Source: Rapana venosa
Taxonomy: Eukaryota; Mollusca; Gastropoda; Neogastropoda; Muricidae
Reading direction: 5' to 3'
NCBI GenBank assembly: GCA_028751875.1
Contig: CM054153.1
Span: 19,595,453 to 19,659,452 of the forward strand
DNA: 64,000 nucleotides
Made by a program: the position numbers and the translations under genes. Below the pieces are notes generated by a model, which saw only the letters and a program-made list of their open reading frames with translations, made no database searches and was not told where the DNA came from. Shown in pieces: positions 1-64,000 of the stretch. Each line of letters opens with the position of its first letter. Positions within the stretch are counted from its first letter, which is position 1.

Positions 1-161
1 GGCAATCACTGGGGGTGCTGAGTCGAATGACTTGGCTGTTTAGAAAGTTTTCTCTGTCTGGGTTTGTGGCCAGCAGAAATTGTCTCCTGCTCCTCCCTCT
101 TTCATCCCCTCCATCTCATCACCCTCACCGGAAGAACCGGGCACCGGTTTCGATACTTGGG

Positions 162-169
162 TCACGTGA
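162..169. promoter_or_regulatory. Palindromic E-box near the lamin start
   Basis: TCACGTGA is a perfect CACGTG E-box (USF/MYC-type) about 110 bp upstream of the lamin ATG. It lies in a relatively CpG-rich stretch that is probably promoter or 5' UTR. No TATA box was recognised. Its function is inferred only from motif and position. Confidence 0.35.
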
Positions 170-276
170 TACGAAAACCGCGCGAGCACACATTGCCGGC
201 CCGGAAAATATTTCTTACAAAGTACGCACGAGTACGCATCGGGATTGTCAACAGCAGAGACCGCAGTCTGTTAACG

Positions 277-686
277 ATGTCTACGAAAGTGAAGAAGACA
301 ACTACGACAACAACATACTCGACGCAGTCGACCTCAGGTATGGAAACGCCAGGTACAAGCGCCTTTTCTCCTCGAAGACGAGAGCGGCCGCCATCGCCGG
401 CTCGAACCACTCGCCAGCAAGAACAAGAGGAATTACAAGGTCTCAACGATCGTTTGGCCAACTACATCGACAAAGTACGCTTTTTGGAGGCCGAGAACAG
501 TCGCCTGTCCACTCAGGTCCAATCCACAGAGGAGGTTGTGAAACGTGAAGTTTCTACTGTCAAGAATTTGTACGAAACTGAACTTGCTGATGCCCGACGT
601 CTGCTAGACGAAACCGCAAAGGAAAAGGCCCGCATCCAAATCGAAGCCAACAAGTATAAAACAGACTACGAGGATCTCTTGGGAAA
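277..686 (+). CDS. Lam: Lamin exon 1: head, coil 1A, start of coil 1B
   Basis: Encodes residues 1-137 and ends two bases into a codon at the donor GTAAGT (687-692). It contains the diagnostic coil 1A helix-initiation motif [19 protein letters not shown]. The AA left at the end joins G at 2164 to give Lys. Confidence 0.95.
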
Positions 687-2990
687 GTAAGTTGTTCAAA
701 TTTAGACCGACTACTGCCTGTTTAGTTCTTATTTTTCTTGTTAGTTTGGGGGTTTTGTAGCAGGAACAGGTGATTGATCTAGGCTCTTTGTTTTTTCTTT
801 AAGTCATTTGCAAAACCCACTTTGTTTCAGTGCTGAGTCAGTGTCATTGTGTGGGTGTGCGTGTGTTGACAGGAAGGTAAAGTGACCCCACCTTGCACAT
901 CGAATCTATAGGCTTACTGATTGTACTTGCAGGATGTTCTTGCCCCTGCACTGATTGTACTTGCAGGATGTTCTTGCCCCTGCAAGTATTAGACAGTAGA
1001 GTAGTGGAGGTAAACAAGTGAAGGTAACCAGAACTTTACAATTTCTTCATTTTGAAAAGGACGATCAAAGGTTCAGTTAAGAAGGAAAATCAGGGGGAAA
1101 AACATTGAAGTAAGTAGTATACTTTTTAAAAAAAAAAACACCAATCTAAGTTACTGCATATTTCTCTGTGAAATTTGGGCTGCTCTCCCCAGCATCACCA
1201 CAAGAGCAGCTCCCCCCATTATTTTTTTTCTTTTCCTGTCAGCTTATGTATTTGTTTCCCTATCACTATCAAAGTGGCTTTTTTCTACATTTTCCAGCAA
1301 CAACTATTGTTGCTGTGTGTTCTTAATGCACAAAATAATTATGTGTAACATATGGGACCTCAGTTTATCGTCTCATCCCAAAGACTAGCACCCAGATCAC
1401 CATTCATGGTTTAATGGATGGGGGAAGTGATCCAGAGATCCAACCACTGCACACTTGGGACCCAGACTTTTTGCTTTCTAGGCAGGTGGGTTACCTCTAG
1501 TCTAGACCACCAACCTCATGATGTAACTTTCAAAACTTCAGTCATAACAGAGTTTGTTGTTGTTTTTTTAAACACCTTTTGCATAAAACACAAAAGTTGA
1601 ATATGTTGTGTACTCTCATTGTTTATCATTGTGTACTTCAGCCCTCTTTCATGCCTAATTTAAACTGTTTAAACATTTATCTCTTGTTGATTTTTAAAAA
1701 AAAAAGGTTTTCAGGATTTGCTGTAGCTGCAGCTGTTTTAACTAAAATGTGCACAGCTCATTTTGTGACAAGAGTTGTACATGCTGGTACTGAGTGGTTG
1801 ATACCTCCAGCAAACATTTGCTGATAATGAATTATTCATTTATTGCCATTAAATCACAATGATTATAGAATTTATATTACTGTGAATATTATTATGTTTG
1901 CAGAAAAAAAAGAACCCTCAGCGAAAGTGAAGCATTATATTAATGTTAGATTGTAATGTGTTCATTGAAGTTGTGTGTTGAACCTTGTAGGTTCGATCAC
2001 CCTCAGCAAAAGTAAAGCATTATAATGTTAGATTGTAATGTGTTGATTGAAGTTGTTGTGTGTTGAACCTTGTAGGTTCGATCACCCTCAGCAAAAGTAA
2101 AGCATTATATTAATGTTAGATTGTAATGTGTTCATTGAAGTTGTTGTGTGTTGAACCTTGTAGGTTCGATCGTCGCGACCGCGAAGCCACAGCTGCGGAG
2201 CGCCGTGTGGAGACGTTAGAAACTCAGGTCGCGGAATTGACGGCCAAATTAAACGATGCCGAAGGACCCCGCAAACGTCTGGAGAAAGAAAATGCTGTAA
2301 GAATCATTTCAAAAGGGTTTTACTTGCTTGCTAACACTTGGCCTTATTTTGTGTCAATATGTCTTTCATTTTAAACTCCACTGAAAATGCATTTAATGAT
2401 TAATTTCTTTTTCACAATGTCTTGCACATCAGTTATGATATATTTTATGAGCAATGTACATTACGCTATATAAATTCCATATTATTATTATTACCCAACA
2501 CTACTAAATTGTAAGAATGGGTGAAGAGGAGGGGGGTAGGGATTGAAATTAAATATTGGTACAGTATGTCACTGTATGTGAGAGTTTTGTTTCAATGGTA
2601 AAATTTCAGTAGAAAAGTACAAAACTTGAAAGGCAGGCCAAATGTTTGTTTTCAATGTTTGTTGTGTCGCAAGTTCCCTCCCCCAACTTGGGCCAGTTTA
2701 AGGAGTTTTAGTCTGAAAGTTTCTGTTTTAACTTTTATGGTCGAAATATGTGTAATTTGTGTTTATAAGAAAGCATACATTTCCTTGTTCATGATCAGAG
2801 GGAAAATAGCCTTCATTGTGAAAGCAGTATTGTACAGGGACTATTTTATTTGATAAAAATGGTAATATTTATGAGCACAGGCAGAACTTCTGTACTGAGT
2901 GATTCAATTCATATATGGAAAATATTTTTTGACCACTCATGTGCATATTGAATGAAAGGTGTGTCAGCGCGCACGCACACACACACACAC

Positions 2991-3045
<55 letters not shown>

Positions 3046-4642
3046 CACACACACAACATGCACACACACACAGACAGAGTTTGTGAATGCATGCATTGAT
3101 GTCTTTTCAAACAAACCCTTAACACAAAAATGCCCCATTCCGTGCAGGCTTTACGGGCAGAGATCGCCAACTTGGAGAAACAGTTGGCGACGGCAAAGAA
3201 ACAGATCGAGGAGGAGACGCTGCTGAGAGTGGACCTTGAGAACAGAGTGCAGAGTCTCAAGGAAGACATCCACTTCAAGTCCCAGGTCTACGAACAGGTC
3301 TGTGGGCCACGCCAGTTTTCTGTCACACGTTTTGAAAGAACTGCTGTGCAGTGTTGTTGCCTTGTGTTCGTTACTGTGGTTAATGAAAGCGTAGTGTTGT
3401 GTGTGTGTGTGGAGTATTTCACTTAGTTATATCTAGAGGGAGGGATATTAACCCTAGTAGCGCTAAATAAACAGCAACAAGCCTCACTTCTATTGGCTGA
3501 ATTAACATTGGCTAGCATTGTTTTGGAGCATGGTGGGCTCAAACAACCCTTGATATTGATATATAAAACTGAATTAAATGTGTTAAGCTATAGATCACTG
3601 GAAAGAAGAGATAATATGCTTTTAAATGAGTATAATTTTATAATAGTGTGTAGTGTTTATGATTATGTAAAAATAAAAAAAAAATAAAAAAATCATGTTC
3701 GCACTACCGATCACTGTTCCACTGTCAGGGCCCCGGATCGATTTTAACACGATAAGCAAAGTTCTTGCGGTGCATAAATGTCATGATTAGGTAAACACTA
3801 TTTCTTGACATTAGTTTTCAAAAAATAAGGAGTTTGTATCGCTTTATCGGTCACCAAATACTCGGAAAAGTTCAGCGACAGGATCGACGCCATCGCGACC
3901 GTCATGGCGGAATGTGCGAAGTGGTGGCTTTCTATGACAAAAATACAAAGATCGCTTGATTTCATGTGATGCAAAGTGCTCAGCAGCATAGCGATTTGAC
4001 TCAACAACAGTTATTTCGAAGCCTCGTTGCGTCAAAATAAAGTAAAACAATCTGTGACGTCGAAATCGCCGAGTAGCGAAAAAGTCCATCCAGCAAAACT
4101 AGCACCGCTCGATTCAGTCCGATCGCGATCGATTTTTACCAAGTTTTTCAAAAATATTCCACAATCCTTACCTCATCGTCTCTCTCATTGTTTATTTCAA
4201 CCAAATCCAGCCTCTAAAACTCCTCCTCGCTGTCAATTTTGTAAAAAAAAGCTCGAAAAACGCTTGAAGAAATTCTAGTGCAAACGCTGGCCGCCATTTT
4301 TGTTGAAGACGATCTCGGCTGGTCCGAAAAAAAATTAAAATACACTCTTAACCAATCAGATTCTTCGTTGCTTGTGTGTGTCAAACGACCTTCACCCCTT
4401 TCTGCGGGCCTACAACGGCCTTAACATTCATTGGCTGACCTTTGAAAGCGAAAGTAAGCTTTCAACTATGACCACCCACGTCATCCCGGAATATTCCGGG
4501 ATCCGCCACACAGCCTAGACCCGCCTTTCCCTGAATATTCCGGGAACCGCGCCACTAGGGTTAAAGCCTGGTAGTTTTACATACATGTACATGCATAGGC
4601 ATGTGTGTGCTCGTACACACACAACACACACACCACACACAC

Positions 4643-4676
<34 letters not shown>

Positions 4677-6148
4677 TGAGTGAGAAAGACTTGAAACACA
4701 CTACCGAAAACAATTTGTAACAGTGCTTCGTAACAGTGCTTCGTTTGACTGTTAACTGTGTAGTAAGCTCCAATAGCAATTCTTTCTGCATTTCAGACAC
4801 ATGTGTAATTTGTAACAGTGCTTCGTTTGACTGTTAACTGTGTAGTAAGCTTCAGTAGCAATTCTTTCTGCGTTTCAGACGCACACGCAGACGTCTATGT
4901 GGAATTCATTTCTTCTAAGTTATTTTTAAAACATGGTTTTATGAAATGTAAACTTGCAGGAGCTGGAAGAGTCCAGGATCCGTACCACGACGCGGATTGA
5001 TGAGGTGGACAACCGCTTGGAGCAGGAGTATGAGCAGCGGCTGCTGGAGGCTCTGCGCGACATCCGAGCCCAGCATGAGGCGGACCTGATGACTGTCCGC
5101 ACGGAACTGGAGACCCTCTTTGAAAACAAGGTCAGAGCTGCTGGCACGCTTTGCAGAGTGCCCAGTGAGACTTTCCCGGCAGCTGTTGTGTTGGTAAAGA
5201 AGTTAGATGTGGAATCAGTTTTATAAAGCTGCCGGTGCTTTTCAGACCAAATGTTTTGTTTTCATGGTCTACTTTTTTTTTTAATTTAGAAGGGAAAGGA
5301 TAGTGGTAAGTATTTTTTATAATATCTGGTATTGGAAATAAACCAGTTGAAAATAATGCGAGTTTTTTTTAAGTGATACACCCATCTATGCTTGTAGTTT
5401 TGTATATTATAAATTGGTTTTTTTTTAAAAAGTGGTAAAATGATCCAAAGATGGTTAAAGAAGAAAAAAAGAACAGAGGCTGGAGTATGAAGTCTTTTAT
5501 CAGCTGACAGTTGCATGATATGAATACACACACTTTGATTTGTTTGCATTACAAGATTCAGCGTTGTATAAATTCCATACATTATTATTATTTGTGGTTT
5601 TTTCATATCTATCTAGATACATACCTACACGTACTTTGCTGACATTTACTATGACGTTTATCCATTTGTTATCTTCAGATAGCTGACCTGAAGGCACAGG
5701 CTGAACGCAACAACGCCTCAGCCGACAGCGCCTGGGAAGAACTGAGCGTCACAAGGAAACGGTGTGATGAGCTGACTGCCGAGCTGAACAAACTCAAAGC
5801 AGAGGTGGGTGTGCCTAGCCACTTGGTGGAAGTTTCTCTGCCCATGCTGATATTTTTGGTCCCGGTTCTTTTTCTGTACAACAGTGCTTAGTAATGGCTA
5901 CATTGCTGTTGGTGTCACTTTTGAAAGAGTAAGAGCAAACCAGGAATGATAAAGATGGATTTGTTTTTTTCATGTCTTTCCTATTTCGATGTTAATAATA
6001 ATAATAATAATAATAATGTATGGAATTTATATAGCGCTGAATCTTGTAAAGCAACAAATCAAAGCGCTCAGATTTGAATTCGGGCTGCTCTCCCCGGGGA
6101 GAGCGGGAGAACGCGTCGCCACTTAGCGCTGCGCCACCCTTTCACCCT

Positions 6149-6180
<32 letters not shown>

Positions 6181-6299
6181 CCCTGCAGCTGTATTTGTTT
6201 CCCTATCAGAGTGGCTTTTTTCTAAGAATTTTGCCAGGGACAACTCTCTTGTTGCCGTGGTTTTTTTTACGTGCGCTAAATAATTACGTGTAACACACG

Positions 6300-6330
<31 letters not shown>

Positions 6331-9300
6331 TAGCGCCCAGACCACCACTCATGGTCTAATGGATGGGGGAAAAATTTCCGGTCCAAACGGGGTACGAACC
6401 GCCGCACACTTCAGACCCGGTCTTTTCGCTTTCTAGACAGGCGCGTTACCTCTAGACCACCGATCCATCCGTTCATGTTCATTGATTGCAGAATGCCGTT
6501 TTGTTCTCTTTGTCCCCTGTTCATTCTTCGGTTGAATTTTAAACATAGTGCAATCTATCTGAAATGTTACTTGACAGGTTTTTGAAGGAAACTACTTTGT
6601 CCACCCAAAAAAACAAGGCAGTGGTTTTAAAGCTAGTAAAAGAGACTTTATGTGAACGTCAGGAAAGAAATGTTTCATGACACGGTGAAAAAATTTGAAG
6701 CAACCAAGAGTCGGGAACACGTTTTCTTCTTCTTCTTCTTCTTCTTCTTCTTCTTCCAGTCCTGACTTGGAAGTCCTGTTTCTCTGTTGTCAGAACGCTG
6801 GCTACGAACTTCGCCTGCGGGACTTGGAGAACCAGCTGGCAAGGGAAAGGGAGGAGTTTCGCCTTCGTCTGGCCCACAAGGACGATGAGCTGGCCGACCT
6901 TCGCCTGACCTTGGAGGAACAGCTGGCAGAGTACTCTGACCTGCTGGACATCAAGATCCGGCTTGACCGGGAGATTGACGCCTACAGAAAACTCCTGGAG
7001 AGCGAAGAGACCAGGTTAGTGGTAGCGGGTTGATTCTGCAGGCTGGGGGATGGTGAGGGGACCTGTTCTTTGCAGTAGCAAGCAAAATGTTCGGTTTCTT
7101 CAGAGAGAAAAATAAATATTACGATAATGGGTGGGGAAAGTCTCGGGAGTGTAAATTTCAGTTGCAGTTCGAGCCCAGTGTCTTGTTTTTAGAAGTGTAG
7201 CCATGACGTGGGTGTTTTGCTTAGCTGTCAGTTTGTTACAGTTGGTAAGAATGACGAGTCTCGTGAATTGTGGAGAAACGTAGCGACTCAAATGTAATAA
7301 GTAATTGAGTAGTAACTCAAAACATAATTTTTTCACAGACTCAACATTCCCTTGCTCACAGACCCCACATTCCCTTGCTCACAGACTCAACATTCCCTTG
7401 CTCACAGACTCAACAGTCCCTTGCTCACAGACTTGACACCCCCTTGTTCACAGACTCAACATTCCCTTGCTCACAGACTCAACATTCCCTTGCTCACAGA
7501 CTCAACATTCCCTTGCTCACAGACCCAACATTCCCTTGCTCACAGACCCAACATTCCCTTGCTCACAGACTCAACATGCCCTTGCTCACACACTCCACAT
7601 GCCCTTGTTCACACCCGTGTTCACAGACTCAACATTCCCTTGCACAGACTCCACGTTCCCTTGCTCACAGACTCAACGTTCCCTTGTTCACAGACTCACC
7701 ATTCCCTTGCTCACAGACTCAACATTCCCTTGCTCACAGGCGCACCATTCCCTTGCTCACAGGCGCAACATTCCCTTGCTCACAGACGCAACATTCCCTT
7801 GCTCACAGACTCAACATTCCCTTGTTCACAGACTCAACATTCCCTTGTTCACAGACTCAACATTTCCATGGACTCTTCCCATGCTTCCTTGCTCACAGAC
7901 TCAACATTCCCCTGTTTACAGACTCAACATTCCCTTGCTCACAGACTCGACATTCCCTTGCTCACAGACTCGACATTCCCTTGCTCAGACTCGACATTCC
8001 CTTGTTCACAGACTCAACATTCCCGTGCTCACAGACTCAACATTCCCTTGCTCACAGACTCAACATTTCCCTCGACTCCTCCCAAGCTCCCTTTGCTCAC
8101 AGACTCAACATTCCCTTGTTCACAGACTCAACAGTTCCTTGGACTCTTTCTTTGCTCACAGACTCAACATTCCCTTGCCCACAGACTCAACATTCCCTTG
8201 CCCACAGACTCAACATTCCCTTGCCCACAGACTCGACGTTCCCTTGTTCACAGACTCAACATTTCCTTGTTTACAGACTCAACATTCCCTTGTTCACAGA
8301 CTCAACATTCCCTTGGACTCTCCCCAAGCTCCCTTGCTCACAGACTCAACATTCCCTTGCTCACAGACTCAACATTCCCTTGTTTACAGGCTCAACATTT
8401 CCTTGGACTCCTCCCAATCGTCACAGACCAGTCGCTCCCCAGGACGGTCCACACCAGCGGGCAGGGGAACGAAGCGCAAACGGGTGGACATTTCAGAGGC
8501 GGTGGAGGAATACAGCGAAAAGAGTTCCACCTCCGGCTACGCTCGGGCAGTCAGTGCCAAGGGCGGCGTCGATATTTCGGAGGTTGATACCAACGGCAAG
8601 TTCATCAAGCTGACCAATACTACCTCCAAGGTGAGTTGTGAGAGAATGTGGTTACGAGTGGAGAATGGTTTTGTATTGCCTGGAAAAGACTGGCCCAGGC
8701 CAAAACCTGTGTCAGTTATTGATGCCAGCTAATTGCCAAGGCCTACACTAAAATGTTATGTTGTAAAATGTTGTGTTGAGATTGCCTTCAGCCATGACAA
8801 GCTCTTAACTTAACAACCTGCACTCTTAAAGGAGAAAAAAATCCTCTGAAGTCGGAGTATGGCTGCCTATTTGGCGAGGTACTTGAAAATAGTCATACAT
8901 GCAAACTTCCATCCGGTGTGCTTCCTATCTCATAGTGATTCCCAGGTGGGATGAGTGAGTCAGAGTGCACGTTCTGGGTGACCCCCAGAGTGTAAAGCTG
9001 GGGAACGCACCACAACACAATAACAGCCTGGGAAAGATTTTTAGCTGTGGAAAAGAGGGAAAACCAACCGTTAAGTTCCATTGCATAGTGTTTTCTTATA
9101 AACATGGGAAGCTTTCTTTTTTATTGTAAATTATCAAGTACTGATAATGTATTTTATGTGATCATTTAGAAGTTAAGGTTAGACTTGTGGGCAGTTTAGG
9201 ACTTTTTTCGTTTTTCTCGGTTTTTTGCTTTGATCAAGTCAACTCCAAAACTTTTGACATCCCCCAAGTGCGCGCATGTGTGGCATTACTGGTGAATCAC

Positions 9301-12300
9301 GTTTGCCTTGTTCTCAGAAGACTTCAAGATACACAGTTCTTTATGTACATTCATGTGAATGCTACAAGTGTGGCACTGTAGGTTGCGTGTTGTCTGCATC
9401 TTTCTTTGCGAACTTTACCTTTTCGTTTCTAAAAACCATTTTTCTTCATAAGTTTATGTGTGCGTGTATAAGTGCAACATTTGCTGGTTGGTGATTATGT
9501 TTGGCAAACTTTCAGCCTTTGTGCTTCCAAGAATCACCATCGTATATTGGGAGTTTGTGTGCTTGTGCAGGACATACCAGTGGGCTCCTGGCAGTTGAAG
9601 CATGTGGCTGGGGAACAGGAGACTGCCTTCAAGTTTCACCGCAGTCTGGTGGCCAAAGCCAGCAGCACCATCACTGTGAGTAGCGCTGCTGCTTTCTTGT
9701 CTGTCAAGGGGGGGGGGGGTTAATATTTTTCCTTTCTGTACAGAGGGGACGGGATAGCTCAGTGGTCGGAGCACTCGCTTTCCCCCAGCCAAGTTAAGCA
9801 GCGTCGAGCGTGGTTACCAGTTGGATGGGTGACCGTTTGCGTGCCTTGGCTTCAGTACAATTCCCCCAGTTCACCCAGCTGTAAATGGGTACCTGCCCTC
9901 TTTAGGGTCAGGGAAGGTAAAGCAGCGAGGGAGAGGAGATGGGCGCCGCCCTCAATATGCTGGCCCTAGAGAAGTGAGGTCTCTGACGCCTCGCTCCCCT
10001 ACGACCTTATAGGTTATGGGACTCCTTTACCTTTCCTTACCTTTCTGTACTGGTTTCTGCTTCTTGTAAATAGAATTTCTGATTTTGGAAAAGTTTTCTG
10101 AGTTTTTGTATATGTGTGTGTATGCACCTTCTCTGTGTGTGTGTGTATGTGTGCATGGTTTTTCAAATTGCTAGTAAAACAAGGGTGCGGTAAAGAGACA
10201 GAACTCAACTTTCCAGTCTATTGCGTGCGGTTTTTAAGCTTTGACCTCTGGGGTTCAGTTGCCCTTGTTATTGTAGAAAATACTGTTCATATGATGTTCT
10301 TTTTATCTCTGATACATCTAGTCTGGTCAGATGATTCCAGAATCAAAGAGAAAATTGGTCTTGTCGTTGTGTTTCAGACTGTTTGGCCATTCGTGGTACT
10401 TTCTTTTTTGTCTTTGCTTTGGCAAGCTGGTACTACAGTGAAACTTTCTTTTCATGTTTAAAATGTTTGAAAATTTTTTGTTAAAATTCATGTACGTGTA
10501 TATTTTTAATTTCATAAACTGAGTGTTGTTCTGGTTTGTTTGGAACAGGTGTGGAGTGCAGACTCTGAAACAACCCATAACCCACCCAGCGATATAGTGA
10601 TGAAAGGCAAACGTGGTTTGTGTCAGATGATATGAAAACGATGCTCTTTAACACTGACGAAGAGGTGAGTAGCAGCAAAAAGCAGAATGGACTGAGAAGA
10701 TGTGCTTTGGTGCAGAGTTGCTATGCATTTTCAGATCATGTGAAATATGATTTTTTTTTCCTTCTTCAAAATTTGAAACAAGTGTGTGTGGTTTGTGAGC
10801 AAAAATGGAAATCCTTTATTTTGGTGTGATTACAGTGGTGGAGGGAGAGGAGGTGCATGAGTACAGGCACACATACATGCACACACACACACTCAGTTGC
10901 GTACTTTGTCCTGGTTTGTTGCGTGTCTGTATGTGCATGAAAGATTCTTGCTAACAAACCACAGCCACTCTACAGAAAGTGATGAAATATTCAGTGAATT
11001 TTCCCCCAAATGTTTGTTGTTCAGGTTCACTGGTGGAAGGTTTCTTCGATTTATTTTTATAGTGATGAACTAAGAACACAAGTCAAACTGCTTTAAGGCA
11101 GAAATTCATAAACCTCTGTGCTTTTCCCAAATCCATTTCCCAAATTTCTGTGCTTAATCCATTTCCCATATCAAAACAAAACAGACATATAAAAAGCCCC
11201 GAACAAATAAACAAAAACCACACACCCAAACAAACAAGATATATATATATTAAAAAAATCCACACACAAAATCAGTGCATAGTTTGTGTGCCATTACTCT
11301 TTTTATGAGGGAATATTGTTCTCGGACAGGAAATGGCAACTTGCACAATGTCGAAATCATCTCTTCGAAGCGTCACATCCTACACTCAGCGACGCTCAGG
11401 GCCAAGGGATGAACTGGACGCTGGAGAGGTATGATACCACTGGAAATTGCATCAGTCAGCTCATTTTTATGTACTGTATATATTTTCCTTTGTTGTTGGG
11501 GGGGGAGGGGGTTGGTTTTTTTTTGGCCAGAGCTTTGAGGTTTACCATTGGTGAGATTTTGCTTCTGCGGCTGTTTGTACCCACCTTTAAGGTAGCTGCA
11601 TTTCAGACTTCAGGGATGGTAACTAAACATGACACCTGGGTGCATGTGGGGTTTTGTTTGTTGTTTGTTTTTTTACATTAATTATTGTCACCTGTTCCTA
11701 CCAGTGTGAAACGGCCTACTCTTCTGAAAGTCGGAGCTGGTTTTTCATGTATGCACAATATGGTTTGCGTGCTTTCGTACATAGGACCTCAGTTTATAGT
11801 CTGATCCAAAGGACTTTTTTTTTTTTTAGGGAAGTGGAGCAAGTACAATGTTAACTCCAGGGCAAAATCCCTACAAGCGTTGCCTCTTGAGGTGACTTGG
11901 TCCTAGGCTGTCAGATCACAAGTGCAACACTAACCACTAGGCTACCCATCGCTTCTCCACCCATTTTTGTTTTAAAATAAATTTCTGAAAATTGTTTGTT
12001 ATCACAGTGATCCTCGGACGCAATGAGTCAGACAGTGCATAGTCTTGGTGATTGTCAAGGTGTAAATGCAGGGGGGGTACTCCACAACTTTTTTTTTCCC
12101 CATCCCCCCACTCTCCGTGTCCTTGTGAATTCCCACAATGTTCAGCATGTGATGAATGTCGGTTTGGTTTCTGATGGAAGGTAGTTCAGTTCAGAAAGGT
12201 GTATGATGCACAAAAATTCTGAAACATTTTCTGTGATCTGAGAGGTTAATGAAAAGCTGGGTAACTTCTTATTTTTATAGACACTCGGAGAACTGTGTAA

Positions 12301-13580
12301 AGACCTGGATTCATCAGGAAATAACATGTTGCCTCACCTTTCCATGTGTTGGTTTGAGAGTAAAACCAAGTGATTTAATTTCTCCTCTGTCACGTTTTTT
12401 TATGGGCTTAAAAAATTGAACCCGTAAGATGAACAGCAATGTGTGTGTGGCTTAGGTGAAAAGTTGTGCCAATTACTGGTGTAAGGAAAGTGCCATGGGC
12501 TGCATTAAAATTGAATGGGATGGAAGTAGAAATTAACCTTTTCCCTGTAGATAACCCACTATAGGATAACCGTGGATCGGTGGTCTAGAGGTAACGCACC
12601 TGTCTAGAAAGCAAAAAGTCTGGGTCAGAAGTGTGCGATGGTTCGAATCCTGTGAGGGCCCGAAACTTTTCCCCCATCCATTAGACCATAAATGGTGGTC
12701 TGGGCGCTAGTCTTTCGGATGAGACGATAAACGGAGGTCCCGTGTGTTACACAAAATTATTCAACGCATGTAAAAGAACCGACGGCAACAAGAGAGTTGT
12801 CCCTGGCAAAATTCTTAGAAAAAGCCACTCTGATAGGGAAACAAATTCAGTTGCACACCAAAAAAAAAAGGGTGGCGCTGCTCTTGTGGCGACGCGCTCT
12901 CCCCGGAGAGAGCAGCCCGAATTTCACGCAGAGAAATCTTGTGATTTAAAGAGGTATAAATAAATAAATACTAACCCTTCCCTCCGTATCACCCACTACT
13001 GGGTTACAGTAGCATACAGATGTGTACAGTGCACGTGTACTGGGAAAAGGGGGTTCTCTCCCTTAACGTAGGGATAATGTTAAACAGGGGGGGGGGGGTG
13101 AGTCATAAATGAAAGTGGGGATTGACGTTCGGATGACAGTATTCCCCCGATTGCAGGGTATATTTTGAAATTGATGATAGGAGTAGTAGTTGTCATGTGC
13201 ATCATTTTATGGTTTCTGTTCAGCTTATTTTTATTTATTCTTTTGTATCGAGGATAATGAAATAAGCACTCGTGTGCTTTTTTACATGCAGTCCCCGTGT
13301 GTATGCGGTTTTGTAAATTTTGTCATCTGTTTCCACCGGCACACAATGGCCTACTCTTCCGAAAAGCGGAACAGGATTTAACGTGTGCACAAGATGTTCT
13401 GCATGCATTTGAACATGGGGCCTCGGTTTATAGTCTCGTCCGAAGGACTTGCTGGACTGATCACATGCTCAGCCCATGTACACACACACAATCCCTTCTT
13501 TTTTCTTTTTTTTCTATAACTTTTAACAATTGGTTTGTTTGTTACAGGGAGTGGACAGGGAGAAGTGTGTTGTGATGTGA
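277..13580 (+). CDS. Lam: B-type nuclear lamin, 11 exons, 601 codons
   Basis: This is a nuclear intermediate filament protein that polymerises into the lamina under the inner nuclear membrane. Coding exons are 277-686, 2164-2296, 3148-3297, 4960-5130, 5679-5804, 6794-7014, 8390-8630, 9571-9675, 10549-10664, 11330-11428 and 13548-13580. All have GT/AG borders and matching phases. Visible in order are a short Ser/Thr/Arg-rich head with a [11 protein letters not shown] phosphosite-like stretch, the coil 1A start [13 protein letters not shown], coils 1B and 2, the rod end [13 protein letters not shown], the nuclear localisation signal TKRKRVD, an Ig-fold tail, and a C-terminal CVVM that fits a farnesylated CaaX box. 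The start ATG at 277 was chosen because it gives a lamin-length head; the open frame upstream has no lamin-like sequence. Length is normal for a B-type lamin. One base is missing in exon 9 (near 10612), so the literal sequence would truncate the Ig fold. The exon 7 acceptor is embedded in a minisatellite. Confidence 0.96.
916..983 (+). repeat. 35-bp tandem duplication in lamin intron 1
   Basis: Two nearly exact head-to-tail copies of a segment running from ACTGATTGTACTTGCAGG to TTGCCCCTGC. Each contains an acceptor-like TACTTGCAG. Confidence 0.85.
1176..1516 (-). mobile_element. tRNA-derived SINE (family A), antisense in lamin intron 1
   Basis: In reverse complement it begins with a tRNA-like head (GGTGGTCTAGAGGTAAC). 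It continues with the shared central block (AGACTAGTGC/GATGAGACGATAAAC) and the GGGAAACAAATAC...GAGAGCAGCCC body seen also at 5995-6470 and 12567-12968. It lacks the AT-rich 3' tail of the second copy. Confidence 0.75.
1914..2163 (+). repeat. Tandem triplication covering the lamin exon 2 acceptor
   Basis: About three units of 85-88 bp, each ending TTGAACCTTGTAGGTTCGATC. TAG ends at 1990 and 2075 are decoy copies; the one at 2163 is the functional acceptor, judged by frame and homology. After either decoy, the reading frame meets TAA within nine codons (GTTCGATCACCCTCAGC... then AAAAGTAA). Confidence 0.9.
2164..2296 (+). CDS. Lam: Lamin exon 2: coil 1B
   Basis: Continues the rod as [19 protein letters not shown]... 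up to EKENA, residues 137-181. The donor is GTAAGA at 2297. It closes in phase 0. Confidence 0.95.
2970..3072 (+). repeat. (CA)n microsatellite
   Basis: Nearly uninterrupted CA repeat in lamin intron 2, ending about 75 bp before exon 3. The long histidine/threonine or cysteine/valine reading frames here are artefacts of the repeat. Confidence 0.95.
3148..3297 (+). CDS. Lam: Lamin exon 3: coil 1B
   Basis: Fifty codons (residues 182-231), [19 protein letters not shown]... to [11 protein letters not shown]. The acceptor is CGTGCAG and the donor GTCTGT. Both borders are phase 0. Confidence 0.95.
3448..4564. mobile_element. TTAA-flanked inverted-repeat element (piggyBac-like, non-autonomous)
   Basis: The element runs 3452-4560 and is flanked on both sides by TTAA. 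Its ends are inverted repeats: CCCTAGTAGCGC at the left and, read inward from the right, CCCTAGTGGCGC (11 of 12 identical). TTAA duplication with CCC-starting termini is the signature of piggyBac-superfamily transposons. No transposase-like open frame lies inside, so it is a non-autonomous derivative about 1.1 kb long. Two CCCGGAATATTCCGGG-like palindromes sit near the right end. It lies wholly within lamin intron 3. Confidence 0.8.
4612..4675 (+). repeat. (CA)n microsatellite
   Basis: CA repeat with a few AA interruptions, just outside the right end of the TTAA element in lamin intron 3. Confidence 0.9.
4709..4885 (+). repeat. Tandem duplication with acceptor-like ends, lamin intron 3
   Basis: Two copies of a segment running from AATTTGTAACAGTGCTTCG through TTGACTGTTAACTGTGTAG to TTCTTTCTGCATTTCAGAC. 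Each carries a good 3'-splice-like TTTCTGCATTTCAG. The true exon 4 acceptor is 75-160 bp further on, at 4959. Confidence 0.85.
4960..5130 (+). CDS. Lam: Lamin exon 4: rod, coil 1B to linker 12
   Basis: Fifty-seven codons (residues 232-288), [18 protein letters not shown]... to [10 protein letters not shown]. The acceptor is CTTGCAG and the donor GTCAGA. Confidence 0.95.
5545..5594 (+). mobile_element. SINE 3'-tail fragment
   Basis: Contains ACAAGATTCAGCG, then TATAAATTCCATACATTATT ending in ATT repeats. This is the tail shared by the SINEs at 5995-6470 and 27553-27985. The body is absent. Confidence 0.6.
5679..5804 (+). CDS. Lam: Lamin exon 5: coil 2
   Basis: Forty-two codons (residues 289-330), [21 protein letters not shown]..., bordered by ATCTTCAG and GTGGGT. 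Confidence 0.95.
5995..6470 (-). mobile_element. Full-length tRNA-derived SINE (family A) in lamin intron 5
   Basis: Read in reverse complement it has all modules. A tRNA-like head (GGTGGTCTAGAGGTAACGC) carries a degenerate box B. Next come the central GTCTTTCGGATGAGACGATA block, the body ending GAGAGCAGCCCGAATT, and a tail TTTGATTTGTTGCTTTACAA... TATATAAATTCCATACATTA followed by (ATT)n. A poly-T/poly-A run interrupts the body. Confidence 0.8.
6722..6757 (+). repeat. (TTC)n microsatellite
   Basis: A TTC repeat ending about 37 bp before lamin exon 6. It may contribute to the pyrimidine-rich region ahead of the acceptor. Confidence 0.9.
6794..7014 (+). CDS. Lam: Lamin exon 6: coil 2 to the end of the rod
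   Basis: Residues 331-404, [19 protein letters not shown]... to [15 protein letters not shown], which is the conserved intermediate-filament rod terminus. It ends with AG of an Arg codon at the donor GTTAGT and needs one base from the next exon. Confidence 0.96.
7322..8389 (+). repeat. 23-bp minisatellite built from the lamin exon 7 splice acceptor
   Basis: About 42 tandem units, mostly 23 bp, each starting CTCAACATTCCC and ending TTGCTCACAGA. Each unit holds a branch-like CTCAAC, a pyrimidine-rich stretch, a CAG acceptor and the first bases of the next exon copy. Four longer units (for example near 7855-7897 and 8298-8342) also carry TTCC(A/T)TGGACTC-type sequence matching the true exon start at 8390-8425, which shows the origin. 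The unit has no stop in most registers, so all three forward frames stay open for about 1.2 kb. Three units give a 23-residue period ([12 protein letters not shown]...). The true acceptor is best placed at 8389 by lamin homology. Confidence 0.95.
8390..8630 (+). CDS. Lam: Lamin exon 7: tail start with nuclear localisation signal
   Basis: The first G completes Arg, followed by [19 protein letters not shown], the basic signal [11 protein letters not shown], and the start of the Ig fold ([17 protein letters not shown]). Residues 404-484. The donor is GTGAGT at 8631. Upstream minisatellite acceptors in the same frame, from the one ending at 7453 onward, could add repeat-encoded residues before this point. 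Confidence 0.92.
8686..8985 (+). mobile_element. About 300-bp dispersed repeat with a SINE-type core, lamin intron 7
   Basis: It matches, over its whole length and in reverse complement, 48135-48440. It includes GGAGTATGGCTGCCTA, the block seen in other short dispersed copies in this window. Shared landmarks are GGCCCAGGCCAAAA, GAGATTGCCTTCAGCCATGA and GATGAG(T/C)GAGTCAGAGTGCA. Confidence 0.75.
9571..9675 (+). CDS. Lam: Lamin exon 8: Ig-fold tail
   Basis: Thirty-five codons (residues 485-519), [16 protein letters not shown]... to ASSTIT, aligning with the lamin tail pattern G-x-W-x-(I/L)-K-R. The acceptor is CTTGTGCAG and the donor GTGAGT. Confidence 0.95.
9742..10039 (+). mobile_element. 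Chimeric tRNA/5S-rRNA SINE in lamin intron 8
   Basis: The head is tRNA-like (GGGATAGCTCAGTGGTCGGA, box A). It is followed directly by a 5S-rRNA-like segment (CCAAGTTAAGCAGCGTCGAG and TTGGATGGGTGACCG), then a unique body ending GACCTTATAGGTTATGG. An exact 11-bp target-site duplication, CCTTTCTGTAC, flanks it at 9731-9741 and 10040-10050. Close copies lie at 24931-25221 and, inverted, at 32643-32931. It is not a functional tRNA or 5S gene. Confidence 0.88.
10549..10664 (+). CDS. Lam: Lamin exon 9: Ig-fold tail, with a one-base frameshift
   Basis: Begins [21 protein letters not shown]. It then needs a one-base shift near 10612-10614 to continue [17 protein letters not shown], which matches the lamin tail. 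Read literally, the frame reaches TGA a few codons later. The exon is 116 nt; with one added base it is 117 nt and both borders are phase 0. That points to a single-base deletion in an otherwise intact exon. Confidence 0.9.
11330..11428 (+). CDS. Lam: Lamin exon 10: end of Ig fold and C-terminal linker
   Basis: Thirty-three codons (residues 559-591), [20 protein letters not shown]... to DELDAGE. The donor is GTATGA, so retention of the intron would end translation after one extra codon. Confidence 0.93.
11530..11640 (-). mobile_element. Short dispersed repeat (SINE core fragment)
   Basis: In reverse complement it reads CCCTGAAGTCTGAAATGCAG, CTACCTTAAAGGTGGG..., AAAATCTCACCAATGGTAAA and CTCAAAGCTCTGGC. 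About ten copies of this 100-120-bp block occur in the window, for example at 21020-21115, 21870-21990, 43240-43350, 49632-49720 and 61505-61615. Confidence 0.65.
11690..11960 (-). mobile_element. tRNA-derived SINE (family B), degraded
   Basis: The reverse complement has a tRNA-like head (GATGGGTAGCCTAGTGGTTA), then the GGAGTTAACATT block, TCAGACTATAAACTGAGGTC, and GAAGAGTAGGCCGTTTCACA. A poly-T run interrupts it. Confidence 0.65.
12567..12968 (+). mobile_element. tRNA-derived SINE (family A), sense copy in lamin intron 10
   Basis: Head GGATCGGTGGTCTAGAGGTA with box B-like GGTTCGAATCC, then TCTTTCGGATGAGACGATAA, CAACAAGAGAGTTGTCCCTG, and a body ending GAGAGCAGCCCGAATTTCAC. It ends in (AAAT)n rather than the usual tail. 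Confidence 0.8.
13220..13465 (-). mobile_element. SINE family B, headless copy just upstream of the CaaX exon
   Basis: Reverse complement contains GAGACTATAAACCGAGGCCC, CAGAACATCTTGTGCACACG, CGGAACAGGATT in antisense, and a terminal ATTATCCTCGATACAAAAGA. It ends about 80 bp before the lamin exon 11 acceptor. Confidence 0.75.
13548..13580 (+). CDS. Lam: Lamin exon 11: CaaX box exon
   Basis: Ten codons, [10 protein letters not shown], then TGA. CVVM is a C-a-a-X motif of the type farnesylated on B-type lamins. The acceptor is TTTGTTACAG and the phase is 0 with exon 10. It is separated from exon 10 by a 2.1-kb intron holding two SINEs. Confidence 0.93.
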   Translation, partial: GVDREKCVVM

Positions 13581-13775
13581 GCAAGTGCAGTGTAGACTCC
13601 CCAAGATCGTCCATCATTTACAACTGTTTTAATCTTCAGACTTGAAGCCAGCGTTGTGTTCTTGGAATTCAGACGGAGACAGCCGTGTTGTGCAACTTTA
13701 AGCTTTCCTCCTCCACACACTGTAGGACTGCAAACAGGGCAGTGGTGTCGATGGGGTGTGACAACCATTTATTTA

Positions 13776-13785
13776 AATAAATAAA
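13776..13785 (+). terminator. Lam: Candidate lamin polyadenylation signals
   Basis: Two overlapping AATAAA hexamers about 200 bp after the stop codon, followed by an A-rich stretch. A second candidate, AATAAA at about 17203, would give a 3.6-kb 3' UTR. Sequence alone cannot decide between them. Confidence 0.5.
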
Positions 13786-13800
13786 AAAAGGAATAGAACA

Positions 13801-16800
13801 TTATACATGAAATCTTGAGTGTATAATTCGCTTGTTTCATTCCTGCATCTGTCCTCTGGTTTACTGATTGTGATCAAACTTTTGCCCAAATTTTCGTCTG
13901 AAGATAATGGCTGGAAAGTAGTTGGTTTCATTTCTATGCAGTGTACTGAATTCTGCGTCCCATCCCACCACCACCACCACTACCACCACCCTAAAAAAAA
14001 ACAACAAAAACTATATATACATTTTTATTCTGTATGTTTGAATTCTGCCAGAGGAAGAATGTCATGGGGAAAGCAAAATGTGGGGAATGAAAATCATGTT
14101 CGATTTGTTTTCTCGAGTGTTTGGTTTTCAGCTCATGTAGAATCGGGAAGGGGTAATTTTAATGGTACTGGCACAAGGAAAAAATTTTTTTTTTTTTTTA
14201 TTGGTTAAAAAAAGGCTACTGGAGTCGTGAGCAGAAGGTTGTTATGACAGATTGTTCCCGGTATAGCTTTAAAACATCAGGGATGAATTCTCAGGGGCGG
14301 TGAATATCAAAGAGTTGTGTTCCTGTTGATTAAATGAATGTACCTGGTGTGGGTTTGATTTAAATATTTGTGCCCCCTTCTGTTTTTTTCCATTACCAGC
14401 AGGTACACCATTTTCAGCCCCTAGTCTCACCAGGAACTACTGGCCTGTGAGGGTGTTTTTATTATTACATTCCTTGCTGGACGATGCCATTTATCAAGAC
14501 AAATGCAATGTTTTGATGAGGGGTCTTTGTTTGCAGTCTTGACGTTCCGGAGAATTGGTTGTCATCACCGCTGCCTCTTTTTTATCATCCATTTTTCCCA
14601 TCAGTACTTTATGTGAAAAGGAAACGGTATTTTATAGACCACCTGTGTTTATCCAACTTTTTAGTGGTTTAATTTGGTTGTTTTTTTTGAGTGGGTTTGT
14701 TTGGGGGGGGGGGTTGGGTTTTTTCAACCTGCAAAACCAGTCTTGTTCCTTCTTATAAACATGACTTCATGCAACCTTTCTTTCAGGAGTTGGTCATTTG
14801 TAAGCTATATTTCTTCCACATTTTATCGTGCTGCAATTGCATTTGTATTGCTTTTTTTTCTTCTTCAAACCCGGAAAATCTGTATAATTTGCTGGGAGAT
14901 GCAGAGCATTTCTTTTATATGTTGCTTTGCTGCTTGCTCTAAGTGTGTGGTGGCTCAGAAACAGCTTATCTGGCATGAAATAGTCTGTGACATATGTGTG
15001 TACACAAACCACTTCAAGCAATTTTTTATTTATTTTTTAGACACATTTTGAAATAATGAGAACAGATAGGATATATCCTTGCGCTACATGTAAAATGTGA
15101 GAAAGAGATAAACCAAAAAAGGCCCAATTTTCTTAATCTTGCCTACTATCTAAAATTCCTGACCTAATTTGTAGACCTTGAGATTTTGTTTTACAGGTTG
15201 GTCGATTTGTTTTTGTTGCCATATATTTGGAAATCAGTCTCTACTTATATCCATGATAGAGTTATTTGATTACTTTGTGACAAAATATGGGGGGGGGGGG
15301 GGGGGGGGGGGTGCTTGTTTTGTGCTTTAGTCTTTTTCAAGGCTTTGCCTTTTTTTTTATTTACCACCTGTATTTGATTTATTTTTTGCACACAATAATC
15401 ATTGGCTGTATTTGGGATGTTTGCTCATGTTTTGCTCAGTGTGCTGTTCTCATATAGCTGGCGCAGTATGTGTTGTGTTGTATTGAGGGAGAGAGTTAAA
15501 CCGACTTGTTTTCGTTGTTTGGAATACTAGAAAGCTTTAAACTTGAATGTGAGATAACAAATGTGTACAGACATTACACTTTGTGTTGATGTGACAAAAC
15601 AGATAAATCAGAGCAGTTACTTATGTGCAGCATTCTGAAGTGAAATCGCGGAGATGCATAATTGAGGACATGTTCCCGTTTCAAACACTGTGGTGACTTA
15701 GAGGGCAGGGAGTGAATACCACCCTCATCGCAGAGACCGAGCTGTTCATCTGAGAACACACACACACCGCACACACACACACCTGATCTATACCAGTATT
15801 ATAAGCAAGAAAGAAAGAGTGAGTAAAGAATAATAAAATCTTATTTACTGTCTTTGTTTTTTGTCCTCAGCACCTTTACCATGTTATTTTTTTCTCATTT
15901 TCTTTCCTTGCAGCTGGAAGACATCAAAATTAAGATTGCAAACTACAAATCACATGGGGTATTTTTGTGTACGTGTTGTTTTTTAATCAAAATTTTATCT
16001 TTTAGTTGTGACTGTAAAATTTGGAAGCAAAGGTGCTTACCATTGACTGTTGAGCTCTAGATATGAAATTGGGATCCCAGTATGGGAATTCTAAGCGTTC
16101 TTTGGGCAAAAGCCAAGACCTGGAATATTTACACGCCTTGTTTTCTCCCTCGTATAATAGCATTGGTCAGTTGTGGTTTGCATTTTTGTTTGTATCAGTA
16201 TCATATCTCTGGGGTTTCAAAATGGAGCACTTCGTCGGGGTTTTAGTACTGCTGTTATCCTTTTCCTAGAGTTCAGTAACGAGGATTCATGAACCGTGTG
16301 TCTGGAGCATAAATCTTGGCACTGCCAGTAGCAGTGCGATTGCCATTTGTATGGCCGGCAGCAACCGTATCTTTTTTTTCTTTCTTTGATTTTCAGTATT
16401 GTTTGGCAGTTTTAATGCCCCCACCCCAAGTTTTCCTGTCTTTGGAGTTAGATCTGTTTTGTGGGTCACAAGGATCATGTGTCATCTCGGACCAGACCTA
16501 GGAGACTCTGGTTAGTGGTATGAGTAGGTGTCCTGTAATCTGTATGGAAGTTGGGTTTTCTTTCTATCTTATCTGTTTAATCTTAAGGGGGGGCAAAGGG
16601 ATTGGAACATGGATAGAAGTTGGCAAAGGTTTCCAACCAGTGGTTAAAAGCCTCCCTCCTCTTCCTTCCCCTAACCCCTTTTACAAAGATATTTACTTCA
16701 ACCCAGAAATGTTGGAAAATCTGAAGCCTGGTTAAAAGATCTTAGGCGTAAGTGCCAAGACAGCTCGAGATCCCATGTTTGTCTTGCCTGCTTTAAAAGA

Positions 16801-17540
16801 GAAGGTTTAAAAAATCTCTTCTCCCCTCTCTCCCTGTTTTTTCTTTTTTTTTAAATAAGAGCTCTACCACCCGGAAAACTGGAACGCAGCAACATTCGTG
16901 TGCAGATTGCATTTCCAGTGTGGGTTCTTTTAGGGGATAACTCCTTTCAGTTTGTCTAGTCATGTAGCTTCCAGCACAGGTCATTCGACTTTCTGTCTTG
17001 ACAGTGAAAGATGCAAAAAATGTGTGTAGAGTTCTCCAGTCCCAAAACATGTTCAGACACGACATTTTCGTAACTAAGCATGAATCTTGTGTATTCTGTC
17101 CTGTCGATTATATACACGTTTATCTGTTTTAAGGACATGTAATCACCGTCTGAAATAAATATGTATAGCGTTTGATGATGTATGTACAATATCTGTCAAA
17201 AGAATAAATGTTGGTTTTTTTATATAGTGTACAAAGTTTGGTGTTGATGTGGTTTTGTACTGCACGTTGCAAATTTATCTCCAGAAGTCATAACTAGAGA
17301 GATGAAGAAAAAGAATGAAGATGATGTCGATTTTTAAACAGAAATGTTGCCAAGTGTAGTGTTTTCAAAATGGTCAACTTGATAAGCAAAAGAAGCCCCC
17401 CCACCCCACCCCCCCAAAAAAAAGGTAAAAACTTCTTCAGTTATTGACATAAAGGTAGAGCTTGGGTTTGTGTGGACAGGCTTGGACAAGAAAAACTGAA
17501 CATCCTTATTCAAACAGGGGTGGGGGGGGGGGGGGGGGGT
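13801..17540. other. AT-rich non-coding stretch: long 3' UTR or intergenic
   Basis: No open frame here resembles a protein family. It contains a G run of about 21 at 15290-15311 and scattered T runs. If the lamin transcript uses the later AATAAA, much of it would be 3' UTR. Confidence 0.5.
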
Positions 17541-17544
17541 GTGA

Positions 17545-17625
17545 CCTTACAAAACCTGATAGCCTAGTGGATAGAACATTGGCTTTGTGAGTAGACTGCC
17601 CATTCAGGCTCGATTGCAAATTAGC
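17545..17625 (+). mobile_element. SINE head fragment
   Basis: CTGATAGCCTAGTGGATAGA with TCAGGCTCGATTGCAAAT is the tRNA-like head seen at 19862 and 24283, without the body. Confidence 0.5.
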
Positions 17626-18269
17626 CATTTACAAGCAACACAAAGAAAGAAATGAACAGATGCTTCCTTATTTTAAACATTTTTATTGGATAGTACTTTA
17701 CGCCACACGAAATGTGGATGACAAAGGCCAAGACGCTTAAAATGATGTTGCTCAACCAATCTATTATTAACTGGGAGGGGTTCACATTTGTAGAAAAGTT
17801 GCGTTTATATGCTGTTTTCGATCAGTCTTACGTTTTCTGGGGTGGCTATTTGCTATCAAGTGTGATTTTTTTTTTTTTTTTTTTTCAATGAAAGAAACTA
17901 AATATAATTTTATTGAAGTTAATCTAGTGCAGAAATGATTAATGAAAATCTCAAAAACCATACCTGACGCCGCTCCTGCATATTTTGGCCTGTAGCGCAA
18001 AACAAGCCCAGGTGACAAGCAACTCATTTCAAATGAAGCATCTCAAATGATAAGTGACATTGTTCAGAATTTACATCTTGATGAAAATCGACATACGCAA
18101 AATTGTTTTCAAATCCTTTTTAATTTACTCAAACCAAAGGCATATTTAACAAACATGAAAATCAACAAAAACATAATAAAAAATACATATAAGCATGCAT
18201 GGTCCTAATTTTGCAACTTTATGCGTTCAAAATTAACATTTGAAAAAAATACCCATCTAAATGGATTGA

Positions 18270-18620
18270 AATCTACACCAAGTGGTGAAGACCGTTCACT
18301 TCAATCCCATGGTTCATGAAGTTGTGGGTTCATTCTTGGAGGTGTCTGGTGAATTGAGGGTGGACATTTTTATTATTTCCTTGATCAACTGCAAGAGCAG
18401 AGACCTACTAGAGCCTTATTTCCCTTTGTGCATACAATCACATGCAGACATTCAAATATCCATGTTAAAGACCCCTCCAATTCATGTCAGCGTTCGGTGG
18501 ATTCCAGAAACACAAACATACCCAGCAGACATCCCTGAAGTCCAAATGCAGCTACCTTCATGGTGGACAAAAAATGGTTGTATATGCAAAAGTCTCGCCA
18601 TCTCTAAACCTTGGAGTCGC
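18270..18620 (+). mobile_element. tRNA-derived SINE (family C)
   Basis: Head-like AAGTGGTGAAGACCGTTCAC with GTGGGTTCATTCTTGG. Then comes TGTTAAAGACCCCTCCAATT, CATGTCAGCGTTCGGTGG, AACATACCCAGCAGACATCC and the CTGAAGTCCAAATGCAGCTA core found alone in many other copies. Similar head/middle fragments lie at 44815-45035 and 58165-58385. Confidence 0.75.
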
Positions 18621-19861
18621 TTTTTGTTATATTGCGTTACAAATTTTTCATTTTATTTTGGCTCTTACTCTCCACTGTTCCCATATTGCTGGCTCTGAAC
18701 TCCCCACCTAGGCTTATGATAAATGATGTGTCCTCAGAAGTGCACTGGGAGCTTATTTTCAATGTTACGCTGCAATGAGGCCATCACCAGATGGACCCTG
18801 CACTTCTGAGCCAACGCATACAAAAGACACCACTTTCTCAGCCCTCTACGAACAACAATGATAGCCTATTCATGGAGCCAGACTTGAGTAACGCACGCAC
18901 CCACCCAGCTACCTCCAACCTTACAAAGGCTTTGACATCAATTTACTTACCTGCTCTTCTTTACCATACCATTAAAAAATCATTTTGAACCAGATAACTG
19001 TAAAGAATCCAACTGAAAAAACAACCACCCAAGAACATGCAAAACTTGTGGATTGTAATACTAACAATTTAAGGCCAAAGATGACAAATTTCAAAGAGAA
19101 GTGAAGAGGTTGGGGGGGAGAACCAACCCAACCCGTGGTATGCATACCTGGCTAGTCTTCTACATCGCAAAGGGTGTGTCAGTGCATGTGTCTGTGTGTC
19201 AATGTTTCTTTTCTCTCAGATTTTTCTTTGTACACATGTGAAGGATTGTTGTTGGTACCCCTCGTCATTCCTTTTCTTCCAGTGCTGCCATCAAGCCTAT
19301 GGGTGGGGAGAACTTTACTTGCTCAATAAATTACTCACCTGGGTCCATCAAAGTTCTTTTCGACTATTAGGAATTGGGAATCTAAACTGATGTAGTATTT
19401 GTACAAAGATTTGTTAACTTTTGAATATATTTGAAGACAATGAATAAAAACCCAACCAAAACGTCTTGGTATATTTAGTTTTTCCACCTGTCACTTTGGG
19501 TTGTTTTTTCTAGTTTTCAGGAGGGTGGCCATTCACATATCACCGCTTGAAGAGTCGTAAAGCAGAGACTCAGTGCGATTCTGAAACAGGAGATAAAACT
19601 TCAGTGTACATATTGCGTTTGTGTGTGTTCAAGAAAGATGATGCAGTCACAAAGTTCACTTTAGCACTGTAACTGACTGTATTGGTATTGTAAACTTCAT
19701 GAGATTTTTAACATATTTTTGTGGTAGAAAAGCAATCCATAATCTTTGATTCAATTTGCAAAGAACTCGTCAGCTAAAAAGGCTGGCATATATGTTGTGT
19801 TCAGTCTTTTGGGATTTGTAGTCTTGAAGGGGGCCATGATACCTCACACAGACTGCATTTG

Positions 19862-20185
19862 GGGGACGGGATAGCCTAGTGGTTAGAACATTGCGCTCGG
19901 AATCTGACAACCTGGGTTCGATTCCCGTTCAAGGGGATATTTTCCCCTGGAGTTAACATCAGTGCAGACTCCACTCTCCCCAAAAGTCTTTCAGATGAGA
20001 CTATAAACCGAGGCCCCGAATGCGAACGCACGCAGAACATCTTGCGCACACGTTAAATCCTGTTCCGCATTGTGTGCCGGTGGGAACGGATGACAAAATT
20101 TACAAAACCACAAACACACAGGGACCGGATGTAAAAAAAGCACATGAGTGCTTTTTCCATTATCCTCAACATAAAGATAAATTAC
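19862..20185 (+). mobile_element. tRNA-derived SINE (family B, second head type)
   Basis: Head GGGACGGGATAGCCTAGTGG (box A) and GGTTCGATTCC (box B), then GGAGTTAACATCAGTGC. The body contains AGATGAGACTATAAACCGAG, AGAACATCTTGCGCACACG and TTCCATTATCCTCAACATAA. The same body follows a different tRNA-like head at 27553 and 48797. Confidence 0.85.
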
Positions 20186-20510
20186 AGCAACAAAAAATCT
20201 CAACTTGAAGGAAAAAATTGCCTGCAACTAACTGGGAATGGCTCAACAGCAGTTCTGGTGTTGCAGCACTATGCAGGATCACAAGACATGCCCAGTGTTC
20301 CCCAGCGTGACGTAACTTACGCCATGGGGGGTACCCAAACTGTGCGCTCTTGTCTCCCTCCTCGGTGTTGTCACACTTGAGGAATCGCAGAGTCTCGGGA
20401 TGAGAAGTTGGCGTGTCCAGTAGTTTTCAAGTACCTCCCTGTAAGGGCAACCATACACCGACATGAGGATGTGTTCCTGGAACCTCTGAGCTCTTTCCTC
20501 CTTTCTTTTC

Positions 20511-20529
20511 TTACTTGCTGCTACAGATA
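20511..20529 (-). CDS. Lectin gene, final coding exon
   Basis: Follows the acceptor TTTTACCCAG. It adds ICSSK and TAA. The 57-bp intron before it (20530-20586) is a multiple of three and stop-free, so retention would lengthen the protein by 19 residues without changing its end. Confidence 0.5.
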
Positions 20530-20905
20530 CTGGGTAAAACAGAACAAATAACAATTTCTTTTAAAAAAAAAGAAAGAAAAACGAACCTGTATTCTTTAAA
20601 CCGTCCTCCGGCAAGGAGGCCTTTCAAAGTCAGGCAATTGTAGTTTTGTTTACCGAGTTGATCAGCAAAGTCAGGGTGCCTGAAGCGAGGATCCTCACTG
20701 AGTGCGTTACCATTGGCAAAAACTATAGGTGAGTTGCTGTCCCTTCGACTTCCTCCAATGTAAATCTCTTCCGAACATTTCCCGTCAGTCGATACAATAA
20801 CTGTACAGAAAGTACAGCTCCTGTAACTGCTGATGCGCAAAGGTCATGGTTGATATGAACAGAACATCTTATTTCATTCACTTACAATTCAAACTAGCCA
20901 CTGTT

Positions 20906-20953
<48 letters not shown>

Positions 20954-22452
20954 CTTGTGCCTACATATGAAATGACCTCCCACCAAAAAACCTATATAAG
21001 ACAATTTCAAATCCAGCCTCGACCCCCAAAGTCGGAATGTGGCTACCTTAATGGTGGGCAAAAACAGTCGAATACGGAAAAATCTCGCCACAGGTAGTCA
21101 AGGGGAAGGGGGAATCCAGCCTGAAAACATTGTTTGTACCCAGGACTTTCCCTCATGACACCTTGGTTCCTAGTCTGCCAACGATCCCCTCCATCTTCAT
21201 CACACCTTCAGTGGGATGGGGGGGGAGGTTGTCAAAATTGAAAATGGTTTTAATCTAAAATATGAATGGTTGCATGCATGTGAACAATTTGAATGCAAGC
21301 ACTTTTTCTATGCTATTATTATCGTCAATACTATTATTATTATTATTATTATTACTACCCTTATACTATATAGTTCAGGCAGGTAATTTAGGGACCTGGA
21401 AACCAAGAAATCCAGTTTCGAAGAGAAGAAAGGCAAATTCACTGGTTTTTCACTAGTTCCACAAAATGAACATGCACGCTGAACATATAAAACTGCAGAG
21501 ACCCAGGTTTGACTGCAGGAATATGCAGATCCTTTCTTCAGTGTTGTCCCAATGATCAGAGTCGGGAGGGTACACGCAACACAGCCCTAACTTTGGGGCT
21601 CTTCTGCTTTATCACTGGCCACCATAGAGCTGGCAGTTGGAGGGGATTCCTTCCCCCCCCCCCCCCCCCCCTCCTCCTGGGGTTAACATCAGTACCAACT
21701 CCACTCCCGTGGAAGTCCTTTACATGAGACTGTAATGGGAGGCCATCATGCACATAATGTTAACTAACCTGTTCTGCCTGTTGGAGGGGTGAGCCATTGC
21801 AGGCTGTAGGACTGGATACTTTTTCTTTAAAAAAAAAAAAATGATGTACTCTTATATGCTTAGATATCATGCCTGAAGTTGGAATGTAGCTATCTTAATG
21901 TGGGCAAACAGTCACATACACAAAGTATCGCCTTTGGTGAATCTCTAAACTCTAGCTCAGGAACAAGGAAGAAAAATCGCCCCCCCCCCACCCCCCCCTA
22001 AAGATGAAGTAGTTCCATCTTTGTTAATAACCGAATCAAACATCAACTTAACTCAGTCACGTAATTAATGTTTTGTTTCAGTTGGTATTACTGGAATTAT
22101 TTAGTGCTACTGCACACTGATGGCAAAAGATTTTTTGGGGGGGAATCCATGTTGATTAAAAGTAAAACTACAATCATGGAAAAAGAAATGTGCAGTCTGT
22201 TCCAACCGTTAGTGTTTATAAAACCTTGTCCTGAAAAGCTTGAAGGTGACAATTCATATGAAGGCCTACAATCAGAAATCACAACAGGACCACACACCAA
22301 ACAACCAAAAGAAAATCTAATAATAGGCCTAAGGGAGTGATGATTTTTGCAAATGACTGCACTGATTGATGAGATTCAGATTCCCATCCCCTGTGAGATA
22401 TCCAGGGCATTTTCAATATAAATAGCATTCCCGCCAGAAAATTATGAGCTAA

Positions 22453-22532
<80 letters not shown>

Positions 22533-22755
22533 TGTGTATTAATCTCTGTGTTGGTAGGCTACATAGATTCATGAAGAATCATGCCATCTTCTCAACTCGA
22601 TTTCCGAGTGAGAGGTGGATGCTTTGTGCCAGTTTTATTTCTGACATTCATGGCGAAGCGGGTGAAAATATATGTCGCCATGCGCTATAAGACATTACAC
22701 CTCAGACGCATTACAGGCGGTATCATGGTAGGTTGCCTCCTCACCTATTTGTTCT

Positions 22756-22788
<33 letters not shown>

Positions 22789-24125
22789 GCGTTTTTACTG
22801 TAATGTGGAGACATCGAGCAAAACCCAGGGCCAACACGCAAGGACAGCGCGCGCCAGACCTCGATGAGTGACAGCCGAAGAGTCAGCGCTGACAAGACGC
22901 CAGCCAGCCACTACACCGACAGCCTCCAAGCCAGCTGCAGAACCCTCTCTTCAGGATGTCATCTCCATGCTGCAAGAGCTGAAAAAGGACGTGGCAGAAG
23001 TGAAAGGAGACATCAGGGAGATCCGGGATTGCTGTGCTGCTCTGCGGGAGGAGAGTCAGTCACTGAAGGAGGAAGTGGCTGACCTACGTCGGGAAAATGA
23101 GGAGCTGAAGAAGAGAATGCAGGACATTTGAGCGGAAAACAGACGACCTTGAAGGCTGTTCAAAAGGGAACAACCTGATTTTTTACCGACTTCTTCGCAG
23201 AGAAAATGAAACGCCAGCAGAATGTGTAGGCATCATCAATGACCTCATCGTGGATACTCTGGAGCTGACTGGTGATTTCCAGTTTGACAGAGTCCACCCG
23301 CCTGAACAAGAAGTCCAACGCACCAATCATTGCCCGCTGCACCTACAAGGAGAAGATCTTGAAGGCAAAGCTCAAACTGAAGGGCGGTGATGTGTTCCTG
23401 GGGGAGGACTTTTCCTTACGCGTCAGAGACATCCGGAAGAAGCTGTCCCCTCACCTGAAGAAGGCCAGGAGTGAAGGGAAACACGCCACCATGATCCACG
23501 ACCATCTCCTCATCGATGGATCCAAGTTAGCAATGCAAAGGTGTGCAGGAGGAAGACGTGGTAAAAAGACGAACAGGAACAGGACTAGTGACGGGCACAC
23601 TGTGAGTATGCCTAGGCTAGTGCAGCACTGAATGTAATCACGGGTTTCGTGGTGGCTCAAGGGTGGGGAAATCATGTAAACAAAAGAATTTGAAGATTGA
23701 AGGAGAGATGGAGAGGGCTGGTTGTCAAGTTATCCATAGAAGCTCTAGGGTGAGGAAGACTATAATATAGAGTATACATATGTATGGGATATGTGATGCA
23801 ATGTAGTGTAAAGTAAGTTGAAGAATCTCACAACAATCGATGGATGGATTGGAGGTACTCACATGGTAAATTACTGGCTCTAAGGGTGATCTGATCTAGC
23901 TTATCCAGCGTGTCGATGATGGCGAGTCTACCTCCCTCTTTCTTGCAAGCGTCCCTGGCGTCTGCTTGGTTGTAAGACCGTGAAGCCCGTGGCCCACTTC
24001 TATACATCACCTTCCAGCACACCTTGGCTTGTTTGTTGTAGTAGAAGCATTTGTCCATGGGGCAATTTCCTGATTGAAGTATTGTACATGTAGGCATGCA
24101 TCCACGCATTCACATAATTATGTAT

Positions 24126-24165
<40 letters not shown>

Positions 24166-26701
24166 CTGTAAAAAGCTTGTTACTTAAATACTAGAATATA
24201 GCAGCCTCTATCTATAGATAAACGAATCTGTCCAACTTTAGCGGGTATAAACAACAAAACTTTTTTGTTCATTAAGAACGGAGACAGGATAGCCTAGAGG
24301 TTAGAGTGAGGCCTTCGTGATCTGCTGACCCAGGTTCAAATCTCGTTCAAGAGGGTTTTTCCTCTGGAGTTAACATCAGTGCCGACTCCAATCTCCCCAA
24401 AAGTCCTTCGGATGAGACTATAAACCAAGGTACCGTGTGCGAACGCACGCGGAACATCTTGCGCACACTTAAAACCCGTTCCGCTTTTCGGAAGAGTAGG
24501 CTACTGTGTGCCGTTGGTAACGGATGACAAAATTTACACAACTGCATACACACGGGGGATTGGATAGGAAAAAAACCCACCACACGATTACTTACTCCAT
24601 TATCCTCGAAATAAAAGACAAAATAAACAAATAAAAGAAACTGTCTTTGTCTGGTCTTACCTTCTTCAGCAACAAGCGAAGTCTGTTGTAATAGTGATAC
24701 TTCTTCATTAATGCCCAGACAGTGCAACTATTGTTATCTGTCAATAATGTCATATGAGCTCAAATCTGTTGGGCTGTAGTAATATTATGATATAGGCTTA
24801 CATGAAACTGAAAATGAAGGGTTTATTTGTTGTTGTTTTAAAAAAAGAAACAAGAAACTATGTAGTATGTTTGCTTAGTAAGTTAGTATGGCATGCTGTA
24901 AAATAGTTTTTTCCCCCTCTATCATCAAGATAGAAGGGGACGGGATAGCTCAGTGGTCGGAGCACTCGCTTTCCCCCAGCCAAGTTAAGCAGCGTCGAGC
25001 GTGGTTACCAGTTGGATGGGTGACCGTTTGCGCGCCTTGGCTTCAGTACAGTTCCCCCAGCTGTAAATGGGTACCTGCCCTCTTTAGGGTCAGGGAAGGT
25101 AAAGCAGCGAGGGAGAGGAGATGGGCGCCGCCCTCAATATGCTGGCCCTAGAGAAGTGAAGGTCTCTGACGCCTCGCTCCCCTACGACCTTATAGGTTAT
25201 GGAACTCCTTTACCTTTTTTTTATCATCAAGAGAAAACATGCATATTTATGAGGTATGTGATACAAATGTATATTCAAGGACAGACACTCAGAAAAGGTC
25301 ATAACACTCTCCAGCAGTGTCCTGGACTCAATAGGCACCTGAGAAGTAAAAGTTTTCACTGGTTTCAGCAGTGGCCTTAATGCCTACAGGACACCTCCGT
25401 AATGACAGCCTACCAGGATGCACTTAGGCTTCTGCGCCTGCTATTCTTACTTTGTCAAGTGTCCTTGAACGCTTTGTGTAATCTCCAACAAGAATGCCAA
25501 TCTGCTGCTCTCACTCCCATTCTAGCCTACACCAGTGTTGCATCAGCCACCATTCAGTGCAGGTGACCGTGTCCAACAAAGCTGGAGTTTGGACACTGGG
25601 CCCATATGATGTTATGGAAACTTGAAGTAATGAATATTTTGACTCACACCAAGGGCCCATTTGTCAAGCAGAGTCCCCTCTGTAAGAGTCTCAAACACAG
25701 GCTTGATTACTTCTGTCACATCATGGTTGGGAGAGGTGGGAAGGGGGAGGGAACATATTCCTATTGGGATCACCCAGCACATTCTTCTTTGATGAGCACC
25801 CCTGTCCCCAGTGTTGACGCTTCCCACTTCCCAGTCTCAATACTCCCATATGACCCTGATACATATCCCTCCTTAGGCCCTCCTAGCTGGGTGATATTGA
25901 TATTGTCTATAGGCCTGACAGCTGCACCATCATCGCCTCAGATCGTATAGTCCCAGATGTGCGACCCCTTATCCCTTTGACTGTTTTTCCCATCATGAAC
26001 AAGGTGCTCTGCCCGAACACTTCGTGCATTAAACCCCCCCCCAAAAAAAAACAAAAAAACAAAAAAAAAACAACAACACACACACACACACAAAAACAAC
26101 AACACACCTCCCTGTGTACTGCAAACCATACACTGATAGGCTATCTGACCGAGAAGAAATGATTTCTGTTCCATCACGTTCATTGCCCCAGTGTCAACAA
26201 ACCTAAAGCCTGTCAATTCTGGGTTACACAAATCAAACTCCCTCTTGCACATGTGCTTTTGAACCACTGCAACAGCTTTGAAGTCGCACTTAATGACTGG
26301 CTACTGCCAAGCACACTAGGCCTAGCAAGCAAAGTTGACAGGGACAGATGGCCAATGGAATGCGTTCCTCCTTTGAAGAAGGCACATTTTGGCGTTTTGT
26401 AGAGAGCGGGAAGTCCAGTCAAGCTGTAGCCTATGCTTGCAATGTTGACCTTTTTCAGCTGTAGCTTTTATTTTCAGGCTAGTGAATGTAAATTTTGTCA
26501 TCCATTCCCGCAATCCCACAATGGCCTATTCCTCAGTACTATGGGCTTCCTTGATTAATATGACGAAAAAAAAAGTAAAAAAGTAATAATAATGTGTGGA
26601 ATGTATAGGCTATAGTGCTGGGATCTTGTAAAGCAACAAATCAAAGCGTTTACATTTAAATCATTTACACGAATGCAACCGTCCACAAACAGAATTAACA
26701 G

Positions 26702-26743
<42 letters not shown>

Positions 26744-29700
26744 ATTCTAATATTCAACTGGGATTTCCCCAAAACAGCAGACACCTTTTGGCAGCTGCCT
26801 AGTATGTACCTCTTTCCGTAAAGCTTTCTGTTGTGTGTGTGTGTGTGTGTTTTCACTCTATGCTTTTGGTTTACACGTTAGGGCCTGCATGCCTCGCATC
26901 TATTTTCAAACGACGCTGAAGCCACTTGCATTGAAAGCAAAACTTGCAATGGGAAAATTAAAAAGCCCAGGTATAGACAGTGTCAGTAGGCCTACCACAA
27001 ACGCACATTGGTCGACATTCGCTCCTGCGGTAATTTTTTTTTCTATAACCAAGGAAAATGCTTATAATTAACCTTTCCAGCGATCATAGTCATAGAGCTT
27101 TTCGGTAGTTTACACTTGCTTGTATATGTTTCTCAGTGAAGATGATACAACAAACTAAAGTTTATGCATATTCAATTAGGTCTAGGAGATCGATTTCTGA
27201 CATACATTTGTGTTTGGAAAAGCACACAAAAAACAACAACCCTACAATGTTGACCTTTGTTGGTGAAAAGCGGCAAAGAAAAGTTGAAGCTAAATGATGA
27301 AAGAAGTCAAATCAGGCATTAACAACCATTCATAATAATAATAATAATAATAATAAAACTAAGCCAGATTTGTTCACCTTGGAGTCTGACCTGCACCTGA
27401 CAAGTCAGGCCCAGCATATACCCGACTCAGGTGTGGGAGGAGACTTGTTCTCTTAATGGGCAATGCAACAGACCAAGAAGGCAGAAAATAGACAAGAAGG
27501 GGGTGACAGGAAGAAAAAGAACAAGGCAGAAACAAAAAAGATGGATAGAAAAGTGAGAAGGAAGGTGGCATGATGGTTAAGACGTTTGCCTGCCAACAAG
27601 TAAACCGTGAGGTTCTCGGTTCGATTCCCAGCCTCGCCCTTTCTTCCCAGTTTGACAACAACAAAAATCGAACTGAATGTCAAAGTCTTTCGGATGAGAC
27701 TATAAACCGAGGCCCCGTGTGCGAACGCATGCAGAACATCTTGCGCACATGTTAAACCCTGTTCCGCTTTTCGAAAGAGTAGGCCATTGTGTGCCGGTGG
27801 GAAAAGATGACAAAATGTACAAAACTGCATACACATGGGGACTGGATGTAAAAAAAAAAGCAAAGCACATGAGTGCTTATTCCATTATCCTCGATATAAT
27901 CTGAGCGCTTTGATTTGTTGCTTTACAAGATTCAGCGCTATATAAATTCCATACATTTTTATTATCATTATTATTATTATTAATTCCAGAAGGTGGGGGT
28001 ATTAACTATACTGCCGGGTCCCTGGCATTCTCACAGGAAAAGGTTGCGATACAAAACTCAGGTATGTAAATTGATGGTTTCAGAAAATCTTTGACAGCAG
28101 AAAATCAACTGATCTTGTGCTGTGCACTCTTGTATATTCATTCATTCCAGATTGTTTATAGCCCTACCGACCATGAAAACCATATCAGGGCTGTCACCTC
28201 AATCAGTTTCAGTCGCTTCAGTCACTTTCACGTCAAGTTAAAAACGAACACCTCCTAAAACCTTCAAAAATCTAACACTGTCCTGCTGGAAAAAACCCCC
28301 ACCCACCCACATTAAATGACACAATACCTAAATCTTTCATTCCTTAAGGCTGATAAACCAGGCTGTGCTGAGGACGCCAGCCATTCCGCTTAATTTATCA
28401 TCCCAAATTACAAAAAAAAGCAACAACAAAAAATTAGAAAAAAACCATTTGAAAGTCTTAAAAATATACATTAAAAAAGTGTCACATAGGCAATCAACAT
28501 TGCAGAATAGACATACTGGGCTCATCCCAGTGTTCAAATATCACTACTTAGCTGCCAGAACAAAAGAATACAGGAAAAATGTCATACAATAAAAACATAA
28601 TATATTTGGAAAGATTTGCTCGAAAAAAGGCATGAGAATGGACTGGGAAGGCAAAAAAAAAAAAAAAAAAAGCAAGAGAGATGATAACAAGGTAAGGAGA
28701 AAGACAGAAACAAAGAGAGAAAGAAAAACAAGTGGAAATTTCTTGTACAGAATTTCCAGAAGGTGTATAAGCCTATGTAACACCTATCACAAAAGAGTGC
28801 TTTTGTATTTGTTGTTACTAAGTATCTTCTTCTTCAAGTGTCCAGTCTGGTCCTGCAGACATCGACGATCATGGCTCTCCATTCTTCCCTGTTCTCGGTC
28901 CCTCTCATGAGCTCATTGTTGGCCCTCTTTATTCGTTGCGAATTTGTTTAAGCTGTCTGTGAATTTTGTTCGTTGTCTTCCTCTGCTCTTGTTTCCACAG
29001 ATTTTGCCACTCCATAACAGTTTCTCTAGTCCGTCAGCCCTGATTATATGGCCGAAAAATTTGAGCTGTCTTTCTCTGATGGTGTTGAGAAGGGATCTCT
29101 TGTACCCAGCCATTTCCATTACTTCTGCATTTGTTTTTCTTTTTGTCCATGAGATTTTCATGATTCTCCGGATGAACCACATTTCCACTGCTTCTAGTCG
29201 CTGTTCTGTGTCCTTGGCTAGGTCCAGCACTCACATCCGTACAGAAGAATGGACCATACGTAGGCTCTCAAAACATGGATCTTTGTCTTGAGGCTTATCT
29301 TACTGTTGGTAAAAATGCATTTCATGTTGTTAAAAGTTGCCTTAGATTGACCGATTCTCTTCTTGACTTCTGTGTCACACTTGCCGTCCGGGGTGATAGT
29401 ACAACCAAGGTATTTAAAGGTGTTTACTTGTCTGATTCTCTCTCCTTTACAGGCTATGTTGCATTGTGGTATAACAGCTTTTTTCGAGATCACCATGCAT
29501 TCTGTCTTCTTTGCATTGAGCTGTAATCCTTTCTTTTCGCTTTCGTCTGTTACTGTTGTTAAAATCTTTTGCAGTTTTTCTTCAGAGTCAGCGATAAGGA
29601 CTGTGTCATCTGCATATCTCAGGCTGTTGATGTTGTGGCCACCTACACTAATTTGCTCATGATTCTCAATATTTCGTAGAATTATTTCACTATATACATT

Positions 29701-31237
29701 AAATAAACCAGGCGAGAACACGCAGCCCTGCCTCACACCCCTGCAGATTGGTCTATATTGACTGATGTCATTGTCGACTCTAATGGCTGCCTCCTGTTCC
29801 CAATAATATGTTTCTGAGGACTCCAAGATCTTTCCCGTCGATGTATAGCCCTGCCAGAATATCAAACAAGTCGGAGTGTCGTACTTTGTCGAACGCTTTT
29901 GAGTAGTCAATGAAGCAGAGGTACAGGTCTTTCTGGACCTCGATGGATCTTTCCATGAAAGTTTTCAATGCCAAGATTGCATTTCTGGTGCCTTTGTCTG
30001 CCATGAATCCAAATTGCGTTTCTGATATTAAGTTACTAAGTATAGAAGGGGAATAACTCCAATGCACCACAAGAGTAATCTCTCTTGTTGAATTATTTTC
30101 CTTGATATTTAAACTTTCTTTCTATTTCCTCCCAGAAGGTAGAGGGGAGAGCATGGTTGCTCAAGACTCTTAGGAGTCTGATGTTCCCCATTAAGGTATG
30201 GATGCTCTTTTTAATCTATATGGTTGCTCATTTTAAGCTAATTTCAACTTAATTTTAAAAGGTTGGAAAGGTTTATGAGGTATCTGTTTAATTTTGTTTT
30301 TGAAGGTTTCAAGCTTGGGAATTTAGAAGTGATTATTTTGAACAAGAAAGCAAGTGGCAAATTTGAACTTAGTCACCGTCTTTGTTGTACTAGTTCGATT
30401 TTGGGTAGAATATTGTTCAGCCAACAAATTGCTGAAGAAATCAAACTAAGGTTTATCACTGTGTATAATATATGTGTGTAAAAGCCTAGTGTGGTTTTGT
30501 AATGATTGTTATTATTAAGAATGCAAACTTCTATTTTTTGTGAGGAATGAAATAGCATCTTTAAACAGGTGCAATGACTTTGGAATGTCATTGGGGATTG
30601 ATCGATTTAAATGAATGTGAATTAATGTTTGCACAATTTCATAGGATAGACCATCAGCTGTCCTCAAGTAAATGAAACATGTGTAAGACTGTAGTTATTG
30701 TATGTGGTGGTTTTGGTGGATATGTTAGATTTGTTGTGGGGATACTTATTCTCATAAGAGTTGGGAAATGGGTAAGCTGAGAGTACATTTTGAAGATTTG
30801 TTTTATTATGGCAAACTCTGGTTAGTGTTTCAGTTTTTGCTGTGTGGGTATTCATATTAAGTTGTCATTAATATGTTATACCTGAAAGTGTGGGTCTTGC
30901 AGTAATTTGGATCCCTGATCCTGTGATAGAGTTTGATTTTATGAAGAGATCAAATGGTTTATTGGTTGTTCTTTTTTTATTTCAGGAACATCGCTGTAAT
31001 CCCTCTCATCGCTACATCAGGTTTCATCAATACATCGTCTACATCATTATCATCGTTTATCTTTCTTTTGATCATTTAACTGATCTTTTGATCTGTGATC
31101 TGAGACAATCCTTAATTAGTTGTATGTTGAGGACTGGACAGAATTATGTTTTTAGTAACTGGACAAAATAATTAACAGAATAGTTTGTGTTTTAAATTGT
31201 ACTTGTAGTACAATTGGTGATGTGTGTGATTGTAGTT

Positions 31238-31279
<42 letters not shown>

Positions 31280-31646
31280 AATAAATTTGTGAACCCAACT
31301 TGCTTGGCCTGAAGAATTACATTGAATGAATGTTGTTGGTCGTCACATTCATAGTGTTTCAGTGTGATTGCTGAGTGAGTTGAGGTGATAATTTTAACTA
31401 CTACTTACTGTCTCCCTTTTATATTTCGTTTCTATTTTTCTTCTACCTCTTCCTTTATCACTCTCAGCCCATTAGTAGGCGAGCCCTAATCCTCTTTAGG
31501 GATACTAAAGACAATAGGATAAGTTTAGGATTCCATTTCTGGTGCCGGATCAGATGGTGCTAGGAATTGGGGTGGTGACCTAAAGGATTCCTGGGTAGGA
31601 CTCTCTACACCTATACACACCATTTTTGGGGTTATGTTTTTATCAA

Positions 31647-31677
<31 letters not shown>

Positions 31678-32037
31678 CACACACACACTACCCATTGCTT
31701 TACCTGCCTCTGGGGGGAAGTAACGATAATATCGATTTTCACGATATCTTCGAAGAGAAAGGTCATAAGCTTGAATTTCCAGTTCCAGGTTGGTGACCAC
31801 AAATTCACAGCTCTTGTCGCGAGCCTGGTAGAACAAGGTGATGCAAGAGGGCGAACTCTCACATGTTCTCACACAGTCCTCAACAGAGGCCCTGGTCCGG
31901 TTGGGTTGGTAACCTAGACTGTAGCCGTCCTTTTTCAAATCATCAAACAGGCTATCATCCCAAAAATCATACAGGGCTATCTCTCCTAACCCGCTTGCCA
32001 CTGGCACACATACACTGAAACAAAACATACAAGGCAT
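20511..32037 (-). CDS. Secreted-type PAN/apple plus C-type-lectin-like protein
   Basis: Coding exons on the minus strand are 32014-31704, 24069-23863, 20800-20587 and 20529-20511, joined in compatible phases with GT/AG borders. Exon one gives a PAN/apple-like region (SVEDCVRTCESSPSCITLFY with DKSCEF). Exon two opens a C-type-lectin-like domain (CPMDKCFYYN, ARDACKKEGGRLAIIDTLDK). Exon three continues it (EEIYIGGSRRD, FANGNALSEDPRF, NYNCLTLKG). The last exon ends SICSSK. The product should be extracellular and possibly carbohydrate-binding or a recognition lectin; no calcium-site EPN/QPD motif is visible, so sugar binding is doubtful. The N terminus is uncertain: an in-frame ATG at 32037 would give MPCMFCFSVCVPVASG as a short signal-like start, or an upstream exon is missing. 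Introns carry SINEs and LINE pieces. The exact family member is not recognised. Confidence 0.65.
20587..20800 (-). CDS. Lectin gene exon: C-terminal half of the lectin-like domain
   Basis: Acceptor TTCTGTACAG, donor GTTCGT. The translation IVSTDGKCSEEIYIGG... FADQLGKQNYNCLTLKG follows the C-type-lectin pattern I-Y-I-G-G, then a Cys-containing strand. Confidence 0.7.
20910..20950 (+). repeat. (CT)n microsatellite
   Basis: Perfect CT repeat, inside the lectin gene intron. Confidence 0.95.
21020..21115 (+). mobile_element. Short dispersed repeat (SINE core fragment)
   Basis: CCCAAAGTCGGAATGTGGCT, ACCTTAATGGTGGGCAAAA and AATCTCGCC. Second copy 750 bp on at 21870-21990. Confidence 0.65.
21660..21790 (+). 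mobile_element. SINE family B body fragment
   Basis: TGGGGTTAACATCAGTACCA, then GAAGTCCTTTACATGAGACT. It follows a C run at 21651-21671. Confidence 0.55.
21870..21990 (+). mobile_element. Short dispersed repeat (SINE core fragment)
   Basis: GCCTGAAGTTGGAATGTAGC, TATCTTAATGTGGGCAAAC and AACTCTAGCTCAGGAACAAG, the same block as 21020-21115. Confidence 0.65.
22456..22526 (+). repeat. (CT)35 microsatellite
   Basis: Perfect long CT/GA tract of about 70 bp in the lectin gene intron. Confidence 0.95.
22757..22788 (+). repeat. Poly-G run of about 32
   Basis: Uninterrupted G tract about 80 bp upstream of the ORF1-like remnant. Its length is probably not assembled reliably. Confidence 0.9.
22864..23631 (+). 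pseudogene. L1-like LINE ORF1 remnant (coiled coil plus RNA-binding domain)
   Basis: The first frame gives a heptad-rich coiled coil (LQDVISMLQELKKDVAEVKG). After at least two frameshifts the rest follows the L1 ORF1 pattern: NNLIFYRL, FDRVHRLNKKSNAPII, YKEKILKAKLKLKG, EDFSLRVRDIRKKL and DHLLIDGSKL. ORF1p of this type packages element RNA as a trimer. No ORF2 follows, and the next feature is a host lectin exon at 23863. Confidence 0.75.
23863..24069 (-). CDS. Lectin gene exon: N-terminal half of the lectin-like domain
   Basis: Sixty-nine codons. Acceptor CTTCAATCAG, donor GTGAGT. Contains NCPMDKCFYYNKQAKVCWKV and the lectin-fold motif DARDACKKEGGRLAIID. Phase 1 on both sides. Confidence 0.75.
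24129..24162 (+). repeat. (CA)n microsatellite
   Basis: CA repeat just 5' of the lectin exon on its coding strand. Confidence 0.9.
24283..24625 (+). mobile_element. tRNA-derived SINE (family B, second head type)
   Basis: Head GATAGCCTAGAGGTTAGAGT and GGTTCAAATCTCG, then GGAGTTAACATCAGTGCCGA, CGGATGAGACTATAAACCAA, GGAACATCTTGCGCACACTT, and the end ATTATCCTCGAAATAAAA. Confidence 0.85.
24931..25221 (+). mobile_element. Chimeric tRNA/5S-rRNA SINE, copy 2
   Basis: Nearly identical to 9742-10039, with an 11-bp exact target-site duplication TATCATCAAGA at 24920-24930 and 25222-25232. The near-identity and clean duplication suggest a young family. Confidence 0.88.
25233..26470. other. Non-coding intron/intergenic stretch
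   Basis: No recognisable coding sequence. It holds an A/C-rich low-complexity block at 26030-26105. The open frames here show no family motif. Confidence 0.5.
26485..26660 (-). mobile_element. SINE family B/A fragments
   Basis: The antisense remnant CACAATGGCCTATTCCTCAG is followed by the antisense shared tail (TAATAATGTGTGGAATGTA, then AAGCAACAAATCAAAGCG). Confidence 0.55.
26707..26738 (+). repeat. (CA)n microsatellite
   Basis: Perfect CA repeat, followed at 26832 by a short GT repeat. Confidence 0.9.
26840..27540. other. Non-coding stretch
   Basis: No coding or RNA feature recognised. A short (AAT)n run lies at 27332-27356. Confidence 0.5.
27553..27985 (+). mobile_element. Full-length tRNA-derived SINE (family B, first head type)
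   Basis: Most complete copy. The head GGTGGCATGATGGTTAAGAC has box B GGTTCGATTCCC. Then come TTTCTTCCCAGTTTGAC, TTTCGGATGAGACTATAAAC, AGAACATCTTGCGCACATG, TTATCCTCGATATAATCTGA, and the tail TTTGATTTGTTGCTTTACAA ending in ATT repeats. The tail is the same one that ends family A at 5995-6470. Confidence 0.88.
28826..30031 (-). mobile_element. 5'-truncated RTE-like LINE (reverse transcriptase), exact 12-bp TSD
   Basis: GTTACTAAGTAT occurs at 28814-28825 and 30032-30043 as an exact target-site duplication. The minus strand carries reverse transcriptase blocks: FIDYSKAFDKVRH (catalytic Asp), GVRQGCVFSPGLFN, LRYADDTVLIADSEEKL (YADD active site), NTFKYLGCTITPDGK, LLYGCECWT, and MWFIRRIMKISWTKRKTN with a 3' IRERQLKFFGHIIR block. 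Two frameshifts break it. The 5' end starts inside the reverse transcriptase. The 3' end is a short GAA-repeat tail. Confidence 0.88.
30044..31230. other. AT-rich intron of the lectin gene, nothing recognised
   Basis: No motif-bearing frame, RNA gene or repeat unit was found in this stretch on either strand. Confidence 0.5.
31231..31280 (+). repeat. (TAG)n microsatellite
   Basis: About 15 perfect TAG units. Confidence 0.9.
31647..31688 (+). repeat. (CA)n microsatellite beside a lectin exon donor
   Basis: The CA repeat starts about 15 bp beyond the donor of the PAN exon on the minus strand, so on the transcript it is a GU/UG repeat immediately after the 5' splice site. Confidence 0.85.
31704..32014 (-). 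CDS. Lectin gene exon: PAN/apple-like domain
   Basis: Acceptor TTTGTTTCAG, donor GTAAAG. About 103 codons with GEIALYDFWDDSLFDDLKKD, GYSLGYQPNRTRASVEDCV, CESSPSCITLFYQARDKSCE and RENRYYRYFPPEAG. The Cys spacing fits PAN-type domains. Confidence 0.7.
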
Positions 32038-32642
32038 GAATGTTAAAAAAACCCAACAACAACAACAAAATATCTATCTGTAGCTTCTCAAACAACTGCC
32101 CATTTGCATTACCAATGATTTTAAGCTGATTGGTGAATTTATCAAGTGACCTTAAAACTACCCTCTAGAGTAGACTGAATCACCCCCCCAAAAAAACAAC
32201 AACAAACAAACAAACAACAAACCCCAACAACAACAAAACAATCCAACAACAAACCCAAACAAAAACTCCCAAACAAACCAACCACAAAAGGTAGTCCACT
32301 GACTGGGTCTAACTAGATCTAGCAGTAGCACTGGATGCATTGTAGCATAGCTTACCGTTTGCTGCGTATATTTTGCATTAATTCCTGTATAGCCTACTTA
32401 CAGCAACAGTTGAAAGCATCCATGAAGTGAAGAACAGAGGGCCTAACTGTGTTATCATATTTTTCTTTTAAAATTAAAAAGAAAAATGTTGGTTTCATGG
32501 TATGCCAGGAAATATCAGCATGTTGCCAGTGTAAACTGCCCTCTGACAAACTGTCAGCAAGTAAAGTTACGTCATTTGCTGATGACGTCAGTACATGAAT
32601 TGACGCATTTTATGGCGATGGGAATCGTAAACAATAGCCGAT

Positions 32643-32931
32643 AAAGGTAAAGGTGCCCCATAACTTGTAAGGTCATAGGGTAGCGAGGGTTCAGAGACCT
32701 CAGCTTCTCTAGGGACCAGCGTATTGAGGGTGGCGCCCACCTCCTCTCCCTGCTGCTTTACCTTCCCTGACCCTAAAGAGGGTAGGTACCCATTTACAGC
32801 TGGGTGAACTGGGGGCTATACTGAAGCCAAGGCGGGCAGTCATCCATCCAAATGGTGGTAACCACACTTGATGCTGCTTAACCTTGGCTGGGGGAATGGG
32901 AGCGCTCCTACTAATGAGCTATCCCCTCCCC
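32643..32931 (-). mobile_element. Chimeric tRNA/5S-rRNA SINE, copy 3 (older)
   Basis: Reverse complement of the family at 9742 and 24931: GGGATAGCTCATTAGTAGGA head, then AAGGTTAAGCAGCATCAAGT and GATGACTGCCC. It is more diverged, and no clear target-site duplication was found. Confidence 0.82.
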
Positions 32932-33446
32932 CCTATTCCTGATGGATGGTTTAAAAAAAAAAAGTTGAGGAAAGGTGTGTGCTGCCTGCGTGCGTGTGCG
33001 TGCGCGGCTGCACGAGCGTGTGCGAGAACAGATTTCAAGTACTGGAGCACTTTATTTGCCAAGAGTTTAAATTAAAAAAATTTTTTTTTCTACTTTAACA
33101 GCACAAAAGTTGGTATTTCCTCATTTTTGGTTAATTAATTCAGCCTTGAGCAAAGTCCTTTTTAGAAGTGTTTAACATTATTGATTCAGTCACATAGATC
33201 TAAAAACAGGTATCATTGTATGTAAGTTCAGTCTTTCTCTTTTTGTGTGCCCTATTTGTCTAAGGCTTTATTTGTTTGTTTGTTATTGTTTATTTAATTC
33301 TTTGATTCGGGATATGGAACAGCCTAAGTGCTATTGTTCTGAGACAGTGTGTGTTGCATTTGAAATTTCTGTTGTGTGTGAGTGTGTATGTGTTTATCAG
33401 GGCAAAGCTAGGTAAAGACTACTAAGTTAATGTCTAGTCTTTGTCT

Positions 33447-33450
33447 AGAG

Positions 33451-33487
<37 letters not shown>

Positions 33488-33505
33488 TACATACATATAT
33501 ATATA

Positions 33506-33536
<31 letters not shown>
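33447..33536. repeat. (TA)n microsatellite
   Basis: TA repeat with a few GATACATAC interruptions. A second, perfect array lies at 33880-33958. Confidence 0.95.
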
Positions 33537-33538
<2 letters not shown>

Positions 33539-33876
33539 GGTTTATCACAGTTCTTGATTAAACCATTGACGCTGGGGGCAACAGCAAAGTCAGAGGCTGT
33601 ATGACCAGTGGATTTTCCACTCTGGAATTCCACTTTACAGCTTAGTCTTTAGTGATCCACTATGACTCTCTGACTAGGAGGCTTGACTTGCACAGTCCTT
33701 ATGTGCTGCAGCCCTGGGGGCTAGTTGGCCTTTGGAGAACATCTCCAACGCTGACTGTCCTTGTGCCCACTTGGCCGAGAGAGTGGGGATGTGCTGTGGG
33801 CAAGGCATCTCCACTATAATCAAATTTCTGCCCAGCTTCTGAAACAGCAGCTGCCTCCATCGTCGAAAACGACGGA

Positions 33877-33879
<3 letters not shown>

Positions 33880-33958
<79 letters not shown>
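33880..33958. repeat. (TA)n microsatellite
   Basis: Perfect TA repeat of about 39 units, ending next to an antisense SINE tail. Confidence 0.95.
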
Positions 33959-33962
<4 letters not shown>

Positions 33963-33965
33963 TGT

Positions 33966-34245
33966 CATAATAATAATAATAATGTATGGAATTTATATAG
34001 CACTGAATCTTGTAAAGCAACAAATCTAAGCGCTCAGATGACATTCTTTTATTTTTAATTTTAAAATTTTAAAAATTTATGCATGTGTATGCGGTTTTTA
34101 AAAACAAATTGTCATCTGTTCCCACAGGCACACAATGGCCTACTCTTTCGAACAGCGGAACAGGATTTAACGTGTGCGCAATATGTTCGCACACAGGGCC
34201 TTGGTTTATAGTCTCATCTGAAGGACTTTGACATTCAGTTTGATA
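33966..34245 (-). mobile_element. SINE family B, headless antisense copy
   Basis: Antisense tail (ATAATGTATGGAATTTATAT, AAGCAACAAATCTAAGCGCT), then TGTCATCTGTTCCCACAGGC, ACACAATGGCCTACTCTTTC and TTGGTTTATAGTCTCATCTG. Confidence 0.75.
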
Positions 34246-34539
34246 AGTAGCCTTTTGGCGAAGGGAGAGAGGGAGGTCATTCCAGATCACTTGTCCAACA
34301 GAGAAAGAGCACAGCCAATGGTGGATTGGTTGCATCTCGGTATTCGTAAGCACAAGGTATCTGCAGCAGAGCGGAGGGAACAAGAAGGAGTATTTAGGTG
34401 AAGACAGTCACAGAGGTAGGAGGGAGCTGCTTTGTGGAGACATTTTGTAACAGAGGGTACTGATCATAATAGTTAACTCTCTGTGGCATAGGCAGCCAGT
34501 GGAGAGATTGCAAGAGATAACACAAATATACATGATAAG

Positions 34540-34545
<6 letters not shown>

Positions 34546-34577
<32 letters not shown>
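34546..34577 (+). repeat. (CA)n and (CT)n microsatellite
   Basis: CA repeat running into CT repeats up to about 34600. Confidence 0.9.
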
Positions 34578-34578
<1 letters not shown>

Positions 34579-34619
34579 CTCTCTCTCTCTCTATCTCTCT
34601 CAATAATAATTGTTCTCCG

Positions 34620-35285
34620 CATTTATTCCATTCCCAAATGTTTGGTCATCATCGTAGTCAGATGTTGGAGCATACACTTGGATGATGGTGAGATTCTGGA
34701 GTTGAAACTCTGATTGAGATGAGTCTGCTGGATACTGGTGTGCAGCTGACGATGCTTGACACAATCTCTTTCCTGACAATGAAGCCTACTCCGTGTTGAT
34801 GTAGTTTCTCTTCTCCACTGTACCATATCTTGTGGCCGTCTTGCGTGGTTGTTTCTCCGAAGCCAGTCCATCTGACTTCCGCAAGCCCTAGGATGTCCCA
34901 TTTATATCTTTTTAGTTCATGTGTGAGTTCCTGTACTCTTCCTGTTTAGTATAGAGTCCTCACATTCCATGTTCCGATGGTTACTCCTTTATTTGGAAGC
35001 TTTAGAGTTGGTTCTGCTCCAGTAGCGCATTTGTCACTCCCACCCTGGAGGCTTGCAGTGGGTAGCACGATCGTTGTTGATCCGGGCCTCAACCGATCCG
35101 GCATATTTTTCCGTTTTGTTTTTCTCATCATGTCCTTGCAGTGGGCTTGAGGAAGCTTGGTGGCGCCCATCTCCTTTCCAAGACTCCTACTGGTGAATAA
35201 GAAATCACCAGCCCCTCACAACGTTTTGCCCACCAGTAGAAGCGGTTACCGGGGTGTGGGTGGGTTAAGGACCCGGACCCAGAAG
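34620..35285 (-). mobile_element. RTE-like LINE 5' fragment: leader and endonuclease start
   Basis: Minus strand frame ends NKGVTIGTWNVRTLY, the first motif of an AP-type endonuclease. After frameshifts it continues through sequence decoding as EVRWTGFGE and IWYSGEE with a GVGFIV-type block. The 5' leader reaches about 35285. No reverse transcriptase follows. It sits head-to-head with the plus-strand element beginning at about 35290. Confidence 0.7.
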
Positions 35286-35289
35286 TGAG

Positions 35290-38042
35290 AGTTGAGTGCC
35301 AAGTGAGGACCAGTGCTCCCGTCCATCCCGAGGGATGCTACTGCCAGGTTTACAAAGGTACCACCTCTCCTTAAGCACACCATACACGCCCAAAAAAGAC
35401 ATTCTTATTGTGGAAGGCGACTGGAATGTAAGGTGGGACCTGATGCCTATGACACCTGGGCAGGAACCACAGGACGCTTTGGACTAGGAGAAACAAACGA
35501 AAGAGGACAGCGGCTGCTGGAATTCGCACAGAAGCACAAACTAACTCTGGCAAACACACTCCATCCTCACAAGCCATCTAAAACATCAACTTGGCACTCA
35601 CCAAATGGTCTGATTCACAATCAAATTGAGTACATTCTGTCACCCCAAAGATTCAAATCCAGCATAAACAAGGCAAACACAAGAACATTCTCAGGAGCTG
35701 ACATTGGCAGTGACCACGACCTTGTACTTACCACCATCAAGCTAAAACTAAAAGCAAAACAACAGCCAAAAAAACCCACGCATAAGATTTGATCTGGAAA
35801 AACTCAAAGACCCAACAGTGGTTGAGATCTTCCAAGCCAACATTGGAGGAAAGTTCGCCGCACTCACAGCCATCGACAATGATGTGGACATACTAGCCAA
35901 CAACATCAAAGAAGTGCTATTGACAGCAGCAGAAGAAACATTAGGAAGAAGCAGAACAAAGAAACAACCCTGGGTGACAAATGAGGTTCTTGACCTCTGC
36001 GACAAAAGAAGAGAGCTTAAGAAACAAAAGTTCACAAGTCAAGAAGCCAACAACAAATACAGGAATAGCCACAGAGAAGTGAGGAAAAAGATGAGAGAAG
36101 CCAAAGAAGCGTGGATAGAAGAACAATGCCACAGCATCGAAGTTGGAATGGCCAAGGGAAACAGCAAAAACAACTTACGACACTCTGAAATCACTAACTA
36201 AAACCACACAGCCTAAAGCCTCTGTTATTGAAGACAAAGATGGAAATCTTTTAATGGAAAGCAATGCCATCCTCCAACGCTGGACGGAATACTGTGAGGG
36301 ATTGTATAACTACCCACTACGCCCAGATACCAACATAGTTTCTGACAAACCCCCCGAACACCAGGATAAAGACCCACCAATACTAAGGTGTGAAGTAGAT
36401 ACAGCTATTAAACAATTGAAGAAGGGAAAGTACCCTGGAATCGATAACATCCCAGCTGAACTCATAAAAATGGAGGGAATGAAACAGCAAGGCGATTCAC
36501 AGAACTTTGTCAGAAGATCCACGACACCAAAGAATGGCCAGAAGAATGGACACAGTCTCTTGTAATACCCCTACCAAAGAAAGGAAACCTCAAGCAATGC
36601 CAGAACTACAGAACCATCAGTCTCATAAGCCATCCTAGCAAGATCATGCTGCGGGTAGTCCTCAACAGACTGAAAAACCAAGCGGAAAAAACTCTGGCAG
36701 AAGAACAAGCGGCTTTAGACCAAAACGCAGCACAATGGAACAAATTTTCAATCTGAGAATTCTGATAGAGAAACATCTCCAACACCAAAAAGACTTGTAT
36801 CACAATGTCATAGACTTCAAAAAGGCCTTTGACAGGGTATGGCATGACGGCCTCTGGCAAGTACTCAGGCACTTCAACATTGACAACTGCCTCATTGAAG
36901 TCATCAAGGCACTGTACGAGAACGCAAGAAGTGCAGTTTTCATGAACAATCACATGGGCGAGTTCTTCAAGACCACGGTTGGGGTCCATCAGGGCTGCCT
37001 TCTCTCACCTGTACTTTTCAACCTCTTCCTCGAAAACATCATGACAGAGACACTGCAAAACCACCACACTTCCATCTCCATTGGTGGAAGACCCCTTGGC
37101 AACCTCAGATTTGCAGATGATATTGACCTCATGGGCGGCAGCAAACAAGAACTGCAAAACCTCACGGATAGTCTATCAGATCGAGTGAGCGCATACGGCT
37201 TGGAGGTCAGTACAGAGAAATCAAAGATCATGGTCAACAGCGCAAGTAATGACAGCAAGGAAATAAAGATGAATGGAGAAATACTGGAAGAGGTGAGCCA
37301 ATTCAAATACAGAGATCTTTTTCCATGCTTCACGATCCTGTGTGGCTAGTAGAAGGTGTTGATGTCAACCCATGATTTCTTTTGGCGGCCTCTTCTTCTC
37401 TTGCCTTCAACTGTTCCCTGCAGAATTCAAATTCAAGGCTCCATCCTAACAAAAGATGGCACATCAAATAATGAAGTGAAAGCTCGCATTGCAACAGCAA
37501 CATCTGCTCTAGCCAGACTCGAGAGGATCATCAGAAGCAACAACATCAGCTTCTGCACCAAATAATTTTTATTATCACCTTTACAAATCCCTCGTGATAT
37601 CTATCCTCCTATATGGCTGTGAATCATGGACTCTGTCAGCAGAGCTAGAGAGGAGAATCCAAGCATTCAAGATTAAGTGCCACAGAAGACTCCTCAAAAT
37701 ATCATACAAAGAACACAAGACCAACAACTATGTGAAAGAAGAAATCAAAAAGCCTGTGGGCCCCAAAGAACCTCTGCTCTCCACCATAAAGAGGAGAAAA
37801 CTGATGTGGTTTGGTCACACCACAAGACACAACACCTTAGCAAAAACCATCCTGCAGGGAACAGTTGAAGGCAAGAGAAGAAGAGGCCGCCAAAAGAAAT
37901 CATGGGTTGACATCAAAGAATGGACCGCCCAACCCCTGCAACACCTTCTACTAGCCACATAGGATCGTGAAGCATGGAAAAAGATCTCTGTCGCGTCTTC
38001 TCTCATGTCCCCCCTACATCCTTTGAGACATGAGACTGAGTG
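35290..38042 (+). mobile_element. Degenerate non-LTR retrotransposon: endonuclease end, reverse transcriptase, 3' end
   Basis: In order it contains an endonuclease C-terminal part (GRFGLGETNERGQRLLEF, GSDHDLVLTTIKL) and a linker (KQPWVTNEVLDLCDKRRELK, YCEGLYNYPLRPDT, KKGKYPGIDNIPAELIK). The reverse transcriptase follows (DFKKAFDRVWHDGLW, GVHQGCLLSPVLFN, LRFADDIDLMGGSKQEL with an FADD active site). The 3' part is LLYGCESWTLSAELERRIQ, KRRKLMWFGHTTRHNTL and GRQKKSWVDIKEW. Several frameshifts and an inserted inverted copy of its own 3' end (37310-37423) inactivate it. The 3' end is a GACTGAGTGAGCGAGTG tail. The clade is not assigned, but RTE-like is most probable. Confidence 0.87.
37310..37423 (-). 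repeat. Inverted partial copy of the element's own 3' end
   Basis: It is the reverse complement of 37852-37990, nearly identical, with 25 bp missing between two CAA trinucleotides. A 9-bp direct repeat AATTCAAAT flanks it (37300-37308 and 37424-37432). It splits the reverse transcriptase frame between FKY and GSILTKDG. Confidence 0.85.
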
Positions 38043-38522
38043 AGCGAGTGTGAAATGTTAGGCTGGTAACCTCCCTTGTAAGAAGCACTTCTGATTTATC
38101 TCCCTTCGCTCTCCGAATGGTACACAGACACGACATACATGCATACGTTCTATACCTTGGAACTGGGACTATTTTTGCGACCATAAGTTGTTTTTTTGAA
38201 TGTGTGCTCTTACTCACTTAGTTTATTGTATCCCTAAGGTGTTAATTATCGTGGATGCGTGTTAGCTCTCCTCTCTTTTCAATGAGAGTTACTCAGGCTG
38301 TTTGAGTAAGATTGCTATCATTATGATAAAACCGAAAGTTGTCGGATTTGGTATTGACTTGAAAAATGGAAACAATTTTGCTTGTCTGGATGAGGAACGG
38401 TTTTTGTCATCAGTTTGACGTTTGACCCATTGAGAAAAAAGTTGCAAAGACATATTTTTAGGGCTTGCAGCAGATTGTACGGGACGAATTTGAGTATGAA
38501 ACATTCTAAATTTGCACACAAT

Positions 38523-39441
38523 ATGGCACCAACTATTCTTTTGTCATATTTATATTTTCTTCAGGGGTTACCCTATGGACTACAAGCCAGATTTCTTCCA
38601 ATATATTTCCGTGGCCGTGGCATGTCCCTCTCAAACATAGGTTTCATCAAAGTACTCTTCTTCCCTTGGATGTGCAAGACATTGTGGGCGCCTTTTGTGG
38701 ATAGGCATGGCAATAAGAAATCATGGCTAATATGGAGCATGTTGGGGCTGGGAATTACCTGTATCTTGGCAGCTGGAATTCAACCAGATTGGTTCTTTCT
38801 GTTGTGTATGATTTTACTTACTTTTAATTTCCTGACATCAACACAGGACATTGCTACAGACGGACTGGCGATAGAAATTCTGACATCGTCTCAGGTAGCC
38901 AGTGGAAATATTGCCCAGGTAGTGGGTTACAAGTTTGGAGCCATTATTGGAGGAGGGTTACTGGCTTGGCTGAGTGACTTCATCAGTTGGAGTGCCATTT
39001 TTATTTTTATGACATTGATTTATGCAAAAGCTTTAGTTGCAGTGAAAGTATTTGTTCCAGAAAGCAAGAACTATTTTGTCGAAAAGACATTGGATGTTCC
39101 AGCACCATCAGATTTTCATCAGTTTCAGGAGAGCAGCGCACATAGCATCAGTACTTGTGAAGAAAGTAATGAGGTTGACAGTGGCTTGGAGCCAGATTCT
39201 CCTTCAAGGAATACGAGAAGTAAAACAAAACACACAAGTTCAGCAAAGCGCAGTAGTATTGATACCGTTGAACACAGTGACAGCAGTTGTGATTTTCAAT
39301 CTCGGCATTCAGATGTCGCTTCCCCGTCACAGAGCAACAGTTCCAGTAGGGATGTACGATGGATAAAGGATCATTTTGCTGATGTCCTGAGGGCAGATGG
39401 AACAGTGTGGATTCTCATCTATGTGCTCATTTATAAACTGG
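38523..39441 (+). CDS. MFSD3: MFSD3 exon 1: helices 1-6, Ser-rich loop, start of helix 7
   Basis: Ends with the first base of a Gly codon at the donor GTTAGT. The cytosolic loop ([46 protein letters not shown]) has many Ser-rich sites that could be phosphorylated. Confidence 0.93.
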
Positions 39442-40937
39442 GTTAGTCATCTTTTTGTATAGCTGTAACTTGTTAGGTAACAGAAAATGAGGAGTAGCGC
39501 TTGTGATTGGTATCATGATTGTAAGAATTACACTTTACAATGTAAGATTTAAGATAAGAATAATTTTCAAGTAAATCTTAAACACCAAAACTCAGTGTCA
39601 GTTTGAACTGAAGAAGGTTCAAATAAGTTTATCAAGCAGTTGGGGTTGGTCATCTTTTTGTATTGCTAAAACTTGTCATACATGTCAGAAAATGAGTAGT
39701 GCTTGTAATTTGTATTATAATTGTAATAAGAATTACAGTGTAAGATTTATGATAAGAAAAATGTCCAAGTAAAGCTTAAATTAAAACTCAGTGTCAGGTA
39801 GAACCCAAGAAAGAAATAAGCTTAAGCAGCGGAAGTGTTTAGTGTGGAATATTGAGTGTTCTATAATATTCAATGTTTAGGGGTGGGGGACCTTGCCTCC
39901 AAATTTTTGGGGTTCTTTAGCAGTTATTGAAGGTTTTTCAGTCCCTTTTTCACAAGCTTTATCTGCAAGGGTTGGATTCACCCCTTCATCTCCCCCTTAT
40001 CCCATAAAATGAATCTTTTTCTTCTGCTCTAGTAATATGGAGATATGTGATGAGCTGGGTTTTTTTTTGTTTCACAAAAGAGTTGTGAGATGGCAGGTTG
40101 TTTGGGTGACACATTGCTCAAAACATGCAGATCTATAGCAAGAGCGTAAAGATGTGCATTGTAATGTTATAAATTCATACATATGTGACTGCAAGAGATG
40201 CAACAATCAAAATTTAATAGGAGTTTTTTTTTTTAAAGATTTATATGATATAATTAATTTACATCACTGAGACTGATACTATTAGAGATAAATTATGTAG
40301 AAATTTGTGGAATACACCAGTTGATTTTCAGAATGTCTTTTCTTACTTTTTTGTTTTGTTTTTTGTGTGCTTGAAATCGTATGAAAATATGCAGTAGTGC
40401 CCCCCTCCCTCCCCTCCTTCCCCCCCAAAAAAAACAACCCCAACAAACAAAACAAACCTCCCCCCCAAAACAACAAACCCCACTCCCCAACCTAACAACA
40501 ACCCCCCCCCCCCCCAAAAAAAAAAAAAAAAAAAAAGAACAAAGAAAAGAACCAACAAAAAAACCCAAACAAAACAACAACATAAAAACCAAACAAACAA
40601 AAACGAACCCAACAATAGCAAAAAGCCAAAACCAAAAACAAGACAACCAACTAATTGGACAATTAGCAAGTATTAATTAAAGAATAAAATGTTGATCTGC
40701 AATTTCATGATGTCAGAAACAAGAATAGAGTGTGAATGGTTATAAAATAAAAAAAGAACAACTTGAAAATAGTGCTGAAGCCTCTCTAAGTCTAAGGATT
40801 AAAAAAAATATATAGCAAACAAAATAGTTACAAGATTAAATTTTGCATAAATACCTTTTTGTTTTCACCAGGAGCTGTGTCTATATTCTCTCTCTCTCTC
40901 TCTCTCTCTCTGAGATACATTTAATTTCTAAGTTCTG

Positions 40938-41030
<93 letters not shown>

Positions 41031-42377
41031 TCTCTTTAAAAAAGGTCTTTTGTAAGCTGTATTTTTTTCCTTTTACTGTTTTAGAAATTCATCTTGACTG
41101 GCACTGTTATAAGCCTGTGGGCCGGATCCATTAGTCACATGTAACATGGCATGGCGTCGTGTTGTTGAATCGCCGTGGTGCTGTATTTTTTAAATTATTA
41201 TTTTAATTTATTCTTTTATATTGAGGATAATGGAATAAGCACTCATGTGTTTTGTTTTTTTACATCCAGTCCCCATGTGTATGCGGTTTTGTAAATTTTG
41301 TCATCTGTTTCCACCGGCACACAATGGCCTACTCTTTTGAAAAGCGGAACAGGATTTGACGTGTGCGCAAGATGTTCTGCATGCGTTCGAACACTTGGTT
41401 TATAGTCTCATCCAAAGGACTTTGACATTCAGTTCGATTTTTTGGTCAAACTGGGAAGAAAGGGCGAGGCTGGGAATCGAACCGAGAACCTCACGGCTTA
41501 CTTGTTGGCAGGCGAACGTCTTAACCATCCTGCCACCTTCCTTGTACAGGAGAGCAAGGGGCGCTGAACATGATGCCCATGTTCTTGATCGATGGCGGCG
41601 TGCCCACGTCAGAAGTGGGGCTGTGGACAGGAGTTGTGGGACTTGGTGTGTCCATCGCTGGCTCGGTGCTGGGGGGAGCAGCCATCACGTCTGGCAGGTA
41701 GTGCAGAAAGGTTTGAATGGTGTTAGGGATGGATATGGTCCCCCCCCCCCTCCCCTCCCCCTCCATAGACTCTATGTACACCCATGGACGCACTTGCACG
41801 CACGCACGCACGCACACACAGACACACACACACACACACATTTCAAATACCCATATCATACTTGAATGTGAGAATTTAAAACCTTATCTCCCTGCCTTTT
41901 CTGAGAATACCATTGACGAAGTTTTGAACAATGTAAAGCGAACATTTGACATTGCTAAAGGTTTATTGTTAAGTCCTATAGGGCACTTGTTGTAGTTCTC
42001 TTTGAATTTCATTTTTTAAATGTTCTTGAACTGTTTATGTTAAGAATACTATTTGGGTATTTCCCTTGTTATTACTCTTTATTACACACATAGACACAGA
42101 CACACACAGACACACACACACACTTATACACACCCATGCACCACCACACAGAGTAAATCTTCTATTTCCTCTCTCTCTCTCTATCTCTCTCTCTTCTCTT
42201 CTCTCTCTCTCTCTCCTTTCTCTCTCTTTCATTCAGTCTCCTATTTTAGGGCCGTCTGGTATCAACTTAAAGTGGAAAGACGTTAAAATTGAAGACTTAC
42301 TTACTTACACACACACACCCACACACACACACAGACACACACAGACACACAACACACACACAACACACACACACACA

Positions 42378-42409
<32 letters not shown>

Positions 42410-43169
42410 GTAGTTCTGAACACCGTCATATACTTTGCTTATTAAGAAGTAATACACTGCCACTGAAAAGCATTCCACGTAATAAGAAAACACCTGTAAA
42501 TCCTTAATTGTGTTCAGTGTGACGGATCTGTCGTTGAAGATTTATGTCATTTTTTGCTCATATACCCAAAATATGCAGCTTTGCGTAAACGTTATATACC
42601 CCTTTATTATCACAGGTTTCCATCAAGCTTTAAGGTTCACACACGCACAAACACACACACACACGCCAACTTGGAAAAATAAAAACATTTCAATTGCGAG
42701 TATTTCATCATGTTATACCTAACAGATCTATACGAGTCGTGAAAGAATAATCGTGAAGAATAATACCTACATTTTTTGTTCTTTGACTTGACCGGTAAAA
42801 AATCTGACCAGTGATGATCGTAGGTGATGTGCAGGTATACCACATTACGGTTTCTTGAGCTGCTGAGTGTGGTGAAGGTGGGGCTGTTGGCTGCAGAGAC
42901 GTTGGTGATTGCTGCTGCTTCTGTACAGCATAGGCCTTTGCCTGTTCATAGCACAGGTAAATGTAGCAAACGTGTGTGTTTGTTCGTGTGTGTGTGTGTG
43001 CGTGCGTGTGCGTGCGTGCGTGTGTGTGTGTGACTCTGTGTGTGTGTGTGTGTGTGTGTTGACTCCGTGTGTGTGTGTGACTCCGTGTGTGTGTGTGTAT
43101 GTGTTTGTGTGTGTGTGTGTGTGTGGCTTTGTGTGTGTGTGTGTGTGGTATGTGACTGTGTGTGAGTGT

Positions 43170-43200
<31 letters not shown>

Positions 43201-46200
43201 CATGTTCTCTTACAAATAATTTTTCAGGAAGTATACAATAGCACATTCCTAAAGTCAGAATGTGGCTACCTTAACTGTGGGAAAACGGTTGCATGTAAAT
43301 CTCACCATTGGTGAAAATTAGAGCTTTAACTAAGGAATAAAGAAAAAACCCTAACAATAGCATCAGTTAAATCATTATTCTGTTCTTTTTATAACCTATT
43401 TATAAAGAATGTTAATGAAGTTTTACTGTACCAACTTTTTGTGGTTTTTAAATAATGCTTAAAATTTTTTATTTTTAATTTTTATCAATTTCGTGTTTTC
43501 CACACATGGGCAGAACCAGGCTCTTGTTACACTCAGTGTTTCACTATCAGGGCATTGGCGTTTTGTGACCCAACATGAGGTCACCATATGTTGATTACAA
43601 AATGGTGACATTTTGAGCCAAGCAAGAGTGAATAATCAGCAGCAAGATGCCGTTCAGATGCTGACTTTGATAAGTATGGATTTTATGGTTGTTGTTATTC
43701 CTTTTGTGCCAGAGAGATTGTATACAGTTTACATAGATAATGGATCTGCTGACTTGTTTTCCTTTTTAAAAAAAATTCTGGTTTTTTTTTGTGGTGTGTG
43801 TGTGTGTGTGTGTTTGACTCGGTGCATGTGTGTGTATTTCTATAAATGCAGGAACTTATGGATAGTGGTTTTGTGTGTGCTTTAAAAAAAAAAGATAAAC
43901 GGTATAAACTGTAATCAAGATTGCTGACATATTGATTAGACATCAACTCTAAATAAACTGATAACTTGCAGCATCCATTGCTATGACCCTGCATATGTTC
44001 TTGTCAGGACTTAGGCCTACACTTTTTGTTGTAGTGTGCTTTTGACAAAAAGTTTTAGATTTTAGATTAAAAAGAAATTTACCAGTTATCAAATTCATGC
44101 TGTGGTGTGGTTATATCATAGGTGCTCTCTTTAAAAAACAAAACAAAACCCTACAACAGAAAATCATGAACATCCCCCCCCCCCCCTCCTTTCATGATTG
44201 AGACTTTTTGGCTATTTAAAAAATTCAGTTTAACTTTAACCCATTTGTGTATGATGGGAACTGGACTGTGTTTAGGTTAAAAAAAAAGAGTAAAGAATGT
44301 GTGATTATGATTGTATTAGCAACAATCATGTGCTGTAAACTTTCTCAAAAAGTTGGAATCTTTGTTTGAAATTTGTGAAGAAAAAAACCCCCAAACGCAC
44401 AACAAACAGTCTTTTTCATTTTGTGACAAATTGTGGTGGAAAAAACCCAAAGCCTTTGCTAGTCAAATATAATTCTATCAAGAAATTTTTTCCATATTAT
44501 TGTTGACAGTTCAAGGGAAGTAATTCACTGGGTTTTTCTTTTGCAGAAAAATTCTTTCAAGCAGTCTTGTCATTCTCATGAGTTGTCAGTACCTTCACCA
44601 CAGACTGCTTTTAGTTGTAAGCTACCTAGACCTAAGAATGAAAAAACAAACCCTAACTCCCCCCCCTCCCCCCCCCCCTTTCCTCTATCCAAAAGAGACG
44701 CAACAAAAGACTGTAACAAAACTGCTATTTTGTGAGAATGATTACAATACTATGGTGGGAAGAGTTAATAGTTATTTTACGCTGGTAGAATTAGGTACCC
44801 CTTCTAAAACTTTCTGAGATGAGCAGGGAAGTTGAGTGATTGAAGTGACGGATGGGTCCTGGGTTCAAATCTCTGTGGTGTCACTGGTAGATAAAGCGGA
44901 AAGTTCTATGATCTCCTTGGTCATCTTTGGTAGCCTACACTTCAGGCTGTGCCTTATTTTCCTTTTTGTGTACAATATTATCTGCTTGTAGAAGATTCAT
45001 TTTGTGCATTGAAGATCCTGTAAATCATGTCCATATTTTTAAAAAAAAAGAAAAGAAAAGACCTAGCATGCATTCAAGGCTTTCCTGATGCAGTGGGCTG
45101 TGCTGTTGGTAAACATGTGCTGAAAGGCGGGTGTGGTGGATATGTGGAATATTTTTAACACTCTGATTCTTCATTGTTAAGATGACTAAAGTGATACGGC
45201 TGTTCTGCGCTTTGTGATTTTCTGTGGTGCATCGTCTGTGGAATATTTTTTTTTGCTCGGATTCTTCCTTGTTAAGATGATTAAAGTGACGCAACTGTTC
45301 TGCGTGTTGTGATTTTCTTTGAGTGAAAACTTCAGGTTTTTTGGGTGATTATTTAAATGTGTTAAAGAAGTGGAATTGAAAGGCAACATGCTCTCCTGGA
45401 TCAAATCTTTCCTACACAACCAAAGTGCAAAAGGGTGACTCTCAACAGTCACTACAGCAAACCCCCCCCTCCCCCCCGCTGATCAGATATTGTGTTCATA
45501 TGCCCCTAAAATATATTGGTCCTCATTTTTGTTTAACTTTTCTTGTATGGTTGTTAAATGTAAACTTGTTTTGATGGTGTAAATATCTCTGCCACTTTTG
45601 GGGTTAAATTTTGTGTGTGTGTGATGGCTTGGTGTACATTCATGTTGATTGAATAAAATATGTTTAGGTATTGTTTGGTTTGGGCAAAAAGACGGAAGAA
45701 CAGGACCCCGAGCGAGAGCCATTTTTAGCTAAGCATGACGGGCAGGCAGCCAGTTTGTTTTAGTCAATAAATGAGTTTATATGTATCTCTCGACTGAAGT
45801 GGAATTTGTGTGAATGAGAAACACAACATGGTGTCAGAAGTGACGGATATTCTGCCTTCGTGTGCCTGCATTCAAAACCCTTGAAGTAAGTCAGAGTAGA
45901 TTAGAAGGAGAAACTTAGAAAGTGTCACGGTTAAATTTCTTCATGGAAATGCAGAATTTAGCTACCCCCAAACCATTTTCCTTCCGACCAGAAGAGTGGC
46001 CAGAGTGGATACTTAAATTCAAAAGATACAGAAATGCTTCCAAACTGTCAAAAGAAGATGGTGAAGTTCAAAGAGACACGTTATTGTATGTGATGGGAGA
46101 TGAATCAGAGAAGATTTTCAAAACCTTCACGTTTGGGACAAGAATGGAAGGAGAAGGCGAGGATGCTCATGAAGTGGAGGAGGGAGATACAGATTTCGAT

Positions 46201-47680
46201 ACCCTGGTGAGCAAATTTGACTCATATTTCATAGTTAAACGAAATATCATACATGGAAGAACAACATTTCAAGAAAGGAAACAGAAAGAGTCAGAAACAG
46301 TGGAGGAATTTTACAGAGAGCTGAGAGCTCTGGCTGCTCACTGCAATTACGTAGATATGGAAGATCAAGTAAGGGATCGGTTTTTTGTGGGCCTGAGAGA
46401 CACCAGGCTGAAAGAAAAACTCCAGTTGATACATGACCTCACACTGAACACAGCAGTAGAAATAGCTCGCCAACATGAACAGATCAAGGACCAAATGAAG
46501 CAGCAAAATCGGGTAGGGGTGGTCAAGGTCAAGTTCAAAGAGGGAACAGCACATCAGCCAGGGGCAGCACTAGAGGAGCATCAGCCAAAAATGCCAGTAG
46601 AGGACGAGGAAGGTTTCGTCAGACCTCACCTTGGGGTTCTGAGTGTGATCGATGCGGTAAAGAACATGGAAGAGAAAGAGCCTGCCCTGCAAAAGGACAA
46701 TTTTGTCGAAGATGCAAGAAGAAAGGACATTTCGAAAGGAAGTGTAGATCAATACAAGAAGCAGTGGCAGAACATCAGGTTGTTGAAGAGGAGGAGTACA
46801 TCATTGATACAGTGATAGCTGACAATAACAGAGCATGGAATGTGAATCTCAGCATCAAAGGAACACTAGTCAAGTTCAAAATAGATACGGGGGCAGATGT
46901 GTGTATCATGAATGAGAAAACCTACAACCATTTTTAAAAACAAAAACCCAGCTTAGGCCTACCAAGGTCAGTCTCATTTCTGCTGGAGGAAAACTGGAAA
47001 CGAGGGGAGAGTTCTTTGCAGAAGTGGTGTATAAAAGAAAAATCTTTAAATTTCGAGTAGTGGTGGCCAGAAATCGTGTAGGTAGCAACCTGCTAAGTCG
47101 AAATGTGGCAGAGAAAATGGGGATAGTGAAAAGAGTCGACGAACTCTCCAAAACATCAAGAAATGTGTTTGGTCACACTGGCCTATTGAAAACAGACCCG
47201 GTGCAGATCAGGCTGAAAGAAAATGCAACCCCATATTGCATCACTACAGCTAAACGAGTTTATATGTATCACTCGACTGAAGTGGAATTTGTGTGAATGA
47301 GAAACACAACAATATATATCTTTCCTCACTTTTGTCTTTGTTCTGTCTCAGTGCCGTGCATCATGCTGATGCTGTCTCTGCTGCTTGTCAGTGGGGCGGT
47401 GTCCACAGCGGCCTTCACCTTGATGATGCAGTGTTCGCAGCGTGCCGACGCGCACTGCCGCGCCAGCCATTACAGTCTCCTGGCCACTGCAGAAGTCGTG
47501 GGCAAGCTCGTCTTCTCCATTTTTGTGGGGGCCATCACCGATTTCATGGGCTACTCTCTAGCGTTTGGTCTGTTTTTGAGTTTGTCGCTGGTTGTTTTGC
47601 CTTTGTTTTGGTATGCTCCTCAATCTCTTGTGTCTTCAGGGGTGTCGTCTGGTTCAGAAGGGTGTAGTAAAAATTGTTGA
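38523..47680 (+). CDS. MFSD3: MFSD3-type major facilitator transporter, 4 exons, 505 aa
   Basis: Coding exons 38523-39441, 41550-41697, 42835-42956 and 47352-47680 have GT/AG borders and matching phases. The product is a 12-helix membrane carrier of the AmpG/acetyl-CoA-transporter-like branch; the substrate of MFSD3 is not established. Diagnostic stretches are [17 protein letters not shown] in helix 1, [54 protein letters not shown] in helix 7, and [20 protein letters not shown] near the C terminus. The start at 38523 ([12 protein letters not shown]) gives the family's usual N-terminal length; an in-frame ATG at 38496 is the alternative. It is about 90 residues longer than human MFSD3, because of a Ser-rich loop between helices 6 and 7 (about residues 190-280). 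Intron 1 ends in an antisense SINE, and intron 3 holds an LTR-element remnant. Confidence 0.93.
39650..40380. other. MFSD3 intron 1, imperfect local duplication and AT-rich DNA
   Basis: A stretch around 39640-39800 (GTCATCTTTTTGTATTGCTA, AATGAGTAGTGCTTGTAATT) repeats 39446-39600 imperfectly as a tandem duplication of about 195 bp. Nothing else was recognised. Confidence 0.6.
40400..40680 (+). repeat. C/A-rich low-complexity block
   Basis: Runs of C5-C16 alternating with A-rich stretches. Long open frames over it on both strands are composition artefacts. Confidence 0.85.
40888..41036 (+). repeat. (CT)n microsatellite
   Basis: Two long CT arrays separated by a short unique stretch, MFSD3 intron 1. 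Confidence 0.95.
41205..41543 (-). mobile_element. SINE family B (first head type), antisense, abutting the MFSD3 exon 2 acceptor
   Basis: Antisense landmarks in order are ATATTGAGGATAATGGAATA, CCGGCACACAATGGCCTACT, TTTATAGTCTCATCCAAAGG, CTGGGAAGAAAGGGCGAGGC, AATCGAACCGAGAACCTCAC, and the antisense head AACGTCTTAACCATCCTGCC. It ends at ACCTTCC, six bases before the acceptor CAG. Confidence 0.9.
41550..41697 (+). CDS. MFSD3: MFSD3 exon 2: helices 7-8
   Basis: [20 protein letters not shown] and [18 protein letters not shown] match the seventh and eighth helix region. Acceptor CTTGTACAG, donor GTAGTG. Confidence 0.92.
42095..42408 (+). repeat. (CA)n and (CT)n microsatellite cluster
   Basis: CA arrays at 42095-42135 and 42308-42404 flank a CT array at 42169-42230, in MFSD3 intron 2. 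Confidence 0.9.
42835..42956 (+). CDS. MFSD3: MFSD3 exon 3: helix 9 region
   Basis: [20 protein letters not shown] then [16 protein letters not shown]. Acceptor GATGTGCAG, donor GTAAAT. Phases 2 in and 1 out fit the neighbours. Confidence 0.88.
42975..43202 (+). repeat. (GT)n microsatellite cluster
   Basis: A compound GT array starting 19 bp after the MFSD3 exon 3 donor, with several GACTC(T/C)GTGTG interruptions that form a higher-order repeat. Confidence 0.92.
43240..43360 (+). mobile_element. Short dispersed repeat (SINE core fragment)
   Basis: CCTAAAGTCAGAATGTGGCT, ACCTTAACTGTGGGAAAAC and ATCTCACCATTGGTGAAAAT, the same block as 21020-21115. Confidence 0.65.
43361..44810. other. MFSD3 intron 3, nothing recognised
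   Basis: AT-rich DNA with a short GT array at 43793-43812 and C runs at 44174 and 44659-44680. No family motif in any frame. Confidence 0.5.
44815..45035 (+). mobile_element. tRNA-derived SINE (family C) head and middle
   Basis: GCAGGGAAGTTGAGTGATTG with GGGTTCAAATCTC (box B-like), then GTAGCCTACACTTCAGGCTG and GTGCATTGAAGATCCTGTAA, which resembles 18270-18620. Confidence 0.6.
45661..47311 (+). mobile_element. Deleted Ty3/Gypsy-type LTR retrotransposon in MFSD3 intron 3
   Basis: The 5' LTR is about 45661-45828 (start inferred from TG; end ACACAACA). It is followed by a primer-binding-site-like TGGTGTCAGAAGTGACGG. A gag-like frame starts at ATG 45943 and is interrupted near 46640. Out of frame after it lie a CCHC zinc-knuckle pattern at about 46640-46750 and a retropepsin-like DTGAD site near 46890. 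The start of reverse transcriptase appears at about 47225. It then jumps directly into the last 55 bp of an LTR (47257-47311). Most of pol and the front of the 3' LTR are gone. It is non-functional and lies about 40 bp before the MFSD3 exon 4 acceptor. Confidence 0.85.
47352..47680 (+). CDS. MFSD3: MFSD3 exon 4: helices 10-12 and C terminus
   Basis: [20 protein letters not shown], then [20 protein letters not shown] and the last helix, ending with SEGCSKNC and TGA. Acceptor TTCTGTCTCAG. Confidence 0.93.
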
Positions 47681-48134
47681 TGGTGAGAGATAGAAAGTTT
47701 GGGAGATGTTAAAAAGAAGGGCAGTCATTGTTAGTGTGGGTGTGTGCGTGCGTGTGTGTGTGTGCGTGCTCATGTGTGTGCGTTTGTGTGTGTGTGTGTG
47801 TTTGTGAGGATCTGCTGTTGATGTTGTTAATTGTACATGCTGTATCCTACATTTTAGTGTATGATTTGATAACAACAGCGTTGTTGATTGTTGATGTTGT
47901 TAATTGTACATGCTGTATTCTACATTTTTGTGTATGATTTGAAAATTGTTATGGTCTGATGGAAAAAGGGAAATATCTTCACTGTTATCATTGTGCAATT
48001 TGTATTTTATTAACACAGTATGTAATGCAAGTATACCATGAAATTTATCTGTAAATGTTGTTTACTTTGATTGTTGTATTTTTGAAAGAGGATGGCAGTT
48101 TTGATTTGTATGTACTTTTTGTAGGTAAAGTGTG

Positions 48135-48440
48135 CTCGTGCAGAATATGCACTCTGACTCGCTCATCTCACCTGGGAATTACTTTGAGATAGAGATTGCA
48201 CACTGGATGAGAAGTTTGTATGTAGGACTGTTTTTTAAATATCTCACCATATAGGCAGCCATACTGATTACAGAGGATTTTTCCCTTTTAAAGGAGAGTG
48301 CAGTTTGATATGTAAAGAGCTTGTCATGGCTGAAGGCAATCTCAGCATAACATATCACAACATAACATTTTATTTTTAAGGCTTAGCGCTTAGTGAAGCT
48401 TACATCGGTAACTGACAAAGCTTTTGGCCTGGGCCATTTA
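48135..48440 (-). mobile_element. About 300-bp dispersed repeat, partner of 8686-8985
   Basis: Inverted relative to the lamin intron 7 copy and alignable end to end, with GGCCCAGGCCAAAAG at one end and GAGTCAGAGTGCA at the other. It lies downstream of MFSD3. Confidence 0.75.
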
Positions 48441-48796
48441 TACATGATTTGACATGACATGGAATTCAGGGAATGCAAAAGAATAGAATGGAAATGAAAG
48501 AAAAAATTTCTCTTGTTCACTGAAGGTGAGATTTTATGTATGTGACCACTTGCCATCCATTAATCAAATAATCATGTTTCATTCATTTTGGGATTGGGTA
48601 ATAACACAAACTCGGACATTAAGATCTGGCTGCTCATATGTACTCCATGAAGACATATCATTGTGTGGCCTGTTTGTAAAAGGACTGTACTTGTGGAAAA
48701 GTGTCCTTTTTGACAGACTGTTCTGGGAATTCCATTTTTCAATGTGCGCCCCGAAAAGTTGACTTATGATATTGGATTTTATTTGGAGCCTTAAAT

Positions 48797-49066
48797 AGGA
48801 AGGTGGCAGGCTGGTTAAGACACTCACCTGCCTAACATGTAAACTGTGAGGTTCTGGGTTCGATTCCAGCCTTGCCCTTTCCTCCCAGTTTGACTAGAAA
48901 ATCGAACTCAGTGTCAAAGTCCTTTGGATAAGACTATAAACCAAAGCCCCGTGTGTGAATGCATGTAGAAAACTTGTGCACACGTTGAAAACTTGTTCCG
49001 CCTTGTAGGCTATTTCATGCTGGTAGGAATGGATGAGAAAATTTAAAAAATACATGCACACAGGTT
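48797..49066 (+). mobile_element. SINE family B (first head type)
   Basis: Head GGAAGGTGGCAGGCTGGTTA with GGTTCGATTCCAGCC. The body contains TGGATAAGACTATAAACCAA and TTGTGCACACGTTGAAAAC. The 3' tail is missing. Confidence 0.82.
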
Positions 49067-49092
49067 TTGTGTTTAGACGCTATCCCCGAAAT

Positions 49093-49618
49093 CATCATCA
49101 GTGCCTTTGTGCCTTATTGGCACGTAGGGCAGCAACAAATGTTCTCTACTCCTGTCTGTCCTGGGCCAGCTTCCGGATGGTTCCCCAGGTATGTTGGAAG
49201 GTCTTCAGCTCTGTTTCGACAGTCTGACGCCAAGTGTTCTTGGGTTGTCCTCGTTTGCGTTTTCCCTCTGGTGTCCAGTGGAGGGCTGTTCGGGCGATGT
49301 TTCCCTGTTCCCGACGGCAGATATGCCCTATCCATCCCCATCGCCTATGCATGATGATGTTGTCCATGCTTTCTTGGTTGCAACGGGCAAAAAGTTCTTG
49401 GTTGGAGATGGTCTCAGGCCAGAAGATGCGCAAGATTCTTCGTGTGGAATGTGGATAGTTTGTCGAGGTCACTCTCAGTCATCCTTCAGCACTCCGAGCC
49501 GTACAAAAGGGTGGAAAGTACACAGCTCTGGTATAGTCTTAGTTTGGTTCTGGTGCTGTACTGGGACGATTTCCACACATCGTTCAGATTTCTATAAGCA
49601 TTTCTTGCTTTGCTAATC
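49093..49618 (-). mobile_element. 5'-truncated LINE 3' end with exact 13-bp TSD
   Basis: CTATCCCCGAAAT is duplicated exactly at 49080-49092 and 49619-49631. The minus strand carries the post-reverse-transcriptase region: KLRLYQSCVLSTLLYGSEC, RRILRIFWPETISNQELFA, GWIGHICRREQGNIARTAL and HWTPEGKRKRGQPKNTWRQ. A frameshift lies near 49480. The 3' tail is GAT repeats. The target is a SINE core fragment that resumes at 49632. Confidence 0.88.
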
Positions 49619-49631
49619 CTATCCCCGAAAT

Positions 49632-49720
49632 GGTGAGGGGAAAAAAATGGTTGAATACGCAAAAATCTCACCGTTGGCGAACCTTGGAGCTCTAGCCGAG
49701 GAACAGGGGGAAAAAATCGG
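49632..49720 (+). mobile_element. SINE core fragment split by the LINE insertion
   Basis: Continues the block interrupted at 49092: GGTGAGGGGAAAAAAATGGT, ACGCAAAAATCTCACCGTTG and GCTCTAGCCGAGGAACAGG. Confidence 0.65.
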
Positions 49721-50630
49721 AGCTGAATTGTTGCAAACACTTTGTATCTGCTTCCATCGTGTGTAAACATTTACGTGTGCAGTAACTGAAGGAAATGAAC
49801 AAAGATATGATTTTGTGCTTATAGGGCTAATGTACATGTGCGAAAGTGTTTTCCCACGGTTTGAGAAGGCGTTGGGGAGAAAAGCCTGTGAAAATGCGAA
49901 TTTTTCCATGAAAAAGAAGTGTTTTTGTGTGGTTGCTCAAGTGTCCATGAAAATTGGTCAGTGTCCCTGATTTTCAATGGCTTTGCCCCAGAAAGTCAGG
50001 TAAAGAAATGCCTGCAATAAAACATGAGATTAAAGATGGAGCAAGACTTAAGTCCTATGGCTTTCCCTGTCATAGGGCAGTGGTAGGCACACAACAGCAT
50101 GCACTGAAAAGGTTAACCATTTCAAACGATTGTAACAGAGTGGAGATAGATCACCTCCCAGCACTGCAAAACGTCAAGAGTTTACGGATCATGAACTGAA
50201 CAGTGGAGAGATTGTGTGGCCTCTATGAAGAGGTTGTATAAATTCTACCAAATAAGGCGAAAGTGTATGTAGGGAGAAGTCAGAAACTACCACCGAAGGA
50301 AACACGAGTATGGCACAGTTCGCTGGTGCGTCTTATTTTAAGAACATGGCATTGTGCTTGTTCTCCTTCCACAAAGTAGGCAGTTAGGACCACCTTTCAC
50401 AAAAATTGAAATAGAAAAAAACCCCAACCTTTAAGCCTGTGTATTTTGTCACCACCTGGTCTGTTTGTGTTTGCACCGTTACCTTTGCCACATTTTTTTT
50501 ATCTGGTTGCAGTTATGGAAATCTTTTTGGTTTTTTTTTGTGTTCCTCAGCAAGACATTCATCAGTGGTCAGATTTTTGCCTAGGGATTGTTTTTGTTTC
50601 CCCCCACAATTTAGGTAGCCGCATTCGGAC

Positions 50631-51165
50631 TTCGAGGATGTGTCTTAACACATGTGTCTTTTTGTGTGTTAATTTTGTTGACTTCGAGGATATGTCTTAA
50701 CACATGTGTGTCTTTTTGTGTGTTAATTTTGTTGACTTCGAGGATGTGTCTTAACACATGTGTGTCTTTTTGTGTGTTAATTTTGTTGACTTCGAGGATG
50801 TGTCTTAACACGTGTGTCTTTTTGTGTGTTAATTTTGTTGACTTCGAGGATGTGTCTTAACACATGTGTGCATGTGTCTTTTTTGGGTTAATTTCGTTGA
50901 CTTCGAGGATGTCTTAACACATGTGTGCATGTGTCTTAATTTTGTTGACTTCGAGGATGTGTCTTAACACGTGTGCATGTGTCTTTTTGTGTGTTAATTT
51001 TGTTGACTTCGAGGATGTGTCTTAACACATGTGTGCATGTCTTTTTGTGTGTTCATTTTGTTGACTTCGAGGATGTGTCTTAACACATGTGTGCATGTGT
51101 CTTTTTGTGTGTTAATTTTGTTGACTTCGAGGATGTCTTAACACATGTGTGCATGTGTCTTGTTT
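50631..51165 (+). repeat. Minisatellite of about 50-60 bp units
   Basis: About ten units, each with TGACTTCGAGGATGTGTCTT, AACACATGTGTG and TTTTTGTGTGTTAATTTTGT. The first unit is preceded by AATTTAGGTAGCCGCATTCG, the antisense end of the short dispersed repeat, so the array seems to have grown from its edge. Confidence 0.92.
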
Positions 51166-51174
51166 TGGTTAATT

Positions 51175-51418
51175 TTTTTATCCATTTATACTGGCACACG
51201 ATGCTGTTCTGTAAGGAGGGGCGGGGTTTTTAACATGTGTGCAAGATGGTCTGCGTGCATTTGCACAAGGGCCCTCAGTTTTTTGTAGTCTCATCTGAAA
51301 GACTGACATTCAGTTTGATTTTTTGGGGTCAAACTGGAAAGGAAGGGCGAGGCTGGGAATCAAAGCCAGGACCTCATGGTTTACTTGTTAGGCAGGCAAA
51401 TGTCTTAACCCTCCTGCT
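51175..51418 (-). mobile_element. SINE family B (first head type), antisense
   Basis: Antisense ACTGGCACACGATGCTGTTC, GTGTGCAAGATGGTCTGCGT, TTGTAGTCTCATCTGAAAGA, and the head GGCAGGCAAATGTCTTAACC. Confidence 0.8.
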
Positions 51419-52795
51419 GATAAAACTTTAATAATCTCAATATGGAAATCAAACAATCCACTATGTAAATCCTATGAATAATCTGTTGTTTCAAATGTGA
51501 CCAAGACATAAAATAAAATCCAGTAAGTTGAAGATAAGCTTGTAGAAACCATTTTTTGTGATAGATTTTTGATGTTGTGGAAGGAAATATTTGACTAAGC
51601 AAATATTCTTTAATTTTTCATGATAAGTATTAAGCAAAGTCAAAACTCTGTTGATATTTTTAAAAAAATCAGTCTTTACAACTTCTTGTCCATAACAATT
51701 TCAAAGATAGAAAAATGAGCAGCCTCATTGAAAGAGGGCAAGATGTTTGTTTTGTTAAAAAAAAGTGAAGTTGCTTTTTGTTTGTTTCAAAGTGATTGTA
51801 AAATTGGCGGATACTGTAATTTGGAAAAATTCAAGAATTTTTTTCAACTTAATTTTTTCCAGCAAGGATTTGTGCTGCTCTCTTATTTCTTGTACTCCAA
51901 TCTCTCTCTCTCTCATGACAAAAAACCAGTAGTTTGTAAAAAAAAAAAATCCTTTATTTTTTTGCTTTTGTTCCTGTAGTAAAATGCAAAACACACACAC
52001 ACTTGAATCTAATGATCCATTTTTGTAGAAGTGCACACATTTTTCAAATTCACTCTCACACACACATGACATACACACAAAACTGCATTACATTCAGACC
52101 ATCCTGAATCCTGGAACATATAAATTATCCCTTTTCCTGAAAGTACACATAGTTTTCAAATTCAAAAAACCCTTCTCAGCAATCACAATGAGCTTCAAAA
52201 CATGGTTCCAAAACTTAAAGAAAAGAGCCAAGCTGACAAAGTTATTAGCAAACGAAAAATGCACATGCAAGGCAGTATGATCTATAACAACCCATTTCTC
52301 TTGCAAGCCCCATCGAATAAAAGATGTATGCATGTACACAAATGCAAACTATGTCAATACCATAACTTATCATGTAATGATTATTTAACACAATTATGTA
52401 CACAGATATATGCAGCATAAGCAATCTTTTTTTAAAAAACCAAACAGTATCTTAACTAGTATTGAAGCAGCAGCAGTATCCTAACCATTTTATGAAACAT
52501 ATTCTATTTTGCGGTTCAGGGTCATTTCTGATCCCGATGCGCCCCCCCCCCCCCCCTTTCTCTCTCTCTTAAACACATCCATGAGAGACAATAGCCTTTA
52601 CATGACTCAATAATCAGAATCCCTTATACACACACGAACTCACTCTCTGTCTAGCACCCCTTTTTTCCACCAAATATCGTTCCACTATTCCAGTTTTCCA
52701 TAGGAAAGATCAATCCCTGTGTCAAATGTCAAAACACACACACACTTTCTCTCTCTCTCATAAAAAAGTCAAATGTATCTGTGCTGCTTCAGATT
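51419..52795. other. AT-rich intergenic DNA, nothing recognised
   Basis: Short CT, CA and C runs only (51900, 51990, 52540). No coding motif. Confidence 0.5.
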
Positions 52796-52799
52796 ATAA

Positions 52800-52995
52800 G
52801 CAGCATGGTCATAACCATCTGATATAGGCAACATAATCGCAATCGTCTGATACAACATAATCGCAATCATCCTATACAGGTTCTGATACAACATAATCGC
52901 AGTCATCCGAAACAAGTTCAGATACAACATAATCACAATCATCCGATACAAACTCTCATACAAAATCGCAATTATCTGATACAAGTTGTATCAGA
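52800..52995 (+). repeat. Degenerate minisatellite
   Basis: Five or so imperfect units of about 36-45 bp built on GATACAACATAATCGCAATC and ATC(C/T)GATACAA. Confidence 0.8.
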
Positions 52996-53352
52996 TGTCA
53001 GTTCAAAACACAAACACACATCATATATACGCATAATGTATATCCACTCCTCCTTTTCTTCCCCATTCAGTTTTGTGTTCACACACATTCCTACTCGTGT
53101 ATATGCACACACTAGCGTTTTAAGCAATTCAGTACAGTAATCCTTGTGAAATCTGCCATGCTGCACAATAGGCAATGCAAGTCAGCACTGCATCGTGTAG
53201 CTGAGTTCAACTTCAAGCACAGGATATCTGGGGTTTTATTTTCTTCCAAAACAAGATTACTGTTAAGAGCCCAATCGACCACCGAGGTTACATGTACTTT
53301 GTCTTTCAGCATGTAAATCAAATAAACACAACTGATCATTTCAGTTCTTTTC

Positions 53353-53690
53353 AAAAGATGGGGGCCATGATAGCCTTGTGGTTAGAGTGATGCGCTTGGG
53401 ATCTGCTGACCTGTGTTTGAATCTCGTTTAAGAGGATTTTTCCTCTGGAGTTCACATCAGTGCCGACTCCACTCCCCTTAAAACCTTAAGATGAGACTAT
53501 AAACCGAGGTCCTGTGTGCAAATGCACGCAGAACATCTTGCGCACGCATAATAACCAGTTCCGCTTTTCAAAAGAGTAGGCTATTGTGTGCTGGTGGGAA
53601 TGGATGACAACATTTTTCAAAATGGGGACTGGATGTAAAAAAGGACATCAGTGCTTATTCCATTATCCTAAAAATAAAAAAATAACTAAA
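53353..53690 (+). mobile_element. SINE family B (second head type)
   Basis: Head CATGATAGCCTTGTGGTTAG with GTGTTTGAATCTCG, then GGAGTTCACATCAGTGCCGA, AGATGAGACTATAAACCGAG, AGAACATCTTGCGCACGCAT and TTCCATTATCC. Confidence 0.85.
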
Positions 53691-54680
53691 TATATAAACG
53701 CACCCATAATTATCCTTTCACAACGCCCAGCTTTCATTTAACAAAAGAACACAATGCATAACATTTTTTTTCCTTACCCATTTGATTCCTCCCCCAAAAA
53801 TATATACACAAGGTCATGAGGACACCAGCCATTCTATTTTATATTATTAACCTTTTCCTGTTAAAAAAAATGCAGCAGTGATAATCAGTTAGATAAAAAA
53901 TGCATGTGGTTTTCTTAATCGCTCAATTCCTCAAGGCAACATGCTTAGCCATGATTATGACAGGAGCTGTTCTTTTTAAAATCTTTAAATTTTTTTTTTT
54001 TTAATGCTATCAGGCTTTACATTTTTTTTTAAAATACTGTTCCCAACTGACCATTTATACAATGGACAAAATTATCCAAGCCAAACAGATATCAGCTCAA
54101 TATTGACTGCATATTGGTCTATACAGGTTTGATAAAAACGATAGTAGTCGTGCCTTGAAAACAAATGCTATCACATGTCGTGAAGTTCATTCATTCTGGT
54201 AATAGCCGAATTATCCATGTTGTCAAAAAGCACACCATTACAGGAGTTACTTAATATGTAACAAATCTGGATTGTTACAAATTATGTATAAAAACCAAGT
54301 AACAAAATGCACTGTACTAAAAACTGAATATTGTGTAAAACTGAAGCTGGGTATGGATGAAACAAGTAGAATAGCTTTTCATGATATGAGATTTTCAAGT
54401 TATCATTTAAGAAAAAAAAAATTTCAAAAATATTTTGTGGTTACAAATACATATACACATGACAAGCATTATCAACAGCAATAAACATTTGCAGTCACGT
54501 GTTCATGAATGCACATCAATGTGCGTAACAGAAATAGATAACGTGCATATACACAGATTCATGCATGCATACATACAAACATACATTTTATACAGTGCAC
54601 TATTTGCATACCATGCCAGAATAAATGTTTGTCAGTTGCCTTTTCCCCCTCTTCCCTCACAATAAGGCTTGTTTATGGAA
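53691..54680. other. AT-rich intergenic DNA, nothing recognised
   Basis: Poly-T and poly-A runs only. No coding or RNA feature. Confidence 0.5.
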
Positions 54681-54689
54681 TGTTCTGAA

Positions 54690-56270
54690 GAGCTGGGTTG
54701 TCTTCTTATCCGAAGCCATTTCCTGATGGTTTATCCATCCTTTCTGTGGTTAGAAATAGTGATTTGTAATGACTCCAATCTATTTCAAATTTCACAAGGC
54801 AATTTGCTATTCTTGCATTATACTGCTCGGTTTTAAATCTATTATGTAGCTGTTCTTGAAAAACTTAAAGTTTTGGTACATGTCTATCAATTTTGCATCT
54901 GTAGATGTGTAGCTTTGCAAGCAACATGATCAAATCAAAGTCTTATCTGTTTTTATGTGTCAATCTACCCCAAACATGACTAAGTTAAGGGGAAAAAGTT
55001 ATGTTACAGGCACTTGTGCATTGTTCTTTACATACATTTTCTAAGCTTGTCCAAAAGCCTCTAATATATTTACAGTCCCATAAAAAAAGTTCTAATGAGT
55101 CTCTGGCCTCATTACACAAAGTGCAAAAAGTTGTATTCACTAAACCCATAGCATTCAAGTTTCAACACCACATTTGTAGCAATGCTGTTGTGAATTATTC
55201 TCATCTGTAGCCATTTTAGTTAACGTTTTTGTGTCTTTTTACAAAAATATCTTTCCGATGGAAATGTTCATGTAGTTTTTCTGTCCACTTTGTGCAACAG
55301 TTTGGAAGTTGTTTGATACCAGATATTCCTAATACTTTTTTGTCCCCTTAATGACACTATCAATGAACTGCAGTGCTGTGGGTGTCTCTTGATTTATAAC
55401 TTATGTTGTCACTAATTTGTATGCCAGATTTTCAATTTCTTATGTACTGTTTAATTGAAGAAATCCACCCATGAAAAGTAAGAAAGTCTATAGATCTGCC
55501 ACAGATGGAACTGAAATCTTTGTAGTTAATAAATTAACCTTTTTTATTGAGAAAATGCTTAATAGATTAATATATACCTTTCTGTATTAAATTAGTGTAT
55601 TTGATTACTTTATTACCTACCTATTTTTATTCTAAAAGATTTGTTCAGCAAGCATTTCTTGTGTTTTTGAAGGATTACTGCAATGAGAGAAAAATCTATA
55701 AGCATTAAACATATGCGTCCACAAAGGATTCATGTTTGAGAATTTGGCTGAATAGCTGATCCATGCTTCTGACTTTTTTCCTTTTTATTATTCATGTAAG
55801 TTGAGAATTTGGCTGAATAGCTGATCCATAGCTTTCTAAGTTTGTGAGAAGTGGATACTTTTTTTGGCAATACTTACCCAATTATGATTTATGCTTCTGA
55901 CTTTTTTTTTTTTTTATTATTCATGTAAGTTTCAGAGCATATATCAGATATATGTATATATTTTCTTATATCAGGTATGTTCATGCCTCCTTGAGTAACA
56001 GGTTTAACAGCCATCCTTCTATCTACTCTATCCTGTTTATTGTTCCAGACAAATTAAAAACATAGTTTTTGTAGACTTTATGAAATGGTCTTGTGGATCT
56101 GGTGATAATATCCACAGGTGAATACATTTTGACATAATAAGAGACTTTGGAGTTGCTGAGAGATTTCCAATTTAAGAGGAACTTTGAACATGGTCATAAC
56201 TTATTGGTAAAGTTTGTGGGTTTATTTGAGCAAGAGGTGGTAAGTTTTTACTTTGAAGCAAACATTTAGC
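54690..56270 (-). mobile_element. Heavily decayed L1-like LINE (C-terminal ORF2 region)
   Basis: Read on the minus strand across many frameshifts, the order of blocks is L1-like: FVWNNKQDRVDRR with GGMNIPDI (about 56050-55960), WTEKLHEHFHRKDIF (about 55270), WLQMRIIHNSIATNVVLKLE (about 55200), FCTLCNEARDSLELFLWDCK with FWTSLENV (about 55130-55030), and FQEQLHNRF with EQYNARIANCLVKFEIDW (about 54860-54770). There is no intact frame. Confidence 0.75.
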
Positions 56271-56274
56271 CTAC

Positions 56275-57185
56275 GTCTTGAAGCTTTTGTCTGAGATAAC
56301 ACAATATGGCCAAACATGCACTTCTCTAAGAAGTGCTGGGTACTTGGAGAAAGTTAAAAAACAAAAACTACACTTATAGATTCTATGTAGCCAGTTTGCA
56401 ATTCTGATTATATATATATATATATTACCAAACATATCTTTGGTGACTTTGGTAGATTTATATTTGATGTATGGAGGATTCAATGTATGGAGGATTCAAT
56501 GTTTGATTGATAAAGTATAATATTTTGATGAATGAAAACACCATTTGTTTGAAATAGGTTTTCATTGCCATTGTGCTTATCATTTTTGAGTTAATGCTGC
56601 TGTAAAAATCAAACGCCAACCAACTGTACAGCATAGGACGTACTTTCCCCCACAATTTCTTCAAGGGAGTCGGGACTACTTTTTTTCCTTTTTCTTTAAC
56701 ATTTTTTTTGGGAGTGGGAACTCTTTTAATACTTCATCAGACTTTTATGTATAAAAGGGGGGAAACAAGACCTGTCCCAAAAAGATGAACACCAAGGCAT
56801 CACCCCAAAAGATGAACACTTACACTATGATTATGTACATTATTATCAGAGTTTGAACTTACACTACGATTTATGTGCGTTATTACCAGTATCTTGCTAA
56901 TGTTCTCATAAACACACACACACACGCACCCTTTACATGCATACAGCGATATACAATCTCTCTTTGTCATAAAACATTTCATGAATTGAAAAAAACCCAC
57001 CAAGTTAACATCTAAATATTTCACAGTCATGCACACCTCCAAACTGATGACACAACACTGACAATCCCAATTTCTTTTGCATCAATAACATATCTTTCCA
57101 GTCCTTCATATTCACATGACTGATGCTCGAGTACCAATAATTGGAATCAGAGCCAAACAACAAAAATCATTGGCATTTTTTTGTT
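56275..57185. other. AT-rich intergenic DNA, nothing recognised
   Basis: Contains a short TA run at 56409-56425 and a 20-bp direct repeat (GTATGGAGGATTCAATGT) near 56470. No coding motif. Confidence 0.5.
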
Positions 57186-57189
57186 TTCA

Positions 57190-57295
57190 ATCCTCCTGAG
57201 GTTCACCAATGGAGAAATTTTGTGTAAGCGACTGTTAACCCACCGGTGAGGTAGGTGCACTCAGACTTTGGGGATGATGTCAAAAAACGACACCA
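57190..57295 (-). mobile_element. Short dispersed repeat (SINE core fragment)
   Basis: Antisense block: CTGAGGTTCACCAATGGAGA, then GTGAGGTAGGTGCACTCAGA and CTTTGGGGATGATGTC. Confidence 0.6.
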
Positions 57296-57580
57296 GTGTG
57301 TTTGCATTTTACAAAAGATGTCACCCGTTCCGCTGGCACGAAAAGGCCTATTCTTCCAAAAGGTGGAATGAGTTTTTAACATGTGCACAGGATGTTCTCT
57401 GAGTGCTTACACATGGGAGCTTAGCTCTTAGTCTCGTCCAAAGGACTTTTGGGGGAGTGGAGTTGGTACTGATGTTAATTCTAAGGGACAAATCCCTTTG
57501 AACCAATGCCTCGGTGGTAGCTCAAACTCGGACCATCAGGGCAAGAGTTCAATGCTTTAACCACTAGGAAGTTTGCTTCC
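57296..57580 (-). mobile_element. SINE family B, antisense, degraded head
   Basis: Antisense TGTCACCCGTTCCGCTGGCA, CATGTGCACAGGATGTTCTC, TCTTAGTCTCGTCCAAAGGA, TGATGTTAATTCTAAGGGAC and TTTAACCACTAGGAAG. Confidence 0.78.
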
Positions 57581-58164
57581 CCCCACCAACCCCATAAGTT
57601 GATTTAAATTTTAATGTTCCCCAAAAGTGCTGATTGATAACATGTAGCAGACGCCTCCTCAATGATTACTATGCAACATCATTCAAAATTCACACATTTC
57701 TGATATATTAATTATATATATCAATGAAATGACATTGCAATGCAACGGTTTCCACAGTTTGTTGTAAAGAACTATAGTTTAAGATCTAAAGAGTTATATT
57801 ACATATGTTGGAGATGGAACTTGGTTACAGGTGACACATTCATGTTATTACATGATTCATTGAATAAAAAAATTAAAAAAGGGTGATTTCACCATGAGTT
57901 TCATGATGCCATGTACTACAAAAATGTGATCCCTGCCATTTTGATGTTACAACAATTTTTTTTTTTTTTTTTAAAGGCAAGTACGTTTTCAAAAATAACT
58001 GTTTTCCAACATTGAAAGCTCTTTACAGGTATTTTTTTTCACAATGTAACACAGCATATAATAAAAAGAACAACAACAACAAAACCAATGTATACATGGA
58101 CATGAATATATTCGAAGCTGACTGAGAGGATGAAAACTAAGGGGCACAGAAGCCAAGTGAACAA

Positions 58165-58385
58165 ATCCCAATGGCAATGCTGGCATCTGAGGGTTCAGAT
58201 CTCTACAGTGCCCTGTGGATTAAGGGCAGGAACTTTCACCATCTTTCAGATGGACTTATGATGTTGTAAACCTGCCATTGCTTTGCTTCTTTGTGCCGAC
58301 TTTTATACACAAGGTGCACATTAAACATCCTGTCATTTGTGATAGCGTCAGTTTACAGTGAAGTCAGTTTACGGAGACATGAAAA
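58165..58385 (+). mobile_element. tRNA-derived SINE (family C) head and middle
   Basis: CTGAGGGTTCAGATCTCTAC (box B-like), CAGGAACTTTCACCATCTTT, GTGCACATTAAACATCCTGT and GTGATAGCGTCAG, parallel to 18270-18620. Confidence 0.6.
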
Positions 58386-58389
58386 TGTA

Positions 58390-59925
58390 TTGATGAAGCT
58401 TCAACCGAAATGAAGGTAATGAAAAATGGAGTGGATTTCTTGGCCAGTGTGTTGCAATGTTAAATTTATGCACAAGGTTATGAATCTGGACTCCTTCAAA
58501 TTCAAAACGAGTCCCAGGCATCATGAATATTCAAATTTTATGTACAAAATTTTGAACTGGTTTTGATGATTATATTATACAACAATGTTTGACATTGATG
58601 CAAACATGATGTTCACAGGCCTGCCAACTTCAGAGGCCATATCAATTTAATTAAAAAAGAAAAGAAAAAAATGTACGATGGAAGCTATTTATATATATAT
58701 ATGTTAAAAATATAAAAAAAACAAGAAAAAAAAAGTGCGATGGAAGCCGTATTCATGTCGAGTATCCTGTGTTATGCATTTTATCCAATTAAAAGTTACA
58801 GTGTCAAACACTGAATCAGGCAGTGTAAACTACTATCCCAAAAAAACAAAAACAGAACCTGACAATGTACCGCTGACATGATTAACTCAGTGACCTGCAA
58901 ACCTGTTGTTAGTGTTTTGCCCTTTCATGTCATCAAAGAGTGGGGTTGAAGGACCCACAAATTGATCTGTAGACCCTTTTTCAGTCTCTGCCACTGTGTA
59001 TGTGTGTGCCTCAGCGCAGGGTTTGTGTGTGGGGAAGGGGGGGGGAGGGGAGAATACCTGCAAAAGTTATCATTTCTTTCCCATAACCTTGTGATTGATT
59101 CTACTTCGTTCTACACCATGCATTCTTTGTATTCATGAAATAATTTTGAAGCAAATCATGCCTTCGCAGAGAAGCAGTAATTTGTAATTTCTTGATGGAA
59201 GAAAATATAAACCCCATGTTTAGATTATTTCATTCGTAACTTACAGGATGGGTCTCAATGGTTTGCTCCTCTTAACACCACCCCCCCTCCAAAAAAAAAA
59301 AAGCACATTTGTGGCTTGAAACTATAAAAGGGTCTATTTGAAATTAATACAAACGGCTCCGAGATATAAAATCATGTTCCCGAGCAGAAATTAGACAAGT
59401 GGTACTGACTCAATAAATGAAGAATCAAGTCATAGACCTATCAAGAAGACTCCCCCTTTGCAATGCAAGCTGTCCTTTCAGTTTTTGCACCCAACTGGCA
59501 ATCAATGTCAATCCCCCCCCCCCAACTTATATTTTTTTCCTTTTTCAGTGCAGCTGACCAGAGAGACCATAATTATCATTAGGGTTGATGCTTCATAATT
59601 CTTGGCAAACCTCGGAACTCTCGCTGAGAAACAAAAATTACCCGCCCCCGAACAAACTTCATAACTCTAAAATAATATGCATAACACCGGATAGCCAACA
59701 AAAAAAAGGGCAGACACATTTTTGCTCTAATTTTTTTCCCAAGCAGTATTTTACAGTGGTACCCCCAACATTAAAAAAAAAAAAATCTTGGTTAAATTAA
59801 ATAAAGTTAACAAAGACTATCACAATGGTTTTTAGACTAAAATCGGTTTCTTTTTAAAAAAGAAACAAATCTTCACCGCACCACACAATATTTCTAAGGT
59901 AAACAGTGTAGATAATGATGTAACA
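58390..59925. other. AT-rich intergenic DNA with one SINE core scrap
   Basis: CTTGGCAAACCTCGGAACTC at about 59602-59640 is the end of the short dispersed repeat. G and C runs lie at 59036 and 59514. Nothing else was recognised. Confidence 0.5.
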
Positions 59926-59928
59926 CAC

Positions 59929-60639
59929 TTAACCTCTTAACTGCCCAGTGCAAGTGCACCCTATATGCCGGGGAATAAAATTCTTATGTACCACTGCTAT
60001 GTTCATATCCCTCTTACTCAGAAACTACTTCATGAATATTCCTGATAGTCTGACCAATGACAGTATATATATCGTAGATTACTTCGAGGCAAGCTCAAAT
60101 TAGTTAGCATGATATTTCACTGCAAAAATATATTTAAAATGTAAAAAAATTGACCAAAAATACAATTTCTTTATCACCACTGTCATTCCGAGTACCCTGA
60201 TCTCAATAACGTCAAACATAAGTCTAGGCCAAATCTCATTCTTTGTTTTTAATGCATGATCAGCTGAATCATACACGATCATTTTCATCACTGTTAGGTA
60301 AATCTACAGTTTTATTTGCCACTTTTACAGCTGTGTAAAGTTATTTATGCCTTCAACAAGAAGTGTCAGCCATTTTGAACACGAACTTCCCAAGCAGTCA
60401 TGCATAAAAACACAAAATACGAGCTAAAAAACGATCGTTTTTGCTATGGTTTTTGCAGCTGGATGTTGCCAAGCAACAGGAGAGTGACCATTAATTTTGG
60501 AGTTCTTTCCCTTTAACTGTAGTCAAGGAAGCAGGCTTGTTTACTTGGTTGGACACCCCGGAAATTTTCCGGGTTGTTGGCGTATAGGGTGCACATTTAG
60601 CCCCGGAAAATTTCCGGGGTAAGGCAGTCTAGTGGTTAA
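59929..60639. mobile_element. Second TTAA-flanked inverted-repeat element
   Basis: TTAA at 59929-59932 and 60636-60639. Terminal sequences CCTCTTAACTGCC and, from the right, CCACTAGACTGCC match at 10 of 13. An inner inverted repeat GTGCACCCTATATGCC / GTGCACCCTATACGCC strengthens the case. The right side has CCCCGGAAAATTTCCGGGG-type palindromes like those in the element at 3448-4564. About 0.7 kb, with no transposase frame. A 20-bp duplication of the right end, including TTAA, follows at 60640-60659. Confidence 0.68.
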
Positions 60640-60654
60640 ATAGGCAGTCTAGTG

Positions 60655-60725
60655 GTTAAGCGCTTCGATTTGTTTGTTTTTTACAAGATTCAGCGCTATA
60701 TAAATTCCATATATTATTATTATTA
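60655..60725 (+). mobile_element. SINE 3'-tail fragment
   Basis: TTAAGCGCTTCGATTTGTTT, TTTACAAGATTCAGCGCTAT and ATAAATTCCATATATTATTA: the shared tail only, starting exactly at the right TTAA of the neighbouring element. Confidence 0.7.
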
Positions 60726-61500
60726 AATGTGAAGAAGAAATTTTTTTAAACATTAAATGATTAATGAATGGGGATATGTGTGAATTTGTGTGGCAATATA
60801 CCTCCCTCCCCACCCCCCCAAAAAAGGAAAGAAAACATGGAAATAAAAATAAATGACAATGGTAATAAATAAATAATGCACAGCATTTAAAATGTTTGAT
60901 AATGTATTACAATAAAAATATAACAATGTTTAATGATACATTGATAGGAAAATGTGTGACAATGTATGACAATGAAAATGTGTAACACTACATTATATGG
61001 CAGTAAACACTACATTATATGGCAATGAAATTTTAATATAAACGTCTAACTGTTGCTTGTGAATTACCCACTTGAATTTGAACAATATTTCTAAAATGTT
61101 ATTCACCAAAATTCACCAATGTAAAAACTGATGTTCCTATTCCACATATGAAATGAACATCTGATTATCATTATGCAATGAATTTAAAATCTTGGAATAT
61201 ATCCAGCATTTTTTGCTTTTGTTAACAATGTACTAAGTTGTAGAAATTATCTTTTAAAAAAAGCAACAATAAAAACCCAGACTTTTTTGTTTTGAGAAGA
61301 TACCGACTTTTTCATTGACTACACCAACCAGTACACTTTTCTTTCTCTCTTTCTCTCAAAGTTCTTTGATATTTTTCACTCAGTTCTTGAGGGCAACATT
61401 TCAAATCTGGCTTACTCTTGAAAAATTGTGAGTAATCCAGATCAAGAAAGTGATTAATGATGCGGGTTGTTCTTAGAAACAAGAGAAGATATTTTTTGGT
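60726..61500. other. AT-rich intergenic DNA, nothing recognised
   Basis: Several tandem-like AATGTATGACAATG / ACTACATTATATGGCA short repeats at 60900-61030. No coding motif. Confidence 0.5.
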
Positions 61501-61504
61501 GGTC

Positions 61505-61615
61505 ATGTTCCTCAGCTAGAGCTCAGAGGAACCTTCACCAATGGTGACATTTTTTTGGGCATGTGCACTCTATTAACTTAAAGGCATCTGCATTCCAACT
61601 TCAGGAATAGTAGAA
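61505..61615 (-). mobile_element. Short dispersed repeat (SINE core fragment)
   Basis: Antisense TTCCTCAGCTAGAGCTCAGA, CCTTCACCAATGGTGACAT and GGCATCTGCATTCCAACTTC. Confidence 0.65.
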
Positions 61616-61619
61616 GAAT

Positions 61620-62163
61620 AAAACATGAATTTTGGATCACTTCCAAACTATATTACCTACATGAGCAGATACACTATATGTTTTGTATAGAACAGATCTG
61701 TTTAAAAACAAATGCTCTTTTGCAAATGCATTCAAGATGAAATACACACATGTCTACACAATCAGATTTCTGATGATCGAGGTGGTAGTTATAAAAATGA
61801 GATTCAAATTCTTACCAGCATTACTGACCCGGTAAGTCATTCCAGAACAAATCTGTTCTACATTCTTCTAGTTCTACTGTCCTGGTTCTATCAATAATCA
61901 AGTACTAGAGATTTTATGCCAAAGTCTCACAATGTTCACAGTTTCATAATCATTCTCAGGAGCATTTCAAACTTTTGATCAAAAACATTGTCAAACACCT
62001 GACAATAATTGACGTCAAGCCTGTCCCAGGGCATATTTTTAAAAACAACCCAAAATCCTCACTGACATCTAAAATAAAAATAAAAACTCTCCAAAAAAAA
62101 AGAGGAAAAGATACATACAACCAGAATGATGAGCTGTACTGTATACCGGAAACAATCGGTTCC
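61620..62163. other. Probable LARP6 3' UTR or intergenic DNA
   Basis: Downstream of the LARP6 stop codon on its strand. No minus-strand AATAAA was found close to the stop, so the transcript end cannot be placed. A possible signal lies as far away as about 60312. Confidence 0.4.
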
Positions 62164-63558
62164 TCAAGCGATAGTATTGCACCGTGGTTTTCCCCGACCC
62201 AGCCCATGGAAACCTCTGGTACCGTCTGGACCCCTGGGCTGTCGTGGCACCTCCACCATGTTTGGCCACCTCATGTTCCTTGGAGCTTGACCGAGTACTG
62301 GACCATCTGCGGAGGCTTGTGCCGTCACCGGACCATCGTCGGTTTTGCCTTCCTGGACAGCAGCTTGACGGCGACGCTGCACCCAGGGGCTGGAAGCACC
62401 GCCGTCCTCGCCTGGGTTACCGTCCTTGTTTTTCTTAGATCCTCTGGGAGCGTATCGACGGTACCCACCTTTTGCAGATGACGTGTCGCCATTCTGGGCG
62501 TGCTGAGGTTTGCCCTGGCCGTTGCGGCTGGATCCTGAGCGGGTGCGGGCTGTTGAATAGTGGGTATCCGAGTCACCTGGGGGGTTGGTAGGTTGTGAGG
62601 AACCTGCTTGATCACTGTCAGAGCCGCTAGCACTGCTGGAAGCGCTTTTTTCTGTGCGGTTTTGATCTGCTTGGGTCTTCTTTTTTTGTCTCGCATTGTT
62701 CTTCTTCGCGCCTTTGCCACCATTGGTCTCCGTCTCCGTTGATGGAACATTTTCAGCTTTGCCCTCTCGTTTTTTGTAATTGTTTTTCGGGGTGGCAAGA
62801 ATAGCTACCCGCCTACCGTTGCGCCAGTCTTCGGTGTTGGTCATCCTTTTGCAAGCCTGAAGAGCCTGTTCTTCTGTTTCAAACTCAATCAGAACACACA
62901 TAGCACTACCAATCACTGGATGTCTGATGGCATACTGTTTCACATCTGCAGGAATCGGGCCTCCTGGTTTGATGATGCGGATCAGTGTGATACCAGAACA
63001 CTGCAAAAATTCCTGAGCAATGGTATCAACAGTTGGACTCTTATGTTCAAGGTTCATGGCCACAACTGTTTTGAATGGAGTTCTATCCTCACTTGGCGCA
63101 CAATCTGGTAACGGTCTGCGCCTTCTCAATTTGTTACCTTTTTCATGTACTTCCACTTCTGTAGAATTCCTCAAGCTGAAGGCAATCACACGTTTATCTT
63201 TCGTAAGAGCTTTCATTCTCTTGAAGGATGCGATCAGGTTAAGATTCACGTATCCTGACTTACTGCTCTGCACATGTTTTAAAAGGAAAGGGTCTTTCAC
63301 GATGTTCGCGTCTGAAAAATAGAACTCAACCTGTTTGATGATCTTGTTTTGGAGCTCGTCGTCAGGCTCGGTAAAGTCGTCGGCGGCTGATTGTTCGTGA
63401 TTGTTTCCGTCACCAACGTGGGTTTTGCCATTTTCGTTAGGACCCATCTTTGAAGAAACACACTCGTCTTTTAGCGCAGTTGTGGGCGCGGCGTCGACTG
63501 GGCCTTCAGTCCCACGTGGAGTCTCGCCTTTTGGTTTTTCCAAATCGACATTCGACAT
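62164..63558 (-). CDS. LARP6: La-related protein 6 (LARP6), single coding exon, 464 aa
   Basis: This is an RNA-binding regulator of mRNA translation and stability; in vertebrates LARP6 binds the collagen mRNA 5' stem-loop. Domains in order are an acidic N terminus, a La motif at about residues 64-147 (IIKQVEFYFSDANIVKDPFL, GYVNLNLIASFKRMK), an RRM at about 161-257 (FKTVVAMNLEHKSPTV, IRIIKPGGPIPADVKQ, VLIEFETEEQA), a low-complexity Ser/Lys/Gly region, SPWVQRRRQA, and the C-terminal SUZ-C-type motif RQPRGPDGTRGFHG. These last two motifs mark LARP6 rather than La or LARP7. Start is ATG at 63558 and stop is TGA at 62164. The whole protein lies in one uninterrupted frame, and length is close to the family's usual 490 or so. 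CpG content and GC are higher than in the surroundings. Confidence 0.95.
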   Translation of the reverse strand: MSNVDLEKPKGETPRGTEGPVDAAPTTALKDECVSSKMGPNENGKTHVGDGNNHEQSAADDFTEPDDELQNKIIKQVEFYFSDANIVKDPFLLKHVQSSKSGYVNLNLIASFKRMKALTKDKRVIAFSLRNSTEVEVHEKGNKLRRRRPLPDCAPSEDRTPFKTVVAMNLEHKSPTVDTIAQEFLQCSGITLIRIIKPGGPIPADVKQYAIRHPVIGSAMCVLIEFETEEQALQACKRMTNTEDWRNGRRVAILATPKNNYKKREGKAENVPSTETETNGGKGAKKNNARQKKKTQADQNRTEKSASSSASGSDSDQAGSSQPTNPPGDSDTHYSTARTRSGSSRNGQGKPQHAQNGDTSSAKGGYRRYAPRGSKKNKDGNPGEDGGASSPWVQRRRQAAVQEGKTDDGPVTAQASADGPVLGQAPRNMRWPNMVEVPRQPRGPDGTRGFHGLGRGKPRCNTIA

Positions 63559-63700
63559 TTTTATATTCTCACTACCGTTACAATCAGCGTTTGTCTGCCA
63601 TGACGTCTGTGCCTTCGCCGCTCATCTTCTACGCCAATTGAGCAAATGAATGTTACCTCAATTTGTGTGATGAACGACACAAGTGTGTCTCTTCTGGCTT
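63559..63700 (-). promoter_or_regulatory. LARP6: Probable LARP6 5' UTR and promoter
   Basis: CpG-containing sequence just upstream of the LARP6 ATG, with a CRE-like TGACGT at 63601. No TATA box was seen. The remaining 300 bases to the window end show no convincing coding sequence. Confidence 0.35.
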
Positions 63701-64000
63701 CCGTAGAATTTGAGCGGCTGCTGACACGACGTCTCCCAGATCCTCACTCCCAGGTGCTCACAATGTCATGTGTTTTTTACGCATCTTTATACAAATCGCG
63801 CAGGAGGATTATGACATCACTTCCGTTTTCTCCCCCTACCCTGGTTCCGTGGGGCGAAAAAAGGGGGCCTTTTGTCTGTTTTCACACTCTTGATATAGGC
63901 AGTGAGGAATTTCATCAGAAAGTCAGCTTTCAGACTCGTGGCACTATTCAAAAAGTACAGGCGTAACTGTACTGATGTAACTACTACGTCGATGACTATT

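Follow-up and report, generated by a model that had tools for sequence, protein, structure and literature searches.

A lamin gene with a minisatellite in intron 6

The stretch of DNA analysed here, a 64,000-nucleotide window of the genome of the gastropod Rapana venosa, carries a lamin gene at 277-13580 on the forward strand, modelled with 11 exons and canonical splice sites. The features expected of a lamin are all present, including a Filament rod, a basic NLS (KRKR), an LTD and a CaaX motif (CVVM). The product of exons 1-8, which form a single open frame when joined, matches the Pfam Filament (3.8e-73) and LTD (3.3e-09) domains as well as solved lamins; exons 10 and 11 are also open, and the gene ends in CVVM. 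Within exon 9, an apparent single-base frameshift that was not found in the relatives read interrupts the LTD, which suggests that the assembly is wrong here or that this copy of the gene is damaged. Among the 120 matches listed of 470, the highest identities are those to lamins from Babylonia areolata (90%) and Nucella lapillus (87%). Both of these snails also possess a second, more distant lamin (P0006 of Babylonia, 76%; P0008 of Nucella, 73%), and neogastropods may, judging from these sequences, retain two lamin genes. Elsewhere in the window, a minisatellite of 54-58 bp units in about nine copies lies outside any recognised gene (50628-51176), and three ORFs at 36119-37346 (+), 29221-30121 (-) and 45919-47293 (+) resemble, by eye, fragments of retroelement reverse transcriptase and gag/protease.

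The array occupies the intron between the end of exon 6 (7014) and the start of exon 7 (8390), and Tandem Repeats Finder places it at 7333-8405. When it is cut at the acceptor, 36 of its 43 units measure 23 nt, two 21 nt, two 44 nt, and one each 45, 36 and 12 nt. An AG stands at 42 of the 44 unit junctions, the authentic acceptor at 8389 among them, in agreement with the original prediction of about 42 tandem 3' splice sites ahead of lamin exon 7; the two remaining junctions (7591 and 7614) are neighbours and read AC. The consensus of the 23-nt unit, ACTCAACATTCCCTTGCTCACAG, corresponds to 16 nt from the start of exon 7 with the final 7 nt of the intron behind them, exon 7 itself beginning GCTCAACATTTCCTTG and being preceded by ...TTGTTTACAG. 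One unit (8254-8276) is identical to this founder apart from A for G at +1, and 49 substitutions are spread across the 36 units of 23 nt. Longer units had also been predicted to copy more of the true exon, and four of them (starting at 7855, 8058, 8126 and 8300) do carry more of exon 7, reaching roughly nt 28 as judged by eye. A boundary-spanning 35-mer finds its copy in the intron with a score of 27.5, relative to a maximum of 11.0 in 50 shuffles, and the likeness is thus far beyond chance. At the left edge, the sequence ...GTAACTCAAAACATAATTTTTTCACAG, with a TnAy motif 23 nt before its AG, is probably the ancestral end of the intron. A 44-bp founder (16 nt of intron plus 28 nt of exon) was considered and rejected because, as judged by eye, the left edge ceases to resemble the units about 7 nt upstream of the junction. 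The features are collected in Table 1.

Table 1. Features of the lamin gene and its boundary duplications (positions within the window)
Feature	Position	Strand	Description	Basis
Second boundary duplication, end of intron 1	1914-2171	+	copies of 85, 85 and 88 bp; acceptors 1990, 2075, 2163	Tandem Repeats Finder; shuffle test
Lamin exon 2	2164-2296	+		gene model
Lamin exon 6, end of rod	6794-7014	+	donor ACCAG/gttagt	gene model; Pfam Filament
Array left edge	7305-7338	+	GTAAC at -23, six T, CACAG, before first unit	
Acceptor array	7339-8389	+	43 units; 42 unit-end AGs, 7338 to 8389	Tandem Repeats Finder; cutting at acceptor
Two adjacent units	7569-7614	+	terminal AG changed to AC	junction listing
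Long unit	7855-7898	+	44 nt; about 28 nt of exon 7 copied	unit listing
Long unit	8058-8102	+	45 nt	unit listing
Long unit	8126-8161	+	36 nt	unit listing
Founder-like unit	8254-8276	+	exon 7 nt 1-16 (A for G at +1), then TTTACAG, the authentic acceptor's last 7 nt	
Long unit	8300-8343	+	44 nt	unit listing
Authentic end of intron 6	8367-8389	+	top rough acceptor score of 42 (11.43)	
Lamin exon 7	8390-8630	+	RLNIS..., NLS KRKR, start of tail domain	gene model; Pfam; relatives
Lamin exon 9	10549-10664	+	apparent 1-nt frameshift versus relatives	gene model; comparison with relatives

Acceptors, branch motifs and reading frames

Acceptors were scored with a rough matrix based on the consensus for acceptors in general. 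By this measure the array holds 35 acceptor-like AGs with a score of at least 9, or 33 per kb, versus 0.92 per kb over the remainder of this strand. The median unit acceptor scores 9.19, above six of the gene's ten acceptors (range, 4.48-11.43), and the 42 AGs with this median make the units plausible autonomous acceptors, in keeping with the view that a 3' splice site has been amplified. The spliceosome was also expected to face a choice among near-identical acceptors, and there are dozens of them, but they are not equal: the authentic acceptor ranks highest of the 42, helped by its U-rich tract and by the G at +1.

Branch-like motifs are dense as well, with 40 yTnAy motifs in the array (38 per kb, versus 19 per kb across the whole window). 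The motif CTCAAC, proposed earlier as part of the unit, is present, but CTCAC, a yTnAy motif that stands 26 nt upstream of the AG at 8389, fits a branch site better. In a typical unit, CTCAC stands 3 nt upstream of the unit's AG, which is probably not far enough to act on it, and the following AG is 26 nt away (seen for 8363 and 8389); the branch sites and AGs of neighbouring units may therefore be used in an interleaved way. Structured RNA was entertained and ruled out for the folded part, 8100-8395, which is unusually unstructured, its fold being less stable than those of 200 of 200 shuffles (z +4.66).

Joined to exon 6, 13 of the 42 acceptors are in frame, roughly as expected if every third unit keeps the frame, and 12 of them are also free of stops, namely the authentic one plus 11 that would insert 30-312 residues; the thirteenth (7384) runs into a stop inside the array. 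The 29 out-of-frame acceptors all reach a stop, and together with 7384 they bring the number giving premature stops to 30 of 42. The array is open throughout in two frames and has one stop in the third, which looked striking as a possible sign of coding selection. Over the 36 units of 23 nt, 3.6 stops would be expected under the observed substitution spectrum, and one or fewer occur in 8.8% of simulation runs (P = 0.088); under a generic spectrum, the corresponding values are 5.5 stops and 2.0% (P = 0.020). The openness of the array is thus borderline, and selection on the array is not claimed.

Direction of copying and a second duplication in intron 1

Comparison with relatives indicates which sequence was copied. 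A sequence pattern located the rod-tail junction in 111 of the 120 listed relatives (of 470 matches), and in 100 of these 111 the residues at the start of exon 7 are RLN. The basic motif follows within 39 residues in all 111, none of which has an array-sized insert before it; in the window's own protein the distance is 28 residues. The nine proteins without the pattern were left out of this count, one of them being Nucella P0002, which is colinear by eye. The start of exon 7 is therefore old, and the array is a copy of the exon rather than the reverse. A look at lamin relatives for the array itself had been proposed, and a query with exons 6-8 returned 11 hits among 214 candidates. Three of these hits read from intron into exon 7 (P0122, P0123 and P0124), and none has an array unit directly before the exon; all three are fairly distant (75-81% identity), extend over just 4, 6 and 30 codons, and have their intron assigned by inference.

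Boundary duplication has also occurred independently at the end of intron 1 (Table 1), a case overlooked in the original prediction, where every copy holds the acceptor CTTGTAG plus 8 nt of exon 2, GTTCGATC. The two upstream acceptors share with the authentic one 21 and 30 nt of upstream sequence as well as 8 nt of downstream sequence, and all three score alike and weakly by the rough matrix (4.48). Use of either upstream acceptor would give KFDHPQQK and then a stop, and only the last copy gives protein. As the upstream copies share this sequence and yet stop early, the shared stretches cannot be what singles out the last copy; if the gene is used, that copy must be picked by something outside the shared sequence, most simply the downstream exon.

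Only two of the ten lamin acceptors clearly pass 50 shuffles, those of intron 1 (23.0 versus 9.5) and intron 6 (27.5 versus 11.0), and no duplication of a donor junction was found among the ten lamin donors. The exon 5 donor was set aside as a candidate; its best match (10.0 versus 9.5 in 50 shuffles) is marginal and does not span the junction. When the six repeat founders were placed at random, at least two spanned acceptors in 0.27% of runs, and at least two lay at any boundary in 1.1%, in a placement test that is post hoc, concerns one gene and includes two overlapping rows among the six from Tandem Repeats Finder. Further tandem duplications lie within introns, away from exons, at 4730-4880 and 916-984 (82 x 1.8 and 34 x 2); their units contain acceptor-like AGs with rough scores of 9.27 and 6.58.

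A probable mirage-type minisatellite and its alternatives

Minisatellite-like tandem duplications across intron-exon boundaries have been described in amphioxus as "mirages" (PMC3087553, PMC3902484), and the following comparisons refer to the available text of these two papers. Mirages occur in Adh3 and in the globin genes BflGb6 and BflGb9 (PMC3087553), with PGBD5 and troponin C as further cases (PMC3902484). In Adh3 the units measure 10-72 bp, and many mirage units, though not all, carry splice signals (PMC3087553, PMC3902484). The BflGb6 mirage duplicates the 3' end of an intron together with the start of exon 2, in six units in one haplotype and three in another, each of 150-160 bp (PMC3087553). 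In the lamin gene, too, the unit holds an intron end and an exon start (7 + 16 nt in intron 6; about 85 bp with 8 exon nt in intron 1), and the repeat derives from an exon that stays intact at one edge, the start of exon 7 being conserved in relatives. The lamin case differs in having 42 acceptors and a 23-bp unit, and in having two 3'-boundary duplications within a single gene. It also comes from a gastropod, whereas the reported range of mirages is the cephalochordates, although range is not a structural criterion. The original prediction that no such case had been described therefore is not supported for the kind of structure but holds for lamins in the literature searched: no mollusc or lamin mirage was found among the open-licence papers searched.

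Other repeats are also linked to splice sites. A human interferon-induced minisatellite reported by Turri et al. in 1995 is said to contain multiple splice donor sites; its units likewise offer splice sites, but these are donors in a human gene, whereas the lamin array consists of acceptors. Alternatively spliced human introns have reportedly been traced to tandem arrays by Zhuo et al.; there, too, the repeats are a source of splice sites and introns, but the introns are new, while here an existing intron has been extended. NAGNAG and other tandem acceptors are pairs of adjacent 3' splice sites, separated by a few nt, that compete with each other; such competition would be shared by the lamin array, but there the sites number in the dozens and are set in a minisatellite.

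Taken together, these observations make it probable that the array is a minisatellite of the mirage type, that is, a near-neutral duplication of a boundary whose last copy is spliced by virtue of adjoining the real exon, with possible leakage from the others. A 23-bp tandem duplication across the intron 6/exon 7 junction (7 + 16 nt) would have arisen in the snail lineage and then expanded. Exon 7 begins with 16 pyrimidine-rich nt, so each copy would provide a pyrimidine tract for the AG of the next, and would also lend it a branch-like CTCAC or CTCAAC, making most units resemble self-contained 3' splice sites. We infer that the spliceosome mostly takes the last copy, the sole one that adjoins an intact exon and the slightly stronger one. 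The upstream copies would stay intronic apart from some leakage, through which 11 acceptors would insert 30-312 residues; 30 others would end translation early, and their transcripts would probably decay. Lamin function would restrain the array, whose origin is probably near-neutral. That the spliceosome "must choose" among acceptors, as it was put originally, need not imply varied products, since in amphioxus both the Adh3 data and RT-PCR of the globins point to regular splicing in genes with mirages (PMC3087553).

A larger role for the array, in which duplication within this gene or genome would favour 3' splice sites (minisatellite-prone acceptors across distant phyla, as in amphioxus) and the array would act as a length-variable competitor that tunes the amount of functional lamin, is unlikely. 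It is quite unlikely that the array is a regulatory decoy that loads U2AF or SF1/U2, or yields frame-shifted, decayed transcripts, its length tuning lamin output. Dense, unstructured acceptor and branch motifs would suit such a decoy, as would the 29 frame-shifting acceptors, but the AG columns show no significant excess of conservation over the rest (changes in 2 of 72 AG cells and in 47 of 756 other cells; p = 0.30, or p = 0.24 once neighbouring repeats are collapsed), and in the three distant relatives whose sequence reaches upstream of exon 7, no unit lies beside the exon.

We consider it very unlikely that the array serves to generate lamin isoforms, its in-frame acceptors adding repeat linkers of 30-312 residues between rod and NLS. 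The 12 open acceptors, the authentic one included, and the two open frames are compatible with such linkers, yet the other 30 acceptors are out of frame or stopped, and the openness is not clearly beyond chance under either substitution model. Moreover, when the in-frame array ORF was searched against 5.8 billion proteins, of which the 8000 candidates sharing the most words were scored, it matched only nine proteins, all lamins; eight cover 19% of the query and P0011 covers 32% at 50% identity, but five words of the array are absent from all 131 proteins compared, P0011 and the other eight hits among them. It is just as improbable that the array was inflated by assembly or that the gene is a decaying, non-functional lamin copy. 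The exon 9 frameshift points that way, as does the best protein match, which reaches only 90% and belongs to another species, so that no annotated product of this gene is among the matches listed. Simple duplication by the assembler, however, would not produce the substitutions seen among the 23-nt units, and the open exons, CVVM end and canonical splice sites argue against decay.

If the array is a mirage, boundary-spanning minisatellites now extend to molluscs, far from amphioxus, and at a copy number well above that described for BflGb6. The lamin gene would then be a natural experiment in 3' splice-site choice, the correct acceptor of intron 6 standing behind dozens of others that look strong. 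Invariable use of the last copy would mean that scanning and local strength are both overridden by some other factor, for instance exon definition; otherwise, the levels of isoforms and of decay for an essential nuclear protein should depend on array length.
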